Shown: piece by piece, positions 1-35,178 of the stretch | How the letters are laid out: every line of letters begins with the position of its first letter | Numbering within the stretch: position 1 is the stretch's first letter | From: Bacteroidota bacterium | Lineage (GTDB): Bacteria > Bacteroidota > Bacteroidia > UKL13-3 | Reading direction: 5' to 3' | Length of the DNA stretch: 35,178 nucleotides | Assembly: GCA_947453415.1 (NCBI GenBank) | Contig: CANGGG010000031.1 | Span: 1 to 35,178 of the forward strand | Program-made: the position numbers and the translations under genes | Notes under the pieces: generated by a model | Database searches by the model: none | Seen by the model: only the letters and a program-made list of their open reading frames with translations | Told to the model about the DNA's origin: nothing

Positions 1-1
1 C

Positions 2-112
2 CTGAAAAATGAAATAATAGAATACATTACTTATTATAATAATGAAAGAATTAAACTAAATTTAAACGGAATGAGCCCGATAAATTATCGAGCTCATTAT
101 TATCAAAATTAA
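2..112 (+). CDS. IS3-family transposase, C-terminal end (partial)
   Basis: The window opens inside a reading frame that runs for 36 codons to TAA at 110-112. It translates to a chain with YYNNERIKLNLNGMSPINYR near its end. This is the typical C-terminus of the IS3-family (IS150-like) OrfB integrase, which ends in an N-x-R-x-H/K...L-x-G-x-(S/T)-P-x-x-(Y/F)-R block just after the catalytic DDE glutamate region. Only the tail is present, so the catalytic residues cannot be inspected and it is unknown whether the copy is intact. The terminal repeat that follows at 120-146 supports the call. Confidence 0.8.
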   Translation: MKNEIIEYITYYNNERIKLNLNGMSPINYRAHYYQN

Positions 113-119
113 TTATAAA

Positions 120-146
120 TTTGTCTAAACTTTTGGGTGCACTATA
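120..146 (+). repeat. Putative right terminal inverted repeat of the IS3-family element
   Basis: Eight bases after the transposase stop comes TTTGTCTAAACTTTTGGGTG followed by CACTATA. The GTC-TAA...TTTTGGGTGCA pattern resembles the right ends of IS150-group IS3 elements. The exact outer boundary and any target duplication cannot be set without the left end. A short inverted repeat (ACTATAAA at 141-148 and TTTATAGT at 168-175) overlaps the edge and may also act as a weak terminator between the element and accC. Confidence 0.55.
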
Positions 147-182
147 AAACTGAGTGGACTTTTTACTTTATAGTTTTTAATT

Positions 183-1529
183 TTATTTGTTGATATCAAA
201 ATCATTCATAAAAGCTGTGGTAAAATTCCCTGCTTTAAAATCCTCGTTTTGCATTAATTTTAAGTGCAATGGAATGGTTGTTTTTATACCCGGACCTTCT
301 AAAATAAATTCTCCTAAGGCACGTTCCATTTTAATAATTGCTTCTTCGCGAGTTTGCGCGCTTACTATCATTTTTGCAATCATACTATCGTAATTAGATG
401 GAATCGTATAACCTGCGTAAACGTGTGTGTCTACTCTAACTCCATGTCCACCGGGCTTATGCAAATACTCAATTTTTCCTGGTGTTGGTCTAAAGTTATT
501 AAAAGGATCTTCGGCATTGATACGAACTTCAATACAATGCTTGGTTGGATAATGATCTTTTCCACTGATTGGAACGCCTGCAGCTAATAAAATTTGCTCT
601 TTTACTAAGTCAAAATTAATTACTTCCTCAGTAACTGGATGTTCCACTTGAATACGCGTATTCATTTCCATGAAATAGAAATTTCTATGCTTATCAACTA
701 AAAATTCAATGGTTCCTAAACCCTCGTATCCTATAGATGCTGCACCTTTTTTAGCTGCTTCACCCATTTTTTCTCTTAATTCAGGAGTCATAAATGGAGA
801 AGGAGATTCCTCTACTAATTTTTGGTGTCTGCGTTGAATTGAACAATCTCTTTCCGATAAATGACAAACTTTTCCGTACTGATCTCCAGCTAACTGAATT
901 TCAATATGACGAGGTTCTTCAATGTATTTTTCTAAATACATTCCATCGTTTCCAAAGGCTGCTTTAGATTCTTGTCTTGCGCTATCCCAATTTTTTTCAA
1001 ACTCTTCGGCATTCCAAATAATTCTCATTCCTCTTCCACCACCGCCAGCGGTAGCTTTTATAATTACAGGATAGCCAATTTCTTGGGCAATAGTTATACC
1101 TTGTTCAAAGCTTTCAAGCAAACCATCTGAGCCAGGAACTACAGGAACTCCTGCTTTTTTCATGGTATCTTTGGCATTTGCCTTATCACCCATAGCGTTA
1201 ATCATTTCTGGACTAGCGCCAATAAATTTTATACCATGATCTTTACAAATTTGGCTAAATTTTGCGTTTTCACTTAAAAAACCATAACCAGGATGTATGG
1301 CATCGGCATTGGTAATTTCGGCAGCGGCTATAATGCTAGCCATATTTAAATAAGAAAGATTTGACGGTGGAGGTCCAATGCATACTGCTTCATCAGCAAA
1401 TCTTACATGTAAACTTTCTTTATCAGCAGTACTGTATACAGCTACTGTTTTTATACCCATTTCCTTTGCAGTACGAATAATTCGCAATGCTATTTCGCCT
1501 CTATTGGCAATTAGTATCTTTTTAAACAT
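183..1529 (-). CDS. accC: Biotin carboxylase subunit of acetyl-CoA carboxylase
   Basis: Carboxylates the biotin on AccB with bicarbonate and ATP, the first half-reaction of malonyl-CoA synthesis in the cytoplasm. The 448-residue length is normal for AccC. The N-terminal fold carries IANRGEIA (8-15) and [10 protein letters not shown] (79-88). The ATP-grasp glycine loop GGGGRGM is at 162-168. The bicarbonate/biotin-binding [12 protein letters not shown] stretch is at 226-237, and [14 protein letters not shown] at 288-301 holds metal-binding E288 and N290 and catalytic R292. The gene lies 87 bp downstream of accB in the same direction and ends the cluster next to the IS3 end. No key residue is missing. 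Propionyl/pyruvate-type carboxylases share the domain, but the short stand-alone form beside accB favours AccC. Confidence 0.96.
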
Positions 1530-1616
1530 TTTGGGATTGTTAAAAGTAAAATATTTTTTTTACTCAGTTCTAAAACTTTGTAATTAATTAATTATATAAT
1601 ATCTCAACAAATGAAA

Positions 1617-2093
1617 TTACATGGGTTCCACTAAAAATAATGGTTGATCGTACTCAACAGGAGAAGCGTTTTCAACTAATATTTTCACAATTCTACCAGT
1701 TACTTCTGATTCAATTTCATTGAACAATTTCATTGCTTCAACAATGCATAATACTTGTCCAACTTTTATTTCATCACCAATATTTACAAACGCTGGCTTA
1801 TCAGGGCTAGGAGTTTTATAATAAGTACCAATCATTGGCGATTTGATAGTAATTAAATTACTAGCTACTGGCGATGAAGTTACCGCTGGCATATGAGAAG
1901 ATGCTATTGGTGCTTGAGCAATTGGTGCAGCTTCAATGGTATGAGTTACTGGTGCAGCAACTTGTTGAATAATGGTAGTTTTTTCTTCCGCTTTTTTAAT
2001 TGAAACTTTAAAATCGCCACGTTCAACTTCTACTTCCGATACTCCACTTTCCGCTACTAATCTTATTAACTCTTTTATTTCTTTTAATTCCAT
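1617..2093 (-). CDS. accB: Biotin carboxyl carrier protein of acetyl-CoA carboxylase
   Basis: Carries the biotin that shuttles CO2 between AccC and the carboxyltransferase. The 158-residue protein has the usual three parts: an N-terminal dimer segment (1-35, beginning MELKEIKELIRLV), an Ala/Pro/Thr-rich flexible linker (about 40-78) and a C-terminal biotinyl domain (80-158). The biotinylation motif is EAMKLFNEIE with Lys122 as the modified residue, and a typical SPMIGTYYKTPSPDKPAFV sits at 85-103. It follows fabH by 106 bp and precedes accC. In Bacteroidota an efp gene often sits between fabH and accB; it is absent here. Confidence 0.96.
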   Translation of the reverse strand: MELKEIKELIRLVAESGVSEVEVERGDFKVSIKKAEEKTTIIQQVAAPVTHTIEAAPIAQAPIASSHMPAVTSSPVASNLITIKSPMIGTYYKTPSPDKPAFVNIGDEIKVGQVLCIVEAMKLFNEIESEVTGRIVKILVENASPVEYDQPLFLVEPM

Positions 2094-2199
2094 GATATTC
2101 TGATTTATTTCTAATTGTAAAACTATTTTTTAAAATGTAAATGTCAATTTTTTTTTATTCGTAAATATATAAATTTCTAATTATGAGTATGAAAATAAA

Positions 2200-3186
2200 C
2201 TAATAAGCCCACTTTAAATAAATTGCACCCCAAGTAAATCCACCTCCAAAAGCAGCTAAAATTAAGTTATCTCCTTTTTTAAGTTGGCTTTCCCATTCCC
2301 ATAATAGCAAAGGAATTGTACCATTGGTAGTATTACCAAAATGATCAATATTTATCATTACTTTACTTTTATCTACTCCCATTCTATTGGCAGTAGCATC
2401 TATAATTCTTAAATTAGCTTGATGAGGAACTAACCAAGCAACATCATCAGCTGTCAAATTGTTTCGTTCCATAATTTCAGCACTCACGTCAGCCATTCCT
2501 TTTACTGCAAATTTATAAACAGTTTGACCTTCTTGGTATACAAAATGTTCTCTTGCATCAACGGTTTCATGGCTTGCTGGTTTGATTGAACCACCTGCTT
2601 TTTGATGTAAAAAATGTCTTCCGCCTCCATCAACTTTTAAAATAGCATCAATCACACCATTTCCCTCTATATTAGGTTCCAATAAAACACAGCCACAACC
2701 ATCACCAAAAATTACGCAAGTATTTCTATCTGAATAATCAATGATTGATGACATTTTATCGCCACCAACAACTAAAACTTTTTTATAAACTCCACTTTGA
2801 ATAAATCTACTTCCTGTTTCCAATCCAAAAATAAATCCTGAACAAGCAGCAGATAAATCAAAACCAAAAGCATTTGTAGCACCAATTTTATCGGCTAAAA
2901 TACAAGCAGAAGCAGGAAAAACCATATCGGGAGTTACAGTACAAAAAATAATTAAATCAATTTCTGTTGCTAATATTCCTCGTTTTTCAAGTAAACCTTT
3001 TGCCGCTTCAAAAGCCATATCGGAAGTACCTAAGCCATCGGCTAATATTCTTCTTTCCTTTATTCCAGTCCTACTTGTAATCCATTCATCGTTGGTATCC
3101 ACTAATTTTTCCAAATCTTTATTTGTTAAAATTTTTGGTGGAACATAACCGTTAACGGCAGTAATTGCAGCTGTAATTTTTGTCAT
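2200..3186 (-). CDS. fabH: Beta-ketoacyl-ACP synthase III
   Basis: Condenses acetyl-CoA (or a branched primer) with malonyl-ACP to start fatty-acid synthesis. The thiolase-fold catalytic triad is complete: Cys115 in SAACSGF, His255 in VPHQANLRI and Asn285 in HFGNTTNGT. The glycine-rich [10 protein letters not shown] near the C-terminus is also typical. The 328 residues match the family length. It sits between plsX and accB on the same strand. A terminator-like hairpin lies in the 101-bp gap upstream, so it may be transcribed partly on its own. Primer preference cannot be read from the sequence. Confidence 0.96.
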
Positions 3187-3240
3187 TTAAATTTTTATTA
3201 TCAAAATATTTATAATAAATTTCAATTTACAAATACTTTA

Positions 3241-3281
3241 TTTTTTTTATAAAAAAAACACCTTTAAAAAAGTGTTTTTAA
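3241..3281 (-). terminator. Terminator-like hairpin between plsX and fabH
   Basis: On the minus strand an 8-bp stem (3254-3261 paired with 3272-3279, AAAAACAC/GTGTTTTT) is followed by a run of T ending near 3241. It lies directly after the plsX stop. The stem is A/T rich, so termination may be partial and would act as an attenuator inside the cluster. Confidence 0.5.
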
Positions 3282-3287
3282 ATTTTA

Positions 3288-4244
3288 TTATTGAATAGGA
3301 ACTAAGTTTTTAAATTCTTCTCGAACAATGTTACATAAATCTGAATTAATCACATCACGAGCAGAAAAAATCATATTTTTAAATGCTTTTGCATTTGAAA
3401 TTCCATGACCTATTAACACTGGTGCATTAACGCCTAAAATTGGAGTGCCACCATAATTTTCATAATTAAATCTGTCTAAAAAGTCATCTTTTACTCCACG
3501 TTTTTTCATAACAGAATAAAACGATTCGAAGGCTTTCAACACCACATTTCCAGTAAATCCTTCACAAACAATCACATCGCATTTATCCGACATAATATCT
3601 CTGCCTTCTACATTCCCAACAAAATGAAAAGAATTAGATTCTTCCATTAATTGATGAGCTGAAATAGTTACTAAATTTCCTTTTTCTTTTTCTTCACCAA
3701 TGCTTAATAAACCAATTCTAGGATCTTCAATTCCGTGAACATGTTTCATCATAAGGCTACCCAAAACGGCAAATTGATATAGAACATCTGGTTTACAATC
3801 GGCATTAGCACCAACGTCCAAAACCAAACAAAATTTACCATCAGGTCTTGGAAGTGTGGCAGTTATGGTTGGTCTAATTACACCTTCAATTGGTTTAATA
3901 GTAAACATGGAACCAACTAACATAGCACCAGTATTACCAGCGCTCACAAATGCATCAATTTGTTTGGATGCTAATAACTTAAACCCAACAGAAATACTTG
4001 AATCCTTTTTTTGTGAAATGGCTTTTGTAGGGTGTTCACCCATTCCTATCACTTCCGTGGTATGAACAATTTCTAAACGAGAATCGCTAATACCTTGGGA
4101 GTTTAATAAATTTTCTGCTTGTTCTTTATCACCAATCAATACAATTGTATCATTGCTACCAAGCTCTACAAGTGCTAAAATAGCACCTAAAACAGCTTCT
4201 TTGGGCGCAAAATCGCCACCCATAATGTCAAAACCAATTTTCAT
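3288..4244 (-). CDS. plsX: Phosphate acyltransferase PlsX
   Basis: Converts acyl-ACP and phosphate to acyl-phosphate, the acyl donor for PlsY in phosphatidic acid synthesis. The 318-residue protein starts with the family signature MKIGFDIMGGDFAPKEAV. It also contains SAGNTGAMLV (about 101-110), the LDVGANADCKP motif in mid-protein and CEGFTGNVVLKAFES towards the C-terminus, all hallmarks of PlsX. Length and motif order are normal. It lies between rpmF and fabH, the classic rpmF-plsX-fabH order. A hairpin in the 93-bp gap upstream may separate it partly from rpmF. Confidence 0.95.
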   Translation of the reverse strand: MKIGFDIMGGDFAPKEAVLGAILALVELGSNDTIVLIGDKEQAENLLNSQGISDSRLEIVHTTEVIGMGEHPTKAISQKKDSSISVGFKLLASKQIDAFVSAGNTGAMLVGSMFTIKPIEGVIRPTITATLPRPDGKFCLVLDVGANADCKPDVLYQFAVLGSLMMKHVHGIEDPRIGLLSIGEEKEKGNLVTISAHQLMEESNSFHFVGNVEGRDIMSDKCDVIVCEGFTGNVVLKAFESFYSVMKKRGVKDDFLDRFNYENYGGTPILGVNAPVLIGHGISNAKAFKNMIFSARDVINSDLCNIVREEFKNLVPIQ

Positions 4245-4269
4245 TTGCTTGTTGTTTTGGGGTTAATTT

Positions 4270-4314
4270 AAAAAACGAAAAACGAAAGCACTTTAAAAAA
4301 GCACTTTCGTTTTT
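4270..4314 (-). terminator. Terminator-like hairpin downstream of rpmF
   Basis: A perfect 11-bp stem (4278-4288 with 4304-4314, AAAAACGAAAG/CTTTCGTTTTT) has a 15-nt loop and is followed on the minus strand by a second CGTTTTTT run. It sits between the rpmF stop (4338) and the plsX start (4244). It would let L32 mRNA accumulate above the level of the lipid genes. Confidence 0.65.
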
Positions 4315-4337
4315 AGTATTTGATTTAAGCTTTTGGC

Positions 4338-4523
4338 TTAAACATCAGATTTCATATCAGGGAAAACATGTTTTCCACGATAAAAACCATCAGCAGTAAC
4401 GCGGTGGCGCATGTGAACTTCTCCCGAAGTTGAATCGGTTGACAATGTTGGAACAGCACCTTTATAATGTGTTCTACGCTTATCGCGTCTTGATTTTGAA
4501 ATTTTGCGTTTAGGATTTGGCAT
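4338..4523 (-). CDS. rpmF: 50S ribosomal protein L32
   Basis: A 61-residue, highly basic protein beginning [20 protein letters not shown], the L32 signature (usual MA(H/V)[16 protein letters not shown]). [19 protein letters not shown] stretch follows. It has no cysteines, so it is the zinc-independent form of L32. It lies 21 bp downstream of the DUF177 gene, a pairing conserved across bacteria, and upstream of plsX. The length is normal. Confidence 0.95.
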
Positions 4524-4544
4524 TTTACTTCTCTCCTCTAGTTA

Positions 4545-5072
4545 TCAGTTTTTGTTGTAAATATTTTTTAATACATCCCAACGTGGGTCAGATGCAGGTT
4601 TTTCGTCTTCATCGTCTCCTTCGTCAATTTTTAATTTATTGACAAATAGTTGGTTATGTTCTTTACCAGCATCTTCACAACTAATTTTAGTTGGAATGGC
4701 TAATAAAAAATAATCAAATATAAATTGTTTAAAATCAAACTCATGTAATCCTTTTGGCAAATAAATGATTTCATCGTCATCTAAATTTTCGGGACCATCA
4801 GTTAATTTAACCAACAAGTCATATGTTTTATTTAAAGGTAATTCAAATTCATCCAAACAAGTATCACAATTAGTACCAATTAATCCATTGATATTGAACT
4901 GCATTTCAAATACATTCTCCTTTTTATTTAACGAAATAATGCATTTAGCATCTACTTTTTCAAAATGCTTATCTGTCATTTCTGTGAACAAATCGGCAAT
5001 TATTGGAAAACTTAATTCGTTTAAGCCAAATCGGAGTTTATTGAACTCAACTATGTATGTTTTTGTTTTCAA
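4545..5072 (-). CDS. DUF177 (YceD-like) protein, probable TTG start
   Basis: Belongs to the DUF177/YceD family, which almost always precedes rpmF and is linked to 23S rRNA or ribosome accumulation in other organisms. Visible features are a C-x-x-C pair in TNCDTCLDEFELPL, an acidic segment (DEGDDEDEK) and the terminal DPRWDVLKNIYNKN typical of the family. An ATG-started frame reaches 5132, but its first 20 residues do not resemble the family. A TACATTTG promoter box lies inside that extension (5090-5097). The TTG at 5072 gives a 175-aa product beginning (M)KTKTYIVEFNKLRFG, which fits family N-termini, so I prefer it. The choice of start is inference. Confidence 0.82.
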   Translation of the reverse strand: MKTKTYIVEFNKLRFGLNELSFPIIADLFTEMTDKHFEKVDAKCIISLNKKENVFEMQFNINGLIGTNCDTCLDEFELPLNKTYDLLVKLTDGPENLDDDEIIYLPKGLHEFDFKQFIFDYFLLAIPTKISCEDAGKEHNQLFVNKLKIDEGDDEDEKPASDPRWDVLKNIYNKN

Positions 5073-5089
5073 CCTTAAAATAAAGCCCA

Positions 5090-5097
5090 CAAATGTA
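5090..5097 (-). promoter_or_regulatory. Candidate Bacteroidota -7 box for the DUF177-rpmF cluster
   Basis: TACATTTG on the minus strand fits TAnnTTTG. It would place transcription start about 10 nt upstream of the TTG at 5072. No good -33 TTTG was found at the usual spacing, so this is moderate evidence only. Confidence 0.4.
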
Positions 5098-5242
5098 GTT
5101 TTTTGTGAATAAAATCTTAGCATTATTTTCAAAAAAAGTAAAAAAAATGATAGTTAAATAATTAAAATATTGGTTATGTGCAATTTACATATTTTTACTG
5201 CATTGAAAAAAAAATATTCTAAATCAAGAAATATACATCATT

Positions 5243-5250
5243 TATATTTG
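5243..5250 (+). promoter_or_regulatory. Candidate Bacteroidota -7 box for the secretion operon
   Basis: TATATTTG on the plus strand, about 53 bp upstream of the ABC transporter start. It is a perfect TAnnTTTG match in the 171-bp divergent gap. No convincing -33 element at 19-21 bp was found. Confidence 0.45.
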
Positions 5251-5303
5251 TTTGTTTTAAAAAAATTTAAAACAATTTTCAATATAAATGTGTTTAGCTG
5301 TTA

Positions 5304-7532
5304 ATGAATCAATCAACCCAACTTATAAATATTTTAAACGAATTTGCAAAAGGAAGTGACCATGAAATTGATTTTGTAACACTTCAAAAATCAAAAACTC
5401 GTTTTCAAATTTCCGCTTCAAATAATTTTAATGAATTTATTGATCAACTGTATAACATAGGTTCATTTACAAATTTTGTTTTTGAAGCTAGGATTTGCAG
5501 TAAATCTGAATTTAAAAAAATTACAGATAAAATAACTTTTCCAATTTTGTTTTTCAAAACAAATCAAAAGGAATTAGTTCCGGTTTTACTAAAGCATTTT
5601 GAAAAAAAACAATATGAAACTATTGAATTTCATGAAAATGAAAATATTGAAGTAAATTATAGTACAACTGTAGAATTATCAAATTCAGCTAAATCAGCTG
5701 CTGATTTAATATTGGACAATCATTTATTGGCAGAAAAATTTGATGTTTCGAATTCAGCTGAAGAGCATATAATATATATTACTGGATATCATGTTGGCGC
5801 TATGTTAAATTACAACAATAAAGAAAAATCTAGTCCTTTTGAAAGGTTTATGAGTTTATTGAAAACCGAAAAAAAAGACATTAAATACATTTATTTCTTT
5901 GCCATTTTAATTGCAATTATCAACCTAGCCTTACCATTAGGTGTTCAATCAATAGTTGGTTTAATTTCGGGTGGTTTGTTATTAGAATCAGTAATCATAT
6001 TAATAGCTATGGTAATTATTGCCACAGGACTCTCGGGATATTTACAAATTCAGCAATTAAAAATGGTTGAAATTTTGTTACAACGGGTGTTTGCCAATGT
6101 AACTTTTGAATTTGCTTGGCGATTACCGAAAATAAAATCCGAAATTCTATTAAAGAACTATACTCCCGACATGGTCAATCGTTTTTTTGATGTATTAACT
6201 ATACAAAAATCATTGCCAAAAATATTGATAGATTTTACAGCAGCAATCATTCAAATTTCTTTTGGCTTATTGCTTTTATCTTTCTATCATCCTATATTTA
6301 TCGGATTTGGAATTGTATTGATTGTAATCATTATTATTATATTTTATACAACAGGTAAAAAAGCATTAGAAACAAGCATTTCTGAATCGAAATATAAATA
6401 TAAAGTGGCTTATTGGTTACAAGAAATTGGCAGAAATATCAATGCATTTAAATCAGCCGGAAAGTCCAATTTACCTATTCAAAAAGCAGATCATTTATTG
6501 AGTAATTATATCAATTATCGCAACAAACATTTCAAAATATTATTGAAACAATATGCATCAATAGTTTCATTTAAAACGCTAATTACCGCGTCTTTACTTA
6601 TTTTAGGAAGTTTTTTGGTGGTAAACAGGCAAATCAATTTAGGCCAATTTGTAGCCGCAGAGCTTATCATTGTTTTAATTATTAATTCAGTTGAAAAATT
6701 GATTTCTACCATTGATGTTTTTTACGATTTACTAACTGCTTTTGATAAAATAGGACAAGTGACCGATTTAGAAACAGAAAGTAATGCTGGTAGGGAATTA
6801 CATGATTTAGCTATTGACCAAAAATTTCAATTAAAAACTAATCAATTATCATATAAATATCCAGGTACAAAAAATCATATTTTAAATAATATAAATTTTG
6901 AAATTAATAATGGAGAACATGTTTGTATTACTGGTTTTGGCGATAGTGGTAAAACCTCATTCATTAAAATATTGGCCGGAATGTATAGTAATTATGAAGG
7001 CTCAATTTTATTAAATGATGTTTCGTTACGCGATTTAAATATTGATGTTTATAGAAACATCATTGGTGATAATTTATTACAAGATGAAATATTTGAAGGC
7101 ACCATTGAAGATAATATATTGATGGGTAGAAATGGCATTGAATTCAAAGAAGTAATTAAAGCCCTAAAAATTGTTGGACTAACTGATTTTATTGCTCAAT
7201 TAACTGATGGATTACAAAGCAATTTGTTGTCGGCAGGAACCAATTTCCCTAAAAGTATTATTCAAAAAATATTATTAGCAAGAAGCTTTGTTCAAAAGCC
7301 AAAACTGCTCATTATTGATGACTTTTTTTACAACATGAATCAAAAAGAAAACTCGCTTTTATTGGATTATATTTTTGAAAATAAAGATTGGGCATTGATC
7401 ATGGTTACATCACAAGATAGCATGATGAAAAGATGCGATAAAATTTTCATCATGAATAATGGAAGTATTGTTGAAACGGGAACTTATGATGAGCTAATGG
7501 CCTCCAGTTCATTAAACAATTTTTTGAATTAA
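5304..7532 (+). CDS. Type I secretion-type ABC transporter with degenerate ATPase
   Basis: A 742-residue ABC exporter half-transporter. Residues 1-190 form a soluble domain I do not recognise; it sits where T1SS exporters carry a C39 or C39-like domain, but no Cys/His peptidase motif is visible. Six membrane segments lie at about 195-465. The nucleotide-binding domain is at about 505-740. Walker A is intact (GFGDSGKTS, Lys550) and the Q-loop Gln593 is in LLQDEIFEGTIEDNI. The signature LSGGQ reads LSAGT, Walker B is LLIIDD so Asp673 replaces the catalytic Glu, and the H-loop His is replaced (VTSQD, about 701-705). ATP turnover should be slow or need another site. It starts an operon with the HlyD- and TolC-like genes. 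The substrate is unknown and no candidate cargo gene is adjacent. Confidence 0.85.
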   Translation: MNQSTQLINILNEFAKGSDHEIDFVTLQKSKTRFQISASNNFNEFIDQLYNIGSFTNFVFEARICSKSEFKKITDKITFPILFFKTNQKELVPVLLKHFEKKQYETIEFHENENIEVNYSTTVELSNSAKSAADLILDNHLLAEKFDVSNSAEEHIIYITGYHVGAMLNYNNKEKSSPFERFMSLLKTEKKDIKYIYFFAILIAIINLALPLGVQSIVGLISGGLLLESVIILIAMVIIATGLSGYLQIQQLKMVEILLQRVFANVTFEFAWRLPKIKSEILLKNYTPDMVNRFFDVLTIQKSLPKILIDFTAAIIQISFGLLLLSFYHPIFIGFGIVLIVIIIIIFYTTGKKALETSISESKYKYKVAYWLQEIGRNINAFKSAGKSNLPIQKADHLLSNYINYRNKHFKILLKQYASIVSFKTLITASLLILGSFLVVNRQINLGQFVAAELIIVLIINSVEKLISTIDVFYDLLTAFDKIGQVTDLETESNAGRELHDLAIDQKFQLKTNQLSYKYPGTKNHILNNINFEINNGEHVCITGFGDSGKTSFIKILAGMYSNYEGSILLNDVSLRDLNIDVYRNIIGDNLLQDEIFEGTIEDNILMGRNGIEFKEVIKALKIVGLTDFIAQLTDGLQSNLLSAGTNFPKSIIQKILLARSFVQKPKLLIIDDFFYNMNQKENSLLLDYIFENKDWALIMVTSQDSMMKRCDKIFIMNNGSIVETGTYDELMASSSLNNFLN

Positions 7533-7555
7533 TTACTAAAAAATAATAAAATAAA

Positions 7556-8896
7556 ATGGATCAAAATCCCTATAATAACATATCAAAGGAACTAAAAAAC
7601 AGTTCGCTTTATACCGTTAAATTAATTAATACACCTAAAAAATTTAAGACCATCAGGAACTGGCTTTCAGGCATATTTATTATACTTTTTTTGTGTATGT
7701 TTTTGCCTTGGCAACAAAATATAAATGGTAAAGGAAAAGTTACTCCATTTGCTCCTGAAGATAGGCCTCAAAACATTCCATCAATCATAGCTGGAAGAAT
7801 AGAAAGTTGGAAAGTGGTAGAGGGGCAATTTGTAAAAAAAGGTGATACACTGGTAGTAATAAGTGAGGTAAAAGAAAAGTTTTTTGACCCACAATTATTA
7901 AATAGAACAGATGGACAAATTAATAATAAAATAGAAGGTTTAGCCGCAAAAAACAGGAAAATATTAGCACTTGAAAAGCAAATTGATGCTTTAAAAAGTA
8001 GTGTTTCAATTAAACTTAAAATGGCTAAAAATAAAGTTTTACAAAGCGAATTTGCTGTAAAAGCAGAAAAAGGAAATTATGATGCTGCAATAGTGAACGA
8101 AACTTTGGCAATAAATCAGTTTGATCGATTGAATGAACTGTATAAAAAAGGATTAGCATCGCTTACTGAAATTCAAATTAGAACAAATAAAAAGCAAGAA
8201 GCAAAATCGAAAATGATAGAGGCAGAAAACAAATTCAATAAAGTTGAAAATGAATTGATCAATGCACGAATAGATTTGAATTTTATAGAGGCCGAATACA
8301 TTGATAAAATATCGAAAGCAGAATCTATTTTGGAAGAAACTGCAGGAGAGCTTTTTGAAAGTCAAGCTGATTTAATCAAACTGAAAATTGAATACAGTAA
8401 CTTACAATTACGAAGTGGATTTTATGCCATAAAAGCACCACAAGATGGATATTTGGTAAAAGTTACAAAAGCTGGAATTGGCGAAATAATAAAAGAAAAT
8501 GAAAATATTGCAAGTATTGTTCCAGCCTATACTAAAACTGCTGTAGAAATGACGGTTAGGGCTTTAGACATGCCACTAATTTATAAAGGCTGTAAAGTAA
8601 GAATTCAATTTGATGGTTGGCCTGCTTTAGTTTTTAGCGGTTGGCCAAGTGCAAACGTTGGAACTTTTGGCGGTTTGGTTCAAGTTATTGACAAAGTTGC
8701 TGACGAAAAAGGAAATTTCAGAATATTAGTTACGCAGGATCCTAACGATGTTCCTTGGCCAGAATTAATAAGAGCTGGTGGTGGAGTTTATGGTTGGGCC
8801 ATGTTAAATAGAGTTCCTGTTTGGTATGAACTATGGCGACAGTTCAATGCTTTTCCTCCCGATTTTATGGAACAAGCTAAATCAGATAAAAAATAG
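7556..8896 (+). CDS. HlyD-family membrane fusion protein
   Basis: The periplasmic adaptor linking the inner-membrane ABC transporter to the TolC-like channel. One membrane segment lies at about 34-51 (LSGIFIILFLCMFLPW). The first half of the lipoyl domain follows (about 80-103, GRIESWKVVEGQFVKKGDTL). A long helical hairpin comes next, rich in Lys/Glu/Ala (about 125-275). The second lipoyl half is KAPQDGYLVKVTKAG and a beta-barrel with FDGWPALVFSGWP follows. The C-terminal block VPVWYELWRQFNAFPPDF is, from memory, characteristic of a Bacteroidota adaptor subfamily. It starts 23 bp after the ABC gene and ends 8 bp before the TolC gene, so co-transcription is very likely. Confidence 0.9.
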   Translation: MDQNPYNNISKELKNSSLYTVKLINTPKKFKTIRNWLSGIFIILFLCMFLPWQQNINGKGKVTPFAPEDRPQNIPSIIAGRIESWKVVEGQFVKKGDTLVVISEVKEKFFDPQLLNRTDGQINNKIEGLAAKNRKILALEKQIDALKSSVSIKLKMAKNKVLQSEFAVKAEKGNYDAAIVNETLAINQFDRLNELYKKGLASLTEIQIRTNKKQEAKSKMIEAENKFNKVENELINARIDLNFIEAEYIDKISKAESILEETAGELFESQADLIKLKIEYSNLQLRSGFYAIKAPQDGYLVKVTKAGIGEIIKENENIASIVPAYTKTAVEMTVRALDMPLIYKGCKVRIQFDGWPALVFSGWPSANVGTFGGLVQVIDKVADEKGNFRILVTQDPNDVPWPELIRAGGGVYGWAMLNRVPVWYELWRQFNAFPPDFMEQAKSDKK

Positions 8897-8904
8897 AAAT
8901 TGAT

Positions 8905-10359
8905 ATGAACATAAAATACCATCCAATCATTTTATTTTTATTGCTTTTTGTACCTTTAAAATTATTGATAGCACAACAAAATGATGTGCAGTTAACTTTT
9001 CAAGATTTTTACCAATTGGTAGTGCAAAATCATCCCATTGCAAAGCAAGCAAACTTACTAAATGATAATGCTAAAGCTGAGTTATTAGCAGCCCGTGGCG
9101 CGTTTGATCCAATTATAAGTTCAACTTATGAAAGTAAATTTACAAATGGTAACAACTACTATACTTATTTTGAACCACAGCTAAAAATTCCAACAATTAT
9201 TGGCATAGATATAAAAGCCGGTTACGACCAAAGTGATGGAATTGCGGTAAGCAACGAAAGAGCAAAAATGATTGAAAGCAATGGCGTAATTAGTCAACAA
9301 TATGGCGAATATGGTATGTTTTATGGCGGAGTAAGCGTACCAATTTTACGAGGATTACAAACTGATAGCCGAAGAACAATATTGCGTCAAGCTCAATATT
9401 TACAAGGATTAAATGAAGCGGAACGCATAAAAATTATTAATAAATTATTTTTAAATGCAGCCAAAGATTATTGGGAATGGCAGTTGGCCTATGAAAAATT
9501 ACGATTGACACAATTCAATTACAAATTAGCAGAAACCCGTTTCAATTTTATAAGCAATAGAATAAAAGCTGGCGAAGATAAACCCATTGACAGCATAGAA
9601 GCTTTGATTGAATTAAAACGCAGAGAAACTATTTTACTTGAATCGGAATTAGAGTTTAAAAATAATGGCTTCAATTTGAGTAACTACTTATGGAATAATA
9701 AAAACGAGGCCTTGCAATTAAAGGAAAACATTACACCATCGGAACAAGGAAATGAGATAAATACAATTGCCAATGATTCCATTCAAAGAATGGTAAATTT
9801 TGCAGAAAATAATCATCCTGAATTACAGAAATTGCAGTTTAAAAACAAGCAATTAATGATGGATAAAAAATTAGCAATTGAAAACATAAAACCTCAATTA
9901 AATGTAGAATATTACCCATTCCAAACTTATAGCAAAGGAAGTTTAAACGATGTAAATAATGTGTTTGGTAGGCAATATAAAATGGGTGCAAGTTTTTACA
10001 GCAGTTTGTTTTTAAGAAAAGAAAGAGGAAAACTACAACAAGCAAATATTAAACTTAAAAACAATGATTTTGAAACACAACTTACTAAACGAGAAATTGT
10101 AAATTCGGTTTTTATGAGCTATAATCAATTAAAAAATTTAGAACAATTATTGGCCATTCAACAGGTATTAGTATTGAACGCCATTACCTTAAGAAATGCA
10201 GAAGAAACTAGGTTTGAAAGTGGTGAAAGCTCACTTTTTTTAGTAAACTCGCGTGAACGAAGTTTGATAGAAGCACAAATAAAACAAGCAGAAATTAAAA
10301 GTAAATATGCCAAAGCAAAAGTTCAATTGCAATGGGCTAGTGGAATAAAAATGTTTTAG
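8905..10359 (+). CDS. TolC-family outer-membrane efflux protein
   Basis: A 484-residue outer-membrane channel of the TolC type. The signal peptide is clear (MNIKYHPIILFLLLFVPLKLLIAQ). The mature part has two long helical repeats with DYWEWQLAYEKL and a TRFxxGE-type motif in each half (TRFNFISNRIKAGEDKP and TRFESGESSLFLVNSRE), the duplicated OEP fold. It ends the operon. Its stop lies only 6 bp from the stop of the convergent sbtA-like gene, leaving no room for separate terminators. Confidence 0.88.
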   Translation: MNIKYHPIILFLLLFVPLKLLIAQQNDVQLTFQDFYQLVVQNHPIAKQANLLNDNAKAELLAARGAFDPIISSTYESKFTNGNNYYTYFEPQLKIPTIIGIDIKAGYDQSDGIAVSNERAKMIESNGVISQQYGEYGMFYGGVSVPILRGLQTDSRRTILRQAQYLQGLNEAERIKIINKLFLNAAKDYWEWQLAYEKLRLTQFNYKLAETRFNFISNRIKAGEDKPIDSIEALIELKRRETILLESELEFKNNGFNLSNYLWNNKNEALQLKENITPSEQGNEINTIANDSIQRMVNFAENNHPELQKLQFKNKQLMMDKKLAIENIKPQLNVEYYPFQTYSKGSLNDVNNVFGRQYKMGASFYSSLFLRKERGKLQQANIKLKNNDFETQLTKREIVNSVFMSYNQLKNLEQLLAIQQVLVLNAITLRNAEETRFESGESSLFLVNSRERSLIEAQIKQAEIKSKYAKAKVQLQWASGIKMF

Positions 10360-10365
10360 AGCAAC

Positions 10366-11328
10366 TTAAAAGTGTTGAACTATTAAAAAATATATTGGCA
10401 TTCCAATGGTAATATTTACAGGGAAAGTTACAGCAAGTGCCATAGGCAAATAAAGTCCGGGATTTGCCTTAGGAACATTAATTTTCATGGCTGCTGGCAC
10501 AGCAATGTATGATGCACTTGCGGCCAATACAGCAAACATAAAACGGTTAGTAATATCTGAAGTAACAAACGAACTTATATAAGCAAAAATACAGCCATTA
10601 ATAATTGGAATTATAATGGCAAACAGAAAAGGAAACCATCCAAATGAAAAGAAAGACTTTAATTTTTTTCCACTTGAAATTCCCATATCTAGTAAAAAAA
10701 TAGCCAAAAATCCTTTGAACAAATCGGTGGTAAAGGGCTTAATTCCTTCCGCTTGTTTATCGCTTGCTAATAGTCCAATTGTTAAACTTCCTAAAATCAA
10801 CAATACACTTCCATTGGTTAATGAATGTTTGAGCACATCGTGTTTTTTAACAGTATTAACTTCCTCTTTATTAAAAATAGAGATTAACACTAAACCAATG
10901 ATAATAGCAGGAGATTCCATTAAAGCCATAATTGCAACCATATGTCCGTGCAAACCTAATTGGTGTGATTCAAGGTAAGAAACAGCTGTTACAAAAGTTA
11001 CAGCGCTTACTGAACCATATGCCGCAGCTATTGCACCTGCATCAAAAACATTTAATTTTCGTTTTAAAATAAAAAAAGTGTAAAAAGGAATTATTAACGA
11101 AATGAAAATGCCAAATAACATGGACCATAAAATTTCAGTTGTAAATGTTTCATGCGATAGCTCTTGACCACCTTTAAATCCAATAGAAAAAAGCAAATAA
11201 ATAGTAATAAACTTTGATGAATTAGCGGGTATTTCTAAATCGCTTTTTAAATAAACAGCAACGATGCCAAGTACAAAAAAAAGCAATGCAGGATTTCTGA
11301 GATTTTCAATTAGAAAATTGATGTTCAT
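10366..11328 (-). CDS. sbtA: SbtA-type sodium-dependent bicarbonate transporter
   Basis: A 320-residue inner-membrane protein with about ten hydrophobic segments, of the SbtA/DUF897 family. Cyanobacterial members import bicarbonate with sodium. Both duplicated core motifs are visible: AYGSVSAVTFVTA (about 103-115) and ASASYIAVPAAMKINVPKANP (about 270-290). The cytoplasmic loop between the halves is short (about 152-170) compared with the cyanobacterial protein. No SbtB (PII-like) gene is adjacent. It is the last gene of a six-gene run and starts 12 bp after pyrC. In a heterotroph it could feed carbamoyl-phosphate synthase and biotin carboxylases; that role is inferred. The first 15 codons have a second copy at 16421-16465. 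Confidence 0.85.
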   Translation of the reverse strand: MNINFLIENLRNPALLFFVLGIVAVYLKSDLEIPANSSKFITIYLLFSIGFKGGQELSHETFTTEILWSMLFGIFISLIIPFYTFFILKRKLNVFDAGAIAAAYGSVSAVTFVTAVSYLESHQLGLHGHMVAIMALMESPAIIIGLVLISIFNKEEVNTVKKHDVLKHSLTNGSVLLILGSLTIGLLASDKQAEGIKPFTTDLFKGFLAIFLLDMGISSGKKLKSFFSFGWFPFLFAIIIPIINGCIFAYISSFVTSDITNRFMFAVLAASASYIAVPAAMKINVPKANPGLYLPMALAVTFPVNITIGMPIYFLIVQHF

Positions 11329-11340
11329 ATAATTTTTTTG

Positions 11341-12687
11341 TTATCTTATTTTTGAGAATTTAAGTCTTTTTCCTTTGTTATTTTCATGGAATTTACCTTG
11401 GTCATAAACCAAGTTTCCATTGACAAATGTTTTAATAATTTTACTATTAAAGCATTGATTTAAGTATGGCGACCATCCACATTTATAAAGAATGTTTTCA
11501 GGTGTTACCACCCATTCTTTATTTAAATCTACTAAAACAATATCGGCATAATACCCTTCCCGAATATAGCCCCGTTCTTTGATTCTATAAATTTCTGCAA
11601 CGTGATGACTCATTTTTTCAGCAATTTTTTCAATACTGATTTTACCTTGATGATAAAGGTTTAGCATTGCTGGCAAAGCATGTTGAACCAATGGACCGCC
11701 AGACATTGACTTGAAATATGAACCACTTTTTTCTTCAATTGTATGTGGGGCATGATCTGTTGCAATGATATCAAGTGTGTTATTCAAAAGTGCCGCAAGT
11801 AATCCGTTTTTATCTTCCTCCGTTTTAATTGCAGGATTCCATTTAATTTTAGCCCCCAATCTTTCATAATCTTTATCTGAAAACCAAAGATGATGGATGC
11901 ATGCTTCTGCAGTAATTCTTTTTTCTCTAACAGGCAATTTGTTTTCAAACAAATTGGCTTCTGCAAGGGTAGAAATATGAAATAAATGCAGGCGGTTATT
12001 GTATTTTTTTGCGATTTCTAAAACGCGTTTTGTGGCTGCATAACAAGCTTCTTCACTTCTTATTTTTGGATGAAATTTAAAGGGGATATTTTCCCCATAT
12101 TGTTTGCGGTAATGGTTTGTATTGTTTTTAATGATTATATCGTCTTCACAGTGCAATGCAACCAAAGAATCTGTTCGAGAGAAAAGTGTTTCTAAAAATT
12201 CCGGATAATTTGCCAAAATGCCCTCATCATTATTAAAATATAATCCATCATCAGTTATTCCACAAACATTTTCATTGTCAGTTTTTAAAGCTTCTTCTAA
12301 ATTGTTTTGATTGATTCCCATAAAAAAGGAATAGTTAGCCAAAGATGTTTTTGATGCTATGGAATATTTCTCCTCTAACAACACTTGCGTTAATGTATTT
12401 GGAATGGTGTTTGGCATTTCCATAAAAGAGGTTATACCACCGGCTAATGCTGCCCTTGATTCGGAGTAAATATTACCTTTATGGGTTAAACCTGGCTCAC
12501 GAAAATGAACTTGGTCATCAATTATTCCGGGTAAAAGATATAAACCTTTTGCATCAATAATATGAGCATTATTATCATTAATAACAGGAGCAATATTTTC
12601 AATTCTTTCACCAATAATTAACACATCGGCAACTGTAATTTTGCCTTCATTAACTATGTGTGCTTGCTTTATTATTATTCTTTTCAT
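11341..12687 (-). CDS. pyrC: Dihydroorotase
   Basis: Closes carbamoyl-aspartate to dihydroorotate in pyrimidine synthesis. It is a 448-residue amidohydrolase. Metal/substrate motifs are DDQVHFREPG (57-66), HCED (179-182), FHIST (236-240) and ATDHAPHT (309-316, Asp311). Two positions differ from many dihydroorotases: the first His of D-x-H-x-H is Gln59, and the block normally K-x-FMGSSTGNM is GITDDGLYF (143-151), so there is no carboxylated lysine there. I recall this variant from other Bacteroidota dihydroorotases, so it is probably functional. Hydantoinase or allantoinase is less likely because of EMPNT and SMSGGPLVQHALPAML. It sits 8 bp after the DUF6671-like gene. Confidence 0.9.
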   Translation of the reverse strand: MKRIIIKQAHIVNEGKITVADVLIIGERIENIAPVINDNNAHIIDAKGLYLLPGIIDDQVHFREPGLTHKGNIYSESRAALAGGITSFMEMPNTIPNTLTQVLLEEKYSIASKTSLANYSFFMGINQNNLEEALKTDNENVCGITDDGLYFNNDEGILANYPEFLETLFSRTDSLVALHCEDDIIIKNNTNHYRKQYGENIPFKFHPKIRSEEACYAATKRVLEIAKKYNNRLHLFHISTLAEANLFENKLPVREKRITAEACIHHLWFSDKDYERLGAKIKWNPAIKTEEDKNGLLAALLNNTLDIIATDHAPHTIEEKSGSYFKSMSGGPLVQHALPAMLNLYHQGKISIEKIAEKMSHHVAEIYRIKERGYIREGYYADIVLVDLNKEWVVTPENILYKCGWSPYLNQCFNSKIIKTFVNGNLVYDQGKFHENNKGKRLKFSKIR

Positions 12688-12695
12688 AATAGTAT

Positions 12696-13532
12696 TTATG
12701 GGTTACAAATATCACAGTACATTGGATTTTCCGTCTGTTTTCCATGAGGATATGTTTCTTCTTTGGTGAAGGAACATTTATGACAAGAAAAAATAAAACT
12801 TAAAATACTTCTTGTTGGAAAACGACATACCGAACAGGGTAATCCATGTTTTGCTTCAGTAATTCCAAATCCGGGCATTTGGCAATCCGGACATCGACTG
12901 TTTATTTTTTCAATCAATTTTTTAGTTGCACGCGCTATTACTTTCATTCTTGTAGGATTATACATAGCCCGCATGTCTGTTTCTATATATACTTTTCCGC
13001 CATCAGAAATGAAATGAGAAAAAACGCTTTTTAATTGATCTAAATTGGTTATGCCTTTTACAATGTTACTGTAATCAGCTTTTGATTTTCTAAGAATCAA
13101 GCCATGAGAAGGAAAGTTTGCTTTGCTTGCAAAATCATTTAATTCGGTTTCTGTTTGAATTATTGAACCATTGAAATTAGTTTCATTACTTATTTCCCTG
13201 ACTACAATTTCTAAATTATTCTTCTTGTCTATCATTAGCAAGAACTCATCATCTGCTGAAATAAATGGCAAAGATGGGTGAGGACCAAAAGAACCTTCAC
13301 TGGCAATGGCTAAATCACAATGATTTAATTCCATTGCCATCAGGCACTTGATTTTTGCGGTAGTAATAGGGTCGAATTTTCTTTCCACCTCACCGGTAAA
13401 AGTGCCAAGTTTATCAGTATCTAAATTAGAAGCAACAAAACATTTTACGGCCAATTCTTTTTCTAAAATAGGTGCAAACACTTTTTCCTTTTGGTGTTTA
13501 GTTGCAATAATTAAATGTCTTCCCTCAAACAT
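12696..13532 (-). CDS. DUF6671-like protein with double zinc ribbon
   Basis: A 278-residue protein of unknown function. The N-terminal domain (1-200) has conserved-looking motifs GTFTGEVERKFDP (43-55), ASEGSFGPHPSLPFI (77-91) and GLILRKSKADYSNIVKGI (144-161). The C-terminal quarter carries four C-x-x-C pairs (C214/C217, C233/C236, C250/C253, C273/C276), enough for two zinc sites. The motifs match my memory of DUF6671 proteins, but this could not be searched. It is wedged between a 57-aa membrane protein (2-bp gap) and pyrC (8-bp gap). No enzyme activity can be assigned. Confidence 0.75.
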   Translation of the reverse strand: MFEGRHLIIATKHQKEKVFAPILEKELAVKCFVASNLDTDKLGTFTGEVERKFDPITTAKIKCLMAMELNHCDLAIASEGSFGPHPSLPFISADDEFLLMIDKKNNLEIVVREISNETNFNGSIIQTETELNDFASKANFPSHGLILRKSKADYSNIVKGITNLDQLKSVFSHFISDGGKVYIETDMRAMYNPTRMKVIARATKKLIEKINSRCPDCQMPGFGITEAKHGLPCSVCRFPTRSILSFIFSCHKCSFTKEETYPHGKQTENPMYCDICNP

Positions 13533-13534
13533 TT

Positions 13535-13708
13535 TTATTTAATTTTCTTACTATTTTCATTTAAAAATTTGATTGCTAAAGCACCCATTATTATTCCAAA
13601 GGAAGAAAAAAGCTGTACGTTTGACTTATCATTTATTGTAAATGCCATTATCAAAAAGGCAAGCATAAGGAATAAGCAAAAAACTATTTTTATTTGATAA
13701 AAGTTCAT
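13535..13708 (-). CDS. Small membrane protein, 57 aa, unknown
   Basis: A short open frame, ATG at 13708 to TAA at 13535, encoding 57 residues. Two hydrophobic stretches are visible: KIVFCLFLMLAFLIMAF (about 7-23) and LFSSFGIIMGALAIKFL (about 33-49). A short NDKSN turn lies between them and the tail is basic (ENSKKIK). Its start comes 2 bp after the TAG of the 80-aa gene (TAGTGATG), and its stop lies 2 bp before the next ATG. That tight spacing on both sides is strong evidence it is a real, translationally coupled gene. I do not recognise the family; a two-helix membrane hairpin is the only structural statement I can make. Confidence 0.7.
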   Translation of the reverse strand: MNFYQIKIVFCLFLMLAFLIMAFTINDKSNVQLFSSFGIIMGALAIKFLNENSKKIK

Positions 13709-13710
13709 CA

Positions 13711-13953
13711 CTAATCAACTTTAATTATTACTTCAACTTTTACACTTTGGGTTTTCGAATTGATAATTTTCCTCAATTCAATAAGTTCTTTTTGTAATTC
13801 CTTTATTTTAGTTTCCCTAGTTTTTATATCCTCTTCATTACTATGGCTATTTATTTTGCGCTCATGATATTTTATTTTTATATGTATCATTTGAGCTATA
13901 AGTTCTACAGCATCTTGGGAGTTAAATTCTCCTTTTATAAGTTGAATTTCCAT
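13711..13953 (-). CDS. Small coiled-coil protein, 80 aa, unknown
   Basis: An 80-residue, soluble, strongly charged protein. It begins MEIQLIKGEFNSQDAVELIA. The middle (about 30-70) is rich in Lys/Glu with heptad-like leucines and isoleucines (NEEDIKTRETKIKELQKELI), so a coiled coil is likely. The short C-terminus (SVKVEVIIKVD) looks like a beta strand. It starts 10 bp after the isocitrate dehydrogenase stop and ends 2 bp before the 57-aa membrane protein, so it should be co-expressed with both. I recall similar unnamed small proteins in Bacteroidota but no function. Confidence 0.75.
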   Translation of the reverse strand: MEIQLIKGEFNSQDAVELIAQMIHIKIKYHERKINSHSNEEDIKTRETKIKELQKELIELRKIINSKTQSVKVEVIIKVD

Positions 13954-13963
13954 ATAGCTACGA

Positions 13964-15400
13964 TTATTGCCCTTGGCCTAATGAATATGCTACCTTACCA
14001 TCAAATGAATATAGGTTTTCTGTTTTTATGCTATCAATGTTTTCATTGAGTGCATTATTCAAAAGTTCTATGATGTTTGATTTATTTATTTCAGCATTTT
14101 CCGAAGGTTTAAAGCGACATCTCCAATGATCTGTACAAAATGTTTCATTAAAGCCATCTGGCCATACTTTAATTCCTCTGTTTGTAATCATAGAAAGTTT
14201 TAGTACATTACTTTCTATTTTTTTAATTTTTCCAGCTAATTCGTTGGGATTAGCACCGCTCCAATGAACAAAAATATCTACACCTACTAAATCTTTTTTT
14301 GCGGCAGGTTTACGCACATATTTTGGTAGGTTAAGGGCTGAATTATTTGCATAAGAAACAGGCTTTAATATATTTGGTTTTTGACCAAGATTTGAAATTA
14401 CCGCATTTGCAAATTCTTTGGTTCCTAGTTTTTGTCTACTGATTCCTTCTTTAAAAATATCGTAAGTATGATTTCCTTCTTCTAAAGTTTTAAGCCAAGC
14501 ATTTTGAACTTTTTCTGCTATTTCTGTTTGTCCAATATGATTTAACATCATAATGGCACCTTGTAATAATCCTGAGGGGTTGGCTACATTTTGTCCTGCT
14601 CTTCGAGGAGCGGAACCGTGTATTGCTTCAAACATAGCACATTCTTCACCTATATTTGCTGAGCCAGCTAAACCAACCGAACCTGTAATTTGTGCTGCTA
14701 CATCGCTTAATACATCGCCATATAAATTTGGCATTACAATTACATCAAAAATTTCTGGCGTGTCAGCCATTTTTGCTGCACCAATGTCTATTATCCAATG
14801 TTCATTTTCTATGTTTGGATATTCTTTGGCAATTTCATCAAACACTTGGTGAAACAAACCATCAGTTTGTTTCATAATATTGTCTTTAGTAAAACAAGTT
14901 ACTTTTTTGCGGTTTTGTTGTTTTGCATATTCAAAAGCATAACGAACTATTTTTTCACAACCGGGTCTACTAATTAGTTTTAAGCATTGTACTACTTCGT
15001 CTGTTTGTTGGTGTTCAATTCCCGCATATAAATCTTCTTCATTTTCTCTAACTATTACAATATCCATTACAGGATGTTTTGTACTTACAAAAGGATGCAA
15101 ACTCATGCAAGGCCTTACGTTTGAATACAATCCAAGAAACTTGCGAGTAGTTACATTTAAGCTTTTATAACCGCCACCTTGTGGAGTAGTGATAGGGGCT
15201 TTAAGGAAAATTTTGTTTTTTCTAATAGTTTCCCACGATTCAGATGCAATGCCAGAAGTATTACCTGCTAAATACACTTTTTCGCCTACTTCAATTTCAT
15301 CAATTTCGAGTTTGGCACCTGCTGCTAAAATAATTGCTAACGTGGCGTCCATTATCTCAGGACCAATTCCGTCTCCTTTTGCTACTGTTATTCTTGTCAT
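13964..15400 (-). CDS. icd: Isocitrate dehydrogenase, long-C-terminus form
   Basis: Oxidises isocitrate to 2-oxoglutarate and CO2. The core (1 to about 335) has the dehydrogenase motifs: KGDGIGPEI (8-16), the substrate loop SLNVTTRKF (Ser80, Asn82, Arg86), NVRP (94-97), YAGIEH (125-130) and the metal-binding NLYGDVLSDVAAQ (Asp229, Asp233). The cofactor-selecting stretch is HGSAPRRAGQNVANP (261-275). Arg266-Arg267 replace the Lys-Tyr of NADP enzymes and are compatible with NADP, but this is not proven. An extra C-terminal domain of about 140 residues (340-478) is present, as in the Thermus enzyme. It heads the six-gene run and is divergent from a LysR gene. Confidence 0.9.
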   Translation of the reverse strand: MTRITVAKGDGIGPEIMDATLAIILAAGAKLEIDEIEVGEKVYLAGNTSGIASESWETIRKNKIFLKAPITTPQGGGYKSLNVTTRKFLGLYSNVRPCMSLHPFVSTKHPVMDIVIVRENEEDLYAGIEHQQTDEVVQCLKLISRPGCEKIVRYAFEYAKQQNRKKVTCFTKDNIMKQTDGLFHQVFDEIAKEYPNIENEHWIIDIGAAKMADTPEIFDVIVMPNLYGDVLSDVAAQITGSVGLAGSANIGEECAMFEAIHGSAPRRAGQNVANPSGLLQGAIMMLNHIGQTEIAEKVQNAWLKTLEEGNHTYDIFKEGISRQKLGTKEFANAVISNLGQKPNILKPVSYANNSALNLPKYVRKPAAKKDLVGVDIFVHWSGANPNELAGKIKKIESNVLKLSMITNRGIKVWPDGFNETFCTDHWRCRFKPSENAEINKSNIIELLNNALNENIDSIKTENLYSFDGKVAYSLGQGQ

Positions 15401-15460
15401 GTTTTATTGTTTTAAGTTTAACACCGCAAAATTGACATTTCTAATTCATAAGTTTTTATT

Positions 15461-15468
15461 TATATTTG
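15461..15468 (+). promoter_or_regulatory. Candidate -7 box for the LysR gene
   Basis: TATATTTG lies 24 bp before the LysR start in the 92-bp divergent gap. The gap must also hold the promoter of the icd run, whose -7 box I could not pick out. A LysR regulator bound here could control both directions, but I see no convincing T-N11-A operator. Confidence 0.4.
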
Positions 15469-15492
15469 TAATGTAAACCATAAAAATAATTT

Positions 15493-16416
15493 ATGAACTA
15501 TACCTTAAATCAATTGCAAATATTTTTGAAAATTGTACAAACAAAAAGCGTAACAAAGGCCTCGGAAGAATTGAATCTTACCCAGCCAGCGGTTTCTATC
15601 CAATTGAAAAATTTGCAAGACCAATTTGACATTCCATTAACGGAAGTGGTAGGTCGAAAAATTTACATTACTGATTTTGGATTAGAGATTGCGGAAGCAG
15701 CTGAAAACATCATTAACCAAGTTTATGCCATTAACTATAAAACCTTAGCTTATAAGGGTCAATTAACAGGTCGTTTAAAGATTTCTGTAGTATCAACTGG
15801 AAAATATGTGATGCCTTACTTTTTAACCGAATTTATGCAGCAACATGACGGAATAGATTTATTGATGGATGTTACTAATAAAAATAAAGTGATTGAGAGT
15901 TTAGAAAACAATGAAATAGACTTTGCATTGGTTTCCATTTTGCCAAGTAAACTGAATATTGAGAAAATGGATTTACTCCAAAATAAATTATACTTGGTAG
16001 GTAGTTCCGAAAAAAAAATAAAAAAAAATACAAGTACAAAAGAAATATTTAAAGATTTGCCTTTAATTTTCAGAGAAAATGGTTCTGGTACACGACAAAC
16101 AATGGAAAATTTTATTGAACGCAATAAGATTTCAGCATTAAAAAAGATGGAGTTAACTTCCAATGAAGCTGTTAAACAAGCATTATTAGCGGGTTTAGGA
16201 TATTCAATTATGCCCTTAATTGGAATTAAAAACGAACTACACAACAATGAACTGCAAATTATTCCAATTAAAGGTCTTCCAATTAAAACAACTTGGAGTT
16301 TAATATGGTTAAAGGGAAAGAAACATGCTCCAGTTTCTAAATCTTTTTTAGAATATTTAAAAAAAGAAAAATCACAAATCGTACAAAATAAGTTTAGTTG
16401 GTATGAACAGTATTAA
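15493..16416 (+). CDS. LysR-family regulator, CbbR/CmpR-like
   Basis: A 307-residue LysR-type transcription factor. The winged helix is at 1-60 (LNQLQIFLKIVQTKSVTKA, then LNLTQPAVSIQLKNLQDQF). The effector domain spans about 90-300. EVVGRKIYITDFG after the helix and FRENGSGTRQTMENF (about 194-208) are features I associate with the CbbR/CmpR/RbcR branch, whose cyanobacterial members (CmpR, CcmR/NdhR) govern inorganic-carbon genes including sbtA. It is divergent from icd, 92 bp apart, and an sbtA remnant abuts its 3' end. Control of the icd-to-sbtA run is inferred from these neighbours. Confidence 0.82.
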   Translation: MNYTLNQLQIFLKIVQTKSVTKASEELNLTQPAVSIQLKNLQDQFDIPLTEVVGRKIYITDFGLEIAEAAENIINQVYAINYKTLAYKGQLTGRLKISVVSTGKYVMPYFLTEFMQQHDGIDLLMDVTNKNKVIESLENNEIDFALVSILPSKLNIEKMDLLQNKLYLVGSSEKKIKKNTSTKEIFKDLPLIFRENGSGTRQTMENFIERNKISALKKMELTSNEAVKQALLAGLGYSIMPLIGIKNELHNNELQIIPIKGLPIKTTWSLIWLKGKKHAPVSKSFLEYLKKEKSQIVQNKFSWYEQY

Positions 16417-16420
16417 AAAT

Positions 16421-16465
16421 TAATGCTGAATTTCTAAGATTTTCAATCAGGAAATTTATGTTCAT
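16421..16465 (-). pseudogene. Remnant of a second sbtA gene (first 15 codons)
   Basis: On the minus strand, ATG at 16465 opens MNINFLIENLRNSAL, matching MNINFLIENLRNPAL of the intact sbtA at 11328. By eye 38 of 45 bases agree. Five of the seven differences are synonymous; the other two, in one codon, give Pro to Ser. The similarity continues a few bases upstream of the ATG. It ends 4 bp from the LysR stop and the frame then runs into the antisense of LysR. The codon-biased differences show it descends from a translated sbtA copy, now truncated. Confidence 0.75.
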
Positions 16466-16535
16466 ATATTTTATTAATTATTTTTTTGAATTAATAATGC
16501 GTCACAAAAATAATCGTTAATAAATGTTTTCTAAT

Positions 16536-18125
16536 TTAACAAAACTCAAATTTATTTCCATCAAATAAACCTTTGTCGCTTAGTTTTAAATAAGGAATAA
16601 CTAACAATGCCATGAACGACAAACTCATGAAAGGCGCTCGCAAAGTGGACCCCAAAACTTGTTTACTAAAATGATCTAATTCGGTATAATCTTGGGCTAT
16701 ATCCCAAGCATCTTTGTTACTCATTAAACCAGCAATTGGAAGCGGTAAAACTTTGGTTTCAGAACCATTTACCGCACACAAACCACCTTTGTTTGTAATG
16801 ATTAAATTTACTGCCTTGCAAATTTCTTCATCGTTGGTGCCAACAGCAATTATATTATGACTATCGTGAGCAACTGATGAGGCGATAGCTCCCAACTTTA
16901 AACCAAAGTTTTTGATATATGAAATAGCAATGGGTTTTGTTTCGTATCTGTTAACCACTACAATTTTTAAAATATCGTTTTCAATGGTTAATTCACTTTT
17001 TGGAAATTCTAATTTATTAGTAATTAGTTGTCCATCTAAACATTCAATAACTAGCTCCTTTTCTTTTGGAAAATATTCAAAATCAATAAGTGTTTTTAAG
17101 TTTGTTTCAAAATAATTGATGGGTTCAATGCTTACTTTTTCAATGAAAGTTTTTCCATTTTCAGCCACTAATTCTCCCTTGATAAATGTTTTTTCAACGA
17201 TAAAATCTGTTAAATTATTGATAACAATGAAATCTGCTACATCGCCTAATTGCAAAGCACCCACAGGCATTTTATAATGGTGAATTGGATTGATACAAGC
17301 TACTTTTAACACATCAAACAAATTGTATCCAAGTGCAACAGCTCTTGCCACTAATTGATTAATATGGCCCAATAATAAACTATCAGGGTGTTTGTCATCG
17401 CTACAAAACATTAATTGATCAGCATGTAATTTCATTAAAGGAATAAGTGTATCAAAATTACGGGCGGCACTTCCCTCACGAATTATAATTTTCATTCCAA
17501 AAGCTATTTTATCCAATGCTTCCTCTAATGTAAAACATTCATGGTCGGTACTCATGCCTGCGTCAATGTATTGTTTTGCCTGCGCTCCGCGCAATCCTGG
17601 TGCATGTCCGTCAACAGGTTTATTGAACTTTTTTGCTACCGCAATTTTTGCCATTACTTCCTTATCCTTGAATAAAACTCCAGGGAAATTCATCATTTCG
17701 GCTAAGTATAAAATTTCCGGTTTGGCTAATAATATTTCAATATCAGCAGCATTAATGGTAGCACCTGCAGTTTCAAAAACAGTAGCAGGCACACAACTTG
17801 GGGCTCCAAAAAAGAAATGAAAAGGAACTTTATTCCCGTTGTTAATCATGAACTCCACCCCTTCCATTCCTAACACATTTGCTATTTCATGTGGATCGCT
17901 AATGGTGGCTATAGTTCCGTGAATAACTGCCATTCGCGCAAATTCACTGGGTACTAATAAACTGCTTTCAATATGTACATGCGAATCGATAAAACCAGGT
18001 AAAATAAAGTTTGTTAACGTTTCAGAAATTTCTGTAATGGCTGCAATGATTCCATTTTCAACGGTAATTTCTGCAGGGAAAATCCGTTGATTTAAAATGT
18101 CAATATAATTTGATTTTATTTTCAT
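16536..18125 (-). CDS. ade: Adenine deaminase
   Basis: Deaminates adenine to hypoxanthine in purine salvage. The 529-residue amidohydrolase has the metal site DSHVHIESS (Asp47, His49, His51) and [12 protein letters not shown] (about 75-86). Further motifs typical of the bacterial Ade family are [16 protein letters not shown] and [10 protein letters not shown]-terminal [15 protein letters not shown] follows. Length is at the shorter end for the family. It lies 124 bp downstream of hutI on the same strand, with a hairpin-containing gap between, and is probably separate from it. Confidence 0.92.
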
Positions 18126-18152
18126 GATTGCTACATATTAGGCATTTTTTCG

Positions 18153-18240
18153 CCACAGATTACACTGAATGCACAGAATTTTGAAAATACTTCGAATTCA
18201 TTTTACTTCGCTCACGCCTTGCGTGATTGTCACTTCGCAC
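18153..18240. repeat. Repeat-like intergenic segment with GC-rich hairpin
   Basis: This stretch between ade and hutI contains CACAGATTACACTGAATGCACAGAATT, an imperfect CACAGA repeat (shown here only as a description of that 27-bp run at 18154-18180). It also has three copies of ACTTCG (18189-18194, 18205-18210, 18232-18237). A compact 6-bp hairpin TCACGC-CTT-GCGTGA lies at 18212-18226. The composition is richer in GC than its surroundings. It may serve as the hutI terminator, or be a degraded dispersed element. Confidence 0.4.
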
Positions 18241-18249
18241 ATCGAACTT

Positions 18250-19506
18250 TTAATAAACTTTACCATTCATCAAAACACTTTCTACGCTATCATTTCCAAA
18301 ATTATAAGGAATAAATGCCAATGAAGAAATAGGTTTTGTAATAATTAAATTAGCTTTTTTACCTATAGTAATACTTCCATGAGTTTCACTCAATTCAATT
18401 GCATAAGCACCATTAATAGTTGTTGCGTTAATAGCTTCTTCGGGTGTTAATTTCATTTGTGTACAAGCCAAACTTACAACAAATCCCATGCGTCCGTTTG
18501 GCGAACTTCCCGGATTATAATCTGATGCCAAACATACTGGCAAACCAGCATCAATCATGGCACGAGCAGGCATGTAAGGTATACCCAAAAAGAAGGAACA
18601 ATTAGGCAAACCAACGGGCATGGTATTACTATTTAGCAAACAATCAATTTCTTCTTTTCCGGTATATTCCAAATGATCAACGCTTAAAGCATGGTGCTTA
18701 ACTCCTACTTGCACGCCACCAGTATAACCTAACTCATTGGCATGAATTTTTGGTTTCAAATTATATTTTGCAGCAGCTGTTAAAAGCATATCTGTTTCTT
18801 CAACGTTATAAAAACCTTGGTCGCAAAACACATCAAAATAATCGGCTAAATTTTCTTTAGCTATGATAGGCAACATTTCATTAATAATTAAATCGATGTA
18901 ACCTTTTCTGTTATTTTTATATTCAGCTGGAAAAGCATGTGCACCCAAAAAAGTAGCTTTAATAGGAATGGGCGAAACACTTTTTAGTTGAGCAATTACA
19001 CGCAACATTTTTATTTCATCGTGAACCGTTAATCCATATCCACTTTTAATTTCAATGGCACCCGTTCCTTGTTTGATAACTTGATTCAAACGTTCCAAAG
19101 CTTTTATAAAAAGCTCATCATGGCTCATGCTTTGCAATTTTTTTGCAGAATTTAAAATACCACCACCTGATGCTGCAATTTCCTCATAACTTTTTCCTTT
19201 AATGCGCATTTCAAATTCTTCTTCACGCCAATTAGCAAATACCAAATGTGTGTGACTATCAACAAAAGCTGGCATCACCATTCCATTGTTAGCATTTATT
19301 TCGTGTGAAATTTTTATATCGTGAAGGCCTTCATTCAAATCTTCCATTTTACCAAAGCCAAAAATGCAATCATTTTCAATGATTAAATAAGCATTATCAA
19401 TGGTGTTCAACACACCCATTTCAGCTCCCTTTTTTAGTAAAATATTTTTATCTAAAATGCCCGCAAGCATTTTTATGTTTGAAATTAAAGTATATGATTT
19501 CATCAT
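18250..19506 (-). CDS. hutI: Imidazolonepropionase
   Basis: Hydrolyses imidazolone-5-propionate to formiminoglutamate in histidine breakdown. It is a 418-residue amidohydrolase with metal motif VDSHTHLVFANWREEEF (Asp83, His85, His87), EEIAASGGGILNSA (about 107-120), KSGYGLTVHDEIKMLRV, KIHANELGYTGG and LASDYNPGSSPNGRM, all family hallmarks. No hutH, hutU or hutG gene is in the window. A second in-frame ATG directly follows the first. The product is cytoplasmic. Confidence 0.93.
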   Translation of the reverse strand: MMKSYTLISNIKMLAGILDKNILLKKGAEMGVLNTIDNAYLIIENDCIFGFGKMEDLNEGLHDIKISHEINANNGMVMPAFVDSHTHLVFANWREEEFEMRIKGKSYEEIAASGGGILNSAKKLQSMSHDELFIKALERLNQVIKQGTGAIEIKSGYGLTVHDEIKMLRVIAQLKSVSPIPIKATFLGAHAFPAEYKNNRKGYIDLIINEMLPIIAKENLADYFDVFCDQGFYNVEETDMLLTAAAKYNLKPKIHANELGYTGGVQVGVKHHALSVDHLEYTGKEEIDCLLNSNTMPVGLPNCSFFLGIPYMPARAMIDAGLPVCLASDYNPGSSPNGRMGFVVSLACTQMKLTPEEAINATTINGAYAIELSETHGSITIGKKANLIITKPISSLAFIPYNFGNDSVESVLMNGKVY

Positions 19507-19588
19507 ACAAAACTAACATTTTTAGACTTAAATAAATTGTTAAAATATCAGGATAAAAATTGTTTGTTTAGTTATTATATTTTACAAA

Positions 19589-19619
19589 AAAACTCAATAT
19601 TTTAAAAATATTGAGTTTT
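19589..19619. terminator. Strong symmetric hairpin terminator
   Basis: A perfect 14-bp stem (19589-19602 with 19606-19619) with a 3-nt loop, flanked by an A-run on the left and T's on the right. It follows the toxin stop (19625) on the minus strand, with a T-run next in that direction. It separates the toxin-antitoxin pair from hutI. Confidence 0.75.
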
Positions 19620-19624
19620 AAAAT

Positions 19625-19951
19625 TTATAATAAATTATCAATGATACTTTTCAAAACTTTATCATCAATAGTATCAAATTCTGATTTGTCATAAATGGTT
19701 AATAAATAAACTTCTTTGTTTTCATTTACTAAATAGGTAATTACTCTGCCACCTCCACTTTTACCCTTGCCTTTACTTTTTATTGACAATCTAATTTTAA
19801 ATAAATTGTTTCCAAGTGGGATTCCATTGTCTGGTTCATTGCTTAGCACTTCTCCAAGTTCCAATAATTCTTGTTTTAAAGAAGGGAATTTTTTAATTAG
19901 TCGTTTTGCTTCTTTTTTAAATTTATCTGAGGGAATTACCTTATAGCTCAT
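19625..19951 (-). CDS. RelE/ParE-type toxin
   Basis: A 108-residue protein of the RelE/ParE superfamily; RelE-type members cut mRNA at the ribosome, ParE-type poison gyrase. Visible features are the N-terminal YKVIPSDKFKKEAKRLIKKFPSLKQELLEL helices (residues 3-32), LFKIRLSIKSKGKGKSGGGRVITYLV in the sheet and a YLLTIYDKSEFDTI strand with a C-terminal helix. The Gly/Lys-rich loop and RVITY are typical. Its start overlaps the antitoxin end by 11 bp. Which of the two activities applies cannot be told. Confidence 0.82.
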   Translation of the reverse strand: MSYKVIPSDKFKKEAKRLIKKFPSLKQELLELGEVLSNEPDNGIPLGNNLFKIRLSIKSKGKGKSGGGRVITYLVNENKEVYLLTIYDKSEFDTIDDKVLKSIIDNLL

Positions 19952-20159
19952 TTAGGAATTCACTTAATGTTTGCTTGTTTTTTCTGCTTTCTTTCAAGTA
20001 AACAACTTGCTCATAAGCCTCTTTTAAATCAGACTTTATTTTAAGTGTTTGTTCGTATTTTTTCAGTTTGTTTAATAGTTTTTCCCAATCAGAAAATGGC
20101 AGCTGAACAGCATTGGTTTTTCCATTTACATCGCTTAAATATTGAAGATCTATTTTCAT
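19941..20159 (-). CDS. Antitoxin partner of the RelE/ParE toxin
   Basis: A 72-residue protein from ATG at 20159. It has an N-terminal beta-rich part (KIDLQYLSDVNGKTNAVQL) and a helical C-terminus ending TLSEFLNEL, like antitoxins paired with RelE. A longer in-frame start at 20201 would add 14 hydrophobic residues and run through the promoter box at 20164-20171, so I reject it. It precedes and overlaps the toxin gene, the usual order. Confidence 0.75.
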   Translation of the reverse strand: MKIDLQYLSDVNGKTNAVQLPFSDWEKLLNKLKKYEQTLKIKSDLKEAYEQVVYLKESRKNKQTLSEFLNEL

Positions 20160-20163
20160 ACTA

Positions 20164-20171
20164 CAAATATA
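20164..20171 (-). promoter_or_regulatory. Candidate -7 box of the toxin-antitoxin pair
   Basis: TATATTTG on the minus strand ends 4 bp before the antitoxin ATG. If used, transcription would begin at or next to the ATG, giving a nearly leaderless message. No -33 TTTG at normal spacing was found. Confidence 0.4.
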
Positions 20172-20214
20172 AAAAACTTTAGGTAAATTTTTTAAATTCA
20201 ATTTCTAAACAAAA

Positions 20215-20245
20215 AAATCCCATCAGTGATATACTAATGGGATTT
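20215..20245 (-). terminator. Terminator of the GH97 gene
   Basis: A 9-bp stem AAATCCCAT/ATGGGATTT (20215-20223 with 20237-20245). A few further pairs lie inside the loop and a T-run follows on the minus strand. It is placed 20 bp after the GH97 stop. Confidence 0.8.
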
Positions 20246-20265
20246 AAGATATTCATTTATAAAAA

Positions 20266-22380
20266 TTATTGCGCAATAATACTAATTGCTGTTCCTCCAC
20301 CTGACGCTAACTTTAAAGTCAGTTTAGACTTATTTGTAATTGTTATTTTTTCAATTACATAAGCTTCAGGATTCTTGTCCCAACTTGCATCGGCAGCATC
20401 TTTATAAATAGTAGCTGTATACTTTTTACCTTTATCCAAAAAGCTAAAATCCATGTTTAAATCTCTGGCATTTTCATCGGTAATACTACCTAAAAACCAA
20501 TTGTTAGTTCCTTTTGCTTTACGAGCAATGGTTAAATACTCGCCTGGTTCCGCATGAATTACTTTGGTATCATCCCAATCAACTGCTACATCTTTTATAA
20601 ACTGAAAAGCATCGGGTTTTGCTTCATAATTTTCAGGTAAATCGGTTGCCATTTGAACTGGACTATATAAAGTTAAATACAAGGCCAATTGCTTGGTTAA
20701 AGTAGTATGCACTTGTTCTTTTGCATCGGGATAATAATTGCTCTTTTTAATTTTAAAAATTCCTGGCGTGTAATCCATCGGACCACCCATTAAGCGTGTA
20801 AAAGGTAAAATGGTTTCATGCTCTGGTGGATTTCCCTCACTCCAAAAATTGAACTCTTGTCCGCGAGCAGCCTCTGCTGCCATAAAGTTAGGATAAGTAC
20901 GGTGTAAACCAGTAGGACGAACTGGTTCATGTGCCACTACCATAATATCGTATTGCGCAGCTTTTTTGATGGCACGTAAATAATGATTTACCATCCATTG
21001 TCCATCGTGAAATTCGCCACGAGGAATGATTTTTCCTACATACCCTGATTTTAAAGCATGGCTTCCAACACTTCCCATTAAACGGTATGCAGAATCAATC
21101 CAACGTTCGTAATTTGTAACACTTCCACTTGTTTCGTGGTGTGTTATCATGCCAACGCCTTTGCTTTGCGCATAAGCATTTAAACCTTTAAAATCGTAAT
21201 CGGGATAAGGAGTTACAAAATCAAAAACATCTTCTTTCCATTTACCAAACCAATCTTCCCAGCCATCGTTCCAACCTTCTACTAACACCCCACCAAAACC
21301 ATTTTTAGCAGCAAAATCAATGTATTTTTTGGTGTTTTCAGTAGTTGCACCATGTTTGGTTTTTGTCTTTTGTTTTCCGTCTGAACCTGCATCACTGGCC
21401 GATTGTCCTCCAGCAAAATCCCATGTTGAAAGTCCTAAATGCATTTCTAACCAAATGCCACAATACTTCATTGGTTTGATATAATTGGTGTTGGTTAACT
21501 TACAAGGTTCATTTAAATTTAAAATGGTTTTTGAAGCAATAATATCTCTTGCATCATCGCTAATAATAATGGTTCTCCAAGGAGTGCTGCATGGTGCGCG
21601 CATGTATGCTTTATTGCCAACGGCATCGTTAGCCAAAGTTGATGTAGCTTCAAAAGTTGATAAATTAAATTTTAAATCCATAGCAGGATAATTAATTAAC
21701 GCAGCTTCGTGAATATTTACATACACATTGTCTTTGGTTTTTATCATTAAAGGAGTTTGAACAAATGCTCCTTTGATAGGAGTAGCAGTAAAAATTGCAC
21801 CATCGCGTTTCTTCGCTAATTTTTCAATTTCCGAAATTTGTGAAGTGTTATAAGTGTATTCGTTGGTATCAAAATCGCCTGGCATCCACCAAATTTTATG
21901 GTCACCGGTTAAGTTAAATGTGCTTAATTCATCGGCTACTACAAAATGGAATAAATTAGGCTGCTCAGGAAAATGATACCTGAATCCAACACCATCGTTA
22001 AACACCTTAAACACCACTTGAAGTATGCGCGGCTTTTCCCCTCTTTCTTTTAAAGTAATGGCTATTTCTTTATAGTTGTTTACAATGGTTTTAGTTTCGC
22101 CCCAAACAGGAGTCCAAGTTTCGTTAAAGTTACTTGAGTCAACTTGCAAAATGCTAAAGTTATTCAATAAATCAGCTTGGTCATTTATTTTAAAACCCAA
22201 GTTAGAAGTTTCTACAATGGGCTTGTTTTTATAATTTACATTATAAACTAAAGCACCAGCCGCGTTTAATTGAAGTGAAACGGAAATCTTTTTGTTAGGG
22301 GAATTTACTGTAAAAGTTTGCGCAGAAACTGCACAAGTACTTGCCAATAAAATAATACTGAGTAATTTTTTAATTTTCAT
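20266..22380 (-). CDS. GH97 alpha-glucosidase (SusB-like, inverting type)
   Basis: A secreted glycoside hydrolase of family 97, 704 residues, with signal peptide MKIKKLLSIILLASTCAVSA. The order is N-terminal beta-sandwich (about 22-290), TIM barrel (about 300-600) and C-terminal sandwich. Catalytic and calcium residues of SusB are preserved with the same spacing: Glu368 (VEGW), Glu416 (HHETSG), Glu485 (AHEPV) and Glu509 (GQEFN). These correspond to SusB E391, E439, E508 and E532. That set belongs to the inverting alpha-glucosidases, not the retaining alpha-galactosidase branch. It is downstream of the PUL but separated from it by 529 bp of repeats and has its own terminator, so co-regulation is uncertain. 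Confidence 0.93.
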   Translation of the reverse strand: MKIKKLLSIILLASTCAVSAQTFTVNSPNKKISVSLQLNAAGALVYNVNYKNKPIVETSNLGFKINDQADLLNNFSILQVDSSNFNETWTPVWGETKTIVNNYKEIAITLKERGEKPRILQVVFKVFNDGVGFRYHFPEQPNLFHFVVADELSTFNLTGDHKIWWMPGDFDTNEYTYNTSQISEIEKLAKKRDGAIFTATPIKGAFVQTPLMIKTKDNVYVNIHEAALINYPAMDLKFNLSTFEATSTLANDAVGNKAYMRAPCSTPWRTIIISDDARDIIASKTILNLNEPCKLTNTNYIKPMKYCGIWLEMHLGLSTWDFAGGQSASDAGSDGKQKTKTKHGATTENTKKYIDFAAKNGFGGVLVEGWNDGWEDWFGKWKEDVFDFVTPYPDYDFKGLNAYAQSKGVGMITHHETSGSVTNYERWIDSAYRLMGSVGSHALKSGYVGKIIPRGEFHDGQWMVNHYLRAIKKAAQYDIMVVAHEPVRPTGLHRTYPNFMAAEAARGQEFNFWSEGNPPEHETILPFTRLMGGPMDYTPGIFKIKKSNYYPDAKEQVHTTLTKQLALYLTLYSPVQMATDLPENYEAKPDAFQFIKDVAVDWDDTKVIHAEPGEYLTIARKAKGTNNWFLGSITDENARDLNMDFSFLDKGKKYTATIYKDAADASWDKNPEAYVIEKITITNKSKLTLKLASGGGTAISIIAQ

Positions 22381-22425
22381 TTGATTATTTTCTTTGAAAC
22401 AAAAATAAACTTTTTAGTGGGAGAA

Positions 22426-22583
<158 letters not shown>

Positions 22584-22584
22584 A

Positions 22585-22692
22585 TTATTTATGTTGATTG
22601 AGCATCCATTCATATGTTTCTTTGATTTGATATTCACGCGTCCAAAAATCGTGCATGTCAAAATCAAAAATTTCTAATTTTATATCTTTCAT
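22585..22692 (-). CDS. Possible small ORF or gene fragment, 35 aa
   Basis: An ATG-to-TAA frame of 35 codons, MKDIKLEIFDFDMHDFWTRE and then a helix-like YQIKETYEWMLNQHK. It starts just after the repeat array. I do not recognise it. Its FDMHDF motif resembles FDMHNF in the next fragment (22739-22858), so both may be debris of related short genes. Coding status is uncertain. Confidence 0.3.
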   Translation of the reverse strand: MKDIKLEIFDFDMHDFWTREYQIKETYEWMLNQHK

Positions 22693-22738
22693 TACAGTCT
22701 TTTAGTTTTTTAAAAAAATATTGATTGAATATTGAAGA

Positions 22739-22858
22739 TCAAAGACAATAGAAATTTCTGACGTTGTAAGTGTTGTGATTAAACCCTTCCCAAATTAAAT
22801 TTGTAAATTCATTTAATGAATCCGCACCATTATTTTGTTCAACATCAAAATTATGCAT
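22739..22858 (-). pseudogene. Possible gene fragment, 39 codons, related to the neighbour
   Basis: A frame open from 22858 (ATG) to TGA at 22739 gives MHNFDVEQNNGADSLNEF and a short remainder. It is open upstream for about 12 more codons, which reads RNIEFFDMHNFDVE. The FFDMHNF core parallels FDFDMHDF in the 35-aa frame. No homologue comes to mind. The rest of 22384-22909, outside the repeats and these frames, shows nothing I can identify. Confidence 0.25.
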
Positions 22859-22909
22859 ATCAAAAAATTCAATATTCCGATACGTTGGAAATATTCAAGT
22901 AATAGTAAA

Positions 22910-24367
22910 TTAGAATAAAATAGATTGAATGGTATGTGCAATACTTTTAACAGAAACAGATTGATTTCCTAATTGTATCATATAATTAATTTCTTTGTCG
23001 CCATCATTCATTACTACTACACAAATTTTTCCATCTTTGTTTTTAAATGCAGTTGCTTTAAGGCTACTTCTGCTTGATGAGCAGGCAATTCGTTTAGCTC
23101 CAGGACGAACAAATTTTGAAAAATGCCCGATATAATAAAACGCATTGGTATAAATAATTTCATTGGTTTGTGTGTTTACATGAACGGGTGCAAAGCAAAA
23201 ATTCCCCACATGATTTGGACCACCTTTTTCATCTAAAAAAATGTTCCAATCAGTAAAGCCAGTAAGGCCATTGTTAAAATCTTTTATCATTGATTTTGCA
23301 TAAAACTCACCAATATTCCAATTATAATATTTTGCTTCATTGAACACTTCTTTACAACCTTCGGTAAAGAACAAATTTTTACTTGGATAAGTTTCATTTA
23401 CTAAACTAATATTATCGTGCATTTGTTCCCCACCAGTCCAGGTTTCATACCAATGGTATCCAATACCCCATACATATTTGGCAGCTTCTTTATCGGCTAA
23501 AATTACATTTACTCTTTGAAAAATTAAATCGCGGTTATGATCCCACACAATGATTTTCTTTTTTGATAAACCTGCTTTAACTAAAGTTGGACCTAAGTAT
23601 TTTTTCAAAAAATCTCTTTCTTCCTCAGCTGTATATATGCACGATTCCCAGCGTTGGGTTGCCATAGGCTCATTTTGAATAGTTAAACCCCAAACCGGAA
23701 CTCCTAACTTTTCATATTCATTGATGAATTTTACATAATAATTAGCCCACGATTTGTAATACATTGGCAATAATTTTCCGCCTTTTAACATGTTGTTATT
23801 ATCTTTCATAAAAGCTGGTGGACTCCATGGAGAAATGAACAATTTTAAGTTTTGTTTAGTCATGTTAAATGCCTTTTGAATTAAAGGGATTTTATACAAA
23901 GTATCGGGTGCAATATTGAAAGTTTTTAAGTCTTTATCGCCTTCTTGCACATAGGTATAACTACCACTTGAAAAATCGCAACTATTCATATTGGTACGAA
24001 TTAAAGAATAGCCAATTCCTTTTTGCGGATGAAAAAATGATTCCAATAATTTTTGTTGTGATTCAGCGGAAACTTTAGCAAAAGTTTCGGAACTTGCATC
24101 GGTAATGGCGGCACCTATTCCTATTATTTCTTGAAAGGTTTTGGTGGTATCAATAAAAATGGCAATTTCAGTTTCTTTAGGTTGTACCTGAGGTTTAAAT
24201 TCAATCGAATCAGAAATGCTAATACGCATATTATTTTCGGCAGAAGTGGTGTAAACCAATACTTTGTTTTTGGGAAAATTAACCTGAGCTACTAATGAAT
24301 GAATGAAAAAAAAAGATGATAGAATAGCAAGAGTTTTTCTATTTAGAATCTGGCGAATATTTAACAT
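22910..24367 (-). CDS. GH30 glycosidase, GH30_1-like (glucosylceramidase/beta-glucosidase type)
   Basis: A 485-residue secreted GH30 enzyme with an N-terminal signal region (TLAILSSFFFIHSLVAQ, about 12-28). The acid/base is Glu233 in TIQNEPMA and the nucleophile is Glu336 in FFTEGCKE. The sequence follows human glucocerebrosidase through much of the barrel: GIGAAITDA, IGYSLIRTNMNSCDFS, SPWSPPAFMK, WDHNRD, TGFTDWNIFLDEKGGPNHVGNF and FYYIGHFSKFVRPGAKRI. That points to subfamily GH30_1. Likely it removes beta-linked glucose (or related sugar) from oligosaccharides in the periplasm. It is the last gene of the PUL, 59 bp after the GH30_3-like gene. Confidence 0.9.
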   Translation of the reverse strand: MLNIRQILNRKTLAILSSFFFIHSLVAQVNFPKNKVLVYTTSAENNMRISISDSIEFKPQVQPKETEIAIFIDTTKTFQEIIGIGAAITDASSETFAKVSAESQQKLLESFFHPQKGIGYSLIRTNMNSCDFSSGSYTYVQEGDKDLKTFNIAPDTLYKIPLIQKAFNMTKQNLKLFISPWSPPAFMKDNNNMLKGGKLLPMYYKSWANYYVKFINEYEKLGVPVWGLTIQNEPMATQRWESCIYTAEEERDFLKKYLGPTLVKAGLSKKKIIVWDHNRDLIFQRVNVILADKEAAKYVWGIGYHWYETWTGGEQMHDNISLVNETYPSKNLFFTEGCKEVFNEAKYYNWNIGEFYAKSMIKDFNNGLTGFTDWNIFLDEKGGPNHVGNFCFAPVHVNTQTNEIIYTNAFYYIGHFSKFVRPGAKRIACSSSRSSLKATAFKNKDGKICVVVMNDGDKEINYMIQLGNQSVSVKSIAHTIQSILF

Positions 24368-24426
24368 TTAAAAATATTTTTTTATTGGTTGCTATGCAAT
24401 GAATAATTTTAAAAAAAGGAAAAAAA

Positions 24427-25860
24427 CTACCATTTAAAAGTAACCAAACTACCTGGTTCTATTAAATAATTAAAAGATTTTCCGTTTTCATTGATTTGAA
24501 TTTTTTGAGAAATAGATTGATGATTATAAGCCAATAAAACTTTAGTGCCATCGGTATTAATATAAGCAACTTGTGATATTCCGGCATTGCGAGTATCGGC
24601 AGTTACAATTCTTTTTGCGTTATAAAGCACAAACTTTGAAGCATGTCCAAGCAAATAATATTCTATGTTTTTTTGGATTTGATTGTTAACAGAGTTAACA
24701 GCAATCACTCCTCTACAATCTTGGCAACCACCATTTCTGGGACCAAAATTTTCGTCTAATGCTAAGTTCCAAAACAGCACATTTTTAGCATCATTTCTAG
24801 GTGCACCAACAATTAAATTTTCGGTGTTCCATGCTAGGTTACTGCCAAAATCTTTTGCCCATTCGCCACCTGAACATTCGGTAAAATAAATTCCTTTATC
24901 AGGATACTGAGTTGAAACTTGACTCATGGCACCTACGCTTCCCCCATAACAATGAAAAGCAGTTCCGCTTATATATTGTCTTGCAGCCGAATCGGCAAGC
25001 ACTGTAATAGGATAATCTGGTCGATCCCAATTATGGTCGTAAATTAAAATTTTTGTTTTGATATTGTTTTTTGCAAAAGCAGGACCGATTGCATTTTTTA
25101 TAAAATTAATTTGTTCCTGAGCCGACATTTCTAAACTTAAATATGGCGCGGCATATAAGGGTTCATTTTGAATGGTAATGCTATTTATTGTAATACCATA
25201 ACTTGCAAATGCATTAATATATTTAACAAAATAATTAGCATAAGTATTATAAATGGTTGGGTCTAATTTGCCCCCATTTATCAGACTTTTGTTTAATTTC
25301 ATCCAAGCAGGCGCGCTCCAAGGAGATGCCATTATTTGTACATTTGGATTAATGGCAAGAATTTCTTTAAGAACAGGAATTAAGTATTCCTCTTCAGTTG
25401 CAATACTAAAACTGGTAAGCGCTGTGTCTTTTTTATCTAATGCAATATCATTGTAAGTATAGTTGGTTGAGGAGAAATCGGAGGCTCCAATAGTTAAACG
25501 CAAATAACTTATTCCAATACCAGTATTAGGGTCAAAAAGATCTTTTAAAATATTGATTCGCTGAATAGATGAAAGGTTTTTCATTAACACATAGGCCGAG
25601 GAACCAGTAAGCGCAGCGCCAAATCCCTCCATTGACTGACGTGTTTTAACAGCATCAATATCAATATTTACATCAGCAGTAATATTGGTTGAAAATTTAA
25701 TATTTATGGGTTGCTTGTAAAGCAAAATACTCCCATCGTGGCTTGTTTTCCAAACACCTATTGTTCCATCGGTAGGATTATTACTACTTGGTGGAATTAA
25801 AATTTCTTTCCCTTTGCAGCTTATTTGAATAATTAATAACAAAAATATAAAACGAATCAT
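24427..25860 (-). CDS. GH30 lipoprotein, GH30_3-like (endo-beta-1,6-glucanase type)
   Basis: A glycosidase with acid/base Glu233 in TIQNEPLYA and nucleophile Glu328 in YFTECSGGEW, numbered from the preferred start. The frame opens upstream to 25914, but ATG at 25860 gives a clean lipoprotein signal MIRFIFLLLIIQISCKGK with Cys15 as lipidation site, so I prefer it (477 aa). LALDENFGPRNGGCQDCRGV near the C-terminus is characteristic of GH30_3 beta-1,6-glucanases. A surface lipoprotein would cut the polymer outside and pass fragments to SusCD. It lies downstream of the T9SS-sorted protein and next to a second, diverged GH30. Confidence 0.9.
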   Translation of the reverse strand: MIRFIFLLLIIQISCKGKEILIPPSSNNPTDGTIGVWKTSHDGSILLYKQPINIKFSTNITADVNIDIDAVKTRQSMEGFGAALTGSSAYVLMKNLSSIQRINILKDLFDPNTGIGISYLRLTIGASDFSSTNYTYNDIALDKKDTALTSFSIATEEEYLIPVLKEILAINPNVQIMASPWSAPAWMKLNKSLINGGKLDPTIYNTYANYFVKYINAFASYGITINSITIQNEPLYAAPYLSLEMSAQEQINFIKNAIGPAFAKNNIKTKILIYDHNWDRPDYPITVLADSAARQYISGTAFHCYGGSVGAMSQVSTQYPDKGIYFTECSGGEWAKDFGSNLAWNTENLIVGAPRNDAKNVLFWNLALDENFGPRNGGCQDCRGVIAVNSVNNQIQKNIEYYLLGHASKFVLYNAKRIVTADTRNAGISQVAYINTDGTKVLLAYNHQSISQKIQINENGKSFNYLIEPGSLVTFKW

Positions 25861-25936
25861 AAAGCCTTGCATAGAGGTATTTGGATTAAAATTAAAATAC
25901 AATATTACACCCAAAATGGTGGATGTAATAAAAAAA

Positions 25937-26050
25937 ATAGCAATGGGAAACTAAATATCCCCATTGACTATTTTTTAAATGAAAACAAAAAGAAAAAGGT
26001 CATATTAAACACTAAAAACCATTTTATGAAAAAATTAAAGACCTTTTTCT
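25937..26050. other. Intergenic segment with two inverted repeats
   Basis: First, CAATGGG (25941-25947) pairs with CCCATTG (25960-25966). ATAG/CTAT flanks it with one bulged base and T-rich tails lie on both sides, so it can terminate in either direction. Second, AGAAAAAGGTC (25991-26001) pairs perfectly with GACCTTTTTCT (26040-26050) over a 38-nt loop. A 15-codon plus-strand frame (MKKLKTFFYLFKKLS) starts in the loop; I doubt it is a gene. The segment lies between the T9SS-sorted protein and the GH30 lipoprotein and may tune expression of the enzymes. Confidence 0.5.
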
Positions 26051-26067
26051 ATTTGTTTAAAAAACTT

Positions 26068-26089
26068 AGCTAAGCAAATTTGCTTAGCT
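26068..26089. terminator. Perfect 22-bp palindrome, terminator of the T9SS protein gene
   Basis: The 11-base arms AGCTAAGCAAA/TTTGCTTAGCT are exactly symmetric and flanked by T-rich sequence on both sides. It lies 15 bp after the stop at 26105 and should end or reduce transcription from the susCD side before the GH30 genes. Confidence 0.75.
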
Positions 26090-26104
26090 TTTTAAATTGT
26101 TAAA

Positions 26105-27100
26105 TTAGTTAACAATAAATCTTTTTACAGATTTGCTACCGTTGTTAGTTACTTCTAAAAGATATACTCCTTTTGAGAATTCAGCAACGGAAACTCTTTT
26201 TACAAAGTTAGATTCAGTTCTGTTCATAGTTTCTGATGAAACTAAAACACCACTAATTGAATATACATTAAATTGGATTTCGTTTTTGTTAGCTGATTCA
26301 AATTTTACATTTATGTAGTCACTAGAAATAGTTGGAAAAACTTCGAAGTTAAAAGCACTTTCTGCATTATTAACACCAACGTTAATTTGAGTTTCAGTAC
26401 AAGTATTGAATTTGTAGTTTTTAACACTTCCGTCACCAGCAGGCATCGTATATAATCTGTTATGACTAGTTGCATCAGCACAAGGAGCGCCTACAGCAGT
26501 TTCGTCTTTACCCCAAGAGCTACCGTTTACATATTTGTATTCAATTTTAGTAAGTGAAGCTAAAACAGGATAAGTACATTTATAAACTGTTCCACTGTGT
26601 AAAGTTAATTTAGTAAAGCTAGGATTCCATCCGTTGAAAAAACCCGCAACGTGAACACCAGATGTATCCACAGTTAATCCTTCCATATCTACATAAAAAG
26701 TGATATTTTTAACAGGAACAGAAGATGGACATTGGTTAAAAGCAACTGTAGGAACTACCATATCAGTTAAACCAGCTGAAACAATTCTGTTATGGCTATT
26801 ACCAGTTGTACATGCTCCAGGAGCTGCTTCTTCTTTACCCCAAGAATTACCATTCATAAATTTGTACTCAACGTAATCGCCAGGTTTTGCAACTACAACG
26901 CAAGAATAAATACTTGTAGTTCCTTCTTGAGTCAATACAGTTGTTGTAGGACTCCATCCGTTAAATGAACCAACAACGTGTACGCTATCAGTAGAAACTG
27001 TTAAACCTGTCATATCTACCTTCAAGGTAACATTAACAGTTTGAGCTTGCAACACTACCGCTGCAAACATTAGAGAAAATAGTAAATTGATTTTTTTCAT
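26105..27100 (-). CDS. T9SS-sorted protein with two carbohydrate-binding-like sandwich domains
   Basis: A 331-residue secreted protein. The signal peptide is MKKINLLFSLMFAAVVLQAQ. Two tandem homologous domains follow: about 22-124 (VDMTGLTVSTDSVHVVGSFN) and about 130-234 (VDMEGLTVDTSGVHVAGFFN). Each continues with GW, a Y(K)F/Y-N-G-x-SWGK segment and a C-terminal SHNR motif, an E-set/CBM48-like fold. Residues 250-331 are a type A T9SS sorting domain ending KRFIVN. It occupies the position of SusE/SusF in the PUL and probably binds glycan at the cell surface; that role is inferred. Its leader carries a tetranucleotide repeat next to the start codon. Confidence 0.88.
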   Translation of the reverse strand: MKKINLLFSLMFAAVVLQAQTVNVTLKVDMTGLTVSTDSVHVVGSFNGWSPTTTVLTQEGTTSIYSCVVVAKPGDYVEYKFMNGNSWGKEEAAPGACTTGNSHNRIVSAGLTDMVVPTVAFNQCPSSVPVKNITFYVDMEGLTVDTSGVHVAGFFNGWNPSFTKLTLHSGTVYKCTYPVLASLTKIEYKYVNGSSWGKDETAVGAPCADATSHNRLYTMPAGDGSVKNYKFNTCTETQINVGVNNAESAFNFEVFPTISSDYINVKFESANKNEIQFNVYSISGVLVSSETMNRTESNFVKRVSVAEFSKGVYLLEVTNNGSKSVKRFIVN

Positions 27101-27104
27101 GATT

Positions 27105-27125
27105 GTTTGTTTGTTTGTTTGTTTG
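27105..27125 (-). repeat. Tetranucleotide microsatellite (AAAC)5 in the leader
   Basis: The plus strand reads five GTTT units plus G; on the coding strand this is (CAAA)n. It ends 4 bp before the ATG of the T9SS-sorted protein, where a ribosome binding region would lie. Changes in copy number by slippage could alter translation of this surface protein. Confidence 0.8.
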
Positions 27126-27150
27126 AATTTATAATTGAATTTATTAGTGT

Positions 27151-28572
27151 TTAGTATCCTAAGTTTTGTGTTAATTTGGGGTTTCTATCCAATTCGTTTT
27201 GAGGAATTGGTAGCACCAATTTGTTTTGAGTTACGTTATAAGTAAATCCTAAATTATTCATGATGCTTAATACTTTTCCAGAACGTTTTAAATCAAACCA
27301 CCTGTGTCCTTCAAAGGCAAGCTCTAATCTTCTTTCCAATAAAATAGAATCTTTTAAACTTGCTTGACTTGTTGCCAAAGTATTTGGCAATAAAGACCTA
27401 TTTCTTACTGTATTTAAATCGGTTTGAGCGCCAGCAGTATTTCCTAATTCATTTTTAGCCTCAGCTTGTAATAAAATAATATCGGCCAAACGAATCAAAA
27501 TATTATTATCGGCTCTTCCAGCTTGTGCTGATCTCTGTTTAAAAGGAAAAGGAACTGTATCGTTAGGATAATGAGCATCTTTCCATGGTAAACTCCCTTC
27601 AAATAATATGGAAGAATGAAGTCTAACAGTATCATTTGCCATTTTAAAAGCTGCTATTAAATCGTTAGAAGGTGTATTAAATTTACGCCAAGATGTATTA
27701 TTCATAGAAGGTGGAAGCCATAACATTGGACCCCAATTAGCTTGATCGCTATTGTTTATAAATTGAATTTCAAAAATTGATTCAGTAGAATTTTCATGTT
27801 TTCCATCCCATAAAAAATCGTAATTTGTCAATAATTTATATGAAGTATTACTTGTTACAGCTTCTGCATATTGAAGTGCTAAAGCCCAATCAGGATTTGG
27901 TTTTTGTGCATATACTTTAGCTAATAAAGCATTGCAAGCTCCAATAGTTACTCTTTGTTTATTTTGTGGATATGCCAATGGAACTTTTTCCATTGCAAAT
28001 TTTAAATCAGCAATAATTGAATTATAAATTGCATCAATAGACGATTTTGGTTGATAAACAACAGCAGGATCTGTAGAATTTACTTTATGAACAATTAAAG
28101 GAACTTCACCCCAAATATTTACCATTTGAAAGTAATGAAATGCTCTTATAAAAGCTGCTTCGCCTAAAATTTCTTGTTTTCTTTGCTCTGTTAAGTCTAA
28201 TGATTGAATATTTCCAACATTGTCTAAAACTGCATTTGCTCTTCCAATAGCTTCATAAAAATAACCCCAATCGCGAGATACATTTCCATTTAAAGCAGTA
28301 GTAGTAAATTCATCTAATTGAAAATTATTTGGATTGTCGCCACCAGAATAACAATTATCAGAAACTACATCATTATTAATATAATAATCAAAAATGTAGT
28401 TTTCGCTAATGAACGCGCTATAAACCGCAATGATACCAGCTTCCGCATCCGCAGCAGTTTTAAAGAAATTTCCTTCCGTAACATCAGAAATTGGTTTTCT
28501 ATCTAAAAAGTCTTTTTTACAACTTACTAATCCAAGAAGTGCAAAAACAATAATGTATATATATTTTTTCAT
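27151..28572 (-). CDS. SusD-family surface glycan-binding lipoprotein
   Basis: The partner of the SusC transporter, forming the lid over the barrel and binding glycan outside the cell. The frame is open to 28674, but ATG at 28572 yields a proper lipoprotein signal, MKKYIYIIVFALLGLVSCKK with LVSC as lipobox, and avoids overlap with susC. That gives 473 residues. Family motifs are DFLDRKPISDVTEGNFF, AFIRAFHYFQMVNIWGEVPL, LLAKVYAQ, RLADIILLQAEAKNELG and the C-terminal RRLELAFEGHRWFDLKRSG. It begins 13 bp after the susC stop and is clearly co-transcribed. Confidence 0.95.
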   Translation of the reverse strand: MKKYIYIIVFALLGLVSCKKDFLDRKPISDVTEGNFFKTAADAEAGIIAVYSAFISENYIFDYYINNDVVSDNCYSGGDNPNNFQLDEFTTTALNGNVSRDWGYFYEAIGRANAVLDNVGNIQSLDLTEQRKQEILGEAAFIRAFHYFQMVNIWGEVPLIVHKVNSTDPAVVYQPKSSIDAIYNSIIADLKFAMEKVPLAYPQNKQRVTIGACNALLAKVYAQKPNPDWALALQYAEAVTSNTSYKLLTNYDFLWDGKHENSTESIFEIQFINNSDQANWGPMLWLPPSMNNTSWRKFNTPSNDLIAAFKMANDTVRLHSSILFEGSLPWKDAHYPNDTVPFPFKQRSAQAGRADNNILIRLADIILLQAEAKNELGNTAGAQTDLNTVRNRSLLPNTLATSQASLKDSILLERRLELAFEGHRWFDLKRSGKVLSIMNNLGFTYNVTQNKLVLPIPQNELDRNPKLTQNLGY

Positions 28573-28585
28573 GATAATATTTTTT

Positions 28586-31531
28586 TTAAAAATCAATTTT
28601 AACACCACCAATAATAGTTCTGTATTGCGGATAAGTTCCATAGTCAATTCCTTGTGAAGTGCTACTTCCTCCATCTCTATTTACTTCAGGATCGTAGCCA
28701 GAATAATTAGAAAAAATCCATAGGTTTTGACCACTTACATATAAATCTAATTTGGTAATTTTAAATCTAGTAATCCATTTTTCAGGCACATGGTATGAAA
28801 GGGTAACAGTTCTTAAACGTAAGTATGAACCATCTTCAATAAATCGGTCACTAATTCTTGTATTTTTATTTGGGTCGCCAAACATGGCAACAGGCATATC
28901 AGTAATGTCGCCAGGATTTTTCCATCTATTTAAAGTTGCAGCGCTTCCGTTTTTAACATCAAACATTCCTTCCGTTTCTATTCTTGTGGCGTTTAGTACT
29001 TTGTTACCATAACTAACTTGTAATAAAAAATCTAAATCAAAGTTTTTATAGGAAACAATATTGCTTAAACCAGCAATAAAAGTAGGAATTGGAGAACCAA
29101 TTATTTTTCTATCAGCATCTGTAATTTGTCCATCACCATTTAAGTCGGCAAATACTAAATTACCAGTTAAAGGATCAACACCTTTACTAACAAAACCATA
29201 GAATGAACCAACAGCATTTCCTTGTTTTATTTGAACAGCATAACCTCTTTCAGGAACATCGCCACTGTAAATAACTTTATCGGCTCCGCCAATATTTAAT
29301 ATTTCATTTTTATTAGAAGAAATATTAAAGTTAGTTGACCAAGTAAAATTAGCCTTTACAATATTTTTAGTTTTAATAGCAAACTCAAAACCCCTGTTTT
29401 CTATTTCGCCAATATTTTGAATTCCACTGCTAAATCCAGTACTTCTGGGCAAATCAACATTTACCAAAAGATTGGTTGTACGTTTTACATAATAATCAGC
29501 GGCAATGGTTATTCTGTATTTTAACAAACTATAATCTAAACCAATATTAAACTGATTGGTACTTTCCCATTTAAGGTTATCATTACCAATAGTTGATGGT
29601 TTAGCACCGGGGTAAATGATTCCGTTAAAGTTATAGTTAGCGCCCAAAGTATATAAACCATAAGAAGCATAATCACCTATGTTTTGATTACCGGTAGTAC
29701 CAGCACTTAATCTAAATTTTAAATCGTCAATCCATTTAGTTTGTGGCATAAAATCTTCTTCAGAAATTCTCCAACCTATAGAAGCAGAAGGAAAATAACC
29801 ATATCTATTGCTTTTACCAAAACGGGAAGAACCATCGGCACGAATATTTGCTTCTGCCAAATATTTGTTTTTAAATTTATAAGAAACCCTTCCAATATAA
29901 GAAAGAATAGCCCATTCGGAAGCCGATGAACTTGCATCCATTTTTCTGCTTCCAGCATTTAATGTGGTAACAGCAGCATTTGGATATCCGTTTACAGCTC
30001 CATAAGTAGCTTCATATTTTGATTCTTGAGCAGTATAACCACCCATAAAAATTAAATCATGGTTTCTTATTTGCTTTTTGTATGTTAAAGTATTTTCGGA
30101 TAACCAAACTAATTGTTGGTTTGTTCCTGCAGAACCAACACCACCTTGTGATCTTCCATATTGTGTTTTAAATGGATCTAAGAAATAGTTGTTTTTACTA
30201 TAATAAGTTTCGGTATTAAATGAACTTTTGAATGTCAAATTTTTTATAATGTCATATTCTAAATAAAAACTTCCTACAAAACGCAAAGTATTGGTAGTAT
30301 TGATTGGAGCTTCAATGTTAGCCACAGGATTTTCCCAAGCTTGTAATGGGTTAACTGTATAAGTTCCGTTTGGATTATAAATTCCTATTAAAGTTGGAGT
30401 AGAAAGTGCGCCTAAAATAACGCCACCTTGGTTCACTCGACTATTATCAGGAACATTTTTATACGCAACATTTGATAAGGTTAAATTAGTACCAAATCTT
30501 AAATTTGATTTTATTTCATTAACCACATTTAACCTTACACTTGTTCTTTCAAATCCTGAATTTTTTACAATTCCATCTTGATTTTGATTATTTACAGAAA
30601 AATAATAACGTGATTTATTGCTACCACCAGCAAGAGAAAGTTGGTAATTTGATTGGGCAGCAACCCTAAATATTTCGTTTTGCCAATTGGTATTTATATT
30701 TGGATAATCATTTTTATCTAAACGAGCTGAACCACCGGCATTGATATAGGTTTCATTTACCAAATCAATATAGTCTGATGTTCCTAACATGGGTAGCTTT
30801 TTGGTTACTTCACTTAAACCATAAGAAAAGTTAAAACTTACAACAGGCTTATTGGGCGTTCCCATTTTAGTAGTAATTAATACCACACCATTTGCCGCTC
30901 TAGCTCCATAAATAGCTGAGGCGGAAGCATCTTTTAGTATTTCAACGGAAGCAATATCAGAAGGATTAATACCTTCGGCCGACAATAATGGAATACCATC
31001 TAAAACATACAAAGGTTCATTTCCGGCAGAAAGGGAGGTGGTTCCACGTACACGGATCGACATTTCATTTCCCGGTTTACCAGAATATTGTGTAACTTGA
31101 ACACCAGCTGCTTGACCTTGTAAAATATTTTCTAACCTTGTAAAAGGTTTTTTCTCAATTTCTTTGGTAGAAACAGAAGCAACAGAACCGGTTATATCTT
31201 TTCTTGATTTAGAACCATAACCAATTACAACTGTTTCTTTTAATTGTTCCGAAACAGATTTTAAATTTATTGCTATATCATTTTCTGAATCTATCGTGTA
31301 ATTTTTTGTTTCATAGCCAATATATTTTATTGTTATTACTTCACCTTTTGCAGCATTAATTTTAAATTTTCCTTCAAAATTAGTTGTGGCTCGCTTACCC
31401 GTTAATTTAATTAAAAGGTTAGCACCAACTAAAGGCTCATCTGTTTTTTCGTCTTTAACAATTCCATTGATAGTTTGCGCTGAAAGGGCAAAAGTAAAAA
31501 CTGCAAAAATGAATGTAAAAATTATCCTCAT
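28586..31531 (-). CDS. SusC-family TonB-dependent outer-membrane transporter
   Basis: A 981-residue outer-membrane protein that imports oligosaccharides using TonB energy. Signal peptide MRIIFTFIFAVFTFALSAQ; carboxypeptidase-D-like domain (about 20-95, GIVKDEKTDEPLVGANLLIK); TonB-box/SusC signature ETVVIGYGSKSRKDITGSV; plug domain with ILQGQAAGVQVTQ and PLYVLDGIPL; then a 22-strand barrel ending in a terminal Phe (GGVKIDF). The length is usual for SusC. It heads the PUL and has a well-formed promoter upstream (31669-31700). The GH30 partners suggest a beta-glucan substrate. Confidence 0.95.
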   Translation of the reverse strand: MRIIFTFIFAVFTFALSAQTINGIVKDEKTDEPLVGANLLIKLTGKRATTNFEGKFKINAAKGEVITIKYIGYETKNYTIDSENDIAINLKSVSEQLKETVVIGYGSKSRKDITGSVASVSTKEIEKKPFTRLENILQGQAAGVQVTQYSGKPGNEMSIRVRGTTSLSAGNEPLYVLDGIPLLSAEGINPSDIASVEILKDASASAIYGARAANGVVLITTKMGTPNKPVVSFNFSYGLSEVTKKLPMLGTSDYIDLVNETYINAGGSARLDKNDYPNINTNWQNEIFRVAAQSNYQLSLAGGSNKSRYYFSVNNQNQDGIVKNSGFERTSVRLNVVNEIKSNLRFGTNLTLSNVAYKNVPDNSRVNQGGVILGALSTPTLIGIYNPNGTYTVNPLQAWENPVANIEAPINTTNTLRFVGSFYLEYDIIKNLTFKSSFNTETYYSKNNYFLDPFKTQYGRSQGGVGSAGTNQQLVWLSENTLTYKKQIRNHDLIFMGGYTAQESKYEATYGAVNGYPNAAVTTLNAGSRKMDASSSASEWAILSYIGRVSYKFKNKYLAEANIRADGSSRFGKSNRYGYFPSASIGWRISEEDFMPQTKWIDDLKFRLSAGTTGNQNIGDYASYGLYTLGANYNFNGIIYPGAKPSTIGNDNLKWESTNQFNIGLDYSLLKYRITIAADYYVKRTTNLLVNVDLPRSTGFSSGIQNIGEIENRGFEFAIKTKNIVKANFTWSTNFNISSNKNEILNIGGADKVIYSGDVPERGYAVQIKQGNAVGSFYGFVSKGVDPLTGNLVFADLNGDGQITDADRKIIGSPIPTFIAGLSNIVSYKNFDLDFLLQVSYGNKVLNATRIETEGMFDVKNGSAATLNRWKNPGDITDMPVAMFGDPNKNTRISDRFIEDGSYLRLRTVTLSYHVPEKWITRFKITKLDLYVSGQNLWIFSNYSGYDPEVNRDGGSSTSQGIDYGTYPQYRTIIGGVKIDF

Positions 31532-31668
31532 ATACTTGAATTTTTATTATACTTTACCTGACAAAAGCATGTATTTATATATTTAAAAACAGAAACATAC
31601 ATAATATGAAATTTTTTTATGTTGCTGAAATTCTGATATATTACATACAATTGAATAAAATTGAAATT

Positions 31669-31700
31669 CAAACCTAGCCGATAATTGAGCTAAATGCAAA
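31669..31700 (-). promoter_or_regulatory. Promoter of the PUL (susC)
   Basis: On the minus strand TTTG (31700-31697) is followed after 20 bp by TAGGTTTG (31676-31669), a full match to the Bacteroidota TTTG-N19-21-TAnnTTTG promoter. The predicted leader to the susC start is about 130 nt, long enough for regulation. The other sequence between 31532 and 31798 shows no gene. Confidence 0.65.
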
Positions 31701-31798
31701 ATTAAACACCTGACAAATACTCTTCATTTTCAAAAAAATATTTTCGTGTTTTTTAGGAAACGGGATTTTAAAATGAAAAAATTACATCATAGCCCCTA

Positions 31799-34700
31799 CT
31801 ATATATTTCTAATGTATTCATTTAAAGGCAACTTGTCATCTAACGCCATTTTTTTCTTCAACCTATACTTCGTTTGTTCTACTCCGTTTACCGTTATATT
31901 TAAAATGGAAGCAATTTCCCTATTATTTAAGTCTAAGCGGATAAAACAACACAATCTTTGGTCATTTGAGCTTATTTGAGGATGAGAATTCTTTAGTTTT
32001 TCAATAAAATTCTTATGCATTTCGTCAAAATTAAATTGAAATTGATCCCAATAATCTTCTTGGTTTATTTCATTGTTTATTTCACGCATTACCTTTTTTA
32101 TTTCTAATGAAATATTGCTGCTTTTAGGATCTATCTTCTGTATATTGTTTTTTAAATCACTCAAAAACTGATTCTTATGAGCACTTTGTAATAGCGAAAC
32201 ACTTAATCGTGTTTGCTTGGCTTCTAATTCTTTTGCTAAATTTTCGTTTTTAAGGTTGAGGATTTCTTGCTCTGATTGTTTGGTAAAAACCTCAATTTCC
32301 AAATTTTCATTTCTAAGTCTGAGTAATTCTTTTTCATTTTTCTTAGCTTTAACTTCACGTTCTAAGTTTTCATTTTGAAGTTTTAATATTTCTTGTCCTC
32401 GTTTTTCAATTACAATATATCTTTCAAGCCCCTCGTTTTCAAGTCTTAATATTTCTTGTTCGGTAAGTTTAGCTTGAATTTCATTTTCCAAATTTTCATT
32501 CCTAAGTCTTAGAATTTCTTGTTTATCTCTATTTGCTTTTAATTGGAAACGTTCTTTTTGTCTTTTTATTAAATACATAAAAATTAAAGCTACCAAACTA
32601 AATATCAGAATTATAATCAATAAAATAAACCACCATGATTTCCAAAATGGCGGTTTTACATGAATAGCTATTATCGATTCTTTGCTCCAAGTATTATTCA
32701 TATCTAATACTTTAACTTTTAGCTTATACCTTCCAGGCAATAAGCTTGAAAAGAATGCTCTATGTTCGCCATTTTTTAAAACGTTCCAACTTTTATCAAA
32801 TCCATCTAATAAATAAGCAAACTTCATTTTATTTAAGTTACACAAACCATTTGACGTAAAATCAAAAACAATTGCTTTATCGGCATAATTCAACTCTACC
32901 GTTGATTTTGGTTCATTTAAGCCTTTGGTTAGAATGGTTCTATCGTTATATAATCCTATAACTATAGATTGATTATTCACTTTTAAATCTGAAAATATTA
33001 CGTTTTGAACCGAGTTTGAAATAGCTTCATTAAATGGTTTTATAATAGAATAACCACCTGTGCAGCCAAATAATAAATTATTGTTTTTTAACCGAAAAGT
33101 AGCTTTTTGGTTGTATTGATTATTTTGCAAGTTTTCATCCATTCCAAAATCTAAAATGTTGAAGGTTTTTGCATCTATTCTTGACAAACCATTTTTAGTA
33201 GCAACCCAAATATAACCCAAATAATCTTGCTCAATGGCGTGAATTACATTTGAAGACAAACCATTTTCAGTATTTATTTGTTTAATTTTATCGGTTTTAG
33301 CGTCTAAAATATTAATGCCATTAAACTCCGTACCAATCCATATGAAACCTTGTTTGTCTTGGTAAATACACCTTATTTTATCGCTACTAAGTGCCTTAGT
33401 TGAATCAATATTTGATTGATTATAACGCTTAAAAGTACCTTTTAAAATATCAAATCTATTTAAACCTTTGTCTTCACTAGCTACCCAAACATATTTATTA
33501 TTTGCGTCAAGCAAAACATCTATAATTTGAAAACTAGAAATGGAGGTTTCCTTGTTTTTAACAGGTTTGTAATTAACAAATCTGTTTTCATTGATAATAT
33601 AATTACTTAAACCACCACCTAAAGTACCAATCCATAAATTGCCATTTAGCGCCACTTCTATATCCCATACATTATTATGAGCTATGGAATTAGTGTTATA
33701 TTCATTGGCTTTAAAACTTAGCAATGTGCTTTTTTTGAAGTCGTATAAACTTAAACCATTGGCAAAAGTTCCAAGCCATAGAGAATTTGGTCCCGCTTTT
33801 TTTATACAAGTAAGCGCATGATTTGGAAAAAAACCTGCTCCAACTTTAGCTTTTACTGTTTTATTATTTGCCTTTGGGTCTATATACAACAAACCTTCTC
33901 CATCAGTTCCCAACCAAATTTTACCAAAATCGTCTTCTTGAATGGCTAAAACCGATTTCAAATCTTCGTTTTCATAAATGGCATCATTGGTTAAAAAAGG
34001 AGAAACATTTTGAGAATGAATGTTTAATCCACCATTAAAAGTACCAACCCATAAATTATTTAAATGATCAAAATATATTTGATAAATAGCATTTGAATTC
34101 AGGGATTTGAATTTTCTTTTTGAACTTTTTAAGTTCAAAAACTTATTTGCATTCAAATCAAAATAACTAATACCACCACCATCTGTAGCTATCCAAATTC
34201 TATCTAATGAATCTGTTTCCACATCGGTAATTCTGTTATTCGTTAAACTATTGTTTCCTGTTTCTGCAGTAGAAAAGTGTGTAAATTGTTTATTTGATAT
34301 ATTGTATTTATACAAACCACTTCCTGAAGTACCAATCCATAAATTACCTTTTTTATCCAGTCTGATTGATTTCTCATAACTGTTCATTTTTAATGCATCA
34401 TTGCTATGAATCACATGAGCAGTTTTGGTTTTTTTATCAATAAAATGTATGCCTTCACCAGAGCAAGCCACCCATAAACGTTGAGTTTTATCAAGTGTAA
34501 TATCAAAAACAAAATCAGATGAAAGTTGATTGTTTTCTTTGAAATAATGTGCTACTAAAATACCATCTTCAGTAATACAAATTAAGCCTTCACCAGATGT
34601 TCCAATCCAAATGAGGCCATCATTGTCCTGAAATATTTTTCTTACAGTTAATGTTTTCCAATTGATATTAGAATCTTTTAAATCTAATCTTTTGAATAAA

Positions 34701-35059
34701 CCTGTGCTTTTATCTAATATGGTAATTCCAGCATCTTTATGGCCAACCCAAATATTACCTTTTCTATCTTCCATTAATGAAAGTACAGTGGGACCAGCTA
34801 TTTCATTGGCAGATTTTCCCGCATTGAACAATTTAAATTCAAAACCATCAAATTTGTTTAACCCATAGCGAGTGCCAATCCACACAAAACCTTCTTTGTC
34901 TTGCAGAATGGCATAAACAGTATTATGAGAAAGTCCGTTATCAATGGTTAAATGCTTGAATTCAGGTTCAGCAAATTGCCGCTGCCCGCTAACAATTTCG
35001 GGAAATAGCAGCAGGAATCCAACACATATTTGAATAATATATTTAAATGAAAATGTCAA
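31799..35059 (-). CDS. Membrane-spanning propeller-sensor regulator with coiled-coil ruler and LuxR-type HTH
   Basis: A 1086-residue regulator. The signal-like start is MTFSFKYIIQICVGFLLLFP. Two-component-propeller repeats (WIGT.G.GL.. units, about 30-650) form the periplasmic sensor, followed by a Y_Y_Y domain (about 720-795) and a membrane helix at about 809-831. Five perfect 21-residue repeats at 847-951 form a coiled coil, and a LuxR-like helix-turn-helix is near 1030-1072 (NREIASILNITVNGVEQTKY). There is no histidine kinase or receiver domain, so DNA binding and sensing are in one chain, unlike the hybrid systems of many PULs. It lies upstream of susC on the same strand and is the probable PUL activator. 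Confidence 0.9.
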   Translation of the reverse strand: MTFSFKYIIQICVGFLLLFPEIVSGQRQFAEPEFKHLTIDNGLSHNTVYAILQDKEGFVWIGTRYGLNKFDGFEFKLFNAGKSANEIAGPTVLSLMEDRKGNIWVGHKDAGITILDKSTGLFKRLDLKDSNINWKTLTVRKIFQDNDGLIWIGTSGEGLICITEDGILVAHYFKENNQLSSDFVFDITLDKTQRLWVACSGEGIHFIDKKTKTAHVIHSNDALKMNSYEKSIRLDKKGNLWIGTSGSGLYKYNISNKQFTHFSTAETGNNSLTNNRITDVETDSLDRIWIATDGGGISYFDLNANKFLNLKSSKRKFKSLNSNAIYQIYFDHLNNLWVGTFNGGLNIHSQNVSPFLTNDAIYENEDLKSVLAIQEDDFGKIWLGTDGEGLLYIDPKANNKTVKAKVGAGFFPNHALTCIKKAGPNSLWLGTFANGLSLYDFKKSTLLSFKANEYNTNSIAHNNVWDIEVALNGNLWIGTLGGGLSNYIINENRFVNYKPVKNKETSISSFQIIDVLLDANNKYVWVASEDKGLNRFDILKGTFKRYNQSNIDSTKALSSDKIRCIYQDKQGFIWIGTEFNGINILDAKTDKIKQINTENGLSSNVIHAIEQDYLGYIWVATKNGLSRIDAKTFNILDFGMDENLQNNQYNQKATFRLKNNNLLFGCTGGYSIIKPFNEAISNSVQNVIFSDLKVNNQSIVIGLYNDRTILTKGLNEPKSTVELNYADKAIVFDFTSNGLCNLNKMKFAYLLDGFDKSWNVLKNGEHRAFFSSLLPGRYKLKVKVLDMNNTWSKESIIAIHVKPPFWKSWWFILLIIILIFSLVALIFMYLIKRQKERFQLKANRDKQEILRLRNENLENEIQAKLTEQEILRLENEGLERYIVIEKRGQEILKLQNENLEREVKAKKNEKELLRLRNENLEIEVFTKQSEQEILNLKNENLAKELEAKQTRLSVSLLQSAHKNQFLSDLKNNIQKIDPKSSNISLEIKKVMREINNEINQEDYWDQFQFNFDEMHKNFIEKLKNSHPQISSNDQRLCCFIRLDLNNREIASILNITVNGVEQTKYRLKKKMALDDKLPLNEYIRNI
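32207..32521 (-). repeat. Five tandem 63-bp repeats encoding 21-aa coiled-coil units
   Basis: Residues 847-951 of the regulator are five contiguous 21-residue units. Each begins (Q/K)E(I/L)L.L.NE.LE and is exactly three heptads long. Units differ at many codons, so duplication is not very recent. They sit between the membrane helix and the DNA-binding domain. Confidence 0.85.
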
Positions 35060-35082
35060 AACAATGGGGTAATTATTTTAAA

Positions 35083-35090
35083 CAAATATA
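35083..35090 (-). promoter_or_regulatory. Candidate -7 box of the regulator gene
   Basis: TATATTTG on the minus strand, 23 bp before the regulator ATG, in the 69-bp gap after rsmH. No clear -33 element at the usual spacing. Confidence 0.4.
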
Positions 35091-35128
35091 TCTAAAAATA
35101 CATATCAAGCAGAAAAGTTTATATATAA

Positions 35129-35178
35129 TTATGCTTTAATAGCCCAACGTAACTTGGCAGAACGTGCTCTTGGGTTAC
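35129..35178 (-). CDS. rsmH: 16S rRNA m4C1402 methyltransferase, C-terminal end (partial)
   Basis: The minus strand enters the window in a frame that reads NPRARSAKLRWAIKA and stops at TAA (35129-35131). NPR(A/S)RSAKLR is the highly conserved C-terminus of RsmH (MraW), which methylates C1402 of 16S rRNA. Only 15 codons are present, so the call rests on this motif alone. In many Bacteroidota rsmH is followed by ftsL and other division genes; here the next gene is the PUL regulator. Confidence 0.72.
   Translation of the reverse strand, partial: NPRARSAKLRWAIKA

Follow-up and report, generated by a model that had tools for sequence, protein, structure and literature searches.

A run of six genes in the window (the whole 35,178-nt stretch of DNA analysed here) quite probably forms an operon for inorganic-carbon supply in a heterotroph at low CO2/bicarbonate, governed by a LysR regulator of the NdhR/CcmR type. 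All seven open reading frames were verified at their coordinates and strands, and the layout described in the first-pass annotation proved exact: the LysR gene (15493..16416, + strand) is divergent from a minus-strand run that encodes, in order, isocitrate dehydrogenase (IDH; 13964..15400), an 80-aa protein (13711..13953), a 57-aa protein (13535..13708), a 278-aa DUF6671 protein (12696..13532), the dihydroorotase PyrC (11341..12687) and, as the last of the run, a 320-aa SbtA-type transporter of the Sbt_1 family (10366..11328). Counted from icd, the gaps between the six genes are 10, 2, 2, 8 and 12 bp (12, 8, 2, 2 and 10 bp in coordinate order), and a 92-bp spacer lies between LysR and icd; gaps of only 2-12 bp suggest that icd to sbtA would be read as a single transcript. 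The IDH was assigned to the TIGR02924/PRK09222 type (Iso_dh 9.6e-94; PRK09222, 789 bits vs a cut-off of 509), the dihydroorotase to the PRK09236 equivalog (642 bits vs a cut-off of 535), the DUF6671 protein to PF20376 (3.6e-104) and the transporter to PF05982 (9e-115; 383.6 bits vs 27); the 80-aa and 57-aa proteins matched no family above cut-off. The 80-aa protein, of an unnamed family referred to as cc80, is predicted to fold as beta-alpha-alpha-beta (AF2 pLDDT 94), and the 57-aa protein (mem57), which starts at an ATG and has another possible start, a GTG at 13711, probably has two membrane helices, as judged by eye. At the 3' end of LysR, what aligns to the adeC-sbtA junction of a relative's genome (G008) as a relic of an sbtA 5' end (MNINFLIENLRNSALIF..., 16415..16466, - strand) marks an old breakpoint of the block.

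The LysR protein carries both the HTH (HTH_1, 2.1e-16) and the substrate domain (LysR_substrate, 2.4e-38) and belongs to the NdhR/CcmR-CmpR subgroup. Its closest solved structure is NdhR/CcmR (2.9e-52; 34% identity to NdhR over 290 aa); CmpR matches at 1.4e-30 and CcpC at 5.4e-13. The 2-oxoglutarate residues of NdhR are Lys104, Tyr105, Ser224 and Asn225 (PMC13249358; the first reads 'Lys10' in that text and was taken as Lys104 from the sequence numbering), and all four are matched in the window LysR by K104, Y105, S223 and N224. Among 75 LysR sequences, the tyrosine and the asparagine are kept in all 75, the lysine in 73 and the serine in 69. The full 2-phosphoglycolate site is absent from LysR, where His130 is replaced by Lys, Arg267 by Thr/Ser and Thr101 by Ser; the other four residues of that site (Thr102, Asn164, Arg195 and Thr201) are retained. 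A divergent position beside the controlled operon and a conserved Lys/Ser/Asn ligand site are shared with CmpR/CbbR-type regulators; unlike these, however, the window LysR does not reach the CbbR model (NCBIfam NF045990, 178.2 bits vs a curated cut-off of 450), and no Calvin-cycle or cmp genes were seen at the loci. No RuBisCO was found in the host genome. Altogether, these data point to an NdhR-like regulator of inorganic-carbon supply in heterotrophs, which probably senses 2-oxoglutarate; it should be noted that the conserved residues leave the effector unfixed, because the 2-oxoglutarate site overlaps the CmpR site that holds RuBP.

The same gene order was searched for in other Bacteroidota, and the neighbourhood, on whose conservation the first-pass annotation had made its reading depend, is conserved. 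Near the LysR orthologues, six families recur (DUF6671, the 80-aa family, SbtA, IDH, Sua5 and PyrC), each in 18-45 of 74 distinct LysR loci and, in nearly all cases, on the strand opposite LysR and on its divergent side. DUF6671, Sua5 and PyrC are overcounted there, 29 of the 74 loci having been retrieved by way of DUF6671. In the 45 loci free of this bias, the 80-aa family was found 24 times, IDH 21, SbtA 18, DUF6671 15 and PyrC 3 times, and six loci have no listed family on the divergent side; no other neighbour family occurs in more than 5 of the 74. Many loci share the order icd-cc80-(mem57)-DUF6671-(Sua5)-(pyrC)-sbtA beside LysR, and elsewhere sbtA stands alone there; many LysR loci have icd as their sole partner. 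DabB-DabA, a signal-bearing carbonic anhydrase (CA) or SulP replaces or joins the module families at some LysR loci, as in cc80-DabB-DabA (L092; PF10070 1.5e-244), DabB-DabA-CA-DUF6671 (L185) and three loci where a beta-CA with a signal-like N-terminus adjoins sbtA (L127, L162 and L181). Chance adjacency of the genes is ruled out by this neighbour tally together with the operator described below.

Aligned spacers of the LysR loci revealed a predicted operator of about 50 bp, ATAA-N7-TTAT plus ATAA-N8-TTAT, upstream of whichever gene comes first. In the window, the whole predicted operator (15444..15495, - strand; model R1, 48.4 bits, E 3.6e-12) comprises dyad 2, ATAA-N8-TTAT (15448..15463, - strand), and dyad 1, CATAAA-N5-TTTATG (15479..15495, - strand), which overlaps the LysR start codon; both dyads are kept in the aligned spacers, and dyad 1 is also found at sites distant from LysR starts. 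A Bacteroidota -7 box-like element, CAATTTTG (15427..15434, - strand), would belong to the icd-sbtA promoter. Of 72 loci, 49 have its motif, [TCA]AnnTT[TC]G, within positions 53-80, and 42 have it at one and the same position; shuffling gives an expectation of 4.7%. The window site is the only model R1 match reported in the host genome, and a Markov null of 2.4 Mb gave no operator match above 12 bits. Among 117 genomes, 36 have operator sites, 42 in total, which lie at LysR, at icd or at genes of the sbtA region; each of these 36 is one of the 46 genomes with LysR, and the 71 LysR-less genomes have no site. Sites distant from LysR in relatives lie before icd, sbtA, CA-sbtA, dabB/dabBA, pyrC-DUF6671 and DUF6671-Sua5, and in 20 newly fetched stretches from a phylum sample the downstream genes were, in nearly every case, icd-cc80, cc80-DUF6671-Sua5-sbtA, dabBA or sbtA. 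Taken together, the predicted operator before sbtA, CA-sbtA and dabBA offers comparative support for LysR control of inorganic-carbon uptake genes, and a regulon unrelated to inorganic carbon, which would have spoken against the earlier proposal, was not seen; with an NdhR-like LysR in a host that lacks RuBisCO, that proposal of a heterotrophic inorganic-carbon supply module is supported.

Two enzymes of the run have relatives in the same genome. The module IDH is the genome's second, the other being a NADP-IDH of a different family (TIGR00127, C2:38742), and PyrC is a paralogue of a presumed housekeeping copy, the other copies being 54% (C9) and 27% (C21) identical to it. The metal-site motif of module PyrC proteins showed no alteration, DxQVHFR[ED] being common to them and to almost every other copy. 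Bicarbonate is not used by PyrC itself. In a working model, LysR would occupy both dyads of the spacer (15401-15495), of which one covers the LysR start codon and the other lies directly before the promoter, and would thereby set the transcription of icd-cc80-mem57-DUF6671-pyrC-sbtA. LysR would probably sense 2-oxoglutarate, the product of icd, and the Sbt_1 protein would bring in bicarbonate. The extra enzyme copies would serve a CO2-releasing step (IDH) or pathways that need bicarbonate or CO2 (PyrC here; in relatives Sua5 and, at single loci, one BioD-like and one BioA-like gene), such that these spare enzymes may keep CO2/bicarbonate-linked steps running under bicarbonate scarcity, and DUF6671 and cc80 may act as regulon-wide helpers.

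An unlikely alternative is that LysR serves chiefly to regulate icd at the TCA node, as a citrate/2-oxoglutarate sensor comparable to CcpC, with sbtA, pyrC and the rest as promoter passengers. Such a role would fit the position of icd divergent from LysR in 21 of the 45 unbiased loci, several of them in genomes that have no sbtA at all; however, the same operator stands before sbtA, CA-sbtA and dabBA without an adjoining icd, and LysR is far nearer to NdhR and CmpR than to CcpC. The cargo of the transporter might also be another anion, for instance a dicarboxylate connected with the IDH step. The only PDB relatives of the Sbt_1 protein, which has matches in 46 of the 117 genomes of the relatives set, are cyanobacterial SbtA structures (7cye, 1.4e-27; also 7cyf, 7egk, 7egl and 8zor), yet the full HCO3- site proposed for Synechocystis SbtA is not present: Tyr140 is Met134 and Ser327 is Ala276, both changes being uniform across the subfamily, and the literature searched gave no transport assay for any non-cyanobacterial member. 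Against a different anion, Ser114 and Ser324 are retained (Ser108 and Ser273), as is the equivalent of the Na+-site Ser322, and the regulon points to inorganic carbon because sbtA is replaced by DabAB and joined by signal-bearing carbonic anhydrase. Another cargo is quite unlikely, and we infer bicarbonate, which SbtA takes up in a Na+-dependent manner.

DUF6671, Sua5 and PyrC could instead constitute a separate nucleotide/tRNA-modification unit, for NTP house-cleaning if the fold is a guide, that has simply come under the LysR promoter in part of the lineages. The AF2 model of DUF6671 (pLDDT 91) has an ITPase/YjjX/Maf-like fold, with Foldseek matches of probability 1.00 to RdgB and YjjX (1k7k and 1u14; E about 5e-4) at TM-scores of only about 0.3-0.56; its C-terminal CxxC pairs would form zinc ribbons, and no publication on DUF6671 was found in the open-access literature. 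DUF6671-PyrC(-Sua5) is present without LysR at many loci in Bacteroidota and may therefore have another primary role; nevertheless, some of the LysR-less copies bear a LysR-type operator (L135, L143 and L166), and DUF6671 occurs beside LysR and sbtA far above chance, which makes a separate unit somewhat unlikely. It is very unlikely that the 80-aa and 57-aa proteins are SbtA partners in the place of SbtB, as had been suggested earlier. The window's SbtA type never has a P-II/SbtB neighbour (0 of 76 loci; a second type, about 40% identical, has one in 3 of 4 loci), and a cc80-like gene immediately precedes sbtA in L056; however, cc80, whose relatives occur in 41 of the 74 LysR loci, follows icd in complete genomes without sbtA (e.g., G021 and G091), and cc80-like genes precede dabBA in relatives. 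Because of these two pairings, SbtB substitution was rejected as the specific role of the 80-aa protein. Its AF2 model matched no PDB fold with E <0.5, and homologues of the 57-aa protein lie upstream of DUF6671 (e.g., L031, L072, L111 and L114).

The inorganic-carbon supply operon favoured here resembles the cyanobacterial NdhR/CcmR regulon, in which a LysR protein controls sbtA/B, ndh-I3 and bicA; the LysR subgroup, SbtA-type and other uptake genes for inorganic carbon and the 2-oxoglutarate residues are common to both, and the NdhR half-sites ATAG-N8-CTAT have the N8 spacing of ATAA-N8-TTAT. Unlike that system, the host lacks RuBisCO, the 2-phosphoglycolate residues His130 and Arg267 are replaced, and the predicted regulon includes IDH, PyrC, Sua5, DUF6671 and cc80, with no SbtB. 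The Sbt_1 family is shared with cyanobacterial SbtA-SbtB, but the SbtA type seen here has no P-II partner gene and two of the four proposed substrate residues are changed. In heterotrophs, MpsAB/DabAB and carbonic anhydrase supply bicarbonate for anaplerosis and biosynthesis, and DabAB belongs to the predicted regulon of relatives; in contrast to that supply, the window has an Sbt_1 carrier, a dedicated LysR and paralogous metabolic enzymes in the operon.

Non-autotrophs require CO2/bicarbonate supply systems (PMC8567241), and such systems (carbonic anhydrase, MpsAB/DabAB) have been described, but little is known of how heterotrophs sense and survive CO2/bicarbonate shortage. No dedicated regulator of this supply was found in the open-access literature, nor did that literature, on SbtA in Bacteroidetes with proteorhodopsin, on low-CO2 heterotrophs or on SbtA and LysR in Bacteroidetes, yield an earlier description; the papers on the last subject were cyanobacterial. 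With somewhat less than even probability, heterotrophic Bacteroidota may possess a dedicated bicarbonate-starvation response, in which a 2-oxoglutarate-sensing, NdhR-like LysR with very few operators per genome would induce bicarbonate import, reserve isozymes for steps linked to CO2 or bicarbonate (IDH, PyrC, Sua5 and occasionally a BioD-like protein), DUF6671 and cc80. The prediction, from sequence across Bacteroidota, of a regulator, the operator it would bind and a defined set of genes makes the question testable in culturable strains, carriers being Flavobacterium sandaracinum LB-D12 (locus L138) and Pontibacter aydingkolensis (L157), for example, and gives DUF6671 and the unnamed 80-aa family a physiological context. 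The human Sua5 homologue has a bicarbonate Km of 13-31 mM (PMC5951830), and the gene set suggests that cells guard two pathways, tRNA t6A synthesis (Sua5) and pyrimidine synthesis, against bicarbonate shortage.

The seven ORFs of the module (10366-16416), with the strands and gaps claimed by the first-pass annotation, matched the window sequence exactly, and the spacer separating LysR from its divergent neighbor icd measured 92 bp. Family searches with the window proteins confirmed the Sbt_1, dihydroorotase, DUF6671, isocitrate dehydrogenase (IDH) and LysR assignments; the 57-aa membrane protein (mem57) and the 80-aa protein (cc80) matched no family above cut-off. The host assembly (2.9 Mb, 107 contigs) also encodes a second PyrC, 54% identical to that of the window, and an NADP-IDH of another family; thus, the window PyrC and IDH are paralogues.

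Among the 117 related genomes, an Sbt_1 match and a LysR orthologue were each found in 46, DUF6671 in 33, and the cc80 family, searched with a single-sequence query, in 21. The full gene order of the window was present at locus L031, and L041 had this order with the 80-aa and 57-aa genes not detected; L035, L042, L048, L053 and L057 carried abridged versions. LysR was paired with sbtA without icd at approximately 10 loci, and with icd without sbtA, mostly with cc80, at approximately 15. A DUF6671 scan of named genomes yielded 80 loci, among which LysR opposite (icd)-cc80-mem57-cc80b-DUF6671-Sua5-PyrC-SbtA, with parts variably present, recurred in Flavobacterium isolates and many Bacteroidota MAGs. 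Every ORF in the vicinity of 74 distinct LysR loci (deduplicated by a 300-bp stretch of lysR) was clustered, and the families that recurred were DUF6671 (45 loci), cc80 (41), SbtA (39), IDH (36), Sua5 (21) and PyrC (18), nearly always on the divergent side of LysR and on the opposite strand; the next most frequent family reached 5 of 74 loci. Since 29 of the 74 were fetched by DUF6671, the remaining 45 are free of that bias, and these contained cc80 (24), IDH (21), SbtA (18), DUF6671 (15) and PyrC (3). Many loci are MAG contigs, and those from numbered and named genomes partly overlap (e.g., L031 and L111).

The LysR spacer was nearly identical whatever gene came next (CATAAATTATTTTTATG..ATTACAAATATAAATAAAAACTTATG..CAATTTTGC), with ATAA-N7-TTAT spanning the LysR start codon and ATAA-N8-TTAT further along; a Bacteroidota -7-like box occurred in 49 of 72 LysR loci (expected, 4.7%), at the same position in 42. 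In Markov-1 null sequence (2.4 Mb), a matrix of this 50-bp putative operator never scored above 12 bits, and on the real loci it predicted sites away from LysR, mostly upstream of module genes. Such sites preceded icd (L035, L062, L097, L098, L100, L105, L156, L170), sbtA (L044, L049), carbonic anhydrase-sbtA (L127, L181), dabB (L185), pyrC-DUF6671 (L135, L143), DUF6671-Sua5 (L166) and, ahead of sbtA in L157, a 334-aa ORF with a Sua5-like sequence; a few weaker or unassigned matches lay before other or unmapped genes (L036, L040, L118, and second matches in L044 and L135). A sequence model searched against the 117 whole genomes found 42 sites, spread over 36 genomes that all belong to the 46 with LysR, and none in the 71 without it; the window site was the only operator reported in the host genome. 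A phylum sample had a site in 23 of 396 genomes, and in nearly all fetched stretches the downstream genes were icd-cc80, cc80-DUF6671-Sua5-sbtA, or (cc80)-dabBA or sbtA, with one SulP further downstream in an icd-cc80 run. Both genome searches used stricter Infernal filters, so that weak sites are missed. Because most of the sequences behind the model were LysR spacers, the searches are partly circular; therefore, the sites away from the LysR gene are the sole independent evidence.

At some mapped loci, other inorganic-carbon genes replaced or joined sbtA. These included cc80-DabB-DabA in L092 (DabA PF10070, 1.5e-244), DabB-DabA-carbonic anhydrase-DUF6671 in L185, SulP and beta-carbonic anhydrase near, not adjacent to, LysR in L087, and a beta-carbonic anhydrase with a signal- or lipoprotein-signal-like N-terminus adjoining sbtA in L127, L162 and L181. 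Carbonic anhydrase and SulP genes were convergent with sbtA in L190 (5247-7513), giving three inorganic-carbon genes at one locus. Dethiobiotin synthetase uses CO2 and Sua5 uses bicarbonate; an AAA_26 (BioD-like) gene lay between PyrC and SbtA in L174, and a class-III aminotransferase, possibly BioA, was upstream of Sua5 in L179. The human Sua5 homologue has a bicarbonate Km of 13-31 mM (PMC5951830). By eye, window positions 183-4244 (-) hold biotin carboxylase, BCCP, FabH and PlsX-like genes; biotin carboxylase is a bicarbonate-using enzyme, and this region had no operator match.

The cc80 proteins (approximately 80-110 aa, beta-alpha-alpha-beta) are of two types, which can occur in tandem, and had no match among solved folds. 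Since cc80 follows icd in sbtA-free genomes (G021, G091) and cc80 relatives lie ahead of dabBA, a role as a regulon protein is more probable than one as a partner of SbtA. The AF2 model of DUF6671 (pLDDT 91) resembles the RdgB/YjjX/Maf nucleotide-hydrolase fold (probability 1.0, with low TM-scores), and the C-terminus has four conserved cysteine pairs. In many genomes DUF6671 adjoins other pyrC copies without LysR, presumably housekeeping ones, and its role may therefore be wider than the module. The DUF6671 gene of relative G004 contains an in-frame TGA (L031, 9383-10216 (-)).

Synechocystis SbtA was the only PDB relative of the window Sbt_1 protein. Synechocystis SbtA has four proposed bicarbonate-binding residues (PMC8352866); two of these are kept in the window protein and two are replaced (Tyr140 by Met, Ser327 by Ala), uniformly throughout the window-type subfamily. 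A P-II gene was nearby in 0 of 76 loci of this type, whereas a second SbtA type (approximately 40% identical) had one at 3 of its 4 loci. The window protein is thus an Sbt_1 member for which genomic context, and not the binding residues, points to bicarbonate as the putative substrate. The second type, then a P-II (SbtB-like) gene, was seen in the same bacterial family at L067 (8716-9993), L068, L069 and L269; LysR is divergent from it in L269, where a cc80 gene has its own predicted operator. In L051, L052, L058 and L059, sbtA lies directly downstream of a HlyD-TolC run, and LysR is absent; the window, too, has a transporter-HlyD-TolC run (5304-10359), here convergent with sbtA.

A relic of an sbtA 5' end (N-terminus) lies at 16415-16466 (-), at the LysR 3' end. 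In the same-genus genome G008 (L032), sbtA directly follows adeC and the LysR-to-pyrC block is missing; this genome had no LysR orthologue or DUF6671, and IDH of the other type only. The relic beyond LysR and the block-free adeC-sbtA junction suggest that the block was probably gained or lost in one piece at sbtA, with the relic marking a breakpoint of that event. Elsewhere in the window, 20266-35059 (-) reads by eye as a polysaccharide-utilisation locus (glycoside hydrolases, SusD-/SusC-like proteins, a sensor-like protein), and 19625-19951 (-) encodes a 108-aa protein resembling a RelE-type toxin by eye.

By sequence, the solved structures closest to the window LysR were NdhR/CcmR (5y2v, 2.9e-52, 34% identity) and CmpR (5z49); CcpC gave 5e-13. 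A 2026 review (PMC13249358) gives the 2-oxoglutarate (2-OG) residues of NdhR as Ser224, Asn225, Tyr105 and 'Lys10', a lysine that the numbering identifies as Lys104. All four are retained in the window LysR (Lys104, Tyr105, Ser223, Asn224) and are nearly invariant across 75 LysR sequences. Because CmpR holds RuBP through Lys, Ser and Asn equivalent to these residues, 2-OG is regarded here as a putative effector. RuBisCO had no match in the host genome and, among the 117 genomes, matched G004 only; this large-chain match (G004:C142:2348-3268), in a same-genus assembly of 410 contigs with 4% contamination, is either contamination or a real gene. Among the seven 2-phosphoglycolate residues, His130 is replaced by Lys and Arg267 by Thr or Ser, changes that fit a host making no 2-phosphoglycolate via RuBisCO.

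Follow-up and report, generated by a model that had tools for sequence, protein, structure and literature searches.

The locus studied here raises the question of how the beginning of another sbtA gene came to lie against the stop codon of a lysR gene. In the window, i.e., the whole 35,178-bp stretch of DNA analysed, the genes are arranged in the order TolC(+), sbtA(-), pyrC(-), DUF6671(-), p80(-), idh(-), lysR(+), sbtA stub(-), ade(-) and hutI(-). The site is flanked on the left by the adenine deaminase gene ade (bp 16536–18125, minus strand) and on the right by a gene for a TolC-like outer-membrane protein, named from the reading of its sequence (bp 8905–10359, plus strand). Between them lie lysR (bp 15493–16416, plus strand), which is intact, four accessory genes on the minus strand, namely idh2 (bp 13964–15400), p80 (bp 13711–13953; an 80-aa protein with no Pfam or NCBIfam match), DUF6671 (bp 12696–13532) and pyrC2 (bp 11341–12687), and, as the right end of this cassette, a complete sbtA (bp 10366–11328, minus strand). 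The product of this complete copy, and of this copy only, matched the PF05982 profile over nearly its full length (E = 9e-115, residues 13–317) and the Slr1512 SbtA structures.

The stub is the start of a second, probably once-coding sbtA

The stub (bp 16421–16465, minus strand) corresponds to the first 15 codons of sbtA. Reading leftward from 16465, it has the sequence ATGAACATAAATTTCCTGATTGAAAATCTTAGAAATTCAGCATTA (MNINFLIENLRNSAL), and the start of the complete gene (from 11328, minus strand) is MNINFLIENLRNPAL; 38 of the 45 bases and, counted from the ATG, 14 of the 15 residues were equal, and the next best placement in the whole window, on both strands, gave at most 26 equal bases. These figures agree with the first-pass annotation, as does its statement that five of the seven differences are synonymous: they comprise five synonymous codons and one codon (TCA/CCT, Ser/Pro) that differs at two bases. 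The differences fell at codon positions 3, 3, 3, 3, 1, 3 and 3 (P = 0.007 for at least 6 of 7 at third positions under uniform change, by our own arithmetic), and dN was 0.028 versus a dS of about 1.65 (9 synonymous sites). Since 6 of about 9 synonymous sites differed versus 1 of 36 other sites, the parent of the stub most likely diverged mostly as a coding gene, in accordance with the proposal of a second, once-coding sbtA of which only the 5′ end is left. The residues I3, F5 and R11 occurred together in the stub and in only three of 82 sbtA starts, those of the window genome (G000) and of the close relatives G004 and G008.

Extension with BLAST lengthened the match to 51 bp (84%), reaching bp 16415 inside the lysR stop codon; the similarity therefore ends at 45–51 bp, at the lysR stop, and the remainder of the gene is missing. 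The frame of the stub continues to 23 codons (MNINFLIENLRNSALIFNTVHTN*). The C-terminus of the LysR protein, WYEQY, is common to relatives, in which the last residues are WYEQY or WYEQF and the 3′ flanks are otherwise unrelated. As lysR is native up to its stop codon, the cassette junction lies right after it, at a run of five T; such runs are common in AT-rich DNA, and as micro-homology this one would be weak. The stub could also have been carried in on the lysR flank of the cassette, but this was rejected, as in 13 relatives besides G004 the DNA 3′ of lysR contained no sbtA start. The possibility of a dispersed repeat, which the first-pass annotation had named as the alternative to look for, was rejected as well, because a 381-bp query around the stub, run against the entire window genome (99.99% complete), hit nothing beyond its own position and the start of sbtA.

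The ade-TolC site in close relatives

Five close genomes were compared (G000, G001, G004, G007 and G008), and the ade-TolC site showed four states among them. In G001 the site is empty, TolC following ade directly with about 46 bp between. In G007 (65% complete), the ade flank is as in G001 and is followed by a piece of 78 codons from the 5′ end of the neighbouring gene, o5304 (L129:1905–2162), HlyD and TolC being missing there; this piece is a second gene stub at the ade-TolC site. In G008 (94% complete), ade is followed by a 68-bp spacer, a complete sbtA and TolC, with no lysR cassette at the site and no lysR found in the genome. In G000 and G004, ade is followed by a 70-bp spacer (bp 16466–16535 in the window, minus strand), the stub, the cassette lysR-idh-p80-DUF6671-pyrC-sbtA and TolC. 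The first-pass annotation had suggested looking in related genomes for a full sbtA at this place, and G008 has one, directly after ade.

The spacers of G000 and G008 are homologous (alignment score 28 versus -3.8 ± 4.3 for shuffles, 0 of 2000 reaching it; still 0 of 2000 when the first 14 bases were left out), and in alignments neither of them resembled the empty-site flank of G001. On account of this homology on the ade side, the stub occupies the exact position of the complete sbtA of G008. Start-codon homology, loss of the remainder and a complete gene at the same position in a relative together mark the stub as a truncated remnant.

No orthologues of lysR, idh and DUF6671 were present in G001, G007 and G008, and none of p80 and pyrC2 was found in them, the absences from G007 and G001 (88% complete) carrying little weight because these genomes are incomplete. 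A separate dihydroorotase-like pyrC, about 54% identical to that of the cassette, is present in all these close genomes. The lack of lysR, idh and DUF6671 orthologues together with the separate pyrC everywhere identifies the cassette as accessory.

Recombination traces around the stub

The stub and spacer of G004 are the same as those of the window, the two sequences being identical over 119 bp. However, G000 and G004 (L131) show near-identity between 15.4 and 16.88 kb, a tract that takes in a large part of lysR as well as the ade end, and are diverged on both sides of it; the two stubs are thus not independent, and conservation of the stub as a sign of function was rejected. Inside lysR, a 54-bp patch (bp 15975–16028) has 13 differences between G000 and G004 (L131). 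The tract (bp 15400–16880) with its patch is a mosaic of recent exchange between these two genomes.

Orthologues near the site in G000, G004 and G008 mostly had a dS of 0.2–0.3. The region from DUF6671 to idh was far more different between G000 and G004 (dS up to 0.6), which suggests that it may have been replaced from another donor. The first 182 bases of sbtA (bp 11147–11328 in the window) were identical in G000 and G004 and were followed by 65 differing positions, pointing to a probable recombination border inside the gene. The sbtA of G008 was identical to the full copy of the window over the first 86 bases, with the first difference at position 87. The DUF6671 gene of G004 (L131:9383–10216) had a single in-frame TGA within the frame that was matched and is possibly a pseudogene.

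Proposed origin of the stub

We consider it probable that the stub is the left-junction recombination scar of an accessory cassette that was gained and lost at a former ade-adjacent sbtA. From the observed stub, spacer homology, complete sbtA of G008, empty site of G001 and accessory cassette, we infer the following order of events and mode of joining. The sbtA gene would originally have stood directly behind ade, as it does in G008 today, and the cassette lysR-idh-p80-DUF6671-pyrC-sbtA would then have joined the chromosome behind ade. The left join would have been made in the T run at the lysR stop, without long homology, which would have left some 15 codons of the sbtA next to ade, and the right join probably formed through sbtA homology, leaving a complete sbtA as the end of the cassette. 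On the right side sbtA is shared, but the sequences do not fix the crossover point within it.

Two orders of events would be compatible with such a scar. Either the duplicated state is the older one, G008 having dropped the cassette when the stretch from one sbtA start to the other was deleted, or G008 keeps the older state. The sequences mildly favour the former, because the start of the G008 sbtA is that of the full copy but its spacer is of the stub type, a combination that a crossover at TATATGAACAT, which is common to both sbtA starts, would give exactly. In addition, 6 of the 9 synonymous sites separate the stub from the full copy, and at the 20–30% rate of the orthologues at least 6 such hits would have a P of about 0.003–0.025 (own arithmetic). 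The preference stays mild, since the 45 bp hold only about 9 synonymous sites, and these genomes have evidently recombined with each other. In its strict form, the other order takes G008 as the untouched precursor, into which the cassette would have entered by homology-facilitated illegitimate recombination, using sbtA homology and a short-homology left join; this is a sub-case of the scar explanation and not exclusive of it. The ade-sbtA structure of G008, the spacer homology between G000 and G008 and the documented occurrence of such events with 3–10 bp of micro-homology (PMC3240628) all agree with it. However, the stub should then resemble the sbtA start of G008 at the level of orthologues, in conflict with the synonymous differences just given, and it is the supposedly incoming copy that is identical to G008 at the sbtA start. 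We regard this strict form as quite possible, though we lean against it.

The first-pass annotation had a second sbtA standing convergent to lysR and later lost save for its 5′ end; in the reading considered here, this copy was complete and filled the interval from lysR to ade before its deletion. The truncated, once-coding sbtA was borne out; a full copy convergent to this lysR was seen in no genome. The coding-type differences and the orientation of the stub fit such a copy, and a distant locus (L079) has sbtA convergent to lysR with 40 bp between. Nevertheless, no close genome shows this arrangement, G008 has sbtA at the site but no lysR in its genome, and the lysR stop codon would need to have been the exact end point of the deletion; we hold this course of events to be unlikely. 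Perhaps lysR never faced an intact sbtA, since G008 has sbtA but no lysR, and in G000 and G004 lysR stands opposite nothing more than the stub; the ade-adjacent sbtA could have been cut directly by the cassette junction. It is very improbable that the stub has a function, whether as a leader peptide of 23 codons or as a decoy RNA for regulators acting on the sbtA start region. Such a role would draw on the open frame with a start codon, on the exact copy in G004 and on TATTTTTG, a Bacteroidota -7-like string located 47 bp upstream, but the identity with G004 spans the whole exchanged tract and is uninformative on the stub, G008 and G001 have no stub, and TAnnTTTG was seen 61 times in the window. 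Most likely, the stub itself does nothing. As for chance, AT-rich DNA raises the background of similarity, yet the distance between 38 and 26 equal bases out of 45, the rare I3/F5/R11 trio and the full sbtA in the same position in G008, which refutes it, make this explanation practically negligible. The idea of duplication and loss in the first-pass annotation was right in outline, and its convergent full copy and regulatory inference found no support.

On the scar explanation, the ade-TolC interval might further be a hotspot for gain and loss, between close Bacteroidota relatives, of a cassette for bicarbonate uptake that brings along a CbbR/CmpR-like regulator, the two sbtA starts serving as direct repeats through which the cassette is dropped and sbtA is left behind a regulator-free spacer, as in G008; we offer this tentatively, as a somewhat unlikely extension.

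LysR and its relation to sbtA

The nearest solved relatives of the lysR product are the CbnR/CbbR-type rubisco operon regulator and CmpR. Its score fell far below the cut-off of the curated CbbR equivalog (NF045990, 178 bits versus 450), and the protein is therefore CbbR-like and not CbbR by the NCBIfam equivalog test. Among 80 sbtA loci from Bacteroidota, lysR was present in the fetched DNA of 55, and in 53 of these it was located upstream of and divergent from sbtA, 94 bp to 5.8 kb apart, and many of them have idh, DUF6671 or pyrC inside this interval. The two exceptions were L079, with the genes convergent, and L054, with both in the same direction.

A conserved block was located upstream of lysR, on the side of the divergent genes, at bp 15445–15482 (plus strand, within bp 15400–15492), near TTCATAAATTTTTATTTATATTTGTAATG. 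It is kept across some 56 non-redundant Bacteroidota loci, whether the divergent gene is idh, DUF6671 or sbtA, and a PWM built for it scored 44.2 at its own site, the runner-up in the window reaching 8.7. The block is likely to comprise the lysR promoter and a LysR-binding region (operator). The first-pass annotation had held that the stub ties the regulator to sbtA. The stub did not match the block, however, and as a LysR operator or sbtA regulatory element it was rejected, the PWM giving 5.1 at the stub spacer; in the ade-sbtA spacer of G008 it gave -4.9. It is the divergent order in 53 of 55 loci and the conserved block, not the stub, that support regulation, and LysR may on these grounds regulate sbtA or its operon. 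Searching the literature for SbtA in combination with LysR and Bacteroidetes yielded no publication. In cyanobacteria and autotrophs, SbtA likewise occurs with LysR proteins of the CmpR/CcmR/CbbR type, and the present locus similarly combines an SbtA-family transporter with a LysR nearest to the rubisco operon regulator and CmpR; it differs in belonging to Bacteroidota and in the presence of idh2, DUF6671 and pyrC2 in the interval from lysR to sbtA, and regulation here is read from gene order only. For function, this divergent LysR/SbtA module with its block, conserved across Bacteroidota, is more useful than the stub.

Comparison with known junctions

The stub shows where an accessory inorganic-carbon cassette meets the chromosome; truncated genes at the edges of cassettes, this one included, are commonplace and reflect the gain and loss of genes. 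In Vibrio T6SS loci, displacement of effector modules leaves gene remnants (PMC5361080). There, as here, the incoming module ends beside a truncated resident gene, and the region is accessory and variable between close relatives; the shared homology on one side and the non-homologous join on the other probably have their counterparts here too. However, 3′ parts or immunity genes persist in arrays in Vibrio, whereas here it is the 5′ end of a transporter gene that was left, with nothing retained for protection. In homology-facilitated illegitimate recombination, joins are made with one-sided homology and 3–10 bp of micro-homology (PMC3240628), probably similar to the present site, where one end would be homologous (sbtA) and the other joined at very short or no homology; typically about 1 kb is replaced by about 1 kb, whereas here about 5 kb would have been gained by such a mechanism, with a full sbtA left. 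With the four close relatives, the ade-TolC site presents empty, sbtA-only and full-cassette states, which makes it useful for studying how cassettes move. It was also observed that a second dihydroorotase and an isocitrate dehydrogenase, both accessory, travel with sbtA, DUF6671 and the 80-aa protein, and the gene set at bp 11341–15400 is possibly a bicarbonate/CO2-supply cassette.

Follow-up and report, generated by a model that had tools for sequence, protein, structure and literature searches.

The regulator gene analyzed here, which comes from a group of uncultured bacteria, carries five tandem units of exactly 21 residues, together 105 residues, which are located between its membrane helix and its DNA-binding domain. 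Relatives with a single unit exist; the array goes back to one expansion with one change between five and four units, linker lengths in the family are phase-locked, and the array is under strong constraint. We consider it reasonably likely that the array forms a rigid helical rod, locked in phase and probably dimerized as a coiled coil, which was lengthened by whole units in a one-component PUL regulator.

Regulator and neighboring locus

The following features of the regulator and of the genes next to it were identified in the window, which is the whole stretch of 35,178 nucleotides that was analyzed:

31799..35059, minus strand: regulator gene, 1086 aa, with a TTG start according to the ORF listing
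33197..34885, minus strand: sensor propellers with 13 Reg_prop-like W[IV]G[T] motifs, aa 59-621 (motif scan and Pfam)
32657..32833, minus strand: Y_Y_Y domain, aa 743-801 (Pfam)
32564..32632, minus strand: transmembrane helix, approximately aa 810-832, directly after the PPFW motif at aa 803-806 (read from sequence)
32138..32635, minus strand: one uninterrupted helix predicted by AlphaFold2, aa 809-974, comprising the membrane segment and the array
31835..31930, minus strand: HTH core of the C-terminal DNA-binding domain, aa 1044-1075 (weak GerE match and Foldseek)
28586..31531, minus strand: SusC-like TonB-dependent receptor, the next gene downstream of the regulator (Pfam and synteny in orthologues)
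27151..28674, minus strand: SusD-like protein (Pfam)
20266..27100, minus strand: rest of the locus with a CBM48-like secreted protein, two GH30 and one GH97 (Pfam)

Pfam assigned Reg_prop (E 5.7e-54), Y_Y_Y (E 5e-11) and two weak propeller models (E<=0.001) to the regulator, and the propeller part is presumably periplasmic. Histidine kinase, phosphoacceptor and receiver models did not match at E<=0.001, in agreement with the preliminary description of a kinase-free regulator, and the 293-residue C-terminal part gave no kinase or receiver domain at E<=5. HTH_AraC matched neither the whole protein nor the C-terminal part, and GerE matched the C-terminus weakly (E 0.0055, under the Pfam curated cut-off). 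NarL/LuxR-type DNA-binding domains occupied the top ranks of a Foldseek search with the C-terminal domain, VraR and LiaR being the best matches (target TM about 0.7, probability 1.00, E 0.03-0.09), and the four-helix HTH fold of this domain type is present. According to the excerpted text of PMC3243724, the HTCS of Bacteroidetes combine a sensor of Reg_prop propellers and Y_Y_Y with a membrane helix, an HTH output and a link to PULs. The regulator analyzed here resembles them in all these respects, but lacks histidine kinase, phosphoacceptor and receiver, and its HTH is NarL/LuxR-like, whereas that of the HTCS is AraC-type.

The genes for SusC, SusD, the CBM48-like secreted protein, the two GH30 and the GH97 lie downstream of the regulator on the same strand, which bears out the PUL context noted earlier. 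The listed SusD ORF overlaps the end of SusC (window 28586-28674); SusD matches in the close orthologues L074-L076 and L089 start at residue 25, and translation probably begins about 24 codons downstream of the listed start. The two GH30 paralogues are adjacent to each other and located beside GH97 (window 22910-25914), and the second one resembles the GH30 of the one-unit locus L087 (53% over 444 aa). As a guess, the substrate of the GH30/GH97 locus could be a beta-glucan. Just upstream of the GH97 gene, AATGATG-type direct repeats of 7, 14 and 21 bases (window 22428-22480) lie outside every ORF of at least 100 aa. Another regulator of the host (G000:C30:8388-9668; L002, L003) also lacks a kinase; it has one NEKLE-type unit and is about 33% identical in the C-terminal part.

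Anatomy of the array

In the phase used here the array comprises aa 846-950 (window 32210-32524, minus strand) and consists of five units:

32462..32524, minus strand: unit 1, KQEILRLRNENLENEIQAKLT
32399..32461, minus strand: unit 2, EQEILRLENEGLERYIVIEKR
32336..32398, minus strand: unit 3, GQEILKLQNENLEREVKAKKN
32273..32335, minus strand: unit 4, EKELLRLRNENLEIEVFTKQS
32210..32272, minus strand: unit 5, EQEILNLKNENLAKELEAKQT, whose position corresponds to the single unit of the relatives

Five exact 21-residue repeats had been described before at 32207-32521. This observation is real and the unit length is indeed exact (105 codons, five times 21), but the word "exact" was overstated, as the sequences of the units are only 43-62% identical at the protein and 56-71% at the DNA level. 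Sequence-exact repeats were therefore rejected, and Tandem Repeats Finder likewise reported no array at the unit positions. A comparison of the array with itself revealed an identity of 0.52 at lag 21 and 0.54 at lag 42 vs 0.18 at lag 7 and 0.16 at lag 14, which indicates that the repeat is a duplicated 21-residue segment and not merely a series of heptads. The mean pairwise identity of the units, 0.53, was reached by none of 5000 full and none of 5000 heptad-preserving shuffles. An assembly artefact is unlikely, because five units were found in seven genomes with orthologues that are 58-99% identical.

Relatives and origin of the expansion

The host's family was sampled with 64 genomes, which make up the whole order in the sample. 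Seven of them carry the gene (E<=1e-40), and all seven have five units, including G001, a fragment with a complete array. A scan of named genomes yielded 17 loci, namely six with five units, which probably coincide with six of the seven genes just mentioned, two with four units (L079, L080) and nine with one unit (L081-L088, L090). One unit was also found in L034, L009, L035, L038, L069, L071, L072, L101, L119 and L121, and L120 has one unit plus seven residues, its distance from PPFW to the anchor at the start of the C-terminal domain being 67, which equals one extra heptad. The match in L069 (G445:C39:3730-4218) contains one in-frame TAA and some undetermined residues and is possibly a broken gene or poor sequence. 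With the array as query, only the host's own gene was found among 395 genomes of the phylum (E<=1e-6), and a sequence search of the PDB gave nothing relevant.

The host regulator belongs to a kinase-free Reg_prop/Y_Y_Y/LuxR-like class with a propeller sensor, one membrane helix and a NEKLE unit beside the C-terminal domain. A good last unit (at least 5/6 features, a score reached by 0.3% of random windows from the same proteins) is present in 113 of 129 distinct relatives, host regulator included. A second unit directly upstream reaches this score in only nine of the 129, the seven five-unit and the two four-unit proteins, and the statement in the preliminary description that relatives have a single NEKLE-type unit is thus confirmed. 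The one-unit orthologues L081-L088 from Saprospiraceae and related genomes share the domain order and a C-terminal domain that is 53-63% identical, but differ in having one unit instead of the host's five and a membrane-to-anchor distance of 60 instead of 144. Among the nine one-unit loci, six (L081, L082, L084, L085, L086, L090) have genes for SusC- and SusD-like proteins downstream of the regulator; they were not seen beside L087 and L088, and the flank of L083 is too short to tell. Wherever the flanks of multi-unit loci are long enough, the genes follow each other in the order regulator-SusC-SusD.

A tree built from sequences without the array unites the multi-unit proteins in one clade (100/99), in which L079 and L080, with four units each, group together (98/98). 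Because the multi-unit proteins are a single clade, the one ancestral unit must have been multiplied once; one 5/4 change followed, given here without direction because the tree does not order the five-unit lineages. The consensus of the array units and that of the single units agree in 17 of 21 positions. Five- and four-unit proteins pair best if unit 4 is left out (0.653), narrowly ahead of a pairing without unit 3 (0.644), which puts unit 4 first among the candidates for the unit that the proteins with four units lack.

A lattice of linker lengths in the whole family

Linker length was counted from the residue that precedes the two aromatic positions of PP[WF][YW] up to where the conserved C-terminal domain begins, and was determined for 129 distinct, related proteins found by similarity to the C-terminus of the host regulator. 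Duplicates of the 150-residue C-terminus, hits that start past HMM column 6, hits below 60 bits and the two proteins L113 and L117 with a differing architecture were left out. The HMM anchor placed the 129 proteins, with L114 set by hand at 64. An earlier anchor set, which mis-placed L114 and L115 at 124 and 141 and left 14 proteins unanchored, was dropped, as was a hydrophobicity filter that kept only 59 proteins.

The lengths obtained were 60 (24 proteins), 63 (3), 64 (19), 67 (5), 71 (15), 72 (1), 74 (8), 75 (13), 78 (27), 82 (5), 123 (2) and 144 (7). No lengths fall between these values, which come in steps of 3-4 residues, roughly a turn of a helix. For one-, four- and five-unit orthologues, the anchor lies at a distance of exactly 60, 123 and 144 from PPFW. 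The loop just downstream, used as a control, has gap-free lengths from 49 to 59 plus 46 and 61 (123 of the 129 proteins). On a quick tree with weak deep support, 24 of 27 inferred length changes were 0, 3 or 4 mod 7 (expected 3/7; binomial 9e-7). A second sample from another family, 26 distinct new proteins from 30 loci (L199 has no membrane anchor and the other missing ones were already counted), gave lengths of 67 (3), 71 (14), 75 (4), 78 (3) and 72 (2). The proteins with a linker of 72 (L143, L208, L211) are one residue off the lattice value 71, which is either a genuine exception or the effect of a small displacement of the anchor (PPWYKNS).

The best periods were 3.5-3.67, where the circular statistics are descriptive only, as the 129 proteins are related and were treated as independent; the Rayleigh values should therefore not be read as probabilities. 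A straight helix and a coiled coil cannot be told apart by such a period alone. A supercoiled frame is favored, however, because an addition of 63 or 84 residues keeps the phase with a period of 3.5 and loses it with one of 3.6. The earlier statement that changes by whole units of 21 residues keep the heptad frame agrees with the occurrence of one, four and five units among the orthologues. The array by itself is nevertheless weak evidence for phase-keeping, since unequal exchange after a 21-residue duplication gives multiples of 21 anyway. The evidence for phase-keeping lies in the linker lengths of the whole family and not in the array, and this family-wide lattice is the more general result.

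This also bears on the possibility that the extra units mainly strengthen dimerization or stiffen the stalk, so that distance and phase would not matter in themselves and the expansion would be near neutral. Multiples of 21 would then follow automatically from tandem duplication, and every unit has the same L-N-L-V series with N at position 9 in 37 of 38 units. A length lattice throughout the family, however, needs a phase constraint, which dimer strength alone does not supply, and we regard this explanation as unlikely.

In open-licence PMC text we found no paper that deals with the array, nor one on the lengths of linkers in propeller regulators without a kinase. Multiple-of-seven linkers were reported earlier in PAS-kinase fusions. 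Length lattices as such are already known from photoreceptor linkers: in phytochrome-activated diguanylate cyclases (PadC) the natural linker lengths are restricted and differ mostly by multiples of seven, with an additional -4 class (PMC9587094). The regulator family shares this restriction, but PadC has another sensor and effector, and no multiplied 21-residue unit is mentioned in the excerpted text of PMC9587094.

Predicted helix and hydrophobic faces

A continuous helix is predicted by AlphaFold2. In the model of aa 794-1086, a single chain calculated from six sequences with a pTM of 0.36 that contains no information on dimers, one helix covers residues 16-181 (166 residues) with a block pLDDT of 90-95 in most of the array. 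The same region of the one-unit relative L081 was modeled with a helix of 85 residues. Array hydrophobicity alone does not establish a coiled coil: its 3.5-periodicity was matched or exceeded by 62% of 2000 column-permuted versions, and the best heptad register has hydrophobic residues at 15 of 30 core positions. The lattice of family lengths together with the AlphaFold2 helix would fit a coiled coil. A comparable element is the S-helix, which the excerpted text of PMC1592074 describes as a helical coiled-coil connector of about 40 residues with polar residues at core positions, a conserved ERT signature in the central heptad and occasional joining to HTH domains. The array is similar as a predicted helical connector with polar core residues next to an HTH, but the ERT signature is absent from it.

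The conserved hydrophobic columns of the units lie on two opposite faces, L5, L12 and V16 (with N9) on one side and I4, L7 and A18 on the other, and most of them are near-invariant. These faces could correspond to two registers, in analogy to PadC linkers, for which two overlapping heptad patterns have been suggested to allow a switch of register (PMC9587094), or to a second contact surface. The latter would suit an array to which a partner protein docks, or one that acts as a higher-order bundling element on a two-faced helix. No partner is known, however, and the single unit of the relatives shows the same two faces, which means that the pattern is older than the expansion; we therefore consider docking or bundling improbable.

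Constraint on the array

Relative to its counterparts in two close orthologues, the array differs in 1 and 2 of its 105 residues (dN 0.004 and 0.012; dS 0.39 and 0.41), and the propellers differ in 39 and 45 of 751 (dS 0.22 and 0.23), so that the array is the slowest-evolving of the parts compared. Between proteins the units pair by position, with values of 0.65-0.77 on and 0.48-0.60 off the diagonal, and there is therefore no sign of recent turnover. The preliminary description had suggested that copy-number changes could vary the distance or register of signaling and had proposed to compare the repeat number among strains and orthologues. Such a comparison does reveal one, four and five units among orthologues, so that the invariant number that would have refuted the description is not observed, but the seven host-family genomes have a constant five, and current variability finds no backing in the data. 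That the array is a copy-number-variable tuner, in which units are readily gained and lost between strains and thereby shift signaling distance or strength, is very improbable despite the different unit numbers of the orthologues, given this constancy, the positional matching and the constraint, only two unit-number changes on the tree and a DNA identity of the units that is too low to favor slippage.

The array is rather an old conserved lengthening and not an actively varying tuner. Of the coiled-coil ruler proposed earlier, the coiled-coil-like character and the multiplication of a single ancestral unit with retained phase can be kept, but the ruler is stable and not varying.

Model for signaling through the stalk

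We assume that the phase-locked stalk is part of a one-component transmembrane regulator that would control the adjacent polysaccharide locus. A glycan would be sensed by the periplasmic beta-propellers together with the Y_Y_Y domain, and the membrane helix would continue unbroken into the cytoplasm as a helical stalk, in which two chains probably pair as a parallel coiled coil and which ends in the NarL/LuxR-type DNA-binding domain. Most relatives have one 21-residue NEKLE unit, and the clade with four or five units has a stalk that is 63 or 84 residues longer, corresponding to about 95 or 125 Å if fully helical. The signal may travel mechanically along the helix as a rotation or register shift, and the movement of the helix in each chain would reposition the DNA-binding domains and thereby switch the adjacent locus. 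If the signal does pass mechanically along the helix, length changes would be limited to amounts that keep the phase. Any benefit of the greater length would be a further step, and the simplest guess is that the 63-84 extra residues provide reach from the membrane to the DNA.

A more far-reaching reading, which we offer tentatively and with some doubt, concerns the whole kinase-free family. Its connector might be one phase-locked rod whose permitted lengths are spaced by roughly a helical turn, and the host might represent a natural lengthening experiment. Four three-heptad units that were added and kept would then imply that the glycan signal is transmitted as rotation or register switching through more than 120 Å of extra helix, with the two hydrophobic stripes of each unit representing two registers.

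The C-terminal part of the regulator is matched in 158 of 395 genomes of the class and in 186 of 249 genomes of one family, and this receptor class thus seems to be common in Bacteroidota genomes. With one, four and five units of equal length and the half-heptad steps of the lattice, the family offers a natural series for testing how signals pass from the membrane to the DNA without a kinase, and the stalk could potentially serve as a ready-made adjustable spacer for engineered sensors.
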